Part shown: positions 1 to 64,000 of the stretch, one piece after another | Position numbering within the stretch: position 1 is the first letter of the stretch | Layout: each line of letters starts with the position of its first letter | Assembly: GCA_021018995.1 (NCBI GenBank) | Contig: CM037595.1 | Coordinates: 95,182,491-95,246,490, forward strand | DNA from: Chloranthus sessilifolius | Taxonomy: Eukaryota; Streptophyta; Magnoliopsida; Chloranthales; Chloranthaceae | Direction: 5' to 3' | Length of the DNA: 64,000 bases | Made by a program: the position numbers and the translations under genes | Notes under the pieces: generated by a model | The model's database searches: none | Told to the model about the DNA's origin: nothing | The model's input: the letters and a program-made list of their open reading frames with translations, nothing else

Positions 1-788
1 TTGAGCCTACCATACGAGGGTCACTATAGTAGTTTAGCATCATAACATAACACCCTCAATATCATAACATGTCATACACCCCATCCAATCTATGAGGCGA
101 CTGACCATATGTGTACGGTCTCTAAAGACGAGAACACGTACTTCATAACTCATATGTCTTCTCAGAGACCCGTCTTGACTGTAGATGTTAGAATCTTTAA
201 GATGTCTACGTAAGGTACGATATATACAAACCTAAGTTTTTAATCTTATGCTGGCATACACAATGATGTCTTATTCTCATATTCATATTTTAACACTTTA
301 CTTAATATAAGTTTAACCTTAGGCAAGTTCTACATGTAATGTCATATTTAAGGCTTATGAGTGATAGGATCACCGTATATGACACCGTGTACGAGATTAT
401 ATTGAATATGCACTCACCATACTATGATGTCTCATACCACTATGAGTTGTGAGACATACTAATACGGTGTGATTCTCGTTTCGATATCATCTCGGCGAAT
501 CATCATACTCAAGCGTAAGCATGATCTCACATACTCGCGTACATGACCTAACTTATCCATAAAACATAGAACATACTGGTAATAAAAATTGTCCTTAATT
601 TTACTTAGTAATTAGATGTGAAATTCAAGTGATGCTATATATATATATATACACAACACATCAATATAATTATAAAATAGGTGTAGTTTTTAGTGTGCAT
701 GAAATCGGGAAGATGAAAGGTAGGGTTTGACTTCATAGATGGCATCGAAATCCTAAAGTCTTTAGGTTAACGTGGAGAACACGTCAAG

Positions 789-791
<3 letters not shown>

Positions 792-852
<61 letters not shown>
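792..852. repeat. (TA)n microsatellite
   Basis: About 60 bp of uninterrupted TA dinucleotides inside the LTR-like region. Confidence 0.95.
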
Positions 853-858
<6 letters not shown>

Positions 859-1325
859 TAATTGGATAAATACATAAAAATGATATGAAAATTTAAAGTT
901 TAAATCTATCATTACCATCGATCAAAAAGACCTTATTTTAAGATTAACATGCCTAGGAATTTTGGTTCTGATGTATCACGGGTGGAGTATTTGATACTCG
1001 ACTTAAAGACACCGATGTTTTGGGACCCTAAACCTCAAATTGGATATAAAATCCGGGTCCAAGACATTGTGAGTTGATTTCTAAGTGCTTTAAGTTTTAT
1101 CTTTAAGAAACATCTCTGATGTCTTTGGGAAAAGTGAAAGGTCAAAGTTTGACTTTATAGATGACATTGAAATCTTAAAGTATCAATGTCATCGCAAAGG
1201 TCATGTCAAGATTATAAATTTTGACTACTCATATGCCACGTTTCGATAAGAAACGAGTTTGGTGTGAGCGGTCAAAGATTCAACTTTAATTACGTGAATG
1301 CATACACTTTGACGATGTAGGAACA

Positions 1326-1565
1326 GCGGACGTCCGTCCTACCCTCTCGGACGCCCGTCCTACGCAGAATAGTGGGGTATGTAAATCACGAACGTCCGTC
1401 CTAAATCTGTGGACGTCCGTCTTGAAGCTGCGGATGTCCATTTTGAAGCCGCGGACGTCCGTCCTACATTCAACAGAAAAGTGTCCAAAATGTCGACATT
1501 CATCTCAAAGCTTTATGGAAGCGATGAACGTTCGTCCATAATCACAGATGTCCGTCCTGAATGGA
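1326..1565. repeat. Irregular array of GGACGTCCGTCC-type words
   Basis: At least seven copies or near-copies of the palindromic word GGACGTCCG followed by TCCT, separated by 15-30 bp of unrelated sequence. It sits in the same relative place as the TCGACCATCGA arrays of the LTRs further right, which suggests an LTR-borne array. Confidence 0.7.
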
Positions 1566-2283
1566 ATCGAATCAGTTCATCCAAACTATTTTGAGCCATA
1601 TCTAACGAATGTGGGGTTGGTTTCTCCACGGAAGTTGGGGCTTGGGTAGGGTTGGACCTCACTGCCAATTTTCAGTACAGTCCGACCAGTGGTTCGCCAA
1701 CAACGGTGAAACAAAGGGATAGATTAAAGAGAAAATTTCAAAAATTTACAGATTTAATAGAATATAATATACCAAATGTGCAAATCTATCATATTTACAA
1801 AATAATTAGGTTTAATTAATTTTAAACCTATCGATGCAAGATCGAATGCACCCTATTCGACAGGATCTGAGAAGAACAAAAGGATTAATGGGTACCCACC
1901 TGCTGAAACATGAACGTTAGATCTACAACAGTTCGGGTTGAAGAGATCGATGCTCAAAACGTTGAACTTTTTTCTTCTTCGTCCTTCTATCTAGTCGCTA
2001 GACAGAGGTCGCTGTAGTTGAGCGGAAGACCACAGAAGAGTTTTGAGAAAAGAGATTAGAGAGTTGGGAGAGAGAGAGAGATGATGCTGGCTAGAGTTTC
2101 TTAAAAGAAGAAGAGTTAAGATATAACTAAGTTTTCGTAAAAGAAGAAAATGTGAAAAGAAAGTTATATAAATTAAGTAGAGTTTTTTAAAAATAAGGTG
2201 GGTTCTAGTGTGAAATGTTAACACCGTACACAATGCAAAACATTATTTAACACCATTTTAAAAAAACAGGTCAGGTCGTTACA

Positions 2284-2519
2284 CCTGACTCGGGAAAAAC
2301 CCCCTAATGTCCATTTTTTATATATAAAATATCGGGATGGGCTAGGTCGACCCAATGCGACATGATTTTGTCAGACCCGACCCAACCTCTTAGTCGACCT
2401 GACCCGAAGGTCGGATGGGATGTCATTTGGCTTACTTACCCGACACGACCCGACTGATCTAATTCATATGGCCCGACGAGGGAAAAAATCGGGTCGACCC
2501 GACCCGTTCATAACCCTAC
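2284..2519. mobile_element. Right part of a small hAT-like element (TCAATGGGTCGGG family)
   Basis: Rich in GGGTCGACC/GACCCGACC words and ending near 2519 in ACCCGTTCATAACCCTA. The intact counterpart in unit 2 (11477-11851) has both ends. Here the left part is missing and the break coincides with the LTR edge at 2283, so the retroelement appears to have landed inside it. Confidence 0.6.
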
Positions 2520-2666
2520 TCTATACGCTTCCTGTTCCAATGATGCCACTGGTTACTGGTTCGTTCTTCCCAACTCCTCCCTCTCTCCTCCCTCTCTCCT
2601 CACTCCCCAAAAAAACACTCCTTCCGTCCCAAGTCCTCTCTTCCTTCTCACTCCCCAATCCCAAAA

Positions 2667-4010
2667 ATGCCACCAGCATTTCCCCGTCCTTCCAAACCCT
2701 TTCTCTCTCTTAAAACCCTCTCCCTCTCTCTCTCCACCTCCACCAACCACCACCAAACCCCTCTCCCCCCCCTCTCAATCCCCTCCCCTTCTCGCATCCA
2801 AAAACTCATCGCCTCCCAACCCGACCCCCTCCTCGCCAAAGAAATCTTCGATCTCGCGGCCCGCCACCCCAACTTCCGCCACTCCTACTCCTCCTTCCAC
2901 ACCCTCATCATCAAACTCGCCCGATGCCGCCAATTCCGCCTCGCAGAATCCCTAATCCGTCGCCTCAAATCCCTTAACTACTCCGTCACCCCCGGCCTCT
3001 TCTCGGATCTCTTCGAAATCTACGGCGACGCGAAGCTCCCCGAAAAAGCCCTCCGAGCATTCCACACCATGATCGATTTCAACTGCGATCCCCTCCCCAA
3101 ACACCTCAACTCCATCCTCACCGTCCTCGTTGGTTGCAGTCGCCTCGACGCAGCCCTTTCGATCTTCAATGACGCCGATCGGCGGTTCGGTATATCGCCC
3201 GACGTCCGATCGTATAACATTCTGATGCACGAGTTATGCGTGCACGGGAAATTGAGTGTCGCGTACTCGCTTTTTAATCGGATGTTTAAGCAAGATATTG
3301 TCCCTGATGTTGAATCGTATCGGATCATGATGCAGGGGTTGTGTAGGAGGAGCCAGGTGAATCGGGCGGTAGATCTGTTGGAGGATATGTTGAATAAGGG
3401 GTTTGTACCCGATACTTTGAGTTACACGACGTTGTTGAATAGTTTGTGTAGGAAGAAGAAATTGCGGGAGGCGTTTAAGCTTCTTTGTAGGATGAAGGTG
3501 AAGGGTTGTAATCCCGATATCGTGCATTACAATACTGTGATTCTAGGGTTTTGTAGGGAAGGGCGCCCGTTGGATGCGGTTAAGGTTATTAAAGAGATGC
3601 CTTTGAATGGGTGCATTCCGAATTTGGTTTCTTATCGGACTTTGGTTAATGGGTTGTGTGATCAAGGGATGCTTGCTGAGGGGAAGAATTATATGGAGGA
3701 GATGATATCGAAGGGATTTGCGCCCCATTTTTCGGCTTTTCATGCTCTGGTCACGGGTTTTTGCAATGCGGGTAAGATGGATGATGCTTGTGGAGTGCTT
3801 GGGGAAATGCTAAGGAATGGCGTTGCTCCACATACAGACACTTGGGTGGTGCTTGTTCCCAGGATTTGTGATGACGATGGGGACTTGGAGGAGATTTTTG
3901 AGAAGATTGTGATGGAAGATTGGAAGCGTGTCACAAGAATCGTGCAAGCGGGGTTTGGTTTAGAGGAATATCTGATTAGAAGGCTACAGGAAAAGCCATT
4001 GAAATTTTGA
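2667..4010 (+). CDS. P-class pentatricopeptide repeat protein, probably mitochondrial
   Basis: A single uninterrupted 447-residue reading frame. Residues 1-40 are rich in Ser, Pro, Arg and Lys with almost no acids, as in an organelle transit peptide. Six clean 35-residue PPR motifs follow one another at 179-213, 214-248, 249-283, 284-318, 319-353 and 354-388, each with the SYN/SYRTL...LC..G pattern and a C-terminal P-D/N junction. Weaker repeats lie upstream (about 75-178) and one after 388. There is no E, DYW or SMR domain, so it is a P-class protein; such proteins bind organelle RNA and act in its processing or stability. The order and wording of the motifs recall Arabidopsis At4g01400 from memory. 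PPR genes of this class usually lack introns, which fits. The second copy at 11986 is dead, so this is the only working one here. Third codon positions are almost all C up to about nt 3190 and then change to G/T-rich. Confidence 0.88.
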   Translation: MPPAFPRPSKPFLSLKTLSLSLSTSTNHHQTPLPPLSIPSPSRIQKLIASQPDPLLAKEIFDLAARHPNFRHSYSSFHTLIIKLARCRQFRLAESLIRRLKSLNYSVTPGLFSDLFEIYGDAKLPEKALRAFHTMIDFNCDPLPKHLNSILTVLVGCSRLDAALSIFNDADRRFGISPDVRSYNILMHELCVHGKLSVAYSLFNRMFKQDIVPDVESYRIMMQGLCRRSQVNRAVDLLEDMLNKGFVPDTLSYTTLLNSLCRKKKLREAFKLLCRMKVKGCNPDIVHYNTVILGFCREGRPLDAVKVIKEMPLNGCIPNLVSYRTLVNGLCDQGMLAEGKNYMEEMISKGFAPHFSAFHALVTGFCNAGKMDDACGVLGEMLRNGVAPHTDTWVVLVPRICDDDGDLEEIFEKIVMEDWKRVTRIVQAGFGLEEYLIRRLQEKPLKF

Positions 4011-5124
4011 TTTTGCTAAGGAATCAGTGAATTGATTCCGTTCTATAATTTGATGGGATTCCGATCCAGTGATTAAGGTATGAATATTTCCTAGCGATTT
4101 GTGGGTTTATGCTTTGCGTAACTTTTTTTGCACTGTTTACTGTTTAAGATTTGATTGATTATAGAAGGGATTGGAATAGTGGATGATTATGTTGCAAAGT
4201 AAAAACATTGTCTCTCAAATATGTTAGCACTTAGCATGTAACCTTTGAGAAACTTAAACAATGTGTAATTATTTCATTCATCAATGATTAAACATTGTTT
4301 TTGAAAACAAGTTCCAAAACTCTTTTCGCACTGGGAGGTGGGGAGCTACCCTGGTGAAGCTCGATCTCCGCTGTTCTCAAACCATGATACCTTTTCTATA
4401 AAGAAACAAACCAAGATAAATAATTGACTAATTCAAAACCATGATTCACAATTTATTTTCACGCTCAAAAGAGGGTTGATTATTTCAATTGTGATAGATA
4501 AAATTTTTTAGTCTCTTGTCGTGGATTTTAATTCCCTTGACGTGAAGTTGTATATTGTAACTTGTAGTCCCGTGAAATTTGTTGGGGTCGGTTGAGAAAG
4601 AGATGGGAATTTGTCTAGAGGCACAAATCTATCCAGATTGGAATGTATATTTCCTCAACTCTAACATGCCCACAACACCTGATAAATATAGGAGTGAGAG
4701 TTAGAAGATTCTAGCACGGTAATGTGGTGACTAGCATTTTAGATTTTAGCATCATTACCATCCTCTAGAAGTAGCATCTCACAAGCACTTTACAATGTCC
4801 TATTTTTTGCATGGGTGAAAACTCTATGTAAGATGATCCTCACTACATTGCTTTGTCCCGTCTATTTGGAGTTGGCTTTGAGCGTCCTATTTCTCTACTT
4901 ATTGATGTTTAAGGCTAAACTCCTTGCACGCTCACCTTTTCACGGGCATATCCATCAAACACTTGATCGACGTTCGGGTGGTAATCCGAGGTCTTTCCTC
5001 TTGTTTGATCTTTCATCGCATCCTGGATCAATGGTTAGAACTTCATCCATGACATCTATGGCATGAGGATTTTGATCCGTCCATTGATCTCCCTCAATAA
5101 CGTGTTTTGGAGCTCTTTTTTTGA
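4011..5124. other. Intergenic, duplicated, no gene seen
   Basis: Noncoding sequence shared with unit 2 (13710-14260 and 17804-18504). The 3' untranslated region of the PPR gene presumably lies at its left. No repeat structure or coding signal was recognised; reading frames here are short and not conserved with the duplicate. Confidence 0.6.
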
Positions 5125-5868
5125 TTAAATTTTCGTCACAAACTCTACCACGAAGGTAAACTATTGGGACCAGTTGTTTAGCATTTTGATGTAAAATTAG
5201 CTGGATGAGAAGGAGCTTATTTTCAATAAAGAGAAAAATTACACTCAGTAAGGCCACTTTGTCAACTATTCCAATATGTTTTGTGCTCATGTTCAACTGT
5301 CCTACTACTACGGTGAAAGGATGGGAAACAACACAAAGGCATTTTTTTTATGGAGTGGGAGGAAAGCAAAAGGAAAGATACATATGGTAAATTGGGATGT
5401 GTTTAGAATACCGGTCGAATTTGAGGGTTTTGTATCCAATTCATGAGAAGTATGAACATGGCTATGTTGGGGAAATGTCTATAGATGTGGAAATGAGGGA
5501 GAGTTTGTGGGTCCATTGGCTAGCAGAGAAATACGAAAGGATTGTCCTGGATGAACCATAAGGGTGCTGAGAGGAAAAAAAGGGTTGAGCTGGTGGAAAG
5601 GTGTGCAAAAAGTAAGACGGAAGTTTGATGAAGCTTTTAAGATAAGCTCGTAATTAGATTTTGACAAGATAACCGATATGGGCCGGAATAGTTGGGATTT
5701 GGCCGCTATATAATTTTAGCAATTAACAAGAATTTTATGGTTTCATATGTTAGGGAAAGCAGTGAGGGGGTCAGTTCTTGGAATGTCCAACTACGTAGGA
5801 ATTTGAGGGAGGAAAAGATTGAGGAATTTGTAAGTGTACTTGGAGAGTTGAGCGGAATGGAGGATGCG
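5125..5868 (+). mobile_element. L1-type LINE reverse transcriptase fragment (unit 1 copy)
   Basis: Conceptual translation in shifting frames matches the C-terminal part of plant L1 reverse transcriptases: a region like ERITLIKATLSNIPIYF, then FKCPATVVKRWE, FLWSG, a VNW motif, and MAMLGKWLWRCGNEGESLWV, running on toward the zf-RVT region (SWNVQLRRNLREE...EFVSVLGEL). The catalytic part lies upstream and is missing. Stops and frameshifts interrupt it, so it is a dead fragment. The paralogous fragment at 18505 reads better in places, and the two together make the identification firm. Confidence 0.75.
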
Positions 5869-7640
5869 GTGACGAGGAGGCATTGTGAGATGATGGAAAG
5901 TTCGGTGGGTGGTTTCAGAGGTTGGTTGGTTGAAGAATGGGTTGATGACGAGGGGATGGAGGAGGCAGTGAGGAAGTTGTAAGGTGAGGTGGTGGTGGTG
6001 GAGGACATGGATGTGGAGGTTCCGGGCGGAGGATGTGTGGTGACTGAACAACAGTTGGACAATCTTGGGCCGTCCATTTGGGAGGAAGATCGAAGGGTTG
6101 AGATTACCCAGTTGGGACTGTTGCTTCGCTTGGGGCGGGATATTCTTTGGTTGATGATTCAAATTTGAATTCAAAATTTGAATCTGAAATGGCTTTTTGT
6201 TTGATGCTGAAGAAGGATTTTATAGTGGTTGCTCGAGAGGGTACTTTGATCTCATGAATGATGAATGGACACAGTTTGTGAGGGGGTTTGTGGTCTCATT
6301 ATGGAATGGGCTAGACATATGGAGGGAGCTATGCCATGTGTTATAGGTGACTTAAGACCTTTGACCCAGGTCCTTAGTGTTGGTGATCCTGGACTGAGGC
6401 CTAGTAATCCTGGTCCAGTGCTACCCTCGGCAAACATGGTTTTCAACCTGTTGGACTTTGACTAGGCCGTTAATGTTGATGAGGCTTCGGGTTTGGATAA
6501 CAGGCAGGTCCGCGACCTACCTATGACTTCTAGATACTTAGGGGTTTGGTTCGATATTTGAGTCTTCAGATATGTGTGCAGGGCAGGATGATAAGAGGGA
6601 TGATGTACCTGAGGGGGAGACGGCGCCTCTGTTGGGCGTTGATCGTGTGATCTCGATGGCAGCTGACTTGCTCAATTCTTCTGAAGATGAAGGGGCTTCT
6701 TTTCCTTTTCAGAAACTGATTTGGAACGGGTGGTGGATTCGATGCCCAACCTTTGCGCACGTCCTCTCGGATTCCTTCCAATGCCTTTCTGACGCGTTCC
6801 TCTCATGCAGTGAGGGTTGGTACATGCCAATGAGAGACCTCTTCATCTCCTGTCTTGACTTCTTCCAAGTCACCATCTGGAGGTTGCGCTCTTGGATAGA
6901 CTTTCTTTTTCTTATCCGCTAATTTCTGATTTGGTCGGTTATGCTGCCTGTAATGCTAATGGCCTCTCCAACCAGGTAATGATTCCAATTTTGAAATCAT
7001 GGGTAGAAACTTTGTTACCTCTCTAGGATGTTTTGCTTTTAATAATGGTCTCTCTGGTCTTTGTAAGTTTTTGGTCATAGTTTTGTTCCCAAATAGTTGT
7101 ATGCTTCAAGTGTTTTCAGGGGTCACCCTAAAACAGTTGGGAACACCCTCATTGGTCTGGATGGGGCTAATGAAGGGGATGTTTAGGGGTAAATCTGCAG
7201 TCTAGTAACTCGAATGAGCAGGATATTACTTTCTTGGGACTGAAGATTGCTTCTAGTGTTGGCCCATTTATGGGACATCTTTTATACTGTTACTTTTTTG
7301 TTCTTGTTTCCTTTTGCTTTTATTCTTTTGTTTCCCTTGTTTCGCTGGTGGTGTTTGATATCGTCATCCTGTTCAGCTAAGCCTATTTCGAAGATCCGAC
7401 TGGAGTGGGAGCAACTATGTCCACCTTAGAACACCTAGAGTTTCCATTGGCTCGTTTATGGAGCAGCAATTGTATTGTCGCCTCTTTTTTATTTTTTCCT
7501 TTTGCTTCTGATTCTTTTGGTTACCTTGTTTTTCTTTCGTGGGAAAGCATCTCGTTGCGCCTGTCTTCTTTGGTCTGCTGTATTATCATTAATTTTAATG
7601 AAATTTCGTCTATAATTTGATCCAAAAAAGAAAAGAAAAC
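5869..7640 (+). mobile_element. Decayed LINE-derived block ending in a LINE 3' tail (unit 1)
   Basis: Joined abruptly to the reverse transcriptase fragment. The first part (5869-6180) encodes short acidic, Gly/Val-rich stretches and may be ORF1-like. The last 280 bp are typical of plant L1 3' ends: a T-rich run, GCGCCTGTCTTCTTTGGTCTGC, a TTTTAATGAAATTTCGT segment, then TTTGATCC and an A-rich tail at 7621-7640. Two LINE remnants may have been fused. No intact frame. Confidence 0.55.
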
Positions 7641-8635
7641 ATCCCTTCAAATTGGAGTGATACTCACTGTTCATTTAAACTTTAAAGTGAATGTAAGTGT
7701 TATCAAAATTATCATACATGTGAGAATAAAGTGTGATCAAAATTATCACCTATGTGGATATTGACCCATGTAACTATATTAAGGACTTGAATTTGTTTAT
7801 GTTCTTCCCTTACAGTTTGATATCACCGTACATATGCGTTTAGACCTTGAGAACTCATGGATAAATTGCATTGTTCTTTAACTAAGAATGGCAGAATACC
7901 AAGTTGTTAATTGATCAGTCTTTTCTCCTTCTGCATGCACTCACACAGGTTGAATAAGAGTGATGCTGAGAACCGTTATTGATTCATTATTGATTAAGTG
8001 CTGTCAGTGACTGGGTGCATTTGCTGGCCCTTGATCATTGCTTTTATAAAGCGCAAAATCTCTTGATCTTACATTTAAACTTTATTTTCATCACTGTAGA
8101 ATTTCATTTCCATATTGGGTTATGTGAAATGTGCAGCAGATTGAAAGTTAATGCCTAGTATGGTTGCGATCAAGTTTTGCTTGTTTTATTCAGCAACAAT
8201 TTGATGACCTGCAGCTATTTGCATGTAGGGTTACTATCTACATCAAAAGTGAACTTCTTTTCTGTGCTCTAGGCATTTGCGATGTAGATGATCAATGCGT
8301 ATTAAATATTCTTATTTTCTTCTGATTTTGTTTCTTAATAACACTTGGTTTCCTCCAGGGGTCTGGACTGGGTAGTGTAAGCTATCATGTTCTATTCATA
8401 TACTGCCTCTGTTATATGGCACTCAAAATATTAGTCCATCTACAACGGTTGGTGGAGGGAGATTGACCCGAACACCAGAAACGCTGCACAGTTCTGGTAT
8501 GTAGTTCCTTTGTGTTAGCAACTTTACTAAGGACTAATATTTAGGTAAGCAGTCCGAGTGCCAGGTGACTTGGTACTTGGGTTACTTTTTGGGATGTTTG
8601 CCCAACAGCATTACTTATGTAAGCTTATTACTCTT
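7641..8635. other. No gene seen
   Basis: AT-rich unique-looking sequence; only its right part (from about 8350) resembles unit 2 (from about 24790). No coding frame or repeat structure recognised. Confidence 0.6.
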
Positions 8636-9030
8636 ATACCCATTCCAAACAAATGATCACTTCTATTGACACGTGGCACCAATTTTCATCAAATGTGTTT
8701 TTTGATCTGAAGACAATGATCGAAAGATCCATGATGTTGAAGATAGGAACGATAAAACATTTCTATCATGTGATTTAAAGCAGTCATTGCTTTTAAAATT
8801 AATGGCTGTAGCTGATCTAGAGTTTACATGGTAGTTTGTTCATTTTAAAAGCTTTTTAGTACTTTGAATCGTATGCATAAGATACTTGTTTGATGCAATC
8901 ATTAATCAAGCAGTTCTTTGTATCAGGTCCTTTGAATCGCATGGTGTACTTGATGAAACCACATGCCATGTGTCCACAATCAATGACCCATTCCAATTCT
9001 TTGTCTGGAATGGTTGGATTACCATATATG
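8636..9030. mobile_element. Foldback MITE-like element (CCATTCC ends), unit 1 copy
   Basis: The left arm begins CCCATTCCAAACAAA and the right arm reads as its approximate reverse complement near 8985-9030 (...TGGAATGG). Inside are GACACGTGGCA and its counterpart TGCCATGTGTC. The same element is at 25149-25533, so it predates the duplication. The coding frames over it have no support. Confidence 0.55.
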
Positions 9031-9550
9031 AGCTCTATTCTATGTATTTTGTGCAATATTTTTTTCTTTCAAAAACTTAAACAGGTACAATATGGGCACT
9101 ATATTATAATTGACAACCAAACAATGATTTGGAACCGTAGTCCCCAAGTTGGGGTTTGACAATAATTCAACAAGGTTAAAATTTGGGCAAATTCGGCAAG
9201 ATCTGGAAAAAATCGGACAAAAAGTGTAAGAACAATAAAATAAGGTTAAACAGTATGGATAAATTTAAAAAAAATTAAAAAGTCACGTTTATTGAAAGAG
9301 TTGCGAATTAATCTCAAATTTCACAATTTTTGAAAAATTCGTGAATAGCTCATGATTAATTCTGTTCACCAAAAAATCGCGAATTATTGCCATTTATTTT
9401 AAAAATTCGGCGATTTTGGTAACTACTAACTATGTTTGGAATTGTCAGTGATTGGGTACACTTGACACTATTCCAATTAAATTGGGTGTGAAATTTGGAA
9501 ACCCACTTTCATGGTTGTAGAAAAGGTTTTTTTTTGTTGAAATCCTTTCA

Positions 9551-9581
<31 letters not shown>

Positions 9582-9789
9582 AAATGAAAGTGAAGCCACG
9601 CTACCAAGGTATCAACATCGGTATCAGTCTCGGGTATCTGTACCCGAGTGACGGATATGTATTGGTCGATATGACTTTAAGAATTTTTCTATCTTCTTAT
9701 TTTTTTTCTCAAAAAAATTTTTGAAACTAAAAAAAAACTTAGAATTAAAATAAATTTTGTACTATATATATTGCTCTCATAACCAATGT

Positions 9790-9845
<56 letters not shown>

Positions 9846-9883
9846 GTATGTATAGGGGCATACCCACATATAGCATAAGTGGG
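9031..9883. repeat. Noncoding, with TA tracts and dispersed GTATCGGTATC-type repeat
   Basis: (TA)n at about 9550-9578 and 9793-9832, the latter running into a TGTA tetranucleotide repeat up to about 9853. Between them, 9598-9680 carries the GGTATCAACATCGGTATCAG repeat also seen at 26140, 33110 and 57340. No gene. Confidence 0.7.
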
Positions 9884-10190
9884 GGTTGAAGCCCCCCATT
9901 TGACGCCGCCTATGTTTGAAACCCAAGTCGATCAAGTATCATCTAAAAAAAATTAGAAAGTGTAATTTTCCAATGTTGAATTTGGGTCAAAGGTGCAAAT
10001 TCTAATGCATCATGTTTGGGTGGCGAGCCACAAACTTTGACCTGTGATTTGAAGGGTAAAATAGTCCAATTTCTTTTCTAGAAACCTTGGGGACTGGCTG
10101 AACCCTTAGAGGATGTGGTGTAACTCGTGATCACATGGTATGTGATTTAATACTCGAAGGTATTGTGAAAAATGCTACTTTTGAGGGTAC
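9884..10190 (-). repeat. Repeat arm, reverse orientation (unit 1)
   Basis: Reverse complement of the block at 10985-11280 (shared words: GTGCAAATTCTAATGC, GATTTGAAGGGTAAAATAG, GTGTAACTCGTGATCACATGG). The pair encloses a CA/TA microsatellite into which a second foldback inserted. Same structure at 27060-27310 and 27960-28230. Confidence 0.65.
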
Positions 10191-10218
10191 CACACACACA
10201 CACACACACATATATATA

Positions 10219-10916
10219 TGGGAAATTTATAGGATCAACCCTGTCAGATTCACCTTTTCCGTCAGAGACCCTATATTTTCACCTTTCACCAAACCGACCA
10301 GCTTTAAGCCGAGCCAGTTCCACCTACCACAAAAGTCTCAAATACCCCTTCTTACACTTTTTATCCTTCTACATAGTTTAAAATTTTAAAAATTTGCATT
10401 TTTTTTTAATACTTACGCGATGTGAAGCAACATCTATGCCGTTTGATTTGAAGGCCACAATACAAAGATCGATGGTGCCAAAGATTGACACGAAAAAAGG
10501 CGATGTCGCCGCTTTAAAAAAAATAAAAAAAAATTGCCTGTCTAGAGAGTCGCTAGCCACTCTCTAGACAGGCGCTAGCGACTCTCTCGATAGTCGAATT
10601 TTTTTTTTTTTTTTTTTAAAGAGGCGATTATTGCTCTTTTATTTTTTTCTTGTCAATCCTTGGCACCATTGATCTTTATATTGTGGCCTTCAAATCAGAC
10701 GACATAGATGATGCTTCACATCGCGTAAATATAAAAAGTGCAAAGTTTTAAAATTTTAAACTATGTAGAGCCTTGAAAATGTAAGAAGGGGTATTTGAGA
10801 CTTTTTGTGCTGCTGGAACTGGCCCGGCTTGGATCTGGTCGGTTTGGTGAAAGGTGAAAATATAGGGTCTTTGACCAAAAGGGTGAATCTGACAGGGTCG
10901 ATCTTGTAAATTTCCG
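10219..10916. mobile_element. Foldback element with about 330-bp arms
   Basis: Left arm starts GGAAATTTATAGGATCAACC and the right arm ends GATCTTGTAAATTTCC. The arms match inversely over about 320 bp, including CTATATTTTCACCTTTCACC and its complement, and AAATACCCCTTCTTAC and its complement. The centre is T/A homopolymer. It sits inside a CA/TA microsatellite, so target duplication cannot be read securely. Absent from unit 2, so inserted after the duplication. Confidence 0.75.
10537..10572. repeat. Perfect short hairpin in the foldback centre
   Basis: A 14-bp stem, CCTGTCTAGAGAGT, with an 8-base loop (CGCTAGCC) and the exact complement. Further copies of GCTAG and CTCTC follow to 10592. Confidence 0.9.
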
Positions 10917-10984
10917 TATATATATAGGGTCGATCCTTAAATCTGACAGGGTCGATCCTGTAAATTTCCCTATATATATATATA

Positions 10985-11280
10985 AGAATTGCGAATATGC
11001 ATTCGAACGCACGGCGTTGACTATGCGTTCGAATCCTAGATCACGTGGCATGTGGTAACGACTTACACCCATCCTTTAATGGTTCACCCTGCCCCTTAGG
11101 GTCTTAGAATTTTTTTTTAATTTTCGGACCATTTTTCCCTTCAAAACCATGGTCGAAGTTTCCCATCTGCCCTTGAACCCGGTGCATTGAATTTTTGCAC
11201 CTTTGACCAACAATTGGACGGTGAATAAATACCCTTTTCAATTTTTTCTTAAAAGGATGGACTTGATAGACGTGGACGCT
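10985..11280 (+). repeat. Repeat arm, forward orientation (unit 1)
   Basis: Same sequence as 27960-28230, and the inverse of 9884-10190. Contains TCACGTGGCATGTGG, TTTTTCCCTTCAAAACC and GGTGCATTGAATTTTTGC. It marks the right boundary of unit 1. Confidence 0.65.
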
Positions 11281-11476
11281 TTCAAAGAATGTGTGGCCGC
11301 GAACAGAGGTATCCTTGAATCAATTGATTGCATTGAATCATATAATAGATACCTTGTTTCGTGCCAATTATTTTTTGCACCAAAGATTTACTTAATACCA
11401 TTCAAATAATCAGATTTATATGGTGTTTTCACATGGCACAGGTCTCAAAATACCAAGGCTTTCTTTTAAATTATGT
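11281..11476. other. Short spacer between duplication units
   Basis: About 200 bp without recognised features. Confidence 0.5.
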
Positions 11477-11851
11477 GCTCAATGGGTCGGGTTAGGTGGG
11501 CAAAAATTTTGGTTGCCCAATAAGAAAAATGGCATATGCTCGACCCGATCCGACCCGGCAGTATCGTGCACTTGACCTGATCCGACTGGATTAGAAAACC
11601 CCACCTGACACGAGACCCGACTCGGGAAACCCCCCCTAATTTCCATTATTTTATATATAAAATATCAGAATGGGTTGGGTCGACCCAACACAATTCGATT
11701 TTGTCAGATTCGACCTAACCTCTTAGTCGACCTGGCCCAAAGGTTGGATCAGATGTCATTTGACTCACCTGCCCGACCTGACCTGACGGGTTGAGTTTAT
11801 GTGCCCTGACCCAGTAAAATATTGGGTCGACCCAACCCATTGACATCCCTA
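11477..11851. mobile_element. Small non-autonomous hAT-like element (TCAATGGGTCGGG family)
   Basis: Left end TCAATGGGTCGGG and right end reading inversely as TAGGGATGTCAATGGGTTGGG. The body is made of GACCCGACC-type words. Related copies: 2284-2519 (partial), 33689-34858, 60675-60840 (partial) and 62873-63205. Confidence 0.6.
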
Positions 11852-12254
11852 CTCTGTAAGCTTCATGTTCCGATGATGCCACTGGTTACTAGTTAGATCT
11901 TCCCAACTCCTCTCTCTCTCCCCTTAAAAAATCCTACTCCTTCCTTCCCAACTCCTCTCTTCCTTCTCACTCCCCAATCCAAAAAATGCTACCAACATTT
12001 CCCTGTCCTTCCAAACCCCTTCTCTCTCTCTTAAAACCCTACACCTCTCCCTCTCTCTCCACCTCCACCAACCACCACCAAAACCCCCCTCCACCCCCCT
12101 CTCAATCCCCTCCCCTTCTCGCATCCAAAATCTCATCGACTCCCAACGCGGCCCACTCCTCGCCAAAGAAATCTTCGATCTTGCCACCCGCCACCCCAAC
12201 TTCCGCCACTCCTACTCCTTCCACACCCTCATCACCAAACTCGCCCGTTCCCGC

Positions 12255-12517
12255 AATGGATCAAAATATCGTCCGATACCGATACGTATCGGTTTTGGAC
12301 TTGAACGATACGAAACATTGGGTTTTTATCGCCCCTCTTAAAAAACAGTCAAATTATCGTTCAAAGTATCGTCCGTATCGTTTGTATCGGACGATAATTT
12401 CAAATTATCGGTTTTGTTGTTTTTTTTTTTTGGGGAAAAAACCGGAAAGTATCGTCTGGTACGTATCGGTTTTGGGGCTGGACGATACGTATCAAAAATT
12501 CGAGATTTTGATCCATG
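12255..12517. mobile_element. hAT-type MITE 1 (CATGGATCAAAATATC ends), in PPR pseudogene
   Basis: 263 bp, ends AATGGATCAAAATATC and ATTTTGATCCATG, flanked by the perfect 8-bp target duplication GTTCCCGC (12247-12254 and 12518-12525). The empty site is seen in the intact PPR gene. The interior repeats the word GATACGTATCGG and a G/C variant of it. Confidence 0.9.
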
Positions 12518-13161
12518 GTTCCCGCCAATTCCGCCTCCCTGAAACCCTAATCCGCTGCCTCAAATCCCTTAACTATTCCGCCACCCCGACCTCTTCTCCG
12601 TTCTCTTCAAAATCTACGATGATGCGAAGCTCCCCGAAAAATCCCTCTGAGCATCCCACACTATGATCGATTCTGACTGTGATCCCCTCCCCAAACACCT
12701 CAACTCCCTCCTCACCGTCCTTGTCGATTGCAATCGCCTCGACACCGCCCTTTCGATCTTCAATGACGCTGATCGGTGATTCAGTATATCGCCTGACATC
12801 CAATCGTATAACATTCTGATGCGCGAGTTGTGCGTGCACGGGAAATTGAGCGTCGCGTACGCACTTTTTAATCGGATGTTTAAGCAAGATATGGTCGCTG
12901 ATGTCAAATCGTATCAGATCATGATGCAGGGGTTGTTTAGGAGGAGCCAAGTGAATCGGGTGGTGGATCTGGTGGATGATATGTTGAATAAGGGGTTCGT
13001 ACCCGATACGTTGAGTTACACGACATTGTTGAATACTTTGTGCGGGAAGAAGAAGCTGTGGGAGGCATTTAAGCTCCTTTGTAGGATGAAGGTGAAGTGT
13101 TGTAATCCCGATATCATAACAACACGGTGATTCTAGGGTTTTGTATTGAAGGGCTTTGGAC

Positions 13162-13350
13162 CATGGATCAAAATATCGTTTGATACGTATCGGTTTTGGA
13201 CCTCACCGATACGGTACGTTCAAGGTACCGTATTGGTGCCTCCCATACAAAAACCCAAAATACTAGACGATACATTGGAATGTATCGTCTGATACGTATT
13301 GGTTTTGGGGCTGGACGATATGTATCGTTTTTCCGAATTTTTGACCCATG
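13162..13350. mobile_element. hAT-type MITE 2, in PPR pseudogene
   Basis: 189 bp, starts CATGGATCAAAATATCG and ends TTTTTGACCCATG, flanked by the perfect 8-bp duplication CTTTGGAC (13154-13161 and 13351-13358). Same family as the copies at 12255, 22887 and 31510. Confidence 0.9.
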
Positions 13351-13709
13351 CTTTGGACGCAGCTAAGGGTATTTTGAATGGGCTGCAATCCGAATTTGGT
13401 TTCTTATCGGACTTTGGTTAATGGGTTGTGTGATCAAGGGATGCTTGATGAGGCGAAGAATTATATGGAGGACATAATTTCAAAGGGATTTGTGCCCCAT
13501 TTTTCGCCTTTTCATGGTCTGGTCACAGGTTTTTGCAATGCGGGTAAGATGGATGATGCCTGTGGAGTGCTTGGGGAAATGCTGAGGAATGGCAAAAAAA
13601 AAAGATTGTGATGGAAGATTGGAAATGCGATACAAGGATCGTGCAAGTGGTGTTTGGTATATAGGAATATTTGATTAGAAGGATACAGGCAAAGCCATTG
13701 AAAATTTGA

Positions 13710-14266
13710 TTTTTCTAAGGATTCATTCAATTGATTTTGTGGGTTTTCCGTTCATAAGTTTGATGGGATTCCAATCTAGTGATTAAGGTATGAAGATTTC
13801 CTAACTATTTATGGGTTTTTGCTTTACATAACTTTTCTTCTCTGTTTATTATTTAAGAGTTGATTGATTATCGAAGGAATTGGAATAGTGAATGACTATG
13901 TTGCTAAGTAATAACATTGTCTCAAAAATATGTTAGCACTTTGCATGTACTCCTTCAGACAAAGAGCCTTCTTGTATGATAGGCATTTTAGCCCGTGGGC
14001 TTACCATTCTTGCTATGGAAAATATTAAACAATGTGTAATTATGTCATTCATCAATGATTAACGTATTTTTTCAGAACAAGTTCGAAAACTCTTTTGGCA
14101 CTTGGGGGAAAAGGGGGAAGAAGAGAGGGGGTGGTGGTGGTGGTGTGGCTTCTTTCAACGAAAAAGGAGCCTCCTTGGTGGAGGTCGATCTCCACTACTC
14201 TCAAACCGTGATTCCTTTTCTATAAAGAAACAAACCAAGAAAAGCAATTGAATAAATCAATTTTTT
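13710..14266. other. Intergenic, duplicated, no gene seen
   Basis: Corresponds to 4011-4430 of unit 1, with a short GA/GT-rich addition at 14105-14150. Confidence 0.6.
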
Positions 14267-15289
14267 AAAAGGCAGTTGAGGCATACGCCTCGAGGGGAGA
14301 CCCAATTAAATCGCCTTGAGGCTTAAGAAATGACGTAATGTCATTGAGGCGTACGCCTCAGTGGGATGTTTACGCTATTTGGCAAAACGCTAACTTTTAA
14401 GTTTTGAAGTAGGCAAAATGGGAAATCCCAATAATTTATAAGTGTTTACATTTTTTACTCTTTTTCATTATTTGCCCTTTCTAAGTGTTTACATTTGTTA
14501 CTCTTTTTCATTATTTGCCCTTTCTAAGTGTTTTAAAAGGATAAAATAGTAAATAGGGATTAAACGAGAAATGAGAAGAAGACATTGCAAAAAAATCAAG
14601 AGGAAATCAAAGAAAAAAAGGAGAAAAGAGAAGTCCTCGTCTGCTATTCCCGCTAGACTTGCAATTCTCGTCTGCAAGTCTCGCATTGGTATTACGTGTT
14701 GAATTTTATATGTTTTGAATTTTGAGTCATATTTGTGCCTCTATAATTTTAACTAGTTATAAGAAAAAAATGGACTATTTTTTATAGGGACCGACTCTTT
14801 TGACTGTCATTTAAGCACCAAATGGTTTTAAACGATCAAACACCATTTATTGGCTGATGATCTTGGAAACCCATACCGTCAAAGTGATTTATCATCACTT
14901 GAAGGGCTATGGGTAAATCACACTTTTTGGGAGATTCAAACCATCCGATCTGTGCACTCTAATATCAACGTTTGTTAATTTTGATGGCTGATATTGAAGT
15001 TCACCGATTGGATGGTTTACATCCACTTATAAGCATGATCCTTTGGCAGGGACATGTTTCAACCAAGGTAGTTAAGGTGTTGTAGCGAGGTCATGGCAAG
15101 GAGGCTCGCCATGCCATGGCGAGGTCATTTATAATATATTTTTTAAAATATTAATAATTTTATTTATTAATCATTAATAATAATATTATTTTTTAGTTTT
15201 TTACTATTTTTTAATACATATATTTTTTCTAGAGGAAGAAAAAAAATCAACTAATTAATCAATCATAGACAAATATCAATAAATAGAGA

Positions 15290-15582
15290 GCAAATATATA
15301 TATTATAAAGCAGTTGTGGAAAAAAAAACTCATATATATATCCCCGTTTATAAGGCAGTTGTGGCAAAAAAAAAGTAAAACATATATATATACACGGCAC
15401 CTGTGGCTAATATAAAGTGGAAAAAAATAAAAAAAATCAGATTTTAAGGTACCTGTAGCAAAAAAAAAAAAACATATATATTTATATACACGGCACCTGT
15501 GGCTAATATAAAGTGGAAAAAAATAAAAAAATCAGATTTTAAAGCACCTGTAGCTCAAAGTCTGTTTTTTTTTTTTTTTTCC

Positions 15583-15622
<40 letters not shown>

Positions 15623-15745
15623 GGCAGCTGTGGCAAAAAAAAAAAAAAAAGATTTCAGGGCTAATTTTAGGGCATCTGTGGGTAATAAAATAGGAAAAAA
15701 AACACAAATTTTAGGGCAAAAAAAAAGAAAAAGAAAACAGATTTT
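15290..15745. repeat. A-rich tandem repeat with GGCACCTGTGGC / GGCAGTTGTGGC words
   Basis: Units of roughly 95 bp (clearest at about 15380 and 15473) contain CACGGCACCTGTGGCTAATA, then AAAGTGGAAAAAAATAAAA and CAGATTTTAA. Poly-A, poly-T and TATATA runs separate partial copies, including (TA)n at 15588-15617. Confidence 0.75.
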
Positions 15746-15800
15746 AGGACTTTAGGGCTTACCGGTCTTCGTCTTCTTCTTTTTTCTTCATTTTTCCTTC

Positions 15801-16534
15801 CATGATCAAAATTTCGGTCCAAATTATCGATTTCAGTGGAGACCGAAACGAAAATATTAAAATTTTGCCCAAAAAAAAGAAGTCATCATATTATCGGTAG
15901 AAAATTTCAAATTATCGGCCAATAATATGATGACTTATTTTTTGGGCGAATTTTTTTTTTTTTTTTTTGTCCGTTTATTTTGGCCTTCTTTTTAGCCTTT
16001 CTTTTGACTTTCGGTGCTCCCCCCTCCACGCTGAATCCAATCCAGTGACTGTAAGTCCAAAGTTTGGACTTTTTTACTTTTAAGACTTTAAGTCGTTTCT
16101 ATTTTTCTAGACTTGCAATTTGCAGTCTTGCATTGTAACAAACCCACCTGATTTTTGAAAGTGAAGGCTGTTAAGCAAAGGGGTTTCAGTTCCCTCTTCA
16201 CCAAGGGTTTTTTCTCCGGCGGAAAGTCTCCCGCGAAGCGTTTATTAAGGATCTAAATACTGGTTTTTTAGGTAATCCGCTGTCCTATAAGCCGAGTAAT
16301 TTTTTTTTATTATCATTTTGTTTTTAAAATGATCTAGATCTAGGTCGGAGCCAATATTAGGTTCGGAATCGTCGATTTTCGGTTCGGGATTCGGTTCAAA
16401 ACTTGCATCCCTAATATATGTATATATTAATCTTTAGGGATGCAAGCTTTGAACCGAATCCCGAACCGAAAATCAACGATTCCGAACTTGATACCGGCTC
16501 CGATCTAGATCTAGATCATTTTAAAAACAAAATG

Positions 16535-16587
<53 letters not shown>

Positions 16588-16708
16588 CTTTAGGCATGCA
16601 AGCTTTGAACTGAATCCCGAACCAAAAATCGACAATTCCGAACCGGATATCGGCTTCGATCTAGATCTAGATCTATATCATTTAAAAAATAAAATGATGA
16701 TAAAAAAA

Positions 16709-16768
<60 letters not shown>

Positions 16769-16889
16769 CTTTAGGCATGCAAGCTTTGAACTGAATCCCG
16801 AACCAAAAATCGACAATTCCGAACCGGATATCGGCTTCGATCTAGATCTAGATCTAGATCATTTAAAAAATAAAATGATGATAAAAAAA

Positions 16890-16934
<45 letters not shown>

Positions 16935-17565
16935 TCTTTAGGGATGCAAGCTTGGAACCGAATCCCGAACCGAAAATCGACGATTTCGAACCAGATATCG
17001 GCTTCGATTTAGATCTAGATCATTTTAAAAACAAAATGATGATAAAAAAAAATTAATCGGCTTATAGGACGGTGGATTACCTTAAAAATCAGTATTTAGA
17101 TCCTTAATAAACGCTTCGCCGGAGATAAAACCCTTGGTGAAGAGGGAACTGAAACCCCTTTGCTTAACAACCTTAACTTTCAAAAATCGGGTGGGTTTGT
17201 TACAGTGCAAGACTGCAAGTTGCAAGTCTTGAAAATTAGAAATGACTTTTTAAAGTCTAAAAGTAAAAAAGTCAAAACTTTGGACTTACAGTCATTGGGT
17301 TGGATTCAGTGTGGAGGGGGGAGCACCGAAAGTGAAAAGAAAGGCTAAAAAGAAGGCCAAAACAAACGAAAAAAAATAAATTTTCTCCTAAAAAATGATA
17401 ATTTGGTGATTGTCATATTATCGGCCGATAATTTGAAAATTTTGGCTGATAATATGATGACTTCATTTTTTTGGGCGAAAATTTGATATTTTCGTTTCGG
17501 TCTCCACCGAAACAGATAATTTGGACTGAAATTTCGCTCATTTCAGCTGAAATTTTGATCCTTGG
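15801..17565. mobile_element. Large foldback element with internal tandem units
   Basis: Outer ends CATGATCAAAATTTCGG and GAAATTTTGATCC. The arms (about 15801-16430 and 16930-17565) match inversely along their length, for instance GGTTTCAGTTCCCTCTTCACC at 16182 against its complement near 17140, and AAGCGTTTATTAAGGATC against its complement. The centre consists of four direct repeats with TA tracts. The terminal sequence resembles small MITEs at 34258 and 55749. Confidence 0.8.
16430..17045. repeat. Four direct repeats of about 170 bp with TA tracts
   Basis: Each unit begins near TTTAGGGATGCAAGCTT (16432, 16588, 16768, 16936), continues with an AACCGAATCCCGAACC motif, then GATCTAGATCTAGATC and a TA tract (about 16537-16584, 16713-16765, 16894-16930). 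Units two and three are almost identical, which points to recent local duplication. Confidence 0.9.
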
Positions 17566-17803
17566 TTGTGAGATAAAAAGTGACTTTTTAATGGTGGAAG
17601 ATCATTTAAACATCAGCTGGTGTTGAAATATCGGCCAGGAGCCATTATCCCTTTTTTGTAAGTTTTTATAATTTTTTTACATATATTTTTATTTTTTATA
17701 ATTAATAATTCTGTAAATTTGTGAGGCTTAACGCCTCATGTCTTGAGGTTTACGCCTCACCTCGGGGTAGGGTAAAACACTACGCCTTCACCCTTTGCCT
17801 CTG

Positions 17804-18504
17804 GAAACATTGAAGTAAATAATTGATTACTGATTAACTTAAAAACATGATTCACAAGTATTTTTGCGCTCAAAAGATGAGAATTTAAATTGTGATAGAT
17901 AAAATTTTTAAGTCTCTTGTCGTGGATTTTATTTCCCTTGGTGTGAAGTTGTAAATTGTAACTTGTAGTCCGGTGGAATTCGTTTGGATCAGGTGAGAAA
18001 GAAATGAAAATTTATTTAAAGGGCACAAATCTATCAAGATTGGAGTGTGCATTTCCTAAACTTTGGCACACCCACAACACCAGATAAATATAGGAGTGAG
18101 AGTTAGAAGATTATTACATGTAACTAGCATTTTAGATTTTTAGTATCATTATTATTCTCTAGAAGTAGCCTCTCACTAGCTCTTTATAATATCCCTTTTT
18201 TCATTGGTAGAAACTCTATATAAGATGATCCTCATCACCATCGCCTTGTCCCATCTATTTGGAGTTGGCTTTGAGCATCCTATTTTTCCACTTATTTATG
18301 CTTAAGGCTAGACTTTGTCACTCTCACCTTTTCATGGTTGAAATCTCCATCGAATTATCGAACACTTGATTGTCGATCAGTTGATTATCTGAGGTCTTTC
18401 TTCTGTTGAATCTTTCGTTGCACCCTTGATCTAGGAGAACAAGGGTATGAGGATTTCGACCTGGCTATTGACCCCCCTCAATAACCTGTTTTAGAGCTCT
18501 TTCT
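17804..18504. other. Intergenic, duplicated, no gene seen
   Basis: Resumes the unit 1 sequence from about 4430 to 5124. No coding signal. Confidence 0.6.
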
Positions 18505-19238
18505 TCGATCAAATTTTCGTGTGCAAACTCCGCCATGGAGGTAAAATATTGGGACCCGGTGTTTATCATTTTGATAAAAAATTAGCTGCATGGAAGGAGC
18601 TATTGTCAAAAGAGAGAAGAATTACATTTATTAAGGTCACTTTGTCAAATATCCCAATATATTTTATGTTCATGTTCAAATGTCCTGCTACTGTGGTGAA
18701 AAGATGGGAAAAAAAACTAAGGAAATTTTTTTTATGGACTGGGTGGATACCAAAAGAAAAGATACATATGGCAATTGGGATGGCGTTAGATTACTGGCCG
18801 AATTAGGGGGTTTTGTATTCAATACATGCGAAATATGAATATGGCTATGTTGGGGAAATGGCTTTGGAGATGTGGAAATGAAGGAGAGTCTGTGGGTCCA
18901 TGGGCTAGCAGAGAAAGGGATTGTCATGGATGGACTATAAGGGAGTTCAGAGGAAAAAAGGTTGAGCTGGTGGAAAGGGGTGCAAAAAGCAAGACGGAAG
19001 TTTGATGAGGCTTTTCGGATAAGCTCGTGTCAGATTAGATTTTGACAAGATAACTGGTATGGGTCAGAATAGTTGGGAGACAAATATTGGTCGATATATA
19101 ATTTTGTCAATTAACATGAATTATATGGTTTCATACATTTTGGAAATCGGTGAGGGGGTCAGTTCTTGGAACGTCCAACTATTTACGAATTTGAGGGAGG
19201 AAAGAAATGAGGAATTTGTAAGTGTACTTGGAGAGTTA
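18505..19238 (+). mobile_element. L1-type LINE reverse transcriptase fragment (unit 2 copy)
   Basis: Paralogue of 5125-5868. Readable segments include FDKKLAAWKELL, ERRITFIKVTLSNIPIYF, FKCPATVVKRWEKKL and, after frame changes, MAMLGKWLW and NEGESLWV. This is the end of the reverse transcriptase and the start of the zf-RVT region of plant L1 elements. It is broken at its right by the hAT fragment and resumes at 21484. Confidence 0.78.
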
Positions 19239-21483
19239 GCAACATGTGACATATCATTGATGGTATGCCATATGTGACATATTACACATTAATTTGTTTA
19301 GTTGCTTCTAATTAACATCGACTGGTCTCTAATGGTAGGTGAAATAAATAAATATGGTACGCGGGTAAGATCCGGCCTGACAATACGACAAAACTATAGA
19401 TGACAATAGGCTCCGAATTGAATGTAAGCTCAGCGAGAAGAAAATGCAAGGATGAGGCATAATATAATTGAAAGTGCATTTGAGCATTTGGTTCACATCA
19501 AGGGAGAGATTCCAGGATGTGAGAATGTTTCGAAAGAGGTGATGTTAGCTATGAGAGCCACAATCCAGACAACTAAGGGAAAAAAGAAAGGCGAAGTTGA
19601 CCATCAAAACGAAATGCCCCGCAAAATATAAGCGATATTGGTCGATTATCGACAAGAGCTGAGATAAACAATTCTACCAATACTTGCATGCCGCAGGTAA
19701 TTTGTTCTTAACTGTTTATTTAATGATTTTAATTTATTTGTTACCTTTCATAGTGCTTATTGTTTTTATATACTAATTACGTTGCTCATATTTTATGTAT
19801 ATAACACATTATTTGAACCCCCCGTCTTCCAATATACGCAACACTTTGAGTTGAATGAGACTGATGAAGTGTACAATGGTTTGCTCAATGTCAGCCAACA
19901 GATGAAGCTTGAGTTGGCGGACCAAGGTCAAGCTATAAGAGATGTGAGTAGTCATAATATTATTTCAAATTTGTAGATCAATATGCTCTATTTGTAGATT
20001 GATATGTCGGTTATCGTATACCGTATTTGTAGATTGATATGCTTCGGTAGAAACATGGGTGGTTTGGAACGTGGTTAGCGCAATCTCAGATTCAACATGA
20101 TAAATCCGTAGATTGGTTGATGCACTACGAACATGATGGACCAATACTAAGGTGGATTGCCATGCGAGTTTTATCCCAAATATATTCCTCATCCAACAGT
20201 GAGTGGAATTGGAGCACATTTTCTCTTATCCACTCGAAGATTAGGAATAGGCTAACTATGCACCGATTGGAAAAGTTAGTCTACTGCCAATATAATATGT
20301 GGTTAATGGTCAGGAATATAGAGAAGACCAACCGTGGTAAGCAATTATTTAGCTTCTTAGTTCATACATTTTTTATTTGATCTAATTGAGGAAGCATATA
20401 CTAATTAATCTATCATATTCTACCTCACAGATAGTGAATATTTAAACCCCATTGAGTTGGATTATATATTCGTGGATGATCCTTTGAATCAGTTGATTGA
20501 AGAGTGAGAAACTCCAGTGTTAGATAGTTGAGAGCACTGCATGGTTGGACATTGCAGAAAGAATAACGAAGAACTAGGCTTCTCAACAACCTACGCGGAA
20601 AAGAAGGCTTCATCGCAAATCCCCCTCTGAACTTGATGAAGAAACACAGTCTACTAGTGATGGTAATGATGATGATGGGGTGGTGGTGGAGGTTGAAACC
20701 CACGTTGGCACTAGTGGTGGAGGCGATGATGCGGGTCCCTCTTATGGAGGTATTACTGAATGAGACGATGAACCGTTAACAATGTTTGACACTCCTACAT
20801 TTAGAGGTGGAGGGGTTGAAGGAAGAGAAGCTTTGAAATCTTACCAACCCCCACAAGATGATATAGGTTATATTATTTCTACCTTTGAGGGATTTAGTTT
20901 GCAAAACACCGAAGATTCAACAACCAGTAACCCATACCCAATCCCTCAACCAACCTACCCCCAACATAAAGACTTCGTTGATCAAATTTTTGGAGGACCG
21001 ACATTTCTATATTACACTAACCCATATCCTATGCTAATCCCTCGGTTTGAAAGGGGGACATATAATCATGGGTATCAATATGACCAAGACTATAGGCAAA
21101 GCTGGCGCACATATGATGATGACGACGAAGAACCACCAAGCAATTCAATGTGGCTTTAATGTAACTTTTTCATGTACAATGTGCTACGATCAATAGTCTT
21201 CTATGGTGACTTTTAATGTTATATTCATATACAATGTCAAAAGATTTTATACTTCTAAGGCGATAACATTCCCAAAGATGCCTCAAAGAAACCTTAAATA
21301 ATTTAAAAATAAAATAGAAAACCAATAATACATTTTTCCAAAATTTTAGGGTATTTTTTGGGATTAAAAAAAAATAAATTGTACCAGGCCGAAACAATAC
21401 ATTGAATGTATCAGCCGATAGGCCAGATACACCGGTGTGTATCGTTCAGAGACCTGGATGATATGTCCTGGATTTATGAGATT
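19239..21483 (+). mobile_element. Decayed hAT transposon carrying transposase pieces
   Basis: Inserted in the LINE fragment; absent from unit 1. Coding pieces lie at about 19395-21160. The last 100 bp (21385-21483) resemble the right ends of the CATGG MITEs: a GGATGATATGTCC...GATTTTGATCTATGG run matches the end of MITE 1. The left end is not recognisable, so the element is probably truncated. Confidence 0.65.
19430..21160 (+). pseudogene. hAT transposase remnant (BED edge, central piece, dimerisation domain)
   Basis: Pieces in order. At 19440-19580, a translation like AFEHLVHIKGEIPGCENV resembles the end of a BED zinc finger. At about 19618-19700, RYWSIIDK...QFYQYLHAAG is typical of the hAT core, followed by FELNETDEVYNGLLNV at 19840. 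At 20117-20330, HYEHDGPILRWIAMRVLSQ, then NSEWNWSTFSLIHSKIRNRL and RLEKLVYCQYNMWL, is the C-terminal hAT dimerisation domain; the hallmark W and RNRL residues are present. At 20540-21160 follows a low-complexity Asp/Ser/Gly-rich tail with a 125-residue open stretch. Much of the catalytic region between the BED edge and the C-terminus is missing and several frames are used, so it is inactive. Candidate introns (a GTAATTTG after the AAG codon) may explain part of the frame changes. Confidence 0.75.
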
Positions 21484-22886
21484 TTGATCTATGGGACATC
21501 CATTTGTGGGATGAAAAAAAGAAAGGCAGGTTTACGGTTAGGTCTTTCTATCGATACATTTGTAGGAGAGTAAGCGATGGAGGGTCTCCTCCCAGTGTTC
21601 TGCATGGTGAAGCCTATTGCATCAGCCACCATGACGGTTTCGAGGAGGCATTGTGAGATGATGGAAAGTCTGGTGGGTGAAAGTTTCAGAGAGGGGTTGG
21701 TTGAAGAATGAGTTGATGACGAGGGGACGGAGGAGGCGGTGAGGAGGTTGTGAGGTGAGGTGGTGGTGGTGGAGACGGATGTGGAGGTTCCGGGCAGAGG
21801 AGGTGTGGTGACTGAATAGCAGTTGGAGGATCTTGGGCCCTCCTTTGGTGAGGAAGATCAAACGGTTGAGATTAACTTGTTGGGACTGGTGCTTTGCTTG
21901 GGGCGGGAAATTTTTTGATTGAGGATTCAAATTGGAATTCAAACTTTGAATCTGAAATGGGTTTTTGTTTGACGCTGAAGAAGATTATATATTGGTTGCT
22001 GAACATGAGGTGTACTTTGATTCCATGAATGATGAATGGATACCGTTTGTGAAGGGGTTTGTGGTTTCGTTATGGAATGGGATAGACATGTGGAGGGAGC
22101 TACCCCACGTGTTATAGGTGTCTCAAGACCTTTGATGCAGGTCTTTAGTGTTGGTGATGCTGGACAGAGAGGCCTAGGAATTCTGGTCCAGTGCTACCCT
22201 TGTCAAACTGGGCTTTCAAGCTATTGGACCTTGACTGGACCTTTAATGTTGATGGGGTTTCGGGTTTGGATAAAGGGCAGGCCCGCGACCCACCTACGGC
22301 TTCTAGAGACTTAGGGTTTGGCCTTTGATATCTGGGTCTTCAAATATGTGTATGGCGTAGGATGATAAGAGGGATGTTGAACCTGAGTAGGAGACGGTGC
22401 CTCTGCGGGTCGTCAATCGTGTGATCTCGATGGTGGCTGACTCGCTCAAGTCTTCTGAAGATGAAGGGGCTTCTTTTCCTTTTCAGACAACTGATTTGGA
22501 ATGGGTGGTAGATTCGATGCCCAACCTTTGCGCACAATACTCTTTTCTGATTGCTTCCAATGCCTTTCTGACGCTTTCTTTCATCTTGACTTCTTTGAAG
22601 GCGTCAACCTCAAATCACCATCTGGAGGTTGCGCGCCAGGATATGTTTTCTTCCAATCCTCCATTAATTTCTTCTTTGGTCTGTAGTGTTGTCTGTCATG
22701 CTTATGGCTTCTCCAACCAGGTAATGGTTTCAATTTTAAAGTTATGGGTAGAAATTTTATTAGCTCCTTAGGAGGTTTTTCTTTTGATAATGGTGTCTCT
22801 TGTCTTTGTAAGTTTGGTTATAGTTTTGTTCCAAGATATTTGTATGCTTCTAGTGTTTGCAGGGATCAGCCTAAAGTAGTTGGGAA

Positions 22887-23166
22887 CATGGATCAAAGTC
22901 TCGAATTTTCGATACGTATCGTCCAACCTCAAAACCGATACGTATTGGACGATACCCCCCCCCCCCCCCCCCCAAAAAAAAACAAACAAACATCAAAACC
23001 GATAATTTGAAATTATCGGACGATAATTTCAAATTATCGTCCGATACAGATGATACATTGAACGATAATTTGACTGTTTTTTAAGGGGGCGATAAAAACC
23101 CAATGTATTGTATCGTTCAAGTCCAAAACTGATACGTATCAGTATCGGACGATATTTTGATCCATG
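22887..23166. mobile_element. hAT-type MITE 3
   Basis: 280 bp, starts CATGGATCAAAGTCTCG and ends GATATTTTGATCCATG. Flanked by the perfect 8-bp duplication GTTGGGAA (22879-22886 and 23167-23174); the empty site is in unit 1 near 7138. It contains a C-run then A-run at about 22957-22983. Confidence 0.9.
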
Positions 23167-23212
23167 GTTGGGAACACACTTGTTGGTCTGGATGGAGCTC
23201 ATGAAGGGGATG

Positions 23213-24212
23213 TGATGGGAACATCCGATTCAAGCAACCGCCCATAACATATCGGAGGCGAAAGAAGAAACGTAACTTATCGAAAGAAGAGTAACTTTTA
23301 ATCCCATCACTTTTATGTTTGGCTTATTTTAAAGTGTCAAACGAAGTCGGATTGATACAAAATTGGTCATATTTGAAAGCTTATCGAATTAGCTTTCCAA
23401 TGAGCCAAAATTTGAGCAATTCCGACAAGTATTGAAGAAGTTATGGTCAATTTTCGGAGGCTGCACATAAAGTGACGAATTTTATGAATTAGGATTAGTC
23501 TCTTATTTTAGAAAGTAAAAGTTGTTTCTTTTATTAAAAATATGATTAGTTTCCTTATTGTTTAGGATTTTATTGTTTTAGAAGAATTATGATATTTCTT
23601 TTATTTGAATTAGGAATTAGAGTATACTAGGATTTCTAATTTTATGCATTGGTTAGCCTATTTAAAGGCTTATAAACACTTTTATTAAAAGTTTTTTGGT
23701 TAATGAAAATTGCTTATGCAAATTGAGAGTTCTAAACTTTCGTGAGGGTGTGATTCTCTCAAAACAGAGAGCAATTCTTCGATTCCCGCTTGCGGTTTGG
23801 TGCGAGGCCAACTCTTCTTCCATCTCTATCTTCTTTAGATCTACGGTTTGCGTAAGTAGCGTAATCCTAATTATTTTATTGATCTCATAAAAGCCCTAAA
23901 TCAATATTTTGTTTATCATTAATTTTATTAGCTTTTTATTTTCGTTTGGTATCGAGAGAACCCGCTTGCGAGTTCGTTCGATGCCCTAAAACTATCGGAG
24001 ATCTAGTCGTTTATAAGAACCCTAGTCTTCTAGATCCGCGATAGGGAACGTACATGAAAGTAACTCTATTTTGGGCTGAAATTAAATCACCTAATTGAAT
24101 TTCTAGAATTTTTCGTGGTAATTTATTATGAGAAATTATTATTTTTAATTGATTATATTAATTTTAATCCTAATCTTAGCCCTAACATTGCATTTAGTAA
24201 GTTCCCGCATCA
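23213..24212. mobile_element. Solo LTR, exactly 1000 bp
   Basis: Starts TGATGGGAAC and ends GTTCCCGCATCA, so the ends are inverted repeats TGATG/CATCA. Flanked by the 5-bp duplication GGATG (23208-23212 and 24213-24217); the empty site is in unit 1 at about 7176. A TATTTAAAGG box lies near 23650. No internal region remains, as expected after recombination between two LTRs. Related to the LTR at 30469. Confidence 0.9.
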
Positions 24213-24690
24213 GGATGTTTAGGGGTAAATCTGCAGTCAAGTAACTCGTATGAGCAGGAAATTACTTTCTTGGGACTGAACATTGCTTCTAGTGTTGGCC
24301 CATTTATGCGACATATTTTCTACTGTTGCTTTTTTTTTTTATGGTTTCCTTTTGCTTTTATTCTTTTGTTTTCCTTGTTTTCCTGGTAGTGTTTGATATC
24401 CCAGCCTGCTTGGCTAAGCCTATTTCCAAGATCCTGCTGGAGTGGGAGCAACTATGTCCACCTTAGAGCACTTAGAGTTCCTCTTGGCCCCATTTATGGA
24501 GCAGCAATTGCATTGTTACTTTTTTCTTCCTTAAATTCTTTCCTTTTGTTTTTGTTCTTTTGCTTTCCTTGTTTTTCTTTCTTGAGCAAAGCATCTCTTT
24601 GCGCCTGCCTTCTTTGGTATGCTGCATTTTCAGTAGTTTTAATGAAATTACGTCTATTACTTGATCCCCCCCCAAAAAAGAAAAGAAAAC

Positions 24691-25148
24691 ATCCCCAAAT
24701 TGGAGTGACACTCACTGTTCATTTTCAGTGCATGATTACGGCTTATTAGATAATCTCACTTTGATTTTTTTTGGGATAATAGTTGGTTTCCTTCAGGGGT
24801 CTGGACTCTGGAACTGGTGTTGTAAGGTTGATAACTGCAATTTCTTGGAGGCCAATCAAGCTAGCATGTTCTATTCATATACCGGGTCTGTGTTATATAT
24901 GAGCTTGAAAATCAGTAAAAGCATGGTTTTGCCCTTTCACTCATATGGCGCTCAAGAGATTAATGCATCTACCAAGTTGGTGGAGGGAGATTGACCCGAA
25001 CACCAAAAATGCTGCACGGTTCTGGTAAGTAATACCTCCTTTTTATAAATTTTACTACGGATTAGTATTAGATAAGCAGTCCAAGTGCCAGGTGACTTGG
25101 TATTTGGGTTACTTTTGGGATGTGTGATATAAGCTCATATATGGTAGC
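24691..25148. other. No gene seen
   Basis: Colinear with unit 1 (about 7660-8635, shorter). Contains no convincing frame. Confidence 0.55.
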
Positions 25149-25533
25149 TGGCCCATTCCAAACAAACAGGTCACTTCTATTGACACATGGCAGCAGTTTT
25201 CATCAAATGCGTTTTGTGATTCAAAGACCATGATCGAAAGATTCATGATGTTGAAGGTTGGGATAATAAAACATCTCTATCATGTGATTTAAAGCAGTAA
25301 ATGGGTTTAAAATGAATGGCTGAAACGGATCTAGAGATTTACATGGTCGTCGTTCATTTTAAAAACTTTTGACCATTTTGAATCGTATGAATAAGATGTT
25401 TTCTGATGCGATCGTTACTCCACCAGATCTTTGTATCAGGTCCTTTGGATCACATGGTGCATGTGATGAAACCACATGCCATGTGTCCACAACCAATGAC
25501 CCATTCCAAATCTTCGTTTGGAATGGTTCGGTT
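25149..25533. mobile_element. Foldback MITE-like element (CCATTCC ends), unit 2 copy
   Basis: Paralogue of 8636-9030 with the same inverted ends (CCCATTCCAAACAAA ... TTTGGAATGG). Confidence 0.55.
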
Positions 25534-26031
25534 ACCATATATGAGCTCTATTCTATGAATTTTGTGCCATATTTTTTTTTTTTCAAAAGCTTAGACGGGT
25601 ACAATGTGGACACTATATGATAAGCAAACAATGATTTGGAACCATAGTCACCGAGTCGGGGTTTGACAATAATTCAACGAGGTTAAAATTTGGCAAGTTC
25701 TGGAAAAAAAATCGGAGAAAAAGTTTAAGAAAAGTAAAAATAAGATTAAAAAGTATGGATGAATTAAAAAATATTAAAAAGTCATGTTTATTGAAAAGTC
25801 CTGAACTAATCGCAAATTTCACAATTTTTTAAAAACACAAATTTTGAAAAAAGTTGTGAATAACTTGTGATCAGTACACGAATTATTCCCATTCAAAAAT
25901 TCGGTGATTTTGGTAACTATGTCTGGAATGATGGGGTACACGGGACGCCATTCACAATTAAATTGAATGCTAAATTTGGAAACTCACTTTTCATGGTTGT
26001 AGTTGTAGAGAAGGTTTTTTTGTTCGAATCG

Positions 26032-26107
<76 letters not shown>

Positions 26108-26580
26108 TAAGGGACAATACATGCAAGTGTACCCCACGCTACGAAGGTGTCAATATTGGTATTAGTCTCAGGTATCGGTACCCAGGAATTGGTCGATATG
26201 AATACAAGATTTTTTTTTTTTTTTGCTTTTTTTCCTCAAACAATTTTGAAAATTAAAAAAAACTTAGAATTAAAATAATTTTCTACTGTATATATTGCTT
26301 TCAAGACCGATCGATGTCAGTCCGATACTGGTATCGGGCTCGTATCAATCAGTTTCGAGGTCAATTGACCGACACAGATATGTGTGTGTGTGTGTCTATA
26401 TATATATATATTGCTATATATATTGCTTTCGAGGCCGATCGGCCTCGTTTCGAGATGGATGGCCTCAACACTGATACGAGTTCAATACCATTATCAGGTT
26501 GATATTAGTATCGGTCTCGAGAGAGACTGAAACTTATCACCGATATGTATCCGTTTCAGCTGATACTTCATACCATACAC
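25534..26580. repeat. Noncoding, TA tract and GTATCGGTATC-type dispersed repeats
   Basis: (TA)n at about 26036-26104, (TG)n then TA at 26380-26420, and several degenerate runs of GGTATCGGTACC/CCGATATG words at 26140-26200 and 26300-26570. Colinear with 9031-9690 at its left. No gene. Confidence 0.7.
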
Positions 26581-27304
26581 GCTACACTCGAGTGCTCGAT
26601 CACGTGGCCTGTGACCACGAGTTACACCACATCTTCTAAGGGTTCTCCACGTCTAGTGTTTTAGAAAAAAAGTTTCGTACTTTTTTACCCTTTATTTCAC
26701 AGGTCAAAGATATGGGGTTTTTCACAAAATATCCCCATAAAAAATTTCACCTTTGACCCCAAAATTCAACGATGGAAAATCAGCCTTTTTTTTTTGGTTA
26801 GATGGTAGCTAGTGAATGCATGCTGTCGTGGCACCCGATCCTCTGATTGCGTACCACATGGCAACCAACTGGCTCGAAGGTAGCACTAGACACGACCTTC
26901 GAAGGTTGTTTCCCTAACATCTATATATGATGCCCGTGACGTTACCCTCGAAGGTACGTTTTGATGCTATGTTCGAGCCAGTTGGGTGCCATGTGGCACC
27001 CAACCCGAGGATTGGGTGCCACGACAACACGCCCAAGTTGGTCAAGATCAAGTATCATCTATATATATTTTTTAAAGTGTAATTTCTACTATTGAAATTT
27101 GGGTAAAAGGTGCAAAATTCTAATGCGCCATGTTTGCGCGCTGAACTGTAAACTTTGGCTTGTGATTTGAAGGGTAAACTAGTCCAATTTGTCTTCGAGA
27201 AACCTAGGGGACTGGCTGAACCCTTAGAGAATGTAGTGTAACTCGTGATCTCATGGTACGTGATCTCGCACTTGAAGGTATCGTGAAATATGCTACTTTC
27301 AAGG

Positions 27305-27310
<6 letters not shown>
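26580..27310. repeat. Pair of inverted repeat arms around a hairpin insertion (unit 2)
   Basis: The forward arm at about 26590-26790 (CGATCACGTGGCCTGTG, TTACCCTTTATTTCACAGG) is the inverse of 27060-27300. The right arm corresponds to 9884-10190 of unit 1. Confidence 0.65.
26825..27005. mobile_element. Small hairpin MITE (GTCGTGGCACCC ends)
   Basis: GTCGTGGCACCCGATCCTC near 26825 is answered by GAGGATTGGGTGCCACGAC near 27005; about 55 bp pair with a 70-bp loop. A fragment of the same sequence lies at 28226-28275. Confidence 0.65.

Positions 27311-27377
<67 letters not shown>
27308..27377. repeat. (TA)n microsatellite
   Basis: About 68 bp of TA. It occupies the same place as the CA/TA tract at 10190-10218 in unit 1. 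Confidence 0.95.
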
Positions 27378-27380
<3 letters not shown>

Positions 27381-27843
27381 ATGGACAGCGGTTACGTACA
27401 CCAACGGGGCACGGTGAGCGTATCCAGTGGTCAACGTGGAGCTCCATGTGGCACCTAAAACACTGTTTTGGTGCCACGTGGAGCAAGGTTGTTTTGTTTA
27501 GATTTTTTTTTTTTTAATCGGTAGAAGGCACGACAAATATATTAAAGAGAATCAGCAAGGAGCTGGAAACTGTACATCGAACCCGATTTTGTTTCGTTTA
27601 GATCAATCTTAAAAAAAAACAACAATTTCAAAAGCTCATCTCCACCATATTTTTTTGAGCCTTGAAATCGGTCAATGTATAACTTTGCTTTAAACAAATG
27701 TCTTTTGAATTGTTTTTATAGAATTGATCTAAATATGCACCCGAGTTCCACATGGCACTCAAACAGTATTTTGGGTGCCATTTGGAGTTCCACATAGACC
27801 ATTGGGGTGCTCACCGTACACCATTGGGGTACGCAATCCTTTT

Positions 27844-27850
<7 letters not shown>
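27375..27850. mobile_element. Foldback MITE with about 115-bp arms
   Basis: Left arm 27378-27490 (GTACACCAACGGGGCACGGTG, GTGGAGCTCCATGTGGCACC) matches inversely to 27735-27845 (GAGTTCCACATGGCACTC, GGTGCTCACCGTACACC). It sits between TA tracts and is absent from unit 1, which has a different foldback at the same microsatellite. Confidence 0.75.

Positions 27851-27937
<87 letters not shown>
27846..27937. repeat. (TA)n then (CA)n compound microsatellite
   Basis: TA repeat to about 27891 followed by about 46 bp of CA repeat. Confidence 0.95.
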
Positions 27938-27941
<4 letters not shown>

Positions 27942-27959
27942 TATAAGAAATCACACAAT

Positions 27960-28230
27960 GGTGACCGTGCGTTCGGATGCTAGATCATGTGGCACTTGAT
28001 CACGAGTTACACCAAACCTCCAAGGGTTCACCCAAGCCCTCAGGGTTTTAGGAATTAAAAAAAAAATATTTTCGGACTATTTTTCCCTTCAAAACCCTGG
28101 TCTCAGTTCCCATCTGTCCTCTGAACCTGGTGCATTGAATTTTTGCACCTTTTACCAACATTTGGATGGTGAATAAATACCCTTTTCAATTTATTTTTAA
28201 ACGATGGACTTGATCGACCTTGGGCAAGTT
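27960..28230 (+). repeat. Repeat arm, forward orientation (unit 2)
   Basis: Matches 10985-11280 and marks the right boundary of duplication unit 2. Confidence 0.65.
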
Positions 28231-28841
28231 GCTATGGCACCCGATCCTTGTAATGAGTGCCATGTGGCACCCAACTGGTTCAATTTTTATGTCCGCGCAG
28301 CCAATTATAAAAAAATTGTGATTGCATATGTATTCACTATTCAGTGATTGCCCATAGAAAAAGAAAATTTTCCTCTTTTCCCCTTTTTTCAACCTCTCAC
28401 CCCCTTCACTTCAAACCTAATCAAAATTGGCAAGAGTGATTAAAAAAATCTGAATTCTAGGGTTTTCTGGTTCGTCAATGCCTTTCTGCTGCAATGACTC
28501 GCCAAAAATAGTTATCCGAGTGCAGTGGCTGCACCTCTGAACGATTTCACTTCTACAATGTCAACTGCTGATGTAATCTCCACTGATTCTACACTTATTG
28601 CGTGTTGAAATTTGAAGAATCTCCGCTTCCAGATCGCATCGATTGCTCGAAATGCCCTTACACTTAGCTTGTGTTAGTTCTAAATCAGTCTCTGATTATG
28701 CCTGTTCTATTTGCTCTAACCCTTCACTCTTTCTTCGATGTCGGAACCGCCACCGGAGGGGATCAATCGATCTTGTGACTACATCACAGTTGGTGTTGGT
28801 CTATCGATGGTAATTTTGCAGTATACTGTGACAACCTTTAG
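28231..28841. other. No gene seen
   Basis: Moderately CT-rich sequence with many short frames and no recognisable protein. Confidence 0.5.
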
Positions 28842-29158
28842 ATCATCCTGGCCAGTGACCACACGATCAAGCTCTGGAAAACACTCGCCTAGTGCAAGTA
28901 CATGATCCAAGACTTAGAACTCCTCCAAGACGCTCGACAATTGCAAGTACACGATTTGCCACACCAAAGATGTCCAAGTTTTGTTGACGGTTGGTTAACT
29001 GAAGCTCTTTTGCAAGTTGCAACTCAAATCCAAAACTTGGAGCTCCTCCAAGACACTCGATGATTGCAAGTACACAATTTTCCACACCAAAGACGTCCAA
29101 GTTTTGTTGACGGTTGGTTGACTCAAGCTCCTTTGCAAGTTGCAACTCAAGCATTTAT
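28842..29158 (+). pseudogene. Possible WD40 (RACK1-like) scrap with a tandem repeat
   Basis: 28842-28913 translates as IILASDHTIKLWKTLA, a stop, then CKYMIQD. From memory this resembles the plant RACK1 stretch [22 protein letters not shown]. Two direct repeats of about 127 bp follow (about 28912-29035 and 29036-29158), each with a TGCAAGTACAC word and CACACCAAAGA, which could read CKYTI and HTKD. The match is short, has a stop, and lacks the rest of the propeller. It could be a chance match or the remains of a retrocopy. Confidence 0.3.
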
Positions 29159-30468
29159 TTAAAATTGTGTGCAATTACAAAGGTATGATTGTCATTTTGA
29201 AAATATAAAAAATAGGGATTCTTTTTAGTCTTTTGCAAAGGCCTGTTCTGTGTGCAAATATTATATATATATTTATATCTTAGAAAATCACGCAGAAGTG
29301 TTACAACTTACAAGATCATTAACTGCATGCATTAGGCTATATGCTAACTTATTTTCTTTATCTGATTCATAATTTTGTAATTTAGCTCTTTTGCTAGAGA
29401 TATTCTTTGCAGTAGAAGCTGTTTAGATATTGTTATCTAACCGTTGAGTTTGTGAATGTTAGCTTGCTGATTTAATCATATAATTTTTACCAACTATTGC
29501 TGCATGTTAATGTGGTTGACTGCTATAATGTTTTTGAACTTGCTCTACTATTTCACCATACCAATATCAGGATTTCATGTTGATTGATTTAGGTATTAAC
29601 TATTGGCATACTAAAGCAATTTTCATCCATTTTTTTCGTTCTGCATTTATTGATATTGGTGCTTATCTTTTACTAATGTTTTTTTCGCAGCTATATTTCA
29701 TTGAGTGGGTTGTACTGCAACATTTTCTAGAGAAGGATATGCTATCGTCACATTCTACGATCAATCTATCTTGAAAGGCCATTGTGAGTGGGTTGTACTG
29801 GGCAAATGACAATATTCATTTTTTGGGTCAAATTTGTGGGATTTGGTCTTCACAAGATTTTTGGTGGCATAAAAAAAATCTGTGTTAGTACTTTTGTTAT
29901 ATTTTCTTATTTATAAAATAAAAAACAACATACAATCTCAGACATAAATCTGAGTATTGCAGATTTCACTGTGTCCAGATTTGGTCTTCAATTGATGCTC
30001 AAATACTTTTTCTGGGGTCAAATTTCTAAATCCTAAGTGAATAATAGTGGCATGCTTCCAATCATATAATACTAGCATAGTAATTAAACTCATGCCTCAG
30101 GATATGTATATGATGGAAATTCTTAAAGTTTTAACTCAATTTGGAGACATCTGTTCTTGTTCTAGACTATGAGGTGTTAATCACAGATTCACAGTATTTT
30201 TCACGTTCTATAACGTTGTTGAAACTGAAATAAGGTATGAAAATGACACTTCATGTTGATTCCAAGTTGATTCGCTCATCAAACGTACTGTCAATAAATG
30301 GGAGTGTAGAACCAATTCCTAGAGTAGCCTGCTTCTGGGGGCTACTTTTTGTAGGGCCCTTGCATGATATCTCTCAAACATTCTAATTCACAATCTATTT
30401 TATTCATATACCTTATACCTAAGAAACTATAAAATTATTCTAATTCTTATCTTAGTAACTAGTCTTAC
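29159..30468. other. No gene seen
   Basis: AT-rich, apparently unique sequence. The longest frame (29577-29774) shows no recognisable domain. Confidence 0.55.
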
Positions 30469-31440
30469 TGATGGGGACATTTAACAAAATAAGGCAAATG
30501 AAATCATAAAGAGGAAACCAAAAGAAAAGCCAGAAAATAAGTACAATAGCACGCTGTGATTAGTGCAACAGCACGTTGTCCCACAGTGCGTCGTAGACGA
30601 CTACGCCCAGTGACAGACTTGCGTGAACTTCTATTTTTGTTACGAAAATTGTTATTCTTAGTCTTTTATTATTTTAGGATTCTTTTATTGCGAGTTTTAG
30701 GTTGTTTAGGGTTTTCTTAGCCTATATAAAGACATTGTAAACATTTTATTAATTAGTTTTTTATTATTGAATGAAAAGAGAGTTGCTTTTGTGCAAACCC
30801 TAGAGAGCTTGTAAAGAGTTTTCAACCGAGGGAATGAATCCTTCAAACCTTGAGGGGTGAGCAATCGTTTCTTGTGCAATTTGGTGCGAAGCCAACGTAT
30901 AACCGTTGTGTGAAGCTTCGGAAAACCCTTGGTGTGAAGCCTTGAAAGCTATCCATTTATTTTATCTTTCCTCTAGTTGTTGTCATGTATTGTCTTTCTT
31001 TAATTCTGTTAATAAAAATCAAAATCTCAAATTGTTCCCATTTTATTGAATTATTTTAAGTCTTATTTAATTAAAAATTTTCGAGGAGTCAAGAGACGAT
31101 ATTGCGATTGTCGATTGATGCTCTAAACTAGAACGGAGTTCGAGTTCCTTCATCGGAGGTTTTTCTAGATCGGAAAATTTTCACGCACGCCAATGCTAAA
31201 ATGGATTAACCTAATTGTTTTATGAATTTCATTGAATTAATTTTATGTGTTGTATGATTTGAATATTTCTGCTATCCAATTCATTCTTAAGTTAATCCCA
31301 AATTCGCATATTAGTGTTTTAGCGTGTCGTCCCGCGTTAGTTTTGGTATCAGAGAACAGTCTTAGTTTAGGGTTGTTCGTATCATATAGATTTTAGGGTT
31401 CACTTGATTTTAGCATACTTAAAAGTAGAAAATTGCTTAA
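30469..31440 (+). mobile_element. LTR plus start of internal region of an LTR retrotransposon
   Basis: An LTR of about 870 bp starts TGATGGGGAC and ends near 31339 (GTCCCGCGTTA). It has a TATATAAAG box near 30724 and the same general layout as the solo LTR at 23213. A primer-binding site follows it directly. Only about 100 bp of internal sequence follow before unrelated DNA, so this is a truncated fossil; no second LTR is in view. Confidence 0.7.
31344..31356 (+). promoter_or_regulatory. Primer-binding site, initiator tRNA-Met type
   Basis: TGGTATCAGAGAA lies 4 bases inside the LTR end and matches the usual TGGTATCAGAGC of plant LTR elements. Confidence 0.75.
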
Positions 31441-31509
31441 AAGAAGGGCACTCAATTATATAATTTTCCCTTCCTGTTAGTAAGGTGAGTTTGAACCCAT
31501 GATATCAAT

Positions 31510-31698
31510 CATGGGTTAAAATATAGGGTTACCGATACGTATCGTCCGAGCTCCAAAACGATACGTATCGGTACCAGTCTGTATCGGACGATACATTGAA
31601 TGTATCGTTCGATACATTCAATACATTTGAATACATTCAATGTATCGTTCGAGTCCAATACCGATACGTATCAGTATCGGACGATATTTTGATCCATG
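31510..31698. mobile_element. hAT-type MITE 4
   Basis: 189 bp, ends CATGGGTTAAAATATAG and GATATTTTGATCCATG, flanked by the perfect 8-bp duplication ATATCAAT (31502-31509 and 31699-31706). The interior is built of GATACGTATCGG and GTATCG words. Confidence 0.9.
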
Positions 31699-31706
31699 AT
31701 ATCAAT

Positions 31707-33508
31707 GCAGACTTGGTTCTTCCACTGCCCAGAGAGAGGCTTAAACCCGTTTTAGCATCTAACTTAAAATTATGAAAGGGTTTACTAGAAGCCGACACAA
31801 TTATAAAGATCAGCTCAATGTAGCTAATATGCTCAATAGAATTACATAATATTACTTTTTTCTTAATAAGCTCAGTCTGGACCCATGATATCAATACTGA
31901 CTTGGGCATTAGCCACTAGAAGTTCAAATGAATTATGTCATAAGCAGTTGGAAACTGGTCTGACTTTATTAAGTAGTGTTAAAAACTTTTATGTTTGTTT
32001 GAATTAATAATGATTGTTTAATTTGTTTCTGTAGGCATAAGCGTGGTGTCATCATTGCTGTAACGATCTTGGTTGTGCTCTATTACATGAAAGGGAGGAG
32101 CGCCTAAAGGCAGCAAAGTTCTTACGCTGATATCAATAGAGTGATCAACAAATTTAAGAATAAACTAATGAAGGTTATTGTAGCATGTACACAGGGAAAC
32201 ATTCCGGTCGTAGTTAAGATCATTGATAAATCCAAAGGTGAGGGACGCCAATTTTGTAACTTGTTACACTTGCTAGAAATTAACACGTGTCAATGTACTA
32301 CACATGAGAGAATGTTTATTATATATTAATTAATATTTTATCATGTTTGCAAGATAGTTCTGAACAATATTTTGTAAGGATAGCTCTACCTTGAAAACCA
32401 TTGATTGCTTTGAATCAGACTATGAAGATTGTTTTTCGTTTCAATCTTCTGTGCAATGGATCTTGAGATTACGCGCGTACTATCAGACAGTCGGGTTTTC
32501 ATTCCACGTGGCAAATATCCCAAAAAGTATCCTAAAAATCACGGGACTCATTACGCACAAACGTGATTTTCAAGTCACTTTTTGGAATGCGTCACGTAGA
32601 AGAAAAAAATTATTGTTTGATGGTACGCCCAGGGTCTTGGGATCCATTCAAATCTTTCAATGGTTTTCAGGACAGGTGCCCTCAGTAATTGATGGTCCAC
32701 TTATTTGTTGTATTATCTTTCATTGGTAAGATGGTATGCAATGAAGGTACATGTAAGGGTTTTCAATGAATCATTTTTGGGTTTCTTACATCTCTTTAGT
32801 TTTGACTTGTGCACTGTGGAATCTCTACATGGTGCCATTAATTTCTCTCCTTTTGAATAAACAAGATGTTAAATTGGTACTTTGCTTTACTAGCACAGTA
32901 TAACTCTTAGCCACAAAGTTTCCGCTTTTATACATTTTGGGAATCAATTGTTCAGTAAAATACATTTTTGACTTATTTTTTTTAATGATTTTTGTTAATG
33001 AAATTGGGATTCAATTTGTAACTCTCAAGGATTCTAAATTTTAATCTTTATTCAGATGGTTGGGATTCACCATGTGCCTATGCTATTCGGCGTTTCCATA
33101 TTACCATGGTATCAAGTATCAGCCGATATAATACGCATTTGTCCATATGCATGTCTTGCTGGAAATCGTTACCAGGTAGATCTTGGTATCGGACTGATAT
33201 CGGTTACGAGGTTGATTGGTTTCAAAAGCTATATATATATATATATATATATATGGCAAAGAGAAAAATGCGCCAACACGTAGAGATTTCTCTGAGCCCG
33301 GCCAATGAGAAGCGCAACGTGGAAAGTGCTTTTACACTAACCCGGGATAGCCACATTAGAGATATCCTGCTGACTGGGGTAGGTAGAGAAGTATGTAGCG
33401 TAGATGGCTACATGTGACAGAGGTAGGTAGCGCTTTCCAGGCAAAATGAATGTCAAGTCATATAGGGCGATAAATGAAATAAAAAATTTGCTCGGGTGCA
33501 TATCCCTG

Positions 33509-33510
<2 letters not shown>
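31707..33510. other. No gene seen; diverged MITE-like sequence at 32385-32740
   Basis: 32385-32740 has a partly palindromic structure and words such as CAGACTATGAAGATTG, CTTGAGATTAC and CACGTGGCA in the same order as inside the Mutator-type elements at 58-62 kb, so it is probably an old relative. GTATCGG repeats and a short TA tract lie at 33100-33254. Frames are not recognisable. Confidence 0.45.

Positions 33511-33554
<44 letters not shown>
33511..33554. repeat. (CT)n microsatellite
   Basis: About 42 bp of CT repeat. Confidence 0.95.
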
Positions 33555-34133
33555 GGCATCTATATATACATATGCTCAGGGATATGGGTTGGAATGCATA
33601 TTGGATCCATGCATTCCAATCAGGTGGGGTCCATGTGGAAACTGTCAAGGGGATGGGGTGAGATGAGAACTTGTACGTACATGATCACTAGGGCTCTCAA
33701 TGGGCCGGATTAGGGCCGGGCTTGAGTTCAACCCGATCCTAACCTACCAGGATCAGGTTTCCAAAATTGTCAACCCGGCCCTAACCCGGGCTGCGATGTA
33801 CTCAGCCCAAGATCAACCCCTATCGGGTTGGGCCGGGCTTGGGGCATTTTTTTGGACGGTTTTTTTCTAATAAAATTTGGTTGGGCTAATTTTTTGGGCT
33901 ATTTTTTCTAATAAAATTTGATTGGGCTTGGACTATTTTTTCTCCTAATAAAAGTTTGAAGAGGTTAAAAATGTAATTAAATAATTATATTAACATTATT
34001 GATACTCAGGTACATGCTTTTATTCAATATTTCATTTTAATTATTATTTTTTTGATAACTTGGGTATGTGGGCCTCTTAGAGCATCCACCTTAATCCCAG
34101 GCACCCCAAATCAGCACATACTAGGTTAGTACA

Positions 34134-34136
<3 letters not shown>

Positions 34137-34194
<58 letters not shown>
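34137..34194. repeat. (TA)n microsatellite
   Basis: About 57 bp of TA inside the hAT element. Confidence 0.95.
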
Positions 34195-34195
<1 letters not shown>

Positions 34196-34257
34196 TGGCC
34201 TCCGGGGTGGGGGTGACCTCAACGGCGCAGGTACCTGGCCAACTTGCCTAACCCCTC

Positions 34258-34490
34258 AAGGATCAAAATTTCAATTTTCGTTTTGGTTTCGGTCTAAATT
34301 TGAAATTTTGGCTAATTTTTTTTAATTTTTTGAACTAGCAAAATATCGGCCAAAATTTTTAAAATTTCAGTTTCGAGCAAATTATCGGCCGATAATATGC
34401 TGAAATTAAAATTTTGGCCGCAATTTGATGTTGTCGTCTTGGGGGCCACTGAAACCGATAAGTTTCGGCCGAAATTTTGAACCATACAAC
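34258..34490. mobile_element. Small MITE with GGATCAAAATTTC / GAAATTTTGAACC ends
   Basis: Inverted ends and a central AATTATCGGCCGATAATA palindrome; similar to 55749-55976 and to the ends of the foldback at 15801. Target duplication not clear. Confidence 0.6.
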
Positions 34491-34615
34491 CCGTTAAGGT
34501 TAATATTTCATTTTAGTTTGTTGTATAATGGTTATAACGGACAACGGTTAATCTCAGAGCATTTAAGTAAATTATATTTAATTAAAAAGAGATTTTTTTT
34601 TTTTTAAATTTAAAA

Positions 34616-34616
<1 letters not shown>

Positions 34617-34679
<63 letters not shown>
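34617..34679. repeat. (TA)n microsatellite
   Basis: About 60 bp of TA inside the hAT element. Confidence 0.95.
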
Positions 34680-34682
<3 letters not shown>

Positions 34683-35083
34683 GGCTGGGTGCGGGCCGAG
34701 TGTCGGAATGCTCAACCCAAGCCTGACCGGGATTGATCCGGTTGCAACATGTTAGTCCGGTCTAGATATCGTGCTGGGTTTGGTTGATAGAAAGTGCTAC
34801 TTTTTTAGGGCCGCGTGCGGGTCAAAATCTGGGCCGGCCCGACCTATTGAGAGCCCTAATGATCACAAACCACTCAAACAAATTTCAAAATTTTTTGGAG
34901 GGTTTTTCGCATTTACCCCCTTGAGATATGCCGATATTGCATCAAACCCACTGAGTTATGGGTCTTTATTCTGCAGCCCTTACTTCTGTGTTTCTGTTTC
35001 ATATACACCCCTGCCGTTAGTTAGTCGTGAGTTTATGTATTGAAACGACTATTTTGCCCTTAATAAAACCAATATTCTAAAAA

Positions 35084-35195
35084 GGGAAATTTGCACTTTC
35101 GGCCCTATATGTTTGCGTATTTGTAGAAATGACCCTATAGTTTCAATCCTTGCATAAATGGCCAACTCCAAGCCTAGCCGCGTGCACGTCAGATA
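35084..35195 (+). repeat. MULE left terminal inverted repeat
   Basis: Matches the reverse complement of about 55130-55244 with a small number of differences, out to CCAAGCCTAGCCGC and ACGTCAG. Confidence 0.9.
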
Positions 35196-35332
35196 TCTAT
35201 ATATATGCTTCTCTATGCAAACATTGAATCTAAAATTTTTGTATCATTTTTTAACAATTTTTATCTCTCTTGGAAAGCGATTTCGAGATTCCACTAAAGG
35301 TCGTATAACATAGAGAATACAACAGGCTAGGT

Positions 35333-35626
35333 AAGATATCGAGTACAATATCTTTTAAGTTATTGTTTTCCCAATTTCTCAAAACATTGTAGGTAGTCCA
35401 AGATATCGGTCGATAACTTTTTAGTTTTTGGATTATGGTTTACGTTAAAAGTCCATCCATCGGCTATATATCTTAGGATATCGAGCGATATCCTATGATT
35501 GACAAAAACGCTAAAGTTTTCATTCCTTTAATTTTTTAATAATATTTTTAAACAATTGTAGCGCTAAGTCAAGTATAACTCTTTATAAACAACTAATTTT
35601 AATTTTAATTTTGTAAATATTGTAGG
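35333..35626 (+). other. Probable intron in the 5' leader of the MULE transposase gene
   Basis: A donor-like AG|GTAAGAT at 35331-35338 and acceptor TATTGTAG before 35627 bracket a stretch that includes decayed copies of the ATCGGTCGAT / ATCGAGCGAT words seen in the other arrays. It precedes the ATG at 35632. Confidence 0.5.
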
Positions 35627-35631
35627 TTGAA

Positions 35632-36661
35632 ATGGATGTTCCCCTTCTTTGCCATTTTGATTTCGTATGCGTGAGAGATAATACTTACAACAGAGGACAT
35701 CGGAGGATTATCACTGTCACGGAGAATATATCATTTGATGAGTTTATAGAGAAAATGTACAAAGTCAGTCGGACACGACCGGAAGAACATTCTATTACAC
35801 TTACTGTTTCATTACGCATAGGGAATGAGCTTGTATTTGCCGAATTGTCTGACTCTGATGATCTTACAAACTTATTTAGAGCATATCGTATCGGTGATGG
35901 TGTTATAAATATTTATATCGAAAAATCATTAGTCACTCATCAGGCAGAAATTTTGCCGTCTTTAGAAACATTTCAACCGTTTAAGGAAACAAACGAAGAT
36001 GATCATGGTGTTGGAACAGAACATTTGATTGAAAATCAAGGAATACGGTATGAAGAGAACATTGTTGCACCGATAATAGCTGACGATGATAGAAATATAA
36101 ATATAGGATTCCGCCCCTACAGTAAACTTCCAGAGCAACCCTATTCAGACATTCCGAGGAGTGAAGGCGATGAAGATCAAGGATATTCTCATCAAATGAA
36201 TCCGATGCATGATACATCTCAGTTCAACTTCGATTCGGTAAATCAGTGGGAAACGTTTTTAGTCGGCCTTAGTCCATATCAATGGCCTTCCGAACAAATA
36301 GCTTCGGAGCCAACGATAATCGAGCCTTCAACAGAACAGCCTCTCATACATCAAACATTCTCGCATCGGCTAACATCAATCCAAACAACTGCACATCAAC
36401 CAAGCGTACATCGACGGGCTCAATCCCAATCATGTAATAACCATCCAGTCGATGACGGTGATAGTGATCCTGAAAATAATGAAGCCCCGCCGTCTCCCAC
36501 TTCGCGTGTTTATACTAATAGGGGAATTGATCAACCTCTGGTGGACGAAGACTATCAGCTTAATGACTCGGAAGGGGAGTACATGGATTCAGACGATGAG
36601 GAACTGTATGAAGGGGGAACGATTACCATTGGTCAGGCGTTTAGAAATAAGAAATCATTTC
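35632..36661 (+). pseudogene. MURA-like MULE transposase, N-terminal half (PB1-like region)
   Basis: Open from the ATG six bases after a predicted splice acceptor to the point of retrotransposon insertion. Residues 1-100 have the look of the PB1-like N-terminal domain of plant MuDR transposases (ISFDEFIEKMYKVSRTRPEEHSITLTVSLRIG...LVFAELSDSDDLTNLFRAYR). A long acidic, Pro/Gln/His-rich linker follows, and the end (YEGGTITIGQAFRNKKSF) is the usual entry to the DNA-binding domain of MuDR-type transposases. The rest of the gene lies beyond the insertion at 48819. A conventional stop appears only because reading enters the LTR. Confidence 0.82.
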
Positions 36662-38888
36662 TGTGATGACCCGACTTTTCCAATCCCTAAGGTATAGGAA
36701 AGGCCGGTTCATCAACTTATTGATTTCTCAATAAGCCGTAACAAACAGAAGCCGGCAACATAAACAAAGGTCTAAAGCAGAGGCAAAGCAGAGATAATTC
36801 ATAATTCAAAAGCTTGTAATAACAAATCTATCATGATGAGGAACCAAAAGGAACCACCGGTGATGGCCAATCCAACACCTAAACTAATGGTTCACGATGA
36901 TGGTTCCTCGAGTGATATCAAAAGATAAAAAATAATAGCCTAAGGCTCATCATCCAAAATAATATCCAGACAATACCAAAAATAGAAAATCTAGGATCAC
37001 GGGAAGAACTCCTCAGCTGGTATATCCAAATCCTCCTGAAATATAATCGAGTCCTCCGGATCCTCGACCCAAGGTCTCAAGACTGTGACGTATAGTCGAG
37101 GGTGAGCTAACAGCCAAGCTCAATAGGGGAAAACAGATCTATTTGCATTTTTATAAGTAAAGGTTTTCAAAAGACGGAATCGGATCAAATATGATTTTAT
37201 TTTTCAATGATGCTTTTCAAATTAAATCTCGATTCTAATCTCGAGTCAAACCGATAACAAATCTAAAGTGTTCAAATGTTACGATTTTGCATGCTTCTTG
37301 TCTTTAATTTATAACTTAATTTTATCTCCCAAATTTCCTATAGCATGAGAAGCGGACTACGTGACCGATGGGAAGACCCTCTGACCATCATCGCTGCTCA
37401 TGAACCCATTTCGAAAATGCAACAAGCCCCTATGCTATGAGGGAAACTTGCGCCAAAGTTTTACCGTCAACACGGTTGGTGGAATCTAGGGCATCGTACG
37501 TATGAACCAAAAATCAAATGCAAATGCTAACACGTATCCAAGCTTATTATTCATATCTTATACTGATTTTCAAAGTTCTGATTCGAAGTTCTGATTCAAA
37601 AGTTAACTGAGGTTCTGATTCAAATTTAACTGAGGTTCTGATGTTCGGATTCCAAAGGTTCTTAGTTATAGCAAGGTTCACAAATTTTTCAAATTGAGCC
37701 ATGTGTTCAGAGTTTTATTTATACTGTGTGCAACAGAACTTTAAATACAATTTATACTTATAATTTGATGCAAATTAAATACAAGGTTCCCCTACCTTAA
37801 CCAAGCAAAATCAAAGGCATGTCTAAGCAATCCTCTCCAAGGACTCCCAATTTGACCAAAACCTACATATATTAACACCCTAAGTGTTAATATACAACCC
37901 AAAATTTAATCCAAAGGCTTATAAAACAAAAAAATCCAATCAAAATTTAAAAAGCCAGAACTGGACAGAATTCGACCATCGATTTCAAATTCGATGGTCG
38001 ATTTTAAAATCGACCATCGAATTTCAGAACTCTGTTATAGCCTTAAAAATTCATTTTCGACTGTCGATTTCCAAATCGACAGTCGATTTCCAATTTCGAC
38101 AGTCGATTTTGAAAATCGATGGTCGATTTTCTCAGGTACTTTGGCTGTAACTTCTAACATGCTCGGATTCTTTTCCCCATTTTTTTCCACCAAAGCTTTC
38201 TTATCCAAAAATAAAAACACCACACACCATTCTAAACATAAATCGAATCCAAAAGACAAAAGGATGTTTAAAGGCCTACCTCTTGTAGTTTAAGCCGTTG
38301 CCTCCGTTGTACCAAAGCACGCACCGGAACCAATCTTCGAAGTTCAACGGCTTAAATCTCCAAAACAGTTCATCATTCAAATGAGGTTGTCACTGCCTCA
38401 GCTACAACAAAATTATATAGAACTGCTCACTCTCCACATCTCTCTTCTCTTTCAATAGTTCAAACAGATCCGAAAACAAATACAAGGCTAACTATTGGTT
38501 GAGATGGGGAGAGGAATTCTCAAACTCTCTAGATCAAGGATCAAATGAGGCAAAGCCTTAGAGCTTAAATTTCTAACGAGAGGGAGAAGATAACTTCTCT
38601 TGTAACCTCTCTCTTCTTATAATATAAAAGTTGTAAATAAAAAATCTAGATATTTTATTTACAACTTATCCAATTATTCTTGCAAAACATTCGGCGTTAA
38701 ACACAAAGACCAACGTTATTGTGTACGTCGTTGATTTCCTGACTTGTACACCTCTTAAAGCGAAATCCTTAAGCCAAAAGTCTTATCATGGACTTAGATT
38801 ACCAAAAGTCCAAAAATATCCTACAGTATTTTCCGGGCACGCTTACCGAGGTAAACGAAAATATGCCGAAAATATCAGGGATATTACA
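36662..38888 (-). repeat. 3' LTR of the chromovirus
   Basis: 2227 bp; on the minus strand it starts TGTAATATCCC and ends in CA. Nearly identical to the right LTR along most of its length. Contains the TCGACCATCGA array at about 37973-38130 and an AG/CT-rich stretch at 38430-38620 with a TATA-like region. Confidence 0.92.
37973..38130. repeat. Array of TCGACCATCGA / TCGACAGTCGA words in the LTR
   Basis: Ten or more 11-bp words, each a near-palindrome of the form TCGAyyrTCGA in one or other direction, separated by TTTNAAAT spacers. Repeated in the other LTR at about 47896-48056. Confidence 0.85.
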
Positions 38889-38903
38889 TTCACCCCTCCT
38901 TAG
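38889..38903 (-). promoter_or_regulatory. Polypurine tract
   Basis: On the minus strand AAGGAGGGGTGAA abuts the start of the 3' LTR, the expected second-strand priming site. Confidence 0.7.
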
Positions 38904-39252
38904 GAATTTTCGTCCGCGAAAATTGAACATAAGACACACCAAACAAGAAAAGAATAGAAAACATGGGACACCGTGTTTCGATCCCACAGGGCACGCAAGC
39001 CAAGGGATGGGATCCGTAGTAACATGGATGTACTGCATGTGGCATGAAAAAGCCATAGTGGATTGCATCCGTACATGGATGCCCACACCCCAAGTGTCAC
39101 GTGCCGGGAGACCGATGCACAATGACGCATGAAAGCCATCAAAGAAAACAAGAAGTACAAAAGTGACAAGGCAAATTCACACAAGCATCTAACTGAAGCA
39201 GAGACCAAAAATAACCACAAAAGTAACTCACATAAAGATCCAATCACGCATA

Positions 39253-40599
39253 TTAAAAGATGAAAACAGCATCGAGCGGAACTATATACAAACAAGAGAA
39301 ACAGAGTATCCAAGTAAAGCGAAAGACAAAAATATAAAAGATAACAAAAGAAGGACCACCAGGTCCTAATAATCCATGCTGTAAATAAATACAGACCCAT
39401 AACCACCATAGAAAAAAAGCACTCTCCCCAAGTACACTAATAATCCCCAGAAGATGGACCCCGATCCAAGTACCATCACCAAAGAAGATCATCATCATCC
39501 GTAGATCCTCCCCGTCAGAAAGGCATGCTAGGACCAGACCGATGTCGAAGGGCGGGAGACTGAAGCACGAATATCGGCCATATACGTCATGTGATCCTCT
39601 GGAAACGCGTGCTGCATCAGATACGAGAGGGCGCCGCCCTGGACATCCAACTCCTGACGCATAGAGCTGGTATGGTGGGTGAGCTCCACGAATCGGCTCA
39701 TGGCGGTCATCTCCGGGTAAACTCGTAGAGAGTGTGAGAACGCCACCTGTAATGAGGAGGTGCAGGTAGTAGTATCCGGATAGAATGAGTAGAGTTGATG
39801 TATCAGGTGCCTCTGCATCCTTTGGAGTCTTTACCAGCCTACTGTAGGTTTGACCCCAATTGACCAAAGTATACATTCTCGAACCCGCTGTAGATTTAGG
39901 TTCAGTAGGAGGGATATCATAAGCAGGGCCCGCTCGGTAGTTCTCGATCAGCACCGAGATTATGCGAGCATAGGGCATTGTCTTCAATGGTTTCTTCACA
40001 TGTTTGCCCATTTTCTCTCGGGCTTTGATAATCCCTTTAAAAAGAATTTCAGGAGCACTAAACCATCGCTCCTTATAGGCCGCAAAAAGAATTTGTTGAA
40101 GGGGACCGGTGCGCTCCGATTGATGACCAAAAGGGTAAAGGGTGGACTTTAAAATTTTATCCAAGATCCACATGGTCTCCGGCATATGGACCGTGACGAT
40201 GGATTTACCGGACCCATGACGGCCTTGCGTCATCTGCGTGATTATATCTTCAAAACGGACCGGTCTGGGGAATGGAGGACCTAGACCCATGGTTTGTGAG
40301 TGGTTTAAAGGGCATCTCAATGCCACAGCCATGTCCTCTAGGTCGAAGGTATAATCGCGGCCATCAATTTCGGTATAAATTCTTTTCCCGTCTTCGCGGC
40401 TCATGTGCTGATAAAATAGACGCACGAGTCGGGGATAGAAATGATCGCTAAAGGTCGTGCACAGAGAGGTCAATTTGGCCTTCTCAAGGTATTCACCCGC
40501 CCATTGTGTGGTCGTTTGTTGATCAAATAACTCGGGGTGAAACAAATATTCTGTCATGAAGCCTTTAATGCTCCAAAAATCATTGGGTTGCTCAGGCAA
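39253..40599 (-). CDS. Extra retrotransposon-borne frame (plant transposon protein-like domain)
   Basis: A long frame in the sense of the element, between the chromodomain and the 3' LTR, where ordinary chromoviruses have none. The first 290 residues (FMTEYLFHPELFDQQTTTQWAG..., ...FYPRLVRLFYQHMS, ...ALRCPLN, ...WILDKILKSTLYPFGHQ, ...MPYARIISVLIENY) resemble from memory the putative plant transposon protein domain common in plant repeats. It has no catalytic motif that I recognise. After residue 290 the reading looks out of register. It belongs to the retroelement and is treated as a fossil; its function is unknown. Confidence 0.6.
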   Translation of the reverse strand: MPEQPNDFWSIKGFMTEYLFHPELFDQQTTTQWAGEYLEKAKLTSLCTTFSDHFYPRLVRLFYQHMSREDGKRIYTEIDGRDYTFDLEDMAVALRCPLNHSQTMGLGPPFPRPVRFEDIITQMTQGRHGSGKSIVTVHMPETMWILDKILKSTLYPFGHQSERTGPLQQILFAAYKERWFSAPEILFKGIIKAREKMGKHVKKPLKTMPYARIISVLIENYRAGPAYDIPPTEPKSTAGSRMYTLVNWGQTYSRLVKTPKDAEAPDTSTLLILSGYYYLHLLITGGVLTLSTSLPGDDRHEPIRGAHPPYQLYASGVGCPGRRPLVSDAARVSRGSHDVYGRYSCFSLPPFDIGLVLACLSDGEDLRMMMIFFGDGTWIGVHLLGIISVLGESAFFLWWLWVCIYLQHGLLGPGGPSFVIFYIFVFRFTWILCFSCLYIVPLDAVFIF

Positions 40600-40984
40600 G
40601 GGGGAGACAGTGGGTGGTGGAGCCGACTGGTGTCGGTATGCGTTTTAGCGGTTTGTAGACGCAGCTTTAGAAGATTGCGTTTGGAGGTGGGATTTGAATG
40701 GGTGTCTGCTTAGGCCCCATTAAATCAAAATTTAAAAGAACACCCACAAAATACTAGAAAATAGGGATGAATAGAGCAAGGTTTACCTTGTGAAAATGCC
40801 CCAAATCGGTTTTGCAAGGATGTAAATATGCTCTCCTTGTGAAATGTAGTGAATCCCTTTGAATGCAATACCAAAAATTGAAGAGGAAGCTCCAAAATCC
40901 CCAAATCGCCCGAAACCCCTCAAAACCCTAAGCTCAAAACCCTCAAAACAGAAAACCGAAATGCCCAAAAGTTTAAAACCCCCA

Positions 40985-41170
40985 AACTTAAATCGATAAA
41001 TTCGACCATCGATTTCAAATTCGATGGTCGATTTTGCAAATCGATGGTCGATTTGAAAATCGTTGGTCGATTTTCTCAGAACATCCTAAGTTCTGTTTTT
41101 GGCCGAAAACTGACCTGAAACCTGATAGAAATTTCGATGGTCGATTTTGCATTTCGACAGTCGAATTTTC
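40985..41170. repeat. Internal array of TCGACCATCGA-type words
   Basis: The same 11-bp words as in the LTR arrays, here inside the element, between the chromodomain region and the extra frame (upstream of that frame on its strand). Confidence 0.85.
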
Positions 41171-41696
41171 TGATACTGTTTTTAATGAAAATTTTTCAAA
41201 ATTTTTGAAATTCCAAGCATGCCCTTGGGTCTAATTGCACCCTCTTTGAGTCCATTTCATGCCCATCACCTTATTGGCTATGATTGCATTACCACAGCCG
41301 GAATTTGGCGTAGAAAAATTGAAGAATAGGCCAAGTAAGCTTTTGGCCAATTTATTTCTCAGTAACATGTGGAATTAACAAGTCCGGTTTTGGTCGGGCT
41401 CATAAAAGTTTTAGGATTTTCTACATCATAACATAATTAAAAGCTATAAACATGGACAAAAATATGGGTATATATATAGAGTCATGACATCAGTATCAAG
41501 GCCAAATTGATGTCACTTGGCCAATAGTGTGTAAGACACTAAGTGCAGGCCTGATAGTATTAAATTTTATATAATGTAGAGTCTTCTAAACAAGCACTAT
41601 ATTGGGCCGACAAAATTTATCGCCAATCATCTGTATAAAATCAGTAATTACATAAACTTCAAGAAAGTATACATTAAACACTTAATGTCCCAAAAT

Positions 41697-42040
41697 TCAA
41701 TTAAAAAGGTTCGGAAATTGGTCCCGGAGCCCAGCTTCACGCTCCCAAGTGGCTTCCTTCGGTGTGTGATTCCGCCATTGTACAAGAACCAAAGGAATCC
41801 TTTTAGTGCGTAGGATCGCGCTCATGCGATCCAAAATCTGAATCGGGTCCTCAATCACCTTCAAACCATCCTGAAGCTCGATGGGTTGGTAATCAAGCAC
41901 GTGAGTCGGGTCACGGATGTATCGACACAGCATCGACACATGAAAGACGTTGTGCATGCCTGATAATTGCGGCGGTAACGCCACACGATATGCAACCTCT
42001 CCGACTCGGCCTAATATCTCGAAAGGCCCAACGACGAGGA
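41697..42040 (-). CDS. Retrotransposon integrase tail with chromodomain-like end (fossil)
   Basis: Reads GMHNVFHVSMLCRYIRDPTHV...LVQWRNHTPKEATWE, the conserved end of chromovirus integrases including the W..H...ATWE chromodomain core. Part of the element at 36662-48813. Confidence 0.8.
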
Positions 42041-43008
42041 CTAAGTTTCCCTCGTTTTCAACGATAACGCCTTGGTAGTAAATCCGAACAAAGACATTCT
42101 CGCCGACCTGAAAAATCGAGCATTAGTGCCAATTTCACATGGAATGAATACCAAGTGAATAAATACCCAGTGACATATCAAAACTACCTGAAAGTCCACG
42201 TGTCTCCGTTTGAGATCGGCGTAGCTCTTCTGACGACTCTGAGCTACTCGTAGTCGCTCGCGTATCAACCGAACTGTCTCGGTAGTGCGCTCAACTATCT
42301 CAGGTCCAATAATGAGCTTCTCACCCACTTCTTCCCAGTTCAACGGTGATCGGCACCGTCGTCCATATAACGCCTCGAATGGAGCCATACCAATACTAGC
42401 CTGAAAGCTATTGTTGTAGGCGAACTCAATCAGAGGCAAGTGTTGGTCCCATGACCCGTGAAAATCCAGCATACATGCTCTCAACATGTCCTCAATGATC
42501 TGGTTCACGCGCTCGGTCTGGCCATCCGTCTGTGGGTGAAACGCCGAGCTAAAATCAAGACGAGAACCCATGCCCTCCTGAAATCTCTGCCAAAAATGTG
42601 AAGTAAACAACGGGTCTCGATCAGACACAATACTAGCCGGTATTCCATGCAGTCTAACAATCTCTTTCAGGTATAACTCTGCAAGTCTACTGGCTGTATA
42701 GGTGGTATTATATGGTAAGAAATGAGCAGACTTGGTTAGTCGATCTACTATGACCCGTATGGCATTGTTCTTTCTCGATGTCTTCGGCAATCCGAAAGGT
42801 ATAAAATCCATCGAAATGGCTTCCCATTTCCACTCAGCCTGAGTAAAGGCTGCAATAGACCTGCAGGATTCTGATGATCAACCTTAACCTGTTGACAAAC
42901 CAAACACCGCGATACGTACTCAGCGACGTCGCGTTTCAAACCTCGCCACCAGAAACTCTTCATCAAGTCCTGATACATCTTGGTGCTACCAGGATGTATG
43001 GCATACAT
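42041..43008 (-). CDS. Retrotransposon integrase (zinc-binding region and core; fossil)
   Basis: Shows an integrase H2C2-type start ([14 protein letters not shown]...[12 protein letters not shown]) and the core with [27 protein letters not shown] and [24 protein letters not shown], typical of Ty3/gypsy. Interrupted; fossil. Confidence 0.88.
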
Positions 43009-44420
43009 GGATTTGTGAGCTTCTTCCGAATGGTGTCCCGAAGCTCTCGACTCGACACATACATACGGTCATGAAATAACAAGGTTCCATCCGTCGAATG
43101 GAGAAATCCTTCATCGCCATTCTCGACATCTCGTCTGATTGCCATCAGCTCATCATCGGTCATCTGAAGCTTTCGAATATTCTCGAAGAGCGTAGGACGT
43201 AATACAAGCGTAGCCATCAATGCTCCCGAGCCTTTTACATCAAACCTTGAGCTGCCCAAAGCCATATCTTCCAATAGCTTCCATCGCTGAATCCGGCTCA
43301 CAAGATGTGATAACTGAGCTGAAGACCTTCTACTAAGAGCATCAGCAACGACATTTGCCTTTCCTGGATGGTACTGAATCGAGCAATCATAATCTTTCAA
43401 AAACTCCATCCATCGTCGCTGCCTCATGTTCAAGTCCTTCTGAGTGAACAGGTACTTGAGACTCTTATGATCGGTGAATATATCAAATATCTCACCGTAA
43501 AGGTAATGTCGCCAGATCTTCAAGGCGAATATAACTGCTGCTAGCTCTAAGTCATGCGTCGGATAGTTTCTTTCATGGTCCTTCAACTGCCTAGAACCAT
43601 ATGCAATGACCCGCTCGTGTTGATTAAGCACACAGCCTAATCCGCCATAGGAAGCATCACTATATATCGCAAAACCTCCCGCCGCAAGGTATAGCAAATC
43701 GGTGTTTGTAGTCAAGCGCTTTAGCTCTCGAAGCTCGCCACACCCTGTCCAATCGAACTTTGCATTCTTTCTTGTAAGCTGTGTAAGCGGACCAGATATC
43801 TTTGAGAAACCCTCGACAAATCGCCGATAGTACCCTGCCAAACCAAGGAAACTTCGGACCTCTGTAACTGTCGTAGGTTGTTCCCATGTCACCACAGAAT
43901 CTATCTTTGTAGGATCCACTGAGATACCCGATTCAGAGACTACGTGGCCCAAGAAACTGACCTGCTCAAGCCAAAACTCACACTTACTGAGTTTGGCATA
44001 CAACTGATGGTCCCTAAGTGTTTGAAGAGCCATCTTCAGATGCTGCACATGCTCCTCTCTGGTTTTTGAATAGATGAGGATGTCATCTACAAAAACTACC
44101 ACAGATTTGTCAAGATGTGGTTTGAACACCCTGTTCATCAGGTCCATGAAAGATGCAGGCGCATTCGTCAATCCAAATGGCATCACTAGAAACTCATAGT
44201 GGCCATAACGCGTTCGAAACGCAGTCTTGGATATATCTTCCGTCTTGATCTTGAGTTGGTGATAGCCTGACCTCAGATCAATTTTCGAAAAGAACCTTGC
44301 ACCTTGCAATTGATCAAACAAGTCGTCTATCCGCGGAAGAGGATAACGATTCTTAATCGTCATCTTGTTGAGTTGCCTATAATCGATACATAGACGCATC
44401 GATCCATCCTTCTTTTTCAC
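42963..44420 (-). CDS. Retrotransposon reverse transcriptase / RNase H (fossil)
   Basis: Reverse transcriptase wording [44 protein letters not shown] and the FVDDILIYS active-site box, followed by RNase H ([10 protein letters not shown]) and [17 protein letters not shown]. Part of the element at 36662-48813. Confidence 0.92.
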
Positions 44421-44616
44421 AAATAGAACCGGTGCACCCCAAGGAGAAACACTCGAATAAAGCCTTTGTCTAACAACTCCGAAGTTGTTCCTTGAGCTCT
44501 TTCAACTCGAGCGCCATCCGATATGGAGCTTTAGATAATGGTATCTGCCTTAGCTCAATCGAACTCAATCTCTCACGTGGTAATCCGGTAAGTCCTCCGG
44601 AAAGACATCGGGATAA

Positions 44617-45120
44617 TCAGAGACCACCTTGATAAGAGCTAAGTCGTTCTTCTTCTCGGTGAGAATCTTGCAAATAGGCCGATACCCATCGCAACCATTC
44701 TTCATCATACGCTTTAATTTTAATGGTCAAACCAACGCACAACCTTGGATTTGACTCACGTAATCGGAAGGATTTTCGCTTTGGCGGTCGGAAGGTCACT
44801 ATCTTCCGAAGACAGTCCACGCTCGCGTGATAAGCTGCCAACCAATCCATTCCAAGAATGACGTCGAACCCTTCCATGCTCAACGTAATCATGTCGGTCA
44901 ATGTCTCGTGCTCATCAATCATCACGATGACTGACTGACATGCTGTATCAGTACATACCGAACTCCCCGTAGGAATCTTGACATCTAAAATGAAAGCAAG
45001 GGGTTCGGGAGTAATACCCAACTTCTCTGAGAAGGAAGGAGTAATAAACGAGTGTGTAGACCCAGGGTCTATAAGTACTCGTGCCTCAATTTTATCCACG
45101 TCGTCTCGACTACACATCAT
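44617..45120 (-). CDS. Retrotransposon aspartic protease region (fossil)
   Basis: VLIDPGSTHSFITPSF and the later FDVILGMDWLAAYHA are the two hallmarks of the plant Ty3/gypsy protease region. Confidence 0.88.
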   Translation of the reverse strand: MMCSRDDVDKIEARVLIDPGSTHSFITPSFSEKLGITPEPLAFILDVKIPTGSSVCTDTACQSVIVMIDEHETLTDMITLSMEGFDVILGMDWLAAYHASVDCLRKIVTFRPPKRKSFRLRESNPRLCVGLTIKIKAYDEEWLRWVSAYLQDSHREEERLSSYQGGL

Positions 45121-45199
45121 AAGTGTACCTTTAGTTAAAAAGTTCGTTAATTATATGCAATGATTCCTATGTGTTTTAACATAATTGACTTGTATGTAG

Positions 45200-46560
45200 A
45201 TTTAAACAATAATAATTGAATCAATGCATAATTGACGTCTCAACTTTAATGATACCTTGAATGACGTCATTCGACGTTTGGGCATCCTGTGCGATCCGCA
45301 TAAGCCCGACCTTGAAGCGTAGGGGTGGTCGATCTGCGAGAGACCGTCAGAATCCGTCCTTTCTCAATAGTAGGACAATCCTTGATCATGTGACCAACTT
45401 TGTCCACTCCTCAAGCATCCTCCGGTGTTAAATGCAATCCTCATCCTATGTGGTTGCCCACATCTTGCACACAATGGGGTAGAAACAGGAGTAACAGCTG
45501 ACCCTCTCGTCGAGCCCTAAGCCACAGAAGCTCCACTCGCAGTAGTGCTCCCGGCTCTGAAAGGTCGTCCTGGTGACGACTCGAGGTCTCGATAGGAAGA
45601 TGTCACTGGTCCCAAGCAACCGGTCTAGAATATGATGGTGACTAGGGTAGGGAGGAGGTTTAGAGAACCTCGGCTTTTTGTTCACCCGCTCAAGCACTCA
45701 GTCTCCCCGCCAAACCTATTTTATTACCCGCCTCGCCTCAAGTATCTTTTGAATATCTTCCTCTGCAATGAGGGCCTTGGACATCACGCCAAAGATATGT
45801 CTCCATTTCCACATCGACACCCTCTCCTAATGTTCCTCAAACCTCTCAAATTTCTCGAGCTCTCATCACCAAGGGCCACATGTAGGGGTGCAAATCGAAA
45901 GTCTATCAAATTCTGCCATACCATACTCAAGACCGACATCTCATTCGTTCAATTCAATAAATTGGACCTCCCGATGACGCATCCTGAAAGTAATCGATCG
46001 TTGAACGCCTCCACAAACTCGCCCAAGTCCATGGAGTGTTGGGGTAGTCCCGCTCTCTCATCCGGAAACAGACTTCCACCACGGCGGCCTCGCCCAAAGT
46101 TTGAAAGATGCCCACAGACTTTCTCAACACTCCAGACATCGCAACACTTCAAATATCTTCTATCTCATCCAGCCATGCCTCTCGGCTTCCATAGGATCCG
46201 CGCCCGAGAATGTAGGAGGTCTCATCCTCTTAAACTCGCTAATCCTCTGGTGATGTCTAGCGCCAAAGATCTCCGTCTCATCAATGGTCAGCCGCTCAGG
46301 GCCATGTTAGTAGCCAAAGGCGCCAATACCTCGCCTACATTCCTCTGTCTTGCCTAGCAGTTCCCAAAGGTTACGTGAGGGCGAAGCAACTCGCCTACGC
46401 ATATGAGGTGCCACGCCTCATCAATCTCCTCAATACGAGCCGACGAGGTCCTCTATACCTCGCCTCGCCTCTAAACTGTGGAGGCATGCCGATCTGTCAT
46501 TGTTAAACAAACAATAACAATTGATCGAATAAATTGTTAGAAATAATCTAACCCTAGTCC
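45200..46560 (-). pseudogene. Retrotransposon gag region (fossil)
   Basis: Minus-strand reading shows gag-like scraps (a WTWASLWRRS-like segment, a zinc-knuckle area near 45380-45490) in the expected place between the primer-binding site and the protease. It is clearly broken. Long frames on the plus strand here are shadows. Confidence 0.65.
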
Positions 46561-46581
46561 TAAGACTATGAACCTAGAGCC

Positions 46582-46597
46582 TTTTGCTCGATACCAA
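46582..46597 (-). promoter_or_regulatory. Primer-binding site of the chromovirus
   Basis: Minus strand reads TGGTATCGAGCAAAAG two bases inside the 5' LTR end, close to the tRNA-iMet type TGGTATCAGAGC. Confidence 0.75.
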
Positions 46598-46599
46598 GC

Positions 46600-48813
46600 T
46601 GATTTACGACCGACTTTTCCAATCCCTAAGGTATAGGAAAGGCGGTTCATCAACTTATTGATTTCTCAATAAGCGTAACAAAAGCCGGCAAACATAAACA
46701 AAGGTCTAAAGCGAGAGGCAAAGCGTAGATAATTCATAATTCAAAAGCTTGTAATAACAAATCTATCACGATGAGGAACCAAAAGGAACCACGGTGATGG
46801 CCAATCCAACACCTAAACTAATGGTTCACGATGATGGTTCCTCGAGTGATATCAAAGATAAAAATAATAGCCTAAGGCTCATCATCCAAAATAATATCCG
46901 AGACAATACCAAAATAGAAAATCTAGGATCACGGAAGAACTCCTCAGCTGGTATATCCAAATCCTCCTTGGGAATATAATCGAGTCCTCGGATCCTCGAC
47001 CCAAGGTCGCCTCAAAGACTGACGATATAGTCGAGGGTGAGCTAACGACCAAGCTCAATAGGGGAAAACAGATCTATTTGCATTTTTATAAGTAAAGGTT
47101 TTCAAAAGACGGAATCGGATCAAATATGATTTTATTTTTCAATGATGCTTTTCAAATTAAATCTCCAGTTCTAATCCTGAGTCAAAATTGATAACAAATC
47201 TAAAGTGTTCAAATGTTCTGATTTAGCATGCTTCTTGTCTTAAATTTATAACTTAATTTTATCTCCCAAATTTCCTATAGCATGAGAGCAGACTACGTGA
47301 CCGATGGGAAGACCCTACTGACCATCGTCGTTCATGAATCCATTTCGAAAATGCAACAAGCCCCTACGCTATGAGGGAAACTTGCGCCAAAGTTTTACCG
47401 TCAACACGGTTGGTGGAATCTAGGGCATCGTCGTATGATGAACCAAAAATCAAATGCAAATGGTAACACGATCCAAGCTTATTATTCATATCTTATCTTG
47501 ATTTTCAAAGTTCGATTCAAGTTCGATTCAAAAGTTAATCGAGGTTCGATTCAAATTTAAGCGAGGTTACGATGTTCGGATTCCAAAGGTTCTTAGTTAT
47601 AGCAAGGTTCACAAATTTTTCAAATTGAGCCATGTGTTCAGAGTTTTATTTATACTGTGTGCAACAGAACTTTAAATACAATTTATACTTATAATTTGAT
47701 GCAAATTAAATACAAGGTTCCCCTACCTTAACCAAGCAAAATCAAAGGCATGTCTAAGCAATCCTCTCCAAGGACTCCCAATTTGACCAAAACCTACATA
47801 TATTAACACCCTAAGTGTTAATATACAACCCAAAATTTAATCCAAAGGCTTATAAAACAAAAAAATCCAATCAAAATTTAAAAGCTGAATCGAAATTCGA
47901 CCATCGATTTCAAATTCGATGGTCGATTTTAAAATCGACCATCGAATTTCAGAACTCTGTTATAGCCTTAAAAATTCATTTTCGACTGTCGATTTCCAAA
48001 TCGACAGTCGATTTCCAATTTCGACAGTCGATTTTGAAAATCGATGGTCGATTTTCTCAGGTACTTTGGCTGTAACTTCTAACATGCTCGGATTCTTTTC
48101 CCCATTTTTTTCCACCAAAGCTTTCTTATCCAAAAAAAATAAAAACACCACACACCATTCTAAACATAAATCGAATCCAAAAGACAAAAGGATGTTTAAA
48201 GGCCTACCTCTTGTAGTTTAAGCCGTTGCCTCCGTTGTACCAAAGCACGCATAAACCAATCTTGAAGTTCAACGCTTAAATCTCCAAAGCAGTTCATCAT
48301 TCAAATGAGGTTGTCCTTTGCCTCGGCTACAACAAAATTATATAGAACTGCTCACTCTCCACATCTCTCTTCTCTTTCAATAGTTCAAACAGATCCGAAA
48401 ACAAATACAAGGCTAACTATTGGTTGAGATGGGGAGAGGAATTCTCAAACTCTCTAGATCAAGGATCAAATGAGGCAAAGCCTTAGGGCTTAAATTTCTA
48501 ACGAGAGGGAGAAGATAACTTCTCTTGTAACCTCTCTCTTCTTATAATATAAAAGTTGTAAATAAAAAATCTAGATATTTTATTTACAACTTATCCAATT
48601 ATTCTTGCAAAACATTCGGCGTTAAACACAAAGACCAACGTTATTGTGTACGTCGTTGATTTCCTGACTTGTACACCTCTTAAAGCGAAATCCTTAGGCC
48701 AAAAGTCTTATCATGGACTTAGATTACCAAAAGTCCAAAAATATCCTACAGTATTTTCCGGGCACGCTTACCGAGGTAAACGAAAATATGCCGAAAATAT
48801 CAGGGATATTACA
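46600..48813 (-). repeat. 5' LTR of the chromovirus
   Basis: 2214 bp; on the minus strand begins TGTAATATCCC at 48813. Carries the second TCGACCATCGA array (about 47896-48056). Differences from the left LTR are mainly short indels. Confidence 0.92.
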
Positions 48814-48818
48814 ATTTC

Positions 48819-50802
48819 AAAAAGTTCTTAAAGAATTTGCGATGACAAATAATTTTCAGATTAAACCAATAAAAATCAGTCCTCTTCGAGTAACTGCGAG
48901 GTGTGTTGAAGTAGGATGTGCTTGGCGAATACATGCCTCGAAATTAGTAGGCGTAGACACGTTTGCTGTGAAAACTTTCCACCCGAAACACACGTGCGGA
49001 ATGCCAGCTTTTGGAAGCGGACATCGCCAATGTACGACATCGTGGATAGCTTCATTCGTTAGAGATAAACTATTAAAGGGTTTTGACGAGACTCCTGCTT
49101 CAATAATTTTTGATATTGAAAAAAAATACGGTATAACAAAGATGAGTTCTTTGGAAAGCATGGAGAGGGAAAAAAATGACGTAGAATAATATCCCAGGTA
49201 GCTGCAAGGAGCAATTTAAGATGTTACTAGTCATATGTTGTCAATTACTGGTCGATCGCGGACATACCGAATTGTGTCTCGAGCCGATAATGCATTTGAG
49301 ATTCTTCGTGGCATTCAACCTTGCATTCAAGCTTTCGTAATACTTTACGAAGAATAATTATAGATGGAACGCATTTGCGTGGACGATATAAGGGAGTGTT
49401 GTTAATAGCTACGGGGATAGAGCGAATAGACATTTATTTCCTATAGCGTTGACGTTATAGAAAGAAAATGAAGACCATTGGACATGGTTTCTTGATCTAT
49501 CAGGGAGACGTGTAATCGGTGAATTTGAAGAACAGTTTGTTTTGATATCGAGCAGATGTAGAAGGTTTGATGGAAGCGGTGGAAAAGTTTTCAATGCCTT
49601 TCATATCTTGTATGCATGACACGGCTCTAAATCTGTTTTGATAAATATAAGGATACAATCTCTAGACCGCTCGGGTTCTTTGCCGTGCATTTTCGAAGCA
49701 AAATTTAAAAGAATTATGCGAAAATAGAAGACGACGCTCAGAAATGTATAAAATGGATTAAAGAAATTGGTGATCATTTCGACGCACGCTTATTTCCAAG
49801 GGAGGCGTTATGATATGTTGACAACTAATATAGCTGAAAGCATAAATAGTGTGTTGAAAATAGCCAGGGAGGAACCGATTGTGAGCATGTTAGAAACTAT
49901 TCGCACAAAAGTAGTCGAATTTTATCTTCGTCGTTAGGAGGAAGGAAATAAAATGACACATGTGTTAACACCGATGGCAGAAAAACACATAAAAAGAAAT
50001 TCAGGATGGGCCCGTCGAAAAAACGTCATACCATATGGTCGTGATATATTTCAAGTTAAATGTGGTGATTACACTCACAGTGTCGATCTAGAATCGCGAA
50101 TATGTACATGTAGACGTTGGGCTATTCTTGGATTACCATGTTCACATGCGATCGCCGCATTATCACGCCGAAACAGAGAAAGAGAGATCCCCTAATTTTG
50201 TGAACACTGGTTTACCAGTGACTTATTTAGGGAAACTTATAAATAACACTTTGTCCCGACCGTTGACAAGCGCCAATGGACTTCGCAAATAAAAGACATT
50301 CAAGTTTTGCCTCCCCACAAAATACGCCGTGTCGTCCAAGAAGAGGAGAACAAGATCTAAAGGGAAGTTCGACCACTACAATGTAAAAATTGTAACAAGT
50401 ACGGTCAATAATCGTCGTCAGGTAAATTTGTTAATATTTGAAATTAACTTATATTACATCAAAGGTTGAGATTGAAAATAGATTTAGATTAGATTAGACC
50501 TAGTGGCAATCGAGCTTCCAAATGATCTCATTATAGAAGAGTATTTTTTTTTTCTCTTTTTCTTTCCTTCAATATAAACAGATTAGACCTCAATAAAAGA
50601 GCGATCAACATCTACCAATTAATTAATATATTTTTTTGGACTAATAATTAAATTTTAGAATTGTGATTAAAATATATTGTTGTGCTTCTTAATAAATCAT
50701 TCATTCATTCAAACAGGATTTGAAGTTGCCAAATTCGCCCCTAATCTACTAGTGATTGGCATAAAGCCAGACCAAAGATATCAGGCTTCACAATTAAGAA
50801 AG
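48819..50802 (+). pseudogene. MURA-like MULE transposase, remaining part (DNA-binding, MULE, SWIM regions)
   Basis: Continues the gene left at 36661. In order: DNA-binding region with Cys/His spacing (RCVEVGCAWRIHA...KTFHPKHTC, 48902-48997); the MULE catalytic region starting IIDGTHLRGRYKGVLLIATG, whose first catalytic Asp codon is at 49363; a run of frame changes through about 49400-49940, including an in-frame TAG near 49937; then NSGWARRKNVIPYGRDIFQVKCGDY and a SWIM zinc finger CTCRRW...PCSH (50103-50147). A CKNCNKYG knuckle-like piece is near 50380-50405. Splice-like sites suggest a donor at 50421/50422, an exon 50717-50802 and another donor at 50803. Broken by the retrotransposon and by its own frameshifts. 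Confidence 0.85.
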
Positions 50803-50805
50803 GTA

Positions 50806-51230
50806 GATATCTTAAATCATCGGCCGATATTTTAAATCATCGGCCGATAACTTAAATCATCGGCCGATATTTGAAGTAATCGGACGATAGCTTAAATCAT
50901 CGGCCGATGATTTAAAATATCGGCCGATGATTTAAAATACCGGCCGATGATTTAAGATATCGTCCGATAACTTAAAATATCGGACGATGATTTAAGATAT
51001 CGACCGATGACTTAAAATATCGGCCGATAATTTAAATCATCGGCCGATAATTTAAATCATCGGTCGATGATTTAAGCTATCGTCCGATTACTTAAAATAT
51101 CGTTCGATTACTTAAGATATCGGCCGATGACTTAAATTATCGGCCGATGATTTAAGATATCAGACGATGATTTAAGATATCGGCCGATGATTTAAGTCAT
51201 CGGCCGATGATTTAAGTCATCGGCCTATTG
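50806..51230. repeat. 20-bp palindromic minisatellite, array 1 (about 21 copies)
   Basis: Unit of the form TTTAAATCATCGGCCGATGA with strict 20-bp spacing. The core ATCGGNCGAT is kept (variants GGCCGA, GGACGA, GTCCGA) while the AT spacer varies. It begins 3 bases after a donor-like AAG|GTAGAT at 50803, between the convergent MULE genes. Confidence 0.95.
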
Positions 51231-51404
51231 GAATTGCTTCAAGAGAGAAAGGCTCCATTGATAAATCAGGCAAGGTGATACAAATAAGATAAATTGATAA
51301 CAACGAAAATGAAAATTATATAAGTTAATAAAAATTAATAAAATTAATTATTTACAATTTCATCAAAAAATATCTTTACAAAAGTCTAAATTTTTTTATA
51401 GATA

Positions 51405-52956
51405 TTAACTCTTCTTCCCAAACGTGCACATTAGATGTCCGATTTCGGCTCTAAATTGTTGCATATGTTTATCGTCGAAATCAATAGGCCGCTGTTGGGA
51501 GAAGTATTCTATATACTTCAAAACGTATATACCGCAATCCCAACCGTTTTGTTGGATCGGGAGAACGACACTGTTGAACGCCGATACCTTCCACTGTTGA
51601 TCGAAAGCTGACTTCAAACCGATAGCGTAAAGAAGGCGCGGAAGGTGATTCAATAGACATTCTTTATGCGCTTCAAACCTTTTTGAGCACTCTCGGTCTG
51701 CTGGATCTATTAACTTGATTTCTCGATCAACTAATGAAATTATAGCCAACGCCCAATGGCTATGTTTTTGGCTATGCATCGGAAGATAAATCTACACATA
51801 AACGGAACCGAAATTTTAAATAATAAATTTTATTTAAAAGCCGTTAACGTTAAATAAAGCGAAGTTTAGTATTCAAAAACGTACCGTTCCACAGTCAATC
51901 GCGTGAATTCCGCGGATATTATTTGCCAATAGTGGTTCCATCGACTTTGAATTGTTACGAACATTCCATTCGTCACAATAGGCCTGCCACCTATCGAGGT
52001 CGCTGAGCGCAGCTATACCTTCATTATCGATATATTTTTCAAATTTTTTCTCGTCTGCCATAAACAAGGTCTGAAACAGGATAATATAGTAAGTAAATAA
52101 ATTAGAAGAAGTTAATCAAGAGTCGTGATTGAAAAGACAAATAAAAGAAATAAACGAGCTTCCAATAAATATTTGAAACCTTACCAGGGCAGACGCAGAA
52201 GCGAACCAGCTTTTTTCGGCATTGGCCGTAAATATTGAATCGTTTATAACTTCAAGGACTCTCAGTATGCGTCGATGACTTCATTGTCGAGCCACGAGCG
52301 TCTTTTGAGAACCTTCAAAAGAGCAACTGTGATCTCAACACCCCTGATAGTATTGACGATCACAGTGTCCTCATTCTCCGGCCGATTCCAAAAACTAAGC
52401 ATATACTTTTGCTCCATTGATTTTGCCCCATCCTCCTCCTCCTCTACAACCAATCTTGGTTTTTTTATTAATGCTTTAGTGGTCGGAGACTTTCTCTTCT
52501 TACGAGCACGCAAGTCATAACCTTCGACTTCATTTTTTGTAGATGATAGTTTCACTATAATTGTTTTTAGTGATGCCGGCTGTGACTCACGAGAAGGCTG
52601 CGTAAGAGGAGCACCATCATCACCCACATCAACCAAGGATTGTTTAGTAGGCTGAGGAGCGATGAGGTTTTGGGGGCGTGGGTTTAATGGCGTGAGATTT
52701 ATTTGTAAGTTGAGGCGGCGGGTTTTGGGGCATTGATTGTTGTCTAGGTGGATGAGCGAGAGGTTTTGGGGGCACTTGGTGATGGCTTGGTTGAGGAGCG
52801 ATTGGTTTTGAACGGATGATGGCTTTGTTGAGGAGCAGTGGATTTTGGGCGATGGTGATGGCTTTGTTGATGAGTGGTGGGTTGAGGGACAGTTGATTGA
52901 GGGTAAGTGGGTGAAGGAATGAAGGTGTCAAAGAGCACAGAGGTTAAAATATTATC
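51405..52956 (-). CDS. MULE-borne Ulp1 (C48) cysteine protease, C-terminal exons
   Basis: Minus-strand exons inferred from splice-like borders: 52185-52956, 51885-52060 and 51405-51791. The last exon holds the protease core: His in SHWALAI (51756-51758), Asp in KLIDP (51705-51707), Gln in QQNGWDCG, and Cys in the same motif (51534-51536), so the full Ulp1 catalytic set is present. Upstream are WLDNEVIDAY (typical start of the Ulp1 domain), INDSIFTANAEKSWF, and TLFMADEKKFEKYI. Before that is a Pro/Gln/Ser/His-rich linker readable only in changing frames (52640-52956), and there is an apparent one-base frameshift near 52258. Ulp1 proteases remove SUMO-like tags; in Kaonashi-type MULEs their role is unknown. 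It probably forms one gene with the frame at 53301-54725. Confidence 0.82.
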
Positions 52957-53003
52957 CTGCATAATTGCAAAAAAATATACATTACAAAAAATAAAAAATA
53001 AAA

Positions 53004-53285
53004 AAAAAACTGCATTATCGACCGATAATTTAACTACTCGGTCGATAATTTAAATAGTCGATCGATAATGTACATTATCGGTCGATAATTTAAGTTATCG
53101 TCCGACGATGTACATTATCGACCGATAATTTAAATAGTCGGTCGATAATGTAAATTATTGACCGATAATGTAACTTATCGGTCGATAATTTAAATTATCG
53201 TCCGGTAATGTACATTATCGATCGACTATTTAAATTATCAGTCTATAATGTACATCGTCGGACGATAAGTTTCATCTTCGGATGA
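53004..53285. repeat. 20-bp palindromic minisatellite, array 2 (about 14 copies)
   Basis: Unit of the form ATTATCGACCGATAATTTAA, spacing 20 bp, same core family as array 1 but with GACCGA/GGTCGA centres. Lies inside a predicted intron (52957-53354) of the Ulp1 gene. Confidence 0.95.
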
Positions 53286-53300
53286 CAAGCTAATTTTGCA

Positions 53301-54725
53301 TTAATTTGTAAAGAATTGATTTTGTTCTAAATTTGAAAAGTCTTGGTTTGATACCTTTCTTAAATGAGAGATGACCGCATCAAGATCCTTTCGTATTGCT
53401 TTATTTTTTTCTTGTAAGGCCTTCTTATCTCTCCCTAGTTGTTCAATGGTGAGTGCTTGCCCTTTAAGCAGCATAAATGCACGCCGGAATTCTTTTTTCA
53501 TTTCTTTTACAGCCATGCGGAGCGTCTTGCATTCTTTTCTTAGCTCCGTTACTTCTTTGGTTAGGTGCGGTTGCCTAACTGGCTGCTCTCTTGTTGGCTC
53601 GGGCCTAATTTCCGATTTGTCCTTTGGTTGACGTACAACGACTTCAAAATCATCGTTATCGTCGCTATAATCTTCGTCATCCTCATTGTTGTCATCTCGG
53701 CTAATCGGCTCTTCGGCTCTTTCTTCCGGACGAGTTGGATGACTTGGGATATCATCATATTCATCTATATTTTCTTTAGAGTAAGGCTCTTCTCTTTCTT
53801 CGGTCTCTTCCTTCTTATTTTCCATTTCTCTTCGAATCAAAAAGTATCGAACCCATTTATACTGTAATTCGTGCTTCTCAACTTCAAGCTCTAAAATCAC
53901 TTTAGACTTAAGAAATTTTTCTCTATATAAATTAGGATTACGGCTGAATTTCGGGCCTTCCCATTTCATTAGCCTTGGAAATGGTTCTTTAAGCCCAATA
54001 GGAGCGGTGGCGACTGCAGGAAAGTGCTCAAACGCCCAAATCTGTAAGGCGATAGTGCATCCATAGATATTGTATTGCCCCTTTTCTGACATTTTCGCCA
54101 TTTCCCTCCTGCCACTCTCTTTTGATATACTATCTAATAAATTATTGTAAACTATCAGGCCCCACGGTAACTTGTTGAACTCTTTAATGTTATCTACTAA
54201 TTCTAAGTACCGCGTATCTACTTCCTGGTATGTGTCCGGAAGTAAAAAAGAACATACGAAAAATAATAATGACAGTTTCAAAAAATCATCGTTGGATAAA
54301 TCAGCACTGTCAATAATTTCTTCAATACGAGATCTTTTCACCGGCTTCCCCCGAAAGAATTTGTATCGAATAGTTGTTTCCTCTTTTACGACCACCTTCT
54401 CAGACTCAGGTTCCGTCAACATGTTGAGGCCTAAAATCAAGGCTATATCGATCTGTTGCAAGAGTACATTGGTGTTCTTGACCTTGAAAATATTATCTTC
54501 AACCCAAAAACTTAAAATAGCGTCAACCAAGTCTCCAACGAAACCTAATTTCTCATTCATCCTAAATAGATGACCGAATACTAAATTATCTAATATTTTC
54601 TTTCTCTCTTCGTTACAGTGCATGTAAAATTTCCTAACACCAACTCCAGAACATTTTTCGATGGGCTTTAGAGTCATGGTCATTTTCAATAACTTAGTAG
54701 GAACTGCAATATAAATAAAAAGCAA
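53301..54725 (-). CDS. MULE-borne DUF1985-like protein, N-terminal part of the Ulp1 gene
   Basis: Open over 474 residues. After an N-terminal region (KKILDNLVFGHLFRMNEKLG) come LQQIDIALILGLNML, FLKLSLLFFVCSFLLPD and FNKLPWGLIVYNNLL...YNIYGCTIALQIWAFEHFP. From memory these fit the DUF1985 domain that sits in front of Ulp1 in many plant transposon proteins. Residues 300-370 are very acidic (DDNNEDDEDYSDDNDDFE) and 390-460 look like a coiled coil. A donor AAG|GTATC at 53354 would end the exon and join, in phase, to the acceptor before 52956, so the last 17 residues of the open frame are probably intron. At the other end TATATTGCAG before 54703 is acceptor-like and ACATTTCCAG|GTAATT near 54938 donor-like, placing the true start at an internal ATG (MTMTLKPIEKCSG). 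Apparently intact. Confidence 0.72.
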   Translation of the reverse strand: MLFIYIAVPTKLLKMTMTLKPIEKCSGVGVRKFYMHCNEERKKILDNLVFGHLFRMNEKLGFVGDLVDAILSFWVEDNIFKVKNTNVLLQQIDIALILGLNMLTEPESEKVVVKEETTIRYKFFRGKPVKRSRIEEIIDSADLSNDDFLKLSLLFFVCSFLLPDTYQEVDTRYLELVDNIKEFNKLPWGLIVYNNLLDSISKESGRREMAKMSEKGQYNIYGCTIALQIWAFEHFPAVATAPIGLKEPFPRLMKWEGPKFSRNPNLYREKFLKSKVILELEVEKHELQYKWVRYFLIRREMENKKEETEEREEPYSKENIDEYDDIPSHPTRPEERAEEPISRDDNNEDDEDYSDDNDDFEVVVRQPKDKSEIRPEPTREQPVRQPHLTKEVTELRKECKTLRMAVKEMKKEFRRAFMLLKGQALTIEQLGRDKKALQEKNKAIRKDLDAVISHLRKVSNQDFSNLEQNQFFTN

Positions 54726-54756
54726 TTAATAAATAAAAGAAGTGATTTTGAAAAAT

Positions 54757-54880
54757 AACCGATAACTTACCGATAATCTAAGTTATCGATCGATAATCTA
54801 AGTTATCGACCGATAATCTAAGTTATCGACCGATAATTTAAGTTATCGTTCGATAACTTGGGTATCGGTAAGTTATCGGA
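54757..54880. repeat. 20-bp palindromic minisatellite, array 3 (about 6 copies)
   Basis: AAGTTATCGACCGATAATCT-type units, spacing 20 bp, inside the predicted first intron (54704-54938) of the DUF1985/Ulp1 gene. Confidence 0.92.
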
Positions 54881-55129
54881 TTAGGTGGGAAACATTGGGG
54901 ATGACTAAATGTGTTGAAATGTAAAAAAAATAAATTACCTGGAAATGTAATGTGACCTTTGTGACCTTTTACCGCTTTGACGCCGCTAAGTCGCCGCTCT
55001 CTTGTTTTTTTCAGAAAAGTTAAATTTAAAAGTAACAGTAACTAATGAAATGTAAAAGTAGCTTTTATACTCTCTGTTAAAGGGCGGTGAATTTTTTTTT
55101 TTTATATTATTTAAAATAGGTCCTTGCTG

Positions 55130-55244
55130 ACGTGGAGCAGGCGGAGGCGGCTAGGCTTGGAGCTGATCATTAATGCAACGGTTGAAACTATAGGGCCGTT
55201 TCTGCAAATACGCAAACATATAGGGCCGAAAGTGCAAATTTCCC
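55130..55244 (-). repeat. MULE right terminal inverted repeat
   Basis: Inverse of 35084-35195, ending GCAAATTTCCC at 55244. Confidence 0.9.
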
Positions 55245-55257
55245 TTCTAAAAATACC

Positions 55258-55390
55258 ACTATTCTAAAAGGCCCTTCATTTATCTATATCTACAAGTTAT
55301 GTCATTATAGTTTACCACCATTCTAAAAGGCCCTTCATTCACCTTTATTTATAAGCCATGCCATTATAGCTTACCACCATCATTCTAAAA
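55258..55390. repeat. Subterminal direct repeats of the outer element
   Basis: Two tandem copies of about 60 bp starting TTCTAAAAGGCCCTTCATT, with the start of a third. Same layout in the element at 59448 and, inverted, near 56980-57115. Confidence 0.8.
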
Positions 55391-55748
55391 GGAGTACCTT
55401 TAAATCCACCCACAAAATCTTTGAGTTCACTCACGCTGAAACACATTGACTGTATTGAATCAGACGATGGAGATTGTTTATCGTCCAAATATTTCATGAG
55501 ATCGATCTTTAGATCACGGGTGTATCATTAGACGGTCAGGATCAAGGATCATAGTAGTGCCCTTAATCTCTATCAGAAATCAGTGTATGTTCGCTTAGAT
55601 CTAGACCATAGATTTTATGCTTCTAGTCAATAAAATACATGCAACAGTTCATACAAAAGTAGTTGATGAACGATGATGATGTCTAATACATACAATTTTT
55701 AATATATGGATAATAAAAGAAGTAGTTAATTGATTGGGCAGTTGGGAT

Positions 55749-55976
55749 CAAGGATCAAAATATCAGTTTCGTTTTCGGTTTCGGTCATCACCGAAACAAA
55801 AAATTTGAATGAAAATTTCAGCCATAATTTTGAATTTCGGTCGAAATTATGGGCGAAATTTTTATTGCTATACATAATTTGACCGAAATTTCAGGGATTG
55901 TTTTCGTTTCGGTGAGGACCGAAACCAATAAATTTTGGCCGATAATATGAATTATCGGCCGAAAGTTTGAAACACG
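55749..55976. mobile_element. Small hAT-like MITE (CAAGGATCAAAATATC end)
   Basis: 228 bp, rich in TTTCGGTC and CCGAAA words with a TTATCGGCCGA palindrome. Flanking 8-bp sequences GTTGGGAT (55741-55748) and GTTGGAAT (55977-55984) agree at 7 of 8. Nested in the outer Mutator-type element. Confidence 0.65.
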
Positions 55977-56064
55977 GTTGGAATGATTCCGCTTATACAA
56001 TCATTGGATTATCGGCCGAAAGTTTGAAACACGGTTGGAATAATTCCGCTTATACAATCATTGG
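55951..56064. repeat. 57-bp tandem duplication at the MITE right end
   Basis: 55951-56007 and 56008-56064 differ by one base in what I compared; the copied segment takes in the MITE end and its flank. Confidence 0.9.
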
Positions 56065-56929
56065 AGATTAATGATGACACCAGCACAAGAGGGTTTTAAC
56101 CTGTCGGGTAAACTCGATGGGTCAAAGTCAAACGACCCGACCCCGCCATAGGTTTGGGCTTGGGTTCAGATTTTCAAGTCCCAACCCATTATGTCGGGTT
56201 GAAAATTGTGACTCACTTATTTCCAAGTTCCACTCAACTACTGAATTATTTATTATTTAATTCCCAACAACATTACTGATTATATACCCAATATAAAAAT
56301 TCACCAAAATTTTAGATACCAAAAATTTAAAATTATCCCAAAATAATATAAAAAACCTACCAAAACTTTTAGATACCAAAAATTAAAAATCATTACAAAA
56401 TTTGGTTATCAATCTAAGAACATGTAGATTGAAGGTTTTCTTTACAAGAATAATTCATGATTTGCCACAAATCCTCTATTGGTTGAGTATTCGTCCAAAC
56501 GTTGATATGCTTTAATGGGGGAATCATCTATCTGATGGGACTTGAATTTGATGGGTAAATGAAGGGCCTTTTAGAAGAGTACTTTTAAATCCACTCATCG
56601 AATCTTTGAGTCCACTCACGCTGAAACATGTTAATTGAATTGAACGATGGAGATAATTTATCCTCCCAATCTTTCAAGATATCGATCTTTAGATCATGGG
56701 TATACCCTCAGACAGTCGATTTTTTATTTCACGTGGCACACATCTCAGAAAAGTGACTTTAACATCACGTGCATGCTTAAAATTGAGTTTAAGGTCACTT
56801 TTATAGGTGTGTACGATATGAAATTCAAAAACCGACTATATGATGGTACACTCATGATTTAAAGATCGATCTCATGAAATATTGGGATGATAAACAACTC
56901 TATCATCTGATTCAATGCAGTCAATGTGT
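56065..56929. other. Body of the outer element, no gene seen
   Basis: Includes a GGGTCGGG-type patch at 56100-56215 and sequence matching the interior of the elements at 58119 and 59448 in inverse order (CGTCCAAACGTTGATATGC near 56490). No frame of note. Confidence 0.6.
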
Positions 56930-57306
56930 TTCTGCATGGGTGAACTCAAAGATTTTGTGGGTGGATTTAAAGGTACTCCTTTTAGAATGGTGGTAGTAAG
57001 GCTATAATGGCATAACTTGTAAATAAAAGTGAACGAAAGGCCTTTTAAAATGGTGGTAAATTATAATGGCATGACTTTAAAGATAGATAAATGAAGGGCC
57101 TTTTAGAATGGTAGTATTTTTAGAAAATTGGTTTCATTAAGGGCAAAGTAGTCGCTTCAATCCATAACTCATGGCTAGTTAACGGGAGGGGGATATAAAA
57201 CAGAAACACAACAGGAAGGGTTGCAGAATAAATACCCATAACTCAAGAGGTTTGATGTAATATCGGCATATCTCAGGGGAGTATATGCAAAAAACTCTGT
57301 TTTGGA

Positions 57307-57964
57307 CAAAAAGCAAAAAAAAGTCCCGTATCGGCCAATATGTATCAACCACTCGGATACCGATACCTGAGACCAAGATCGATACCGATGTTGATACCTT
57401 GCATATTACATTTGGATGACAGTGCCCTCCATTCGGATTCTACTTTTTACGACGTAAAATAGGAATCTATAGGCTGAAAATTTTATATTTCTAATAAACC
57501 ATGGGATATCGATACATGTTCATCTTCATGGGATCCCAAGGCTGGGAGGGGTGTTCTCTCTAGCCATTTTGGGATAATGGCTACTGAGCGGCATTTATAT
57601 CATTAAAATTTGACTTATAATCTCACACTTTATTATTATTATATCATGTTATATATCTGATCAATCTAAAATGTCCAAATGGCAATCTATAATTAATGAG
57701 AGGCATCCTAAGATCATCTTACTTAGACAAGCCTTTTACTCAAGCTTACTATCAAAAATTGATTTCCACAGATATCAGGGAACCTTTAAATTTGTGAGAA
57801 TTAAATTCTGATAGAATCCATAGCTAAAATGTTACTTTATATGCTTGATAAGCTTCTGATGTGCGTTTAAAGAGTTAAAAGATGAGGCACTAGAACCGAT
57901 CGATTATTTTTCCCTTTCTGATCTAATAATATGGCTCATAATGTGTGGTGGATATCGGAAACAC
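57307..57964. other. No gene seen
   Basis: Starts with GTATCGG-type dispersed repeat (57320-57410). The remainder is AT-rich without recognised features. Confidence 0.55.
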
Positions 57965-57985
57965 GGGGGTATATGCAAAAAACCC
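57965..57985. repeat. Isolated right end of a Mutator-type family member
   Basis: GGGGGTATATGCAAAAAACCC, followed by TTTTATAAAA. Only the terminal 20 bp are recognisable. Confidence 0.55.
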
Positions 57986-58118
57986 TTTTATAAAAGAGCA
58001 TTTTTGGTATTTTGTGTGGCTCATATAAGATACATATCAGCCGATATTTGACCCCAAATCGTATCAGGGTTGTATATCATATCGGATGGGGCCCAATCCG
58101 ATACATATCCGCTATTTT

Positions 58119-59315
58119 GCCGTTAACTAGCCGTGAGTTTATGGATGGAAAACCTATTTAACGATTCAGTGGGTGGATTTAAAGGTACTCTTCTAAAAAG
58201 CCCTTCATTCACCCATCAGAATCAAGACTCATGAGATGGGTGATTCTCCCATTAAAGCATGCTAACGTTTGGACGAACAATCAATCAATGGAGAATTTGT
58301 GGCAAACGATGCAATTATTTTTGAAAAAAAAACCTTCAATCTACGTGTTCCACTCAAAATACTCGTCCTTCCAATTTCCTATATGATTCAAAACCCATTT
58401 TTAGGAATTAGATTGCCTAACCGCGTTTGCTTCCATCCACCGAATCTTTGAGTTCACCCACACTAAAACACATTGATTGCATTGAATAAGACGATGGAGA
58501 TCGTTTAGGCATACCATTAGACGATCAGTGTTTTATTTCGTGGCACACATCTCAGAAAAGTGACCTTAACATCACATATACGGTTAAAATTAATTTTAAG
58601 GTCATTTTTTTGGGTGTGTATCACATGAAATAAAAAATCAACCATCTGATGGTGCCACCATGATCTCAAGATCTATCGTGTGAAAGGTTGGGACGATAAA
58701 CAATCTCCATCGTCCGATTCAATGCAATCAATTGTCTGATGGTGCCACTATAATTTCAAGATCCATTGTGTGAATGGTTGGGACGATAAACGACCTCCAT
58801 CGTCCAATTCAATGCAGTCAACTGTCTGATGGTGCCACCATGATCTCAAGATACATCGTGTGAAAGGTTGGGACGATAAATGTTCTCCATCGTTCGATTC
58901 AATGCAGTCAACCGTCTAATAGTGCCACCGTGATCTCAAGATCTATCATGTGAAAGGTTGGGACGATAAACGATCTCCATCGTCCGATTCAATGCAGTCA
59001 ATGTTTTGAAGCGTGGGTGAACTCAAATATTTGGTAGGTGCATTTAAAACTATTCTTTTTTGTAAGTGGAGGGGTGGATTTAAAATTACTCTTACCACGT
59101 GTAGAGGGTGACCATTTAGTAATTTAATTTAAAAAAGGATAAATATGGTATTTAGGCTATTCTTTAACGGCTGATTAACCATTTAAAGTAGCATCCGTTA
59201 AAGAGGGTGTTTTATAAACACCAAAATGCTAACTCGGGGGATTTAAAGCAAATAGCTATAACTGGGGGTTATTTGTAATATCAACATATCTCAGGAGGGT
59301 ATTTGCAAAAATCCC
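58119..59315. mobile_element. Mutator-type family member, left end truncated
   Basis: Starts inside the left arm (GCCGTTAACTAGCCGTGAGTT) and runs to a right end TATTTGCAAAAATCCC at 59315. The interior matches the element at 59448, including CTAACGTTTGGACGAA and the 90-bp array. Noncoding. Confidence 0.7.
58648..59005. repeat. 90-bp tandem array, four copies
   Basis: Copies start at 58648, 58738, 58828 and 58918; each begins GATGGTGCCACCATGATCTC and contains AGGTTGGGACGATAAAC and CATCGTCCGATTCAATGC. Confidence 0.95.
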
Positions 59316-59447
59316 TTTATAAAATTATTATTTTTAATATTGTAAAAATAAAAAAAGTACTTTAATATAAGCCGGTTTGGAACCTGGACGATATGCTGAT
59401 ATATATTAGACTTTAAATCCCAAGATATGTGCATATCAAAGATAAAC
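59316..59447. other. Spacer between Mutator-type copies
   Basis: About 130 bp AT-rich; nothing recognised. Confidence 0.5.
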
Positions 59448-60361
59448 GGGTTTTTTGCATATACCCCCCTGTGTTATGCTAATATTATAAGAAACCCCCT
59501 GAGTTATGAGTATTTATTCTGCAGCCCTTACTTTTTTGTTTATGTTTTATATAACCCCCTTGTCGTTAACTAGCAGTGAGTTTATGGATAGAAAGTCTAT
59601 TTTGCCCTTAATGAAACCAATATTTTAAAAGGCCTTTTATTCATCTATATTTATAAGTCAAGCCATTAAAGTTTATCACTATTCTAAAAGACCCTTCATT
59701 CACCTTTATTTACAAGTCATACCATTATAATTTACCACTATTCTAAAAGGAGTACCTTTAAATCCACCAACAAAATCTTTTAGTTCACCCATGCTGAAAC
59801 ACATCGACTGTATTGAATTAAACGATAGAGATTGTTTGTCGTCCCAATCTTTCATGAGATCGATCTTTAGATCATGGGAATACCATCAAACGGTCTATTT
59901 TTTATTTCATGTGGTACACACTCATAAAAGTAACCTAAATATCAATTTTAAGCATGCACGTGATGTTAAGGTCACTTTTCTGAGATGTGTGCCACGTGAA
60001 ATAAAACACTGACCGTCTTATGATACGATCATGATCTCAAGATCCATCGTGTGAAAGATTGGAGGATAAATGATCTCCATCATTCGATTCAATTCAATCA
60101 ACATGTTTCAGCGTGGGTGAACTTAAAAATTCAGTGGGTGGATTTAAAGGTACTCTTCTAAAAGTCCCTTTATTCACCCATCAGATTCAAGAATCATCAT
60201 ATGGGTGATTCCCCATTAAAGTATGCTAACGTTTGGACGAATACTCAACTAATAGAGGATTTGTGGCAAACGATGCAATTATTCTTTAAAAGAAAACCTT
60301 AAATCTACATGTTTCACTCAAAATACCTGTTTCTCCAATTTCCTATATGATTCAAGACCCA

Positions 60362-61022
60362 TCAAATAAAAGACCAATCGGTATTGGTTGATACTTATCG
60401 ATACAATTGTTTTTCTCGATATTGGCCGATCCTTAGAACCTGGGTTGCCAGACAAGGCCAATTTTATCGGTTTATCCTCCAGCTTTGTTATATCAAAGTA
60501 GAGTTTACTAAAAGTGACGTCATAACTCATAATGCAGATTGGATATTTTCATTGTTGGGCCATCATCGGCATTATCGACATTAAGAGAATATCAAACTTA
60601 TGAAGAGCCTATTGTATCGAAAACTTGCTCCTTCAACTATCAAGACCTTAAAAATTAGTGAAGAGTAAGTTGTCAATGGGTCGAGGCAGGCCAAAATTTT
60701 GACAGCCGATCAGACTCGAGCTCCTACTTCATCTGACCTAATCCGGTTCAAAACCTCCTTATTTCCTAGATTGTATATAAAATATCGTGTCCATCCAACC
60801 TTTTAGTCTACCCTACAGAACCCGAGCTTTGAGGCCCAGTTATGGATTAGAAAATTTTCAAATTTGATTGATTGATTGCTACCATTTGATGAATTACTGA
60901 TTATACAATTGATCAGATTCACTATCATATCATCGTTGGTATAATGAATTACTGATTATGTAATAATAGTGTAGTGCTTCATATTATCATTTTGTACAAA
61001 AAATTTATCTTTTTATTTTATT
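60362..61022. mobile_element. Insertion within the Mutator-type element, with hAT-like scrap
   Basis: Missing from the sister copy, where ACCCATTTTTAGGAATTAG is continuous at about 58390-58410. Contains GTATTGG/CCGATAC repeat words (60380-60450) and a GTTGTCAATGGGTCGAGG end (60670) of the TCAATGGGTCGGG family. Its own ends are unclear. Confidence 0.5.
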
Positions 61023-61260
61023 TTAGGAATTGGATTGCCTAACCTAACCGCGTCTGCTTCCATCTACCGAATCTTTGAGTTCACCCACGCTAAAACACAT
61101 TGATTGCATTGAATCAGACGATGGAGATTGTTTAGGCATACAATTAGACGATCAGTGTTTTATTTCGTGGTACACATCTAAGGAAAGTGACCTTAACATT
61201 AGGTACATAGTTAGCATTAATTTTAAGGTCATTTTTTTGGGTGAGTACCACATGAAATAT

Positions 61261-61612
61261 GATGGTGCTACTATGATCTCAAGATTCATCGTGTGAAAGG
61301 TTGGGACGATAAACGATCTCCATCGTCTGATTCAATGCAGTCAACCATTTGATGGTGCCACCATGATCTCAAGATCCATCGTGTGAAAGGTTGGGACGAT
61401 AAACGACCTCCATCGTCCAATTCAATACAGTCAACTCTCTGATGGTGCCACCATAATCTCAAGATACATCGTGTGAAAGGTTGGGACGATAAATGATCTC
61501 CATCGTCCGATTCAATGCAGTCAACCGTCTAATGGTGCCTCCGTGATCTCAAGATCTATCGTGTGAAAGGTTGAGATGATAAACGATCTCCATCATCCGA
61601 TTCATTGCAATT
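61261..61612. repeat. 90-bp tandem array, four copies (second locus)
   Basis: Copies start at 61261, 61351, 61441 and 61531, same unit as 58648-59005. The two arrays share the copy number and even the variant AATGGTGCC start of the last copy. Confidence 0.95.
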
Positions 61613-61894
61613 AATGTTTTTCAGTGTGGGCGAACTCAAAGATTTGGTGGGTGGATTTAAAACTACTCTTCTTTGTAAGTGAAGGGCCGCTAACTCTAAC
61701 CACGTTTAAAGGGTGGGGTATTTAAGTTATTCTTTAACGACTAGTTAATCATTTAAAGTTGAATCCGTTAAAGAGGGGGTTTTATGAACGCCAAAATGCT
61801 AAATAGGGGGTTTAGAGCAAATAATTATACTTGGGGAGATTATTTGTAATATCATCATAACTCAGAGAGTATTTGCCAAAAACCCAAAATAAAC

Positions 61895-62205
61895 GGTCAC
61901 ACATAACAAAAGATCTATCGGTACCTCTATTGACATCTACAGGTTTACTGAAAGCACCTACATCTGAAAGCTGCTTAAAAAGTAAGTACTTTAACATCTG
62001 AAAGCTGCTTAAAATCATATTAATTGCTTGGAATCAGAAAAGGGAGATATTTTTTGCTTCAATCTTACACACGATGGTGTTGACTGTTGAGTGTAAAGTA
62101 ATTGGACACAACAATCATTCGGTGTGGTGCCAGCTCGGTATAATTCGGGATTATACAATTTTTATATATTAAAATATACATTAAACCTATTTATAGTTAA
62201 AATAA
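61895..62205. other. No gene seen
   Basis: AT-rich, with a short direct repeat ACATCTGAAAGCTGCTTAAAA at 61967 and 61993. No coding signal. Confidence 0.5.
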
Positions 62206-62663
62206 GGGGTTTTTGCATTTATCCTCTTAGATGTCTTATTTGCACTCTATCTCCACGTTTTATCTATTTATATTGCCGCCCTTATTTTTATATTTCCTTT
62301 ATATCTTTCTCCGATAAAATAACCTTTAAGTGTTAGTTGATAGAGATTGTTTTTCATCCTAATCTTTGATCTAATTGATCTTGAGATCATGGACCTACTA
62401 TCACACGATTAGATTTTGATTTCAAATGGCGTACATCTCGAAAAGTGTTCCAAGAACCACATTTGACGTACCTCTAACATCATCATGTGGAATGAAAATA
62501 TGACCGCTTGATGGGAGGGTTCTAATCCCAAGATTCACTAGGTGGAAGATTGTGGTGAGAAACGTCCAACATCGTCTGATTCAAAGCAGTCAAAGATTAG
62601 TTTTGTAACCAAGCGGGGGAGAGTGCAAATATGACATATCTTAGGGGTAAATGCATAAATGCC
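62206..62663. mobile_element. Short Mutator-type family member (MITE-size)
   Basis: Left end GGGGTTTTTGCATTTATCC and right end GGGGTAAATGCATAAATGCC; about 50 bp of the ends match inversely (TATTTGCACTCT on both). The interior has the CTTGAGATCATGG ... GGTGAGAAACG word order of its larger relatives. Confidence 0.65.
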
Positions 62664-63205
62664 TCAGGTTTGGCCCAAGTTTCGTTATCCTTTTAATAAT
62701 TGGGCTGGCCGGGCTTGATTATATAAATGGGCTGTGTTTGGGCTTGGGCAATGCAGCTCATCGGACTTTGCTATAGGGGGCAACTTTTCGACCCAGTTTC
62801 TTGCCCGTTTTCAAGCCTAATAAGATGTTTGGCCTATTAAAGCCTGGCCAAAACTCAGCCCGGCATGTTAAGTAGGGTTGTCAATTGGTCTGGTCGGGTC
62901 GGGCCAACATCTAGTCTACCCAATGGGAAATTGGCATATGTGCGGCCCGGCCGGACCTGGTTAAAAATACCCCTATTTTCCTTGATTTTCCGTATAAAAT
63001 ATTGGTTTAGGTCAACCCGAATCTACCCGATCTGACCTTTAGCTGACCCAACCCGAGCCGAAGGTCAGGTTGGTTGCCTGATGCCCTTGCCTGATGCCCC
63101 ACCCGATCCCACAGATCAAGGACTCAAGTTTATGTGCTTGAGCTGGTAAAAAAACCAGGCCGGGCGGGTTGGGTGTCGGGTCGACCCGACCCGTTGACAG
63201 CCATA
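62664..63205. mobile_element. hAT-like small element(s), GGGTTGTCAATTGG ... CCGTTGACAGCC
   Basis: 62873-63205 has inverted ends TAGGGTTGTCAATTGGTC and GACCCGTTGACAGCCATA, with GGGTCGGG-type interior. 62690-62870 is a related GGGCTTGGGC-rich patch. Target duplication not convincing. Confidence 0.55.
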
Positions 63206-63342
63206 CTATTGTCTCATATCTGCCTTAGTGATCTTGGCTTTTGCATTTTCCTCCCTCACATGCATCTGTGTTCAAAAAGAAGGCAATTCTGGTTTTCAAT
63301 GATCAAATTCCAACTCAATCTTCTTCAATTTTCGAAACATTT

Positions 63343-63908
63343 TTACATGTCGGCGTAAGAGTCAAATTTGATAGCTCGAACAGCTATCGGACTTCTAACT
63401 AATTGCTCGCCGTCGATCCAAGTTAGACTTCCGAAGGAGTAGTCCCCATGAACCTTCAGAGTTGAAGTGAATTTCACTGTGAAACGAAGAACCGCTACGG
63501 TAGAATTGAACGATAGAATGCCGGGCTTGACAACCATTTTGACGCCATTAGGTGGCTCCACTAGAGCTTTATACTCCGAATTGATCGGACCAACATTTGT
63601 CACGGTTCTTGAGATCGTCACCGTCCGTTTAAGGTAAGGGATGGAGATGGAGGGGAGGTTCAAATTAAGTATCGAATGGCGGGTGTTCGGGCAAGAGGTT
63701 GGTTTACTAGTTAAGTTACTAATGGCGGAATTGTTGTAGCCCATGGAGCAGAGAGAGTGAACATAGTCAGCAATGCTCATGTCGTAAACTAGGCCTGGAT
63801 ATGCTGCTCTGTTCGGGTCGACATGGCCGCCTCCAAAGTCGAAAGGATCGGCTGGTTTGAGAGTCCCTGCTTCCGTTATCTTATCCCCGTCCGTTCCTGT
63901 TTGAGAGG
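63343..63908 (-). CDS. Subtilisin-like serine protease (subtilase), last exon
   Basis: Minus-strand reading ADPFDFGGGHVDPNRAAYPGLVYDM followed by IADYVHSLCSMGYNNSAIS, then the fibronectin-III-like C-terminal domain (NLPSISIPYLKRTVTISRTVTNVG, VKPGILSFNST, FGSLTWIDGEQLVRSPIAVR) and a stop at 63343. This is the standard C-terminus of plant secreted subtilases, closest in wording to the SBT3 group. The frame stays open to 63975, but AAAATGCAG before 63908 looks like a splice acceptor, and the residues upstream of ASQTGTDGDKI no longer fit the family, so I place the exon start there. The catalytic Asp, His and Ser (GTSM) must lie beyond the window. Such enzymes are secreted to the cell wall. No damage is visible in this exon. 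Confidence 0.88.
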
Positions 63909-64000
63909 CTGCATTTTTTGATGATTGGTCATTAATCTGAAGGCCAAAAGCGGAGCTAATAGATTTAGAACCCATACACAGTTTAACTCAGATTCTGGGA
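63909..64000 (-). other. Probable subtilase intron, cut by window end
   Basis: Upstream of the predicted acceptor; open reading continues for 22 codons by chance but does not resemble subtilases. Confidence 0.5.

Follow-up and report, generated by a model that had tools for sequence, protein, structure and literature searches.

Palindromic 20-bp arrays in a Chloranthus MULE with terminal inverted repeats are probable targets of a VANC-type anti-silencing system

The window, a stretch of 64,000 nucleotides from Chloranthus sessilifolius, contains a MULE at 35084..55244 (no strand assigned), a nested gypsy element included. Its limits are given by terminal inverted repeats and a target-site duplication. 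The terminal repeats are 98 bp long (35084-35181 and 55147-55244) and identical at 89 of 98 positions, and they are flanked by a 9-bp duplication seen as matching direct repeats at 35075-35083 and 55245-55253. A paralogous empty site lies within 56800-57350, where 381 of 430 aligned bases are identical across the junction. The MULE holds 2.7 kb of non-coding DNA and 5.3 kb of coding remnants. Rfam, searched with gathering thresholds over the whole window, gave no match.

The transposase gene, on the + strand, is split by a younger Ty3/gypsy insertion. Its 5' part (35626..36661) is an open frame with a weak PB1 match (E 0.018, below the cut-off), while the remainder (48814..50421) is a pseudogene read in three frames. 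There, the MuDR DNA-binding domain (PF03108, E 1.6e-9) is followed by what we take to be transposase-like and then SWIM-like stretches, which lie in different frames and contain stops. The gypsy sits within the transposase reading frame at 36662..48813 on the - strand, with an LTR pair at 36671-38888 and 46610-48813, ends of the form TG...CA and a 5-bp target duplication, ATTTC. Its reverse transcriptase, RNase H and protease exceed the Pfam cut-offs and its integrase falls under the cut-off. The two LTRs differ by 41 substitutions in 2184 aligned bases. The gaps in their alignment are mostly single bases, perhaps sequencing errors.

The second MULE gene lies on the - strand, opposite the transposase gene. 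We call it VANC-like for its domain make-up. Exon 1 (53355..54683) encodes an acidic stretch and matches both the plant mobile domain (PMD; PF10536, 39.0 bits, cut-off 34.9) and DUF1985 (PF09331, 36.8 bits, barely over the cut-off of 35.1); the C-terminus of its product is predicted to be helical in a low-confidence model (mean pLDDT 42.7). The middle of the gene (52185..52956) encodes a Pro/Ser/Gln-rich tandem-repeat linker, with the repeat at 52721-52874, and the start of the protease, and its frame is broken at least once. The C-terminal exon (51405..51791) carries Ulp1, peptidase C48 (PF02902, 66.9 bits, cut-off 20.7). As drawn, the junction from exon 1 to the middle exon maintains no open frame. 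The present copy is dead, its transposase gene broken and split and the frame of its VANC-like gene broken. A protein search with the DUF1985 exon found one homologue, from Eutrema, and a profile search found three, the same one and two more, all from Eutrema. Judged from the predicted domains, a DUF1985/PMD exon with an Ulp1 exon is the make-up of the VANC/KIU genes of Arabidopsis VANDAL elements.

Three palindromic arrays with the core ATCGNNCGAT occupy the non-coding DNA of the element, none with an assigned strand. Array A (50806..51230) has 21 units of 20 bp and lies mid-element, where the two genes converge with a 3' end on either side of it. Array B (53012..53271) consists of 13 such units and falls within what is predicted to be the first coding intron of the VANC-like gene; array C (54780..54859), with four, falls within a predicted 5' UTR intron of that gene. 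Tandem Repeats Finder reports period 20 at 50806-51225 (21 copies), 53023-53268 (12.3) and 54769-54856 (4.4), and the cores follow at exact steps, so the strict period that the sequence-only reading had assigned to all three arrays holds. The 21 cores of A include 18 exact ones and three with one mismatch; among the 13 of B, four are exact, eight have one mismatch and one has two; all four of C are exact. Three extra two-mismatch matches in B (53100, 53254 and 53274) are out of phase. All 18 pairs of exact cores spaced 20 bp apart in the window belong to arrays A-C, and none lies outside the MULE. The window holds 49 strand-matches to ATCGGNCGAT, where 0.35 would be expected; a palindromic match counts once per strand. 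Each unit in each array contains two dyad axes. Array-specific centre bases are seen in some of the units: the centre is GC in 13 of the 21 units of A, GT or AC in 8 of the 13 of B, and AC in 2 of the 4 of C.

All 28 exact cores of the MULE are non-coding, with none in the coding remnants and none in the terminal repeats, which bears out the assignment of the arrays to the non-coding DNA of an Ulp1-carrying MULE. Their placement in introns, also claimed from the letters alone, is less even. It is plausible for array C (splice-like donor 54938, acceptor 54703) and weaker for array B, with an acceptor at 52956 and a donor at 53354 that falls below the splice-scan threshold and was read by eye. 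For array A, between the two 3' ends, it is unsettled. Intron placement is also plausible for an isolated pair of cores (35405 and 35480; 35405..35489, no strand assigned) in the predicted 5' UTR intron of the transposase gene (donor 35331, acceptor 35626). The description of 35395-35500 as decayed copies of the array did not survive: the pair consists of two exact cores 75 bp apart, with no 20-bp array and no 20-bp autocorrelation.

Conservation within the units is clear in A and B. In array A, 3 of 168 half-site positions are non-consensus against 63 of 252 in the rest of the unit (p 2e-12), and in array B 10 of 104 against 35 of 156 (p 0.007); array C gives 0 of 32 against 6 of 48, which is not significant (p 0.08). 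No array has an indel between its first and last core, against at least 46 substitution events in the arrays, and the steps are exactly 20 bp. On this sequence evidence, both the half-sites and the phase look constrained. The arrays also look separately homogenised, in keeping with the earlier suggestion that each was amplified on its own. Core CpGs are retained at 71 of 76 positions; for comparison, the gypsy LTR pair has changed at 16 of 72 CpGs and at 25 of 2040 other positions. CpG is not depleted elsewhere in the MULE, and the kept core CpGs can reflect selection on the sites instead of absent methylation.

We considered the arrays in light of known MULE systems. VANC proteins bind short tandem motifs in non-coding parts of the VANDAL element that encodes them and lift its silencing (PMC5735166, PMC10398659). 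The sequence-only reading knew of no described MULE feature like these arrays, and that was mistaken, because VANC and KIU proteins bind tandem motifs of their own element and the VANC target arrays of VANDAL MULEs are published in those same sources. VANC proteins carry DUF1985 and have repeat-rich variable regions (PMC5735166). Like VANDAL21 (Hiun) of Arabidopsis with its VANC21, the MULE here combines a DUF1985 second gene with a short tandem motif in non-coding DNA and has separately homogenised arrays, and its tandem-repeat linker corresponds to the repeat-rich part of the protein (PMC5735166). VANC21 targets lie in the introns of VANC21 and VANB21, upstream of VANA21, and in intergenic and terminal non-coding DNA; the array placement here, in an intron of the DUF1985 gene, in upstream introns of both genes and between genes, matches this (PMC5735166). 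The related protein VANC6 of VANDAL6 has another tandem motif, AGTTGTCC / AGTTGTAC (PMC5735166). Neither these motifs nor that of VANC21 occurs in the MULE (0 matches), the motifs being family-specific. In contrast to VANC21 and its motif YAGTATTAY, the system here has the palindrome ATCGNNCGAT at a strict 20 bp and a protein that carries Ulp1, and it is known from sequence alone. Motif sequence, density and helical periodicity reportedly set specificity (Sasaki et al. 2022, EMBO J), and such periodicity fits the 20-bp phasing of the arrays.

Ulp1 itself has precedents. Ulp1-carrying VANC genes (KIU, Kaonashi) act on their own motifs in non-coding DNA (review PMC13317346), and the KIU and transposase genes of KI-MULEs are on opposite strands (PMC2528002). 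The gene here resembles KIU in joining Ulp1 to a VANC-like gene and in its orientation, but KIU elements are non-TIR MULEs. Grapevine and melon TIR-MULEs carry Ulp1 in either orientation and so share with this element its combination of Ulp1 and terminal repeats; that paper makes no mention of minisatellites, subterminal or tandem repeats (PMC2528002). PMD proteins occur in gypsy elements and MULEs, and the PMD proteins MAIN and MAIL1, with which exon 1 shares this domain, act in silencing (PMC7156037, PMC5418596). However, MAIN and MAIL1 are host genes, and their link to the promoter motif 'DOWN' is an association (PMC7156037, PMC5418596). VANDALs lack terminal repeats or have degenerate ones. 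Because those of this MULE are clear, we do not class it as a VANDAL proper, and propose instead that a TIR-MULE carries a VANC-type system.

Because DUF1985, PMD and Ulp1 occur in the same element together with arrays of a motif in non-coding DNA, we read the arrays, with good though not full confidence, as sites targeted by a VANC-type anti-silencing system with a motif of its own. Sites for a protein encoded by the element and control of silencing were among the roles suggested earlier, and together they are the best reading. The second gene would encode, now or in copies that were intact, a protein in which DUF1985/PMD is fused to an Ulp1 protease. By analogy with VANDAL elements, this putative protein would bind the ATCGNNCGAT palindrome. 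Acting from its sites in the 5' introns, in the coding intron and mid-element, it would strip DNA methylation and other silent marks from the whole MULE, allowing expression of both genes. Binding would probably be as a dimer, with 20 bp, about two turns, placing every site on one face of the helix; dimer binding and a role for Ulp1 are the more speculative parts of this scheme. The arrays would then be VANC-type targets carried, unlike those of VANDALs, by a MULE whose terminal repeats are clear. If true, VANC-type sequence-specific anti-silencing extends to such MULEs, and a clean, palindromic, phase-locked motif would make dimer binding, helical phasing and the contribution of Ulp1 directly testable.

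The word also occurs singly outside the arrays, at 16 sites in the window against 0.82 expected, a ratio exceeded only by TATA- and ATAT-type half-sites. Eight of these 16 fall in three hAT-like MITEs, including two pairs at 21 bp. VANC6 also acts on AT9TSD1 elements, described as unrelated to VANDAL (PMC5735166), which offers a precedent for the presence of the MULE's word in these MITEs. In viral contigs there was no triple 20-bp array. The gypsy has a palindrome of its own, TCGAYNRTCGA, which forms arrays at 19-20 bp in each LTR and ahead of an extra ORF. Since the gypsy has a different palindromic array and the MITEs hold the single word, palindromic arrays of about 20 bp are not exclusive to the MULE.

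Such findings would suit functionless minisatellites, formed as an AT-rich palindrome spreads by slippage and unequal exchange in a genome where palindromic arrays of about 20 bp are common. The gypsy arrays, the MITE copies, the excess of the word and the undepleted CpG of the MULE all point that way, but against neutrality stand the half-sites common to three arrays with different units, the very uneven column-wise conservation in A and B, the lack of any phase slip and the absence of exact cores from coding DNA, and we regard it as improbable. We give similarly little credence to sites for the MULE transposase or an accessory transposition protein, comparable to the subterminal repeats of DNA transposons. 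The transposase does have a DNA-binding domain, and small clusters of cores are found near both ends, at distances of 311 bp and 364 bp. However, contrary to subterminal transposase-binding repeats, the sites are not concentrated at the ends: the terminal repeats have no core, the largest array is central (3570 bp from one end and 4014 bp from the other, the gypsy left out), and of the three arrays two are located within or ahead of the DUF1985 gene.

Array transcripts could instead fold into long hairpins and supply small RNAs for silencing of the element, or they could have a part in splicing or in forming 3' ends. Array A folded as RNA reaches -270.7 kcal/mol against -104.4 for shuffles (z -29), yet any tandem palindrome folds likewise, and neither the conservation of half-sites over the rest nor the exact 20-bp phase is explained; as the whole account of the arrays this is improbable. 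A hairpin and small-RNA route may nevertheless operate in addition to VANC-type targeting, as the host side of an arms race.

A broader reading, which we hold unlikely, is that plant transposons of unrelated kinds gained, as a general anti-silencing device, palindromic arrays of their own with a spacing of about two helical turns. The MULE would pair ATCGNNCGAT with its DUF1985/PMD-Ulp1 protein and the gypsy TCGAYNRTCGA with the protein of its extra ORF, while the hAT-like MITEs would hitch-hike on the MULE protein. A protein search found no homologue of the extra ORF, and its structure model is poor (mean pLDDT 39.2). Profile comparison with DUF1985 gave a probability of 0.5%, both profiles being very shallow, and thus lends no support. 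The palindromic arrays upstream of the extra ORF in the gypsy provide a concrete lead on what such ORFs may do.

The three arrays of palindromic 20-bp units, A (50806-51230), B (53012-53271) and C (54780-54859), carry the core ATCGNNCGAT at strict 20-bp steps. The sequence-only reading had described palindromic 20-bp minisatellites in this Mutator-like element (MULE), and its three arrays are borne out, with 21 + 13 + 4 units at a period of exactly 20. ATCGGNCGAT has 49 strand-wise occurrences in the window against 0.35 expected from shuffles. With any centre accepted, the window has 42 exact core sites, of which 28 are inside the MULE. All 18 exact core pairs 20 bp apart fall within the arrays, the two pairs 21 bp apart lie outside them, and no other spacing within 15-29 bp yields an exact pair in the window. 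Each unit has two dyad axes separated by 10 bp. In the three arrays, the core axis has a mean of 7.75, 6.69 and 6.33 complementary pairs out of 10 and the second axis 7.14, 7.38 and 6.60, compared with 1.0-4.0 at the remaining phases. What had been taken for decayed copies at 35395-35500 is instead two exact cores, 75 bp apart and without 20-bp periodicity.

The MULE itself (35084-55244) is bounded by 98-bp terminal inverted repeats, identical at 89 of 98 positions, and a 9-bp duplication. An uninterrupted paralogous stretch within 56800-57350 spans its junction (381/430 aligned bases identical); in the other paralogue, near 59600, bases are deleted at the junction, and it does not qualify as a clean empty site. 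The transposase gene is a pseudogene, in which a MuDR-type DNA-binding domain is followed by stretches in different frames that we take to resemble the transposase core and SWIM finger. Because a nested gypsy element (36662-48813, 5-bp duplication ATTTC) splits the transposase frame and its LTRs differ by 41 substitutions per 2184 aligned bases, the MULE insertion is older than the LTR divergence. On the opposite strand, one exon scores above the cut-off for both DUF1985 and the plant mobile domain, and is separated from an Ulp1 exon by a Pro/Ser/Gln-rich, repeat-built linker in which the frame is broken. With both genes thus damaged, this copy is non-functional. In the repeat-rich stretch adjoining the MULE, 90-bp tandem repeats with ATCGTCCGAT occupy 58638-59001 and 61260-61609.

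By the coding limits of our own gene models, all 28 exact MULE cores fall within 2697 non-coding bases and none in 5312 coding bases; the terminal inverted repeats likewise contain no exact core. Introns were called from splice-like sites, for which the scan lists further candidates too. The earlier placement of the cores in introns fits array C, inside an intron (54938-54704) predicted in the second gene's 5' UTR, and the two isolated cores, inside one (35331-35625) predicted in that of the transposase gene, but is less secure for the other arrays. Array B would occupy the second gene's first coding intron, for which the splice-site scan gave an acceptor (52956) but no donor at threshold; the donor-like site at 53354 was picked by eye. 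Joining the flanking exons as drawn loses the open frame, and this intron model is therefore provisional. Array A is situated where the 3' ends of both genes converge, immediately past a donor-like site at 50803, and the same scan offers no clear acceptor to fix its intron status.

Departures from consensus are concentrated outside the half-sites in array A (3/168 cells in the 8 half-site columns versus 63/252 in the other 12, p = 2e-12) and array B (10/104 versus 35/156, p = 0.007), with 0/32 versus 6/48 in array C (p = 0.08). None of the arrays has an indel from first to last core, despite at least 46 substitutions needed to account for the variants. Core CpGs are retained at 71 of 76 positions. 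Changes between the gypsy LTRs affect 16/72 CpG and 25/2040 non-CpG positions, and CpG in the remainder of the MULE stands at 1.12 of expectation, that is, without depletion. The cores may be selected sites or may have long been unmethylated; either reading fits their CpG retention. Units are more alike within arrays (0.82, 0.80, 0.90) than between them (0.72-0.79), so the arrays look separately homogenised, in agreement with the separate amplification proposed earlier. Unit centres do differ by array, although less sharply than was claimed (GC in 13/21 for A, GT or AC in 8/13 for B, AC in 2/4 for C).

PMC5735166 and PMC10398659 describe VANC proteins, encoded by Arabidopsis VANDAL MULEs and containing DUF1985 and repeat-rich variable regions. 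VANC21 binds a 9-base motif, tandem repeats of which occur in VANC21 and VANB21 introns as well as upstream of VANA21; the protein occupies intronic, intergenic and terminal non-coding DNA; VANC expression leads to loss of DNA methylation from cognate elements, and motifs differ among related VANCs (same sources). KIU, VANC genes with Ulp1, are reported in PMC13317346 to act on motifs that their own elements carry. The window MULE shares the VANDAL/VANC anatomy, but its motif is palindromic and spaced at 20 bp. Unlike VANDALs and KIU elements, both of them non-TIR MULEs, this MULE has clear terminal repeats, and we therefore do not class it as a VANDAL. According to Sasaki et al. (2022), specificity is reportedly set by motif sequence, density and helical periodicity. 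Because the anatomy is shared, the arrays are most likely landing sites for the MULE's own DUF1985-Ulp1 protein. The exon 1 product might bind the palindrome as a coiled-coil dimer via its C-terminal helices, a geometry with which a low-confidence model of those helices is weakly compatible. Ulp1 occurs in grapevine TIR-MULEs, in either orientation, and in melon TIR-MULEs too (PMC2528002); that paper uses none of the words 'minisatellite', 'subterminal' or 'tandem repeat'. Searches of open-licence PMC papers on terms other than the motif itself yielded no printed description of ATCGNNCGAT arrays. Taken together, the original observation is real and was mostly well read, and the most likely explanation of the arrays is a system of an already known type, housed in an element family, and using a motif, for which we found no description.

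Palindromic arrays can also be read as commonplace here, since the gypsy element has its own and the core word recurs outside the MULE. Exact ATCGNNCGAT is absent from the nested gypsy element, which instead carries TCGAYNRTCGA, mostly 19-20 bp apart, seven times per LTR (37972-38126, 47897-48051) and five times at 41002-41164; the window holds two more elsewhere. The 41002-41164 array is about 0.4-0.6 kb upstream of an extra ORF (39253-40644, - strand, as pol) between integrase and the 3' LTR. A 315-residue piece of this ORF matches PF20167, a putative plant transposon protein, weakly (28.1 bits, cut-off 45); no homologues were found at E 0.001, and profile comparison, with both profiles very shallow, demonstrated no relation to DUF1985. 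Plant mobile domains occur in gypsy elements and MULEs (PMC5418596), and Retand-lineage gypsy elements have extra ORFs, mostly antisense, with predicted DNA binding, and tandem repeats (PMC11963269). We consider it improbable that the gypsy arrays form another system built on the MULE's plan, within a general anti-silencing device of unrelated plant transposons.

The core word is not confined to the MULE: 16 exact sites, two of them the isolated MULE cores, lie outside the arrays against 0.82 expected from dinucleotide frequencies. Three MITEs (12255-12517, 22887-23166, 31510-31698), hAT-like by their 8-bp target duplications GTTCCCGC, GTTGGGAA and ATATCAAT and with ends like CATGGATCAAA, hold 8 of the 14 ATCGNNCGAT palindromes outside the MULE, including two pairs at 21 bp. 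Elsewhere, a fold-back element (15802-17541), whose inverted arms of ~620 bp (85% identical) flank ~181-bp tandem repeats, contains ATCGGCCGAT at 17420. The segments 2283-9787 and 11615-26311 form a large diverged duplication with a PPR gene, interrupted by insertions.
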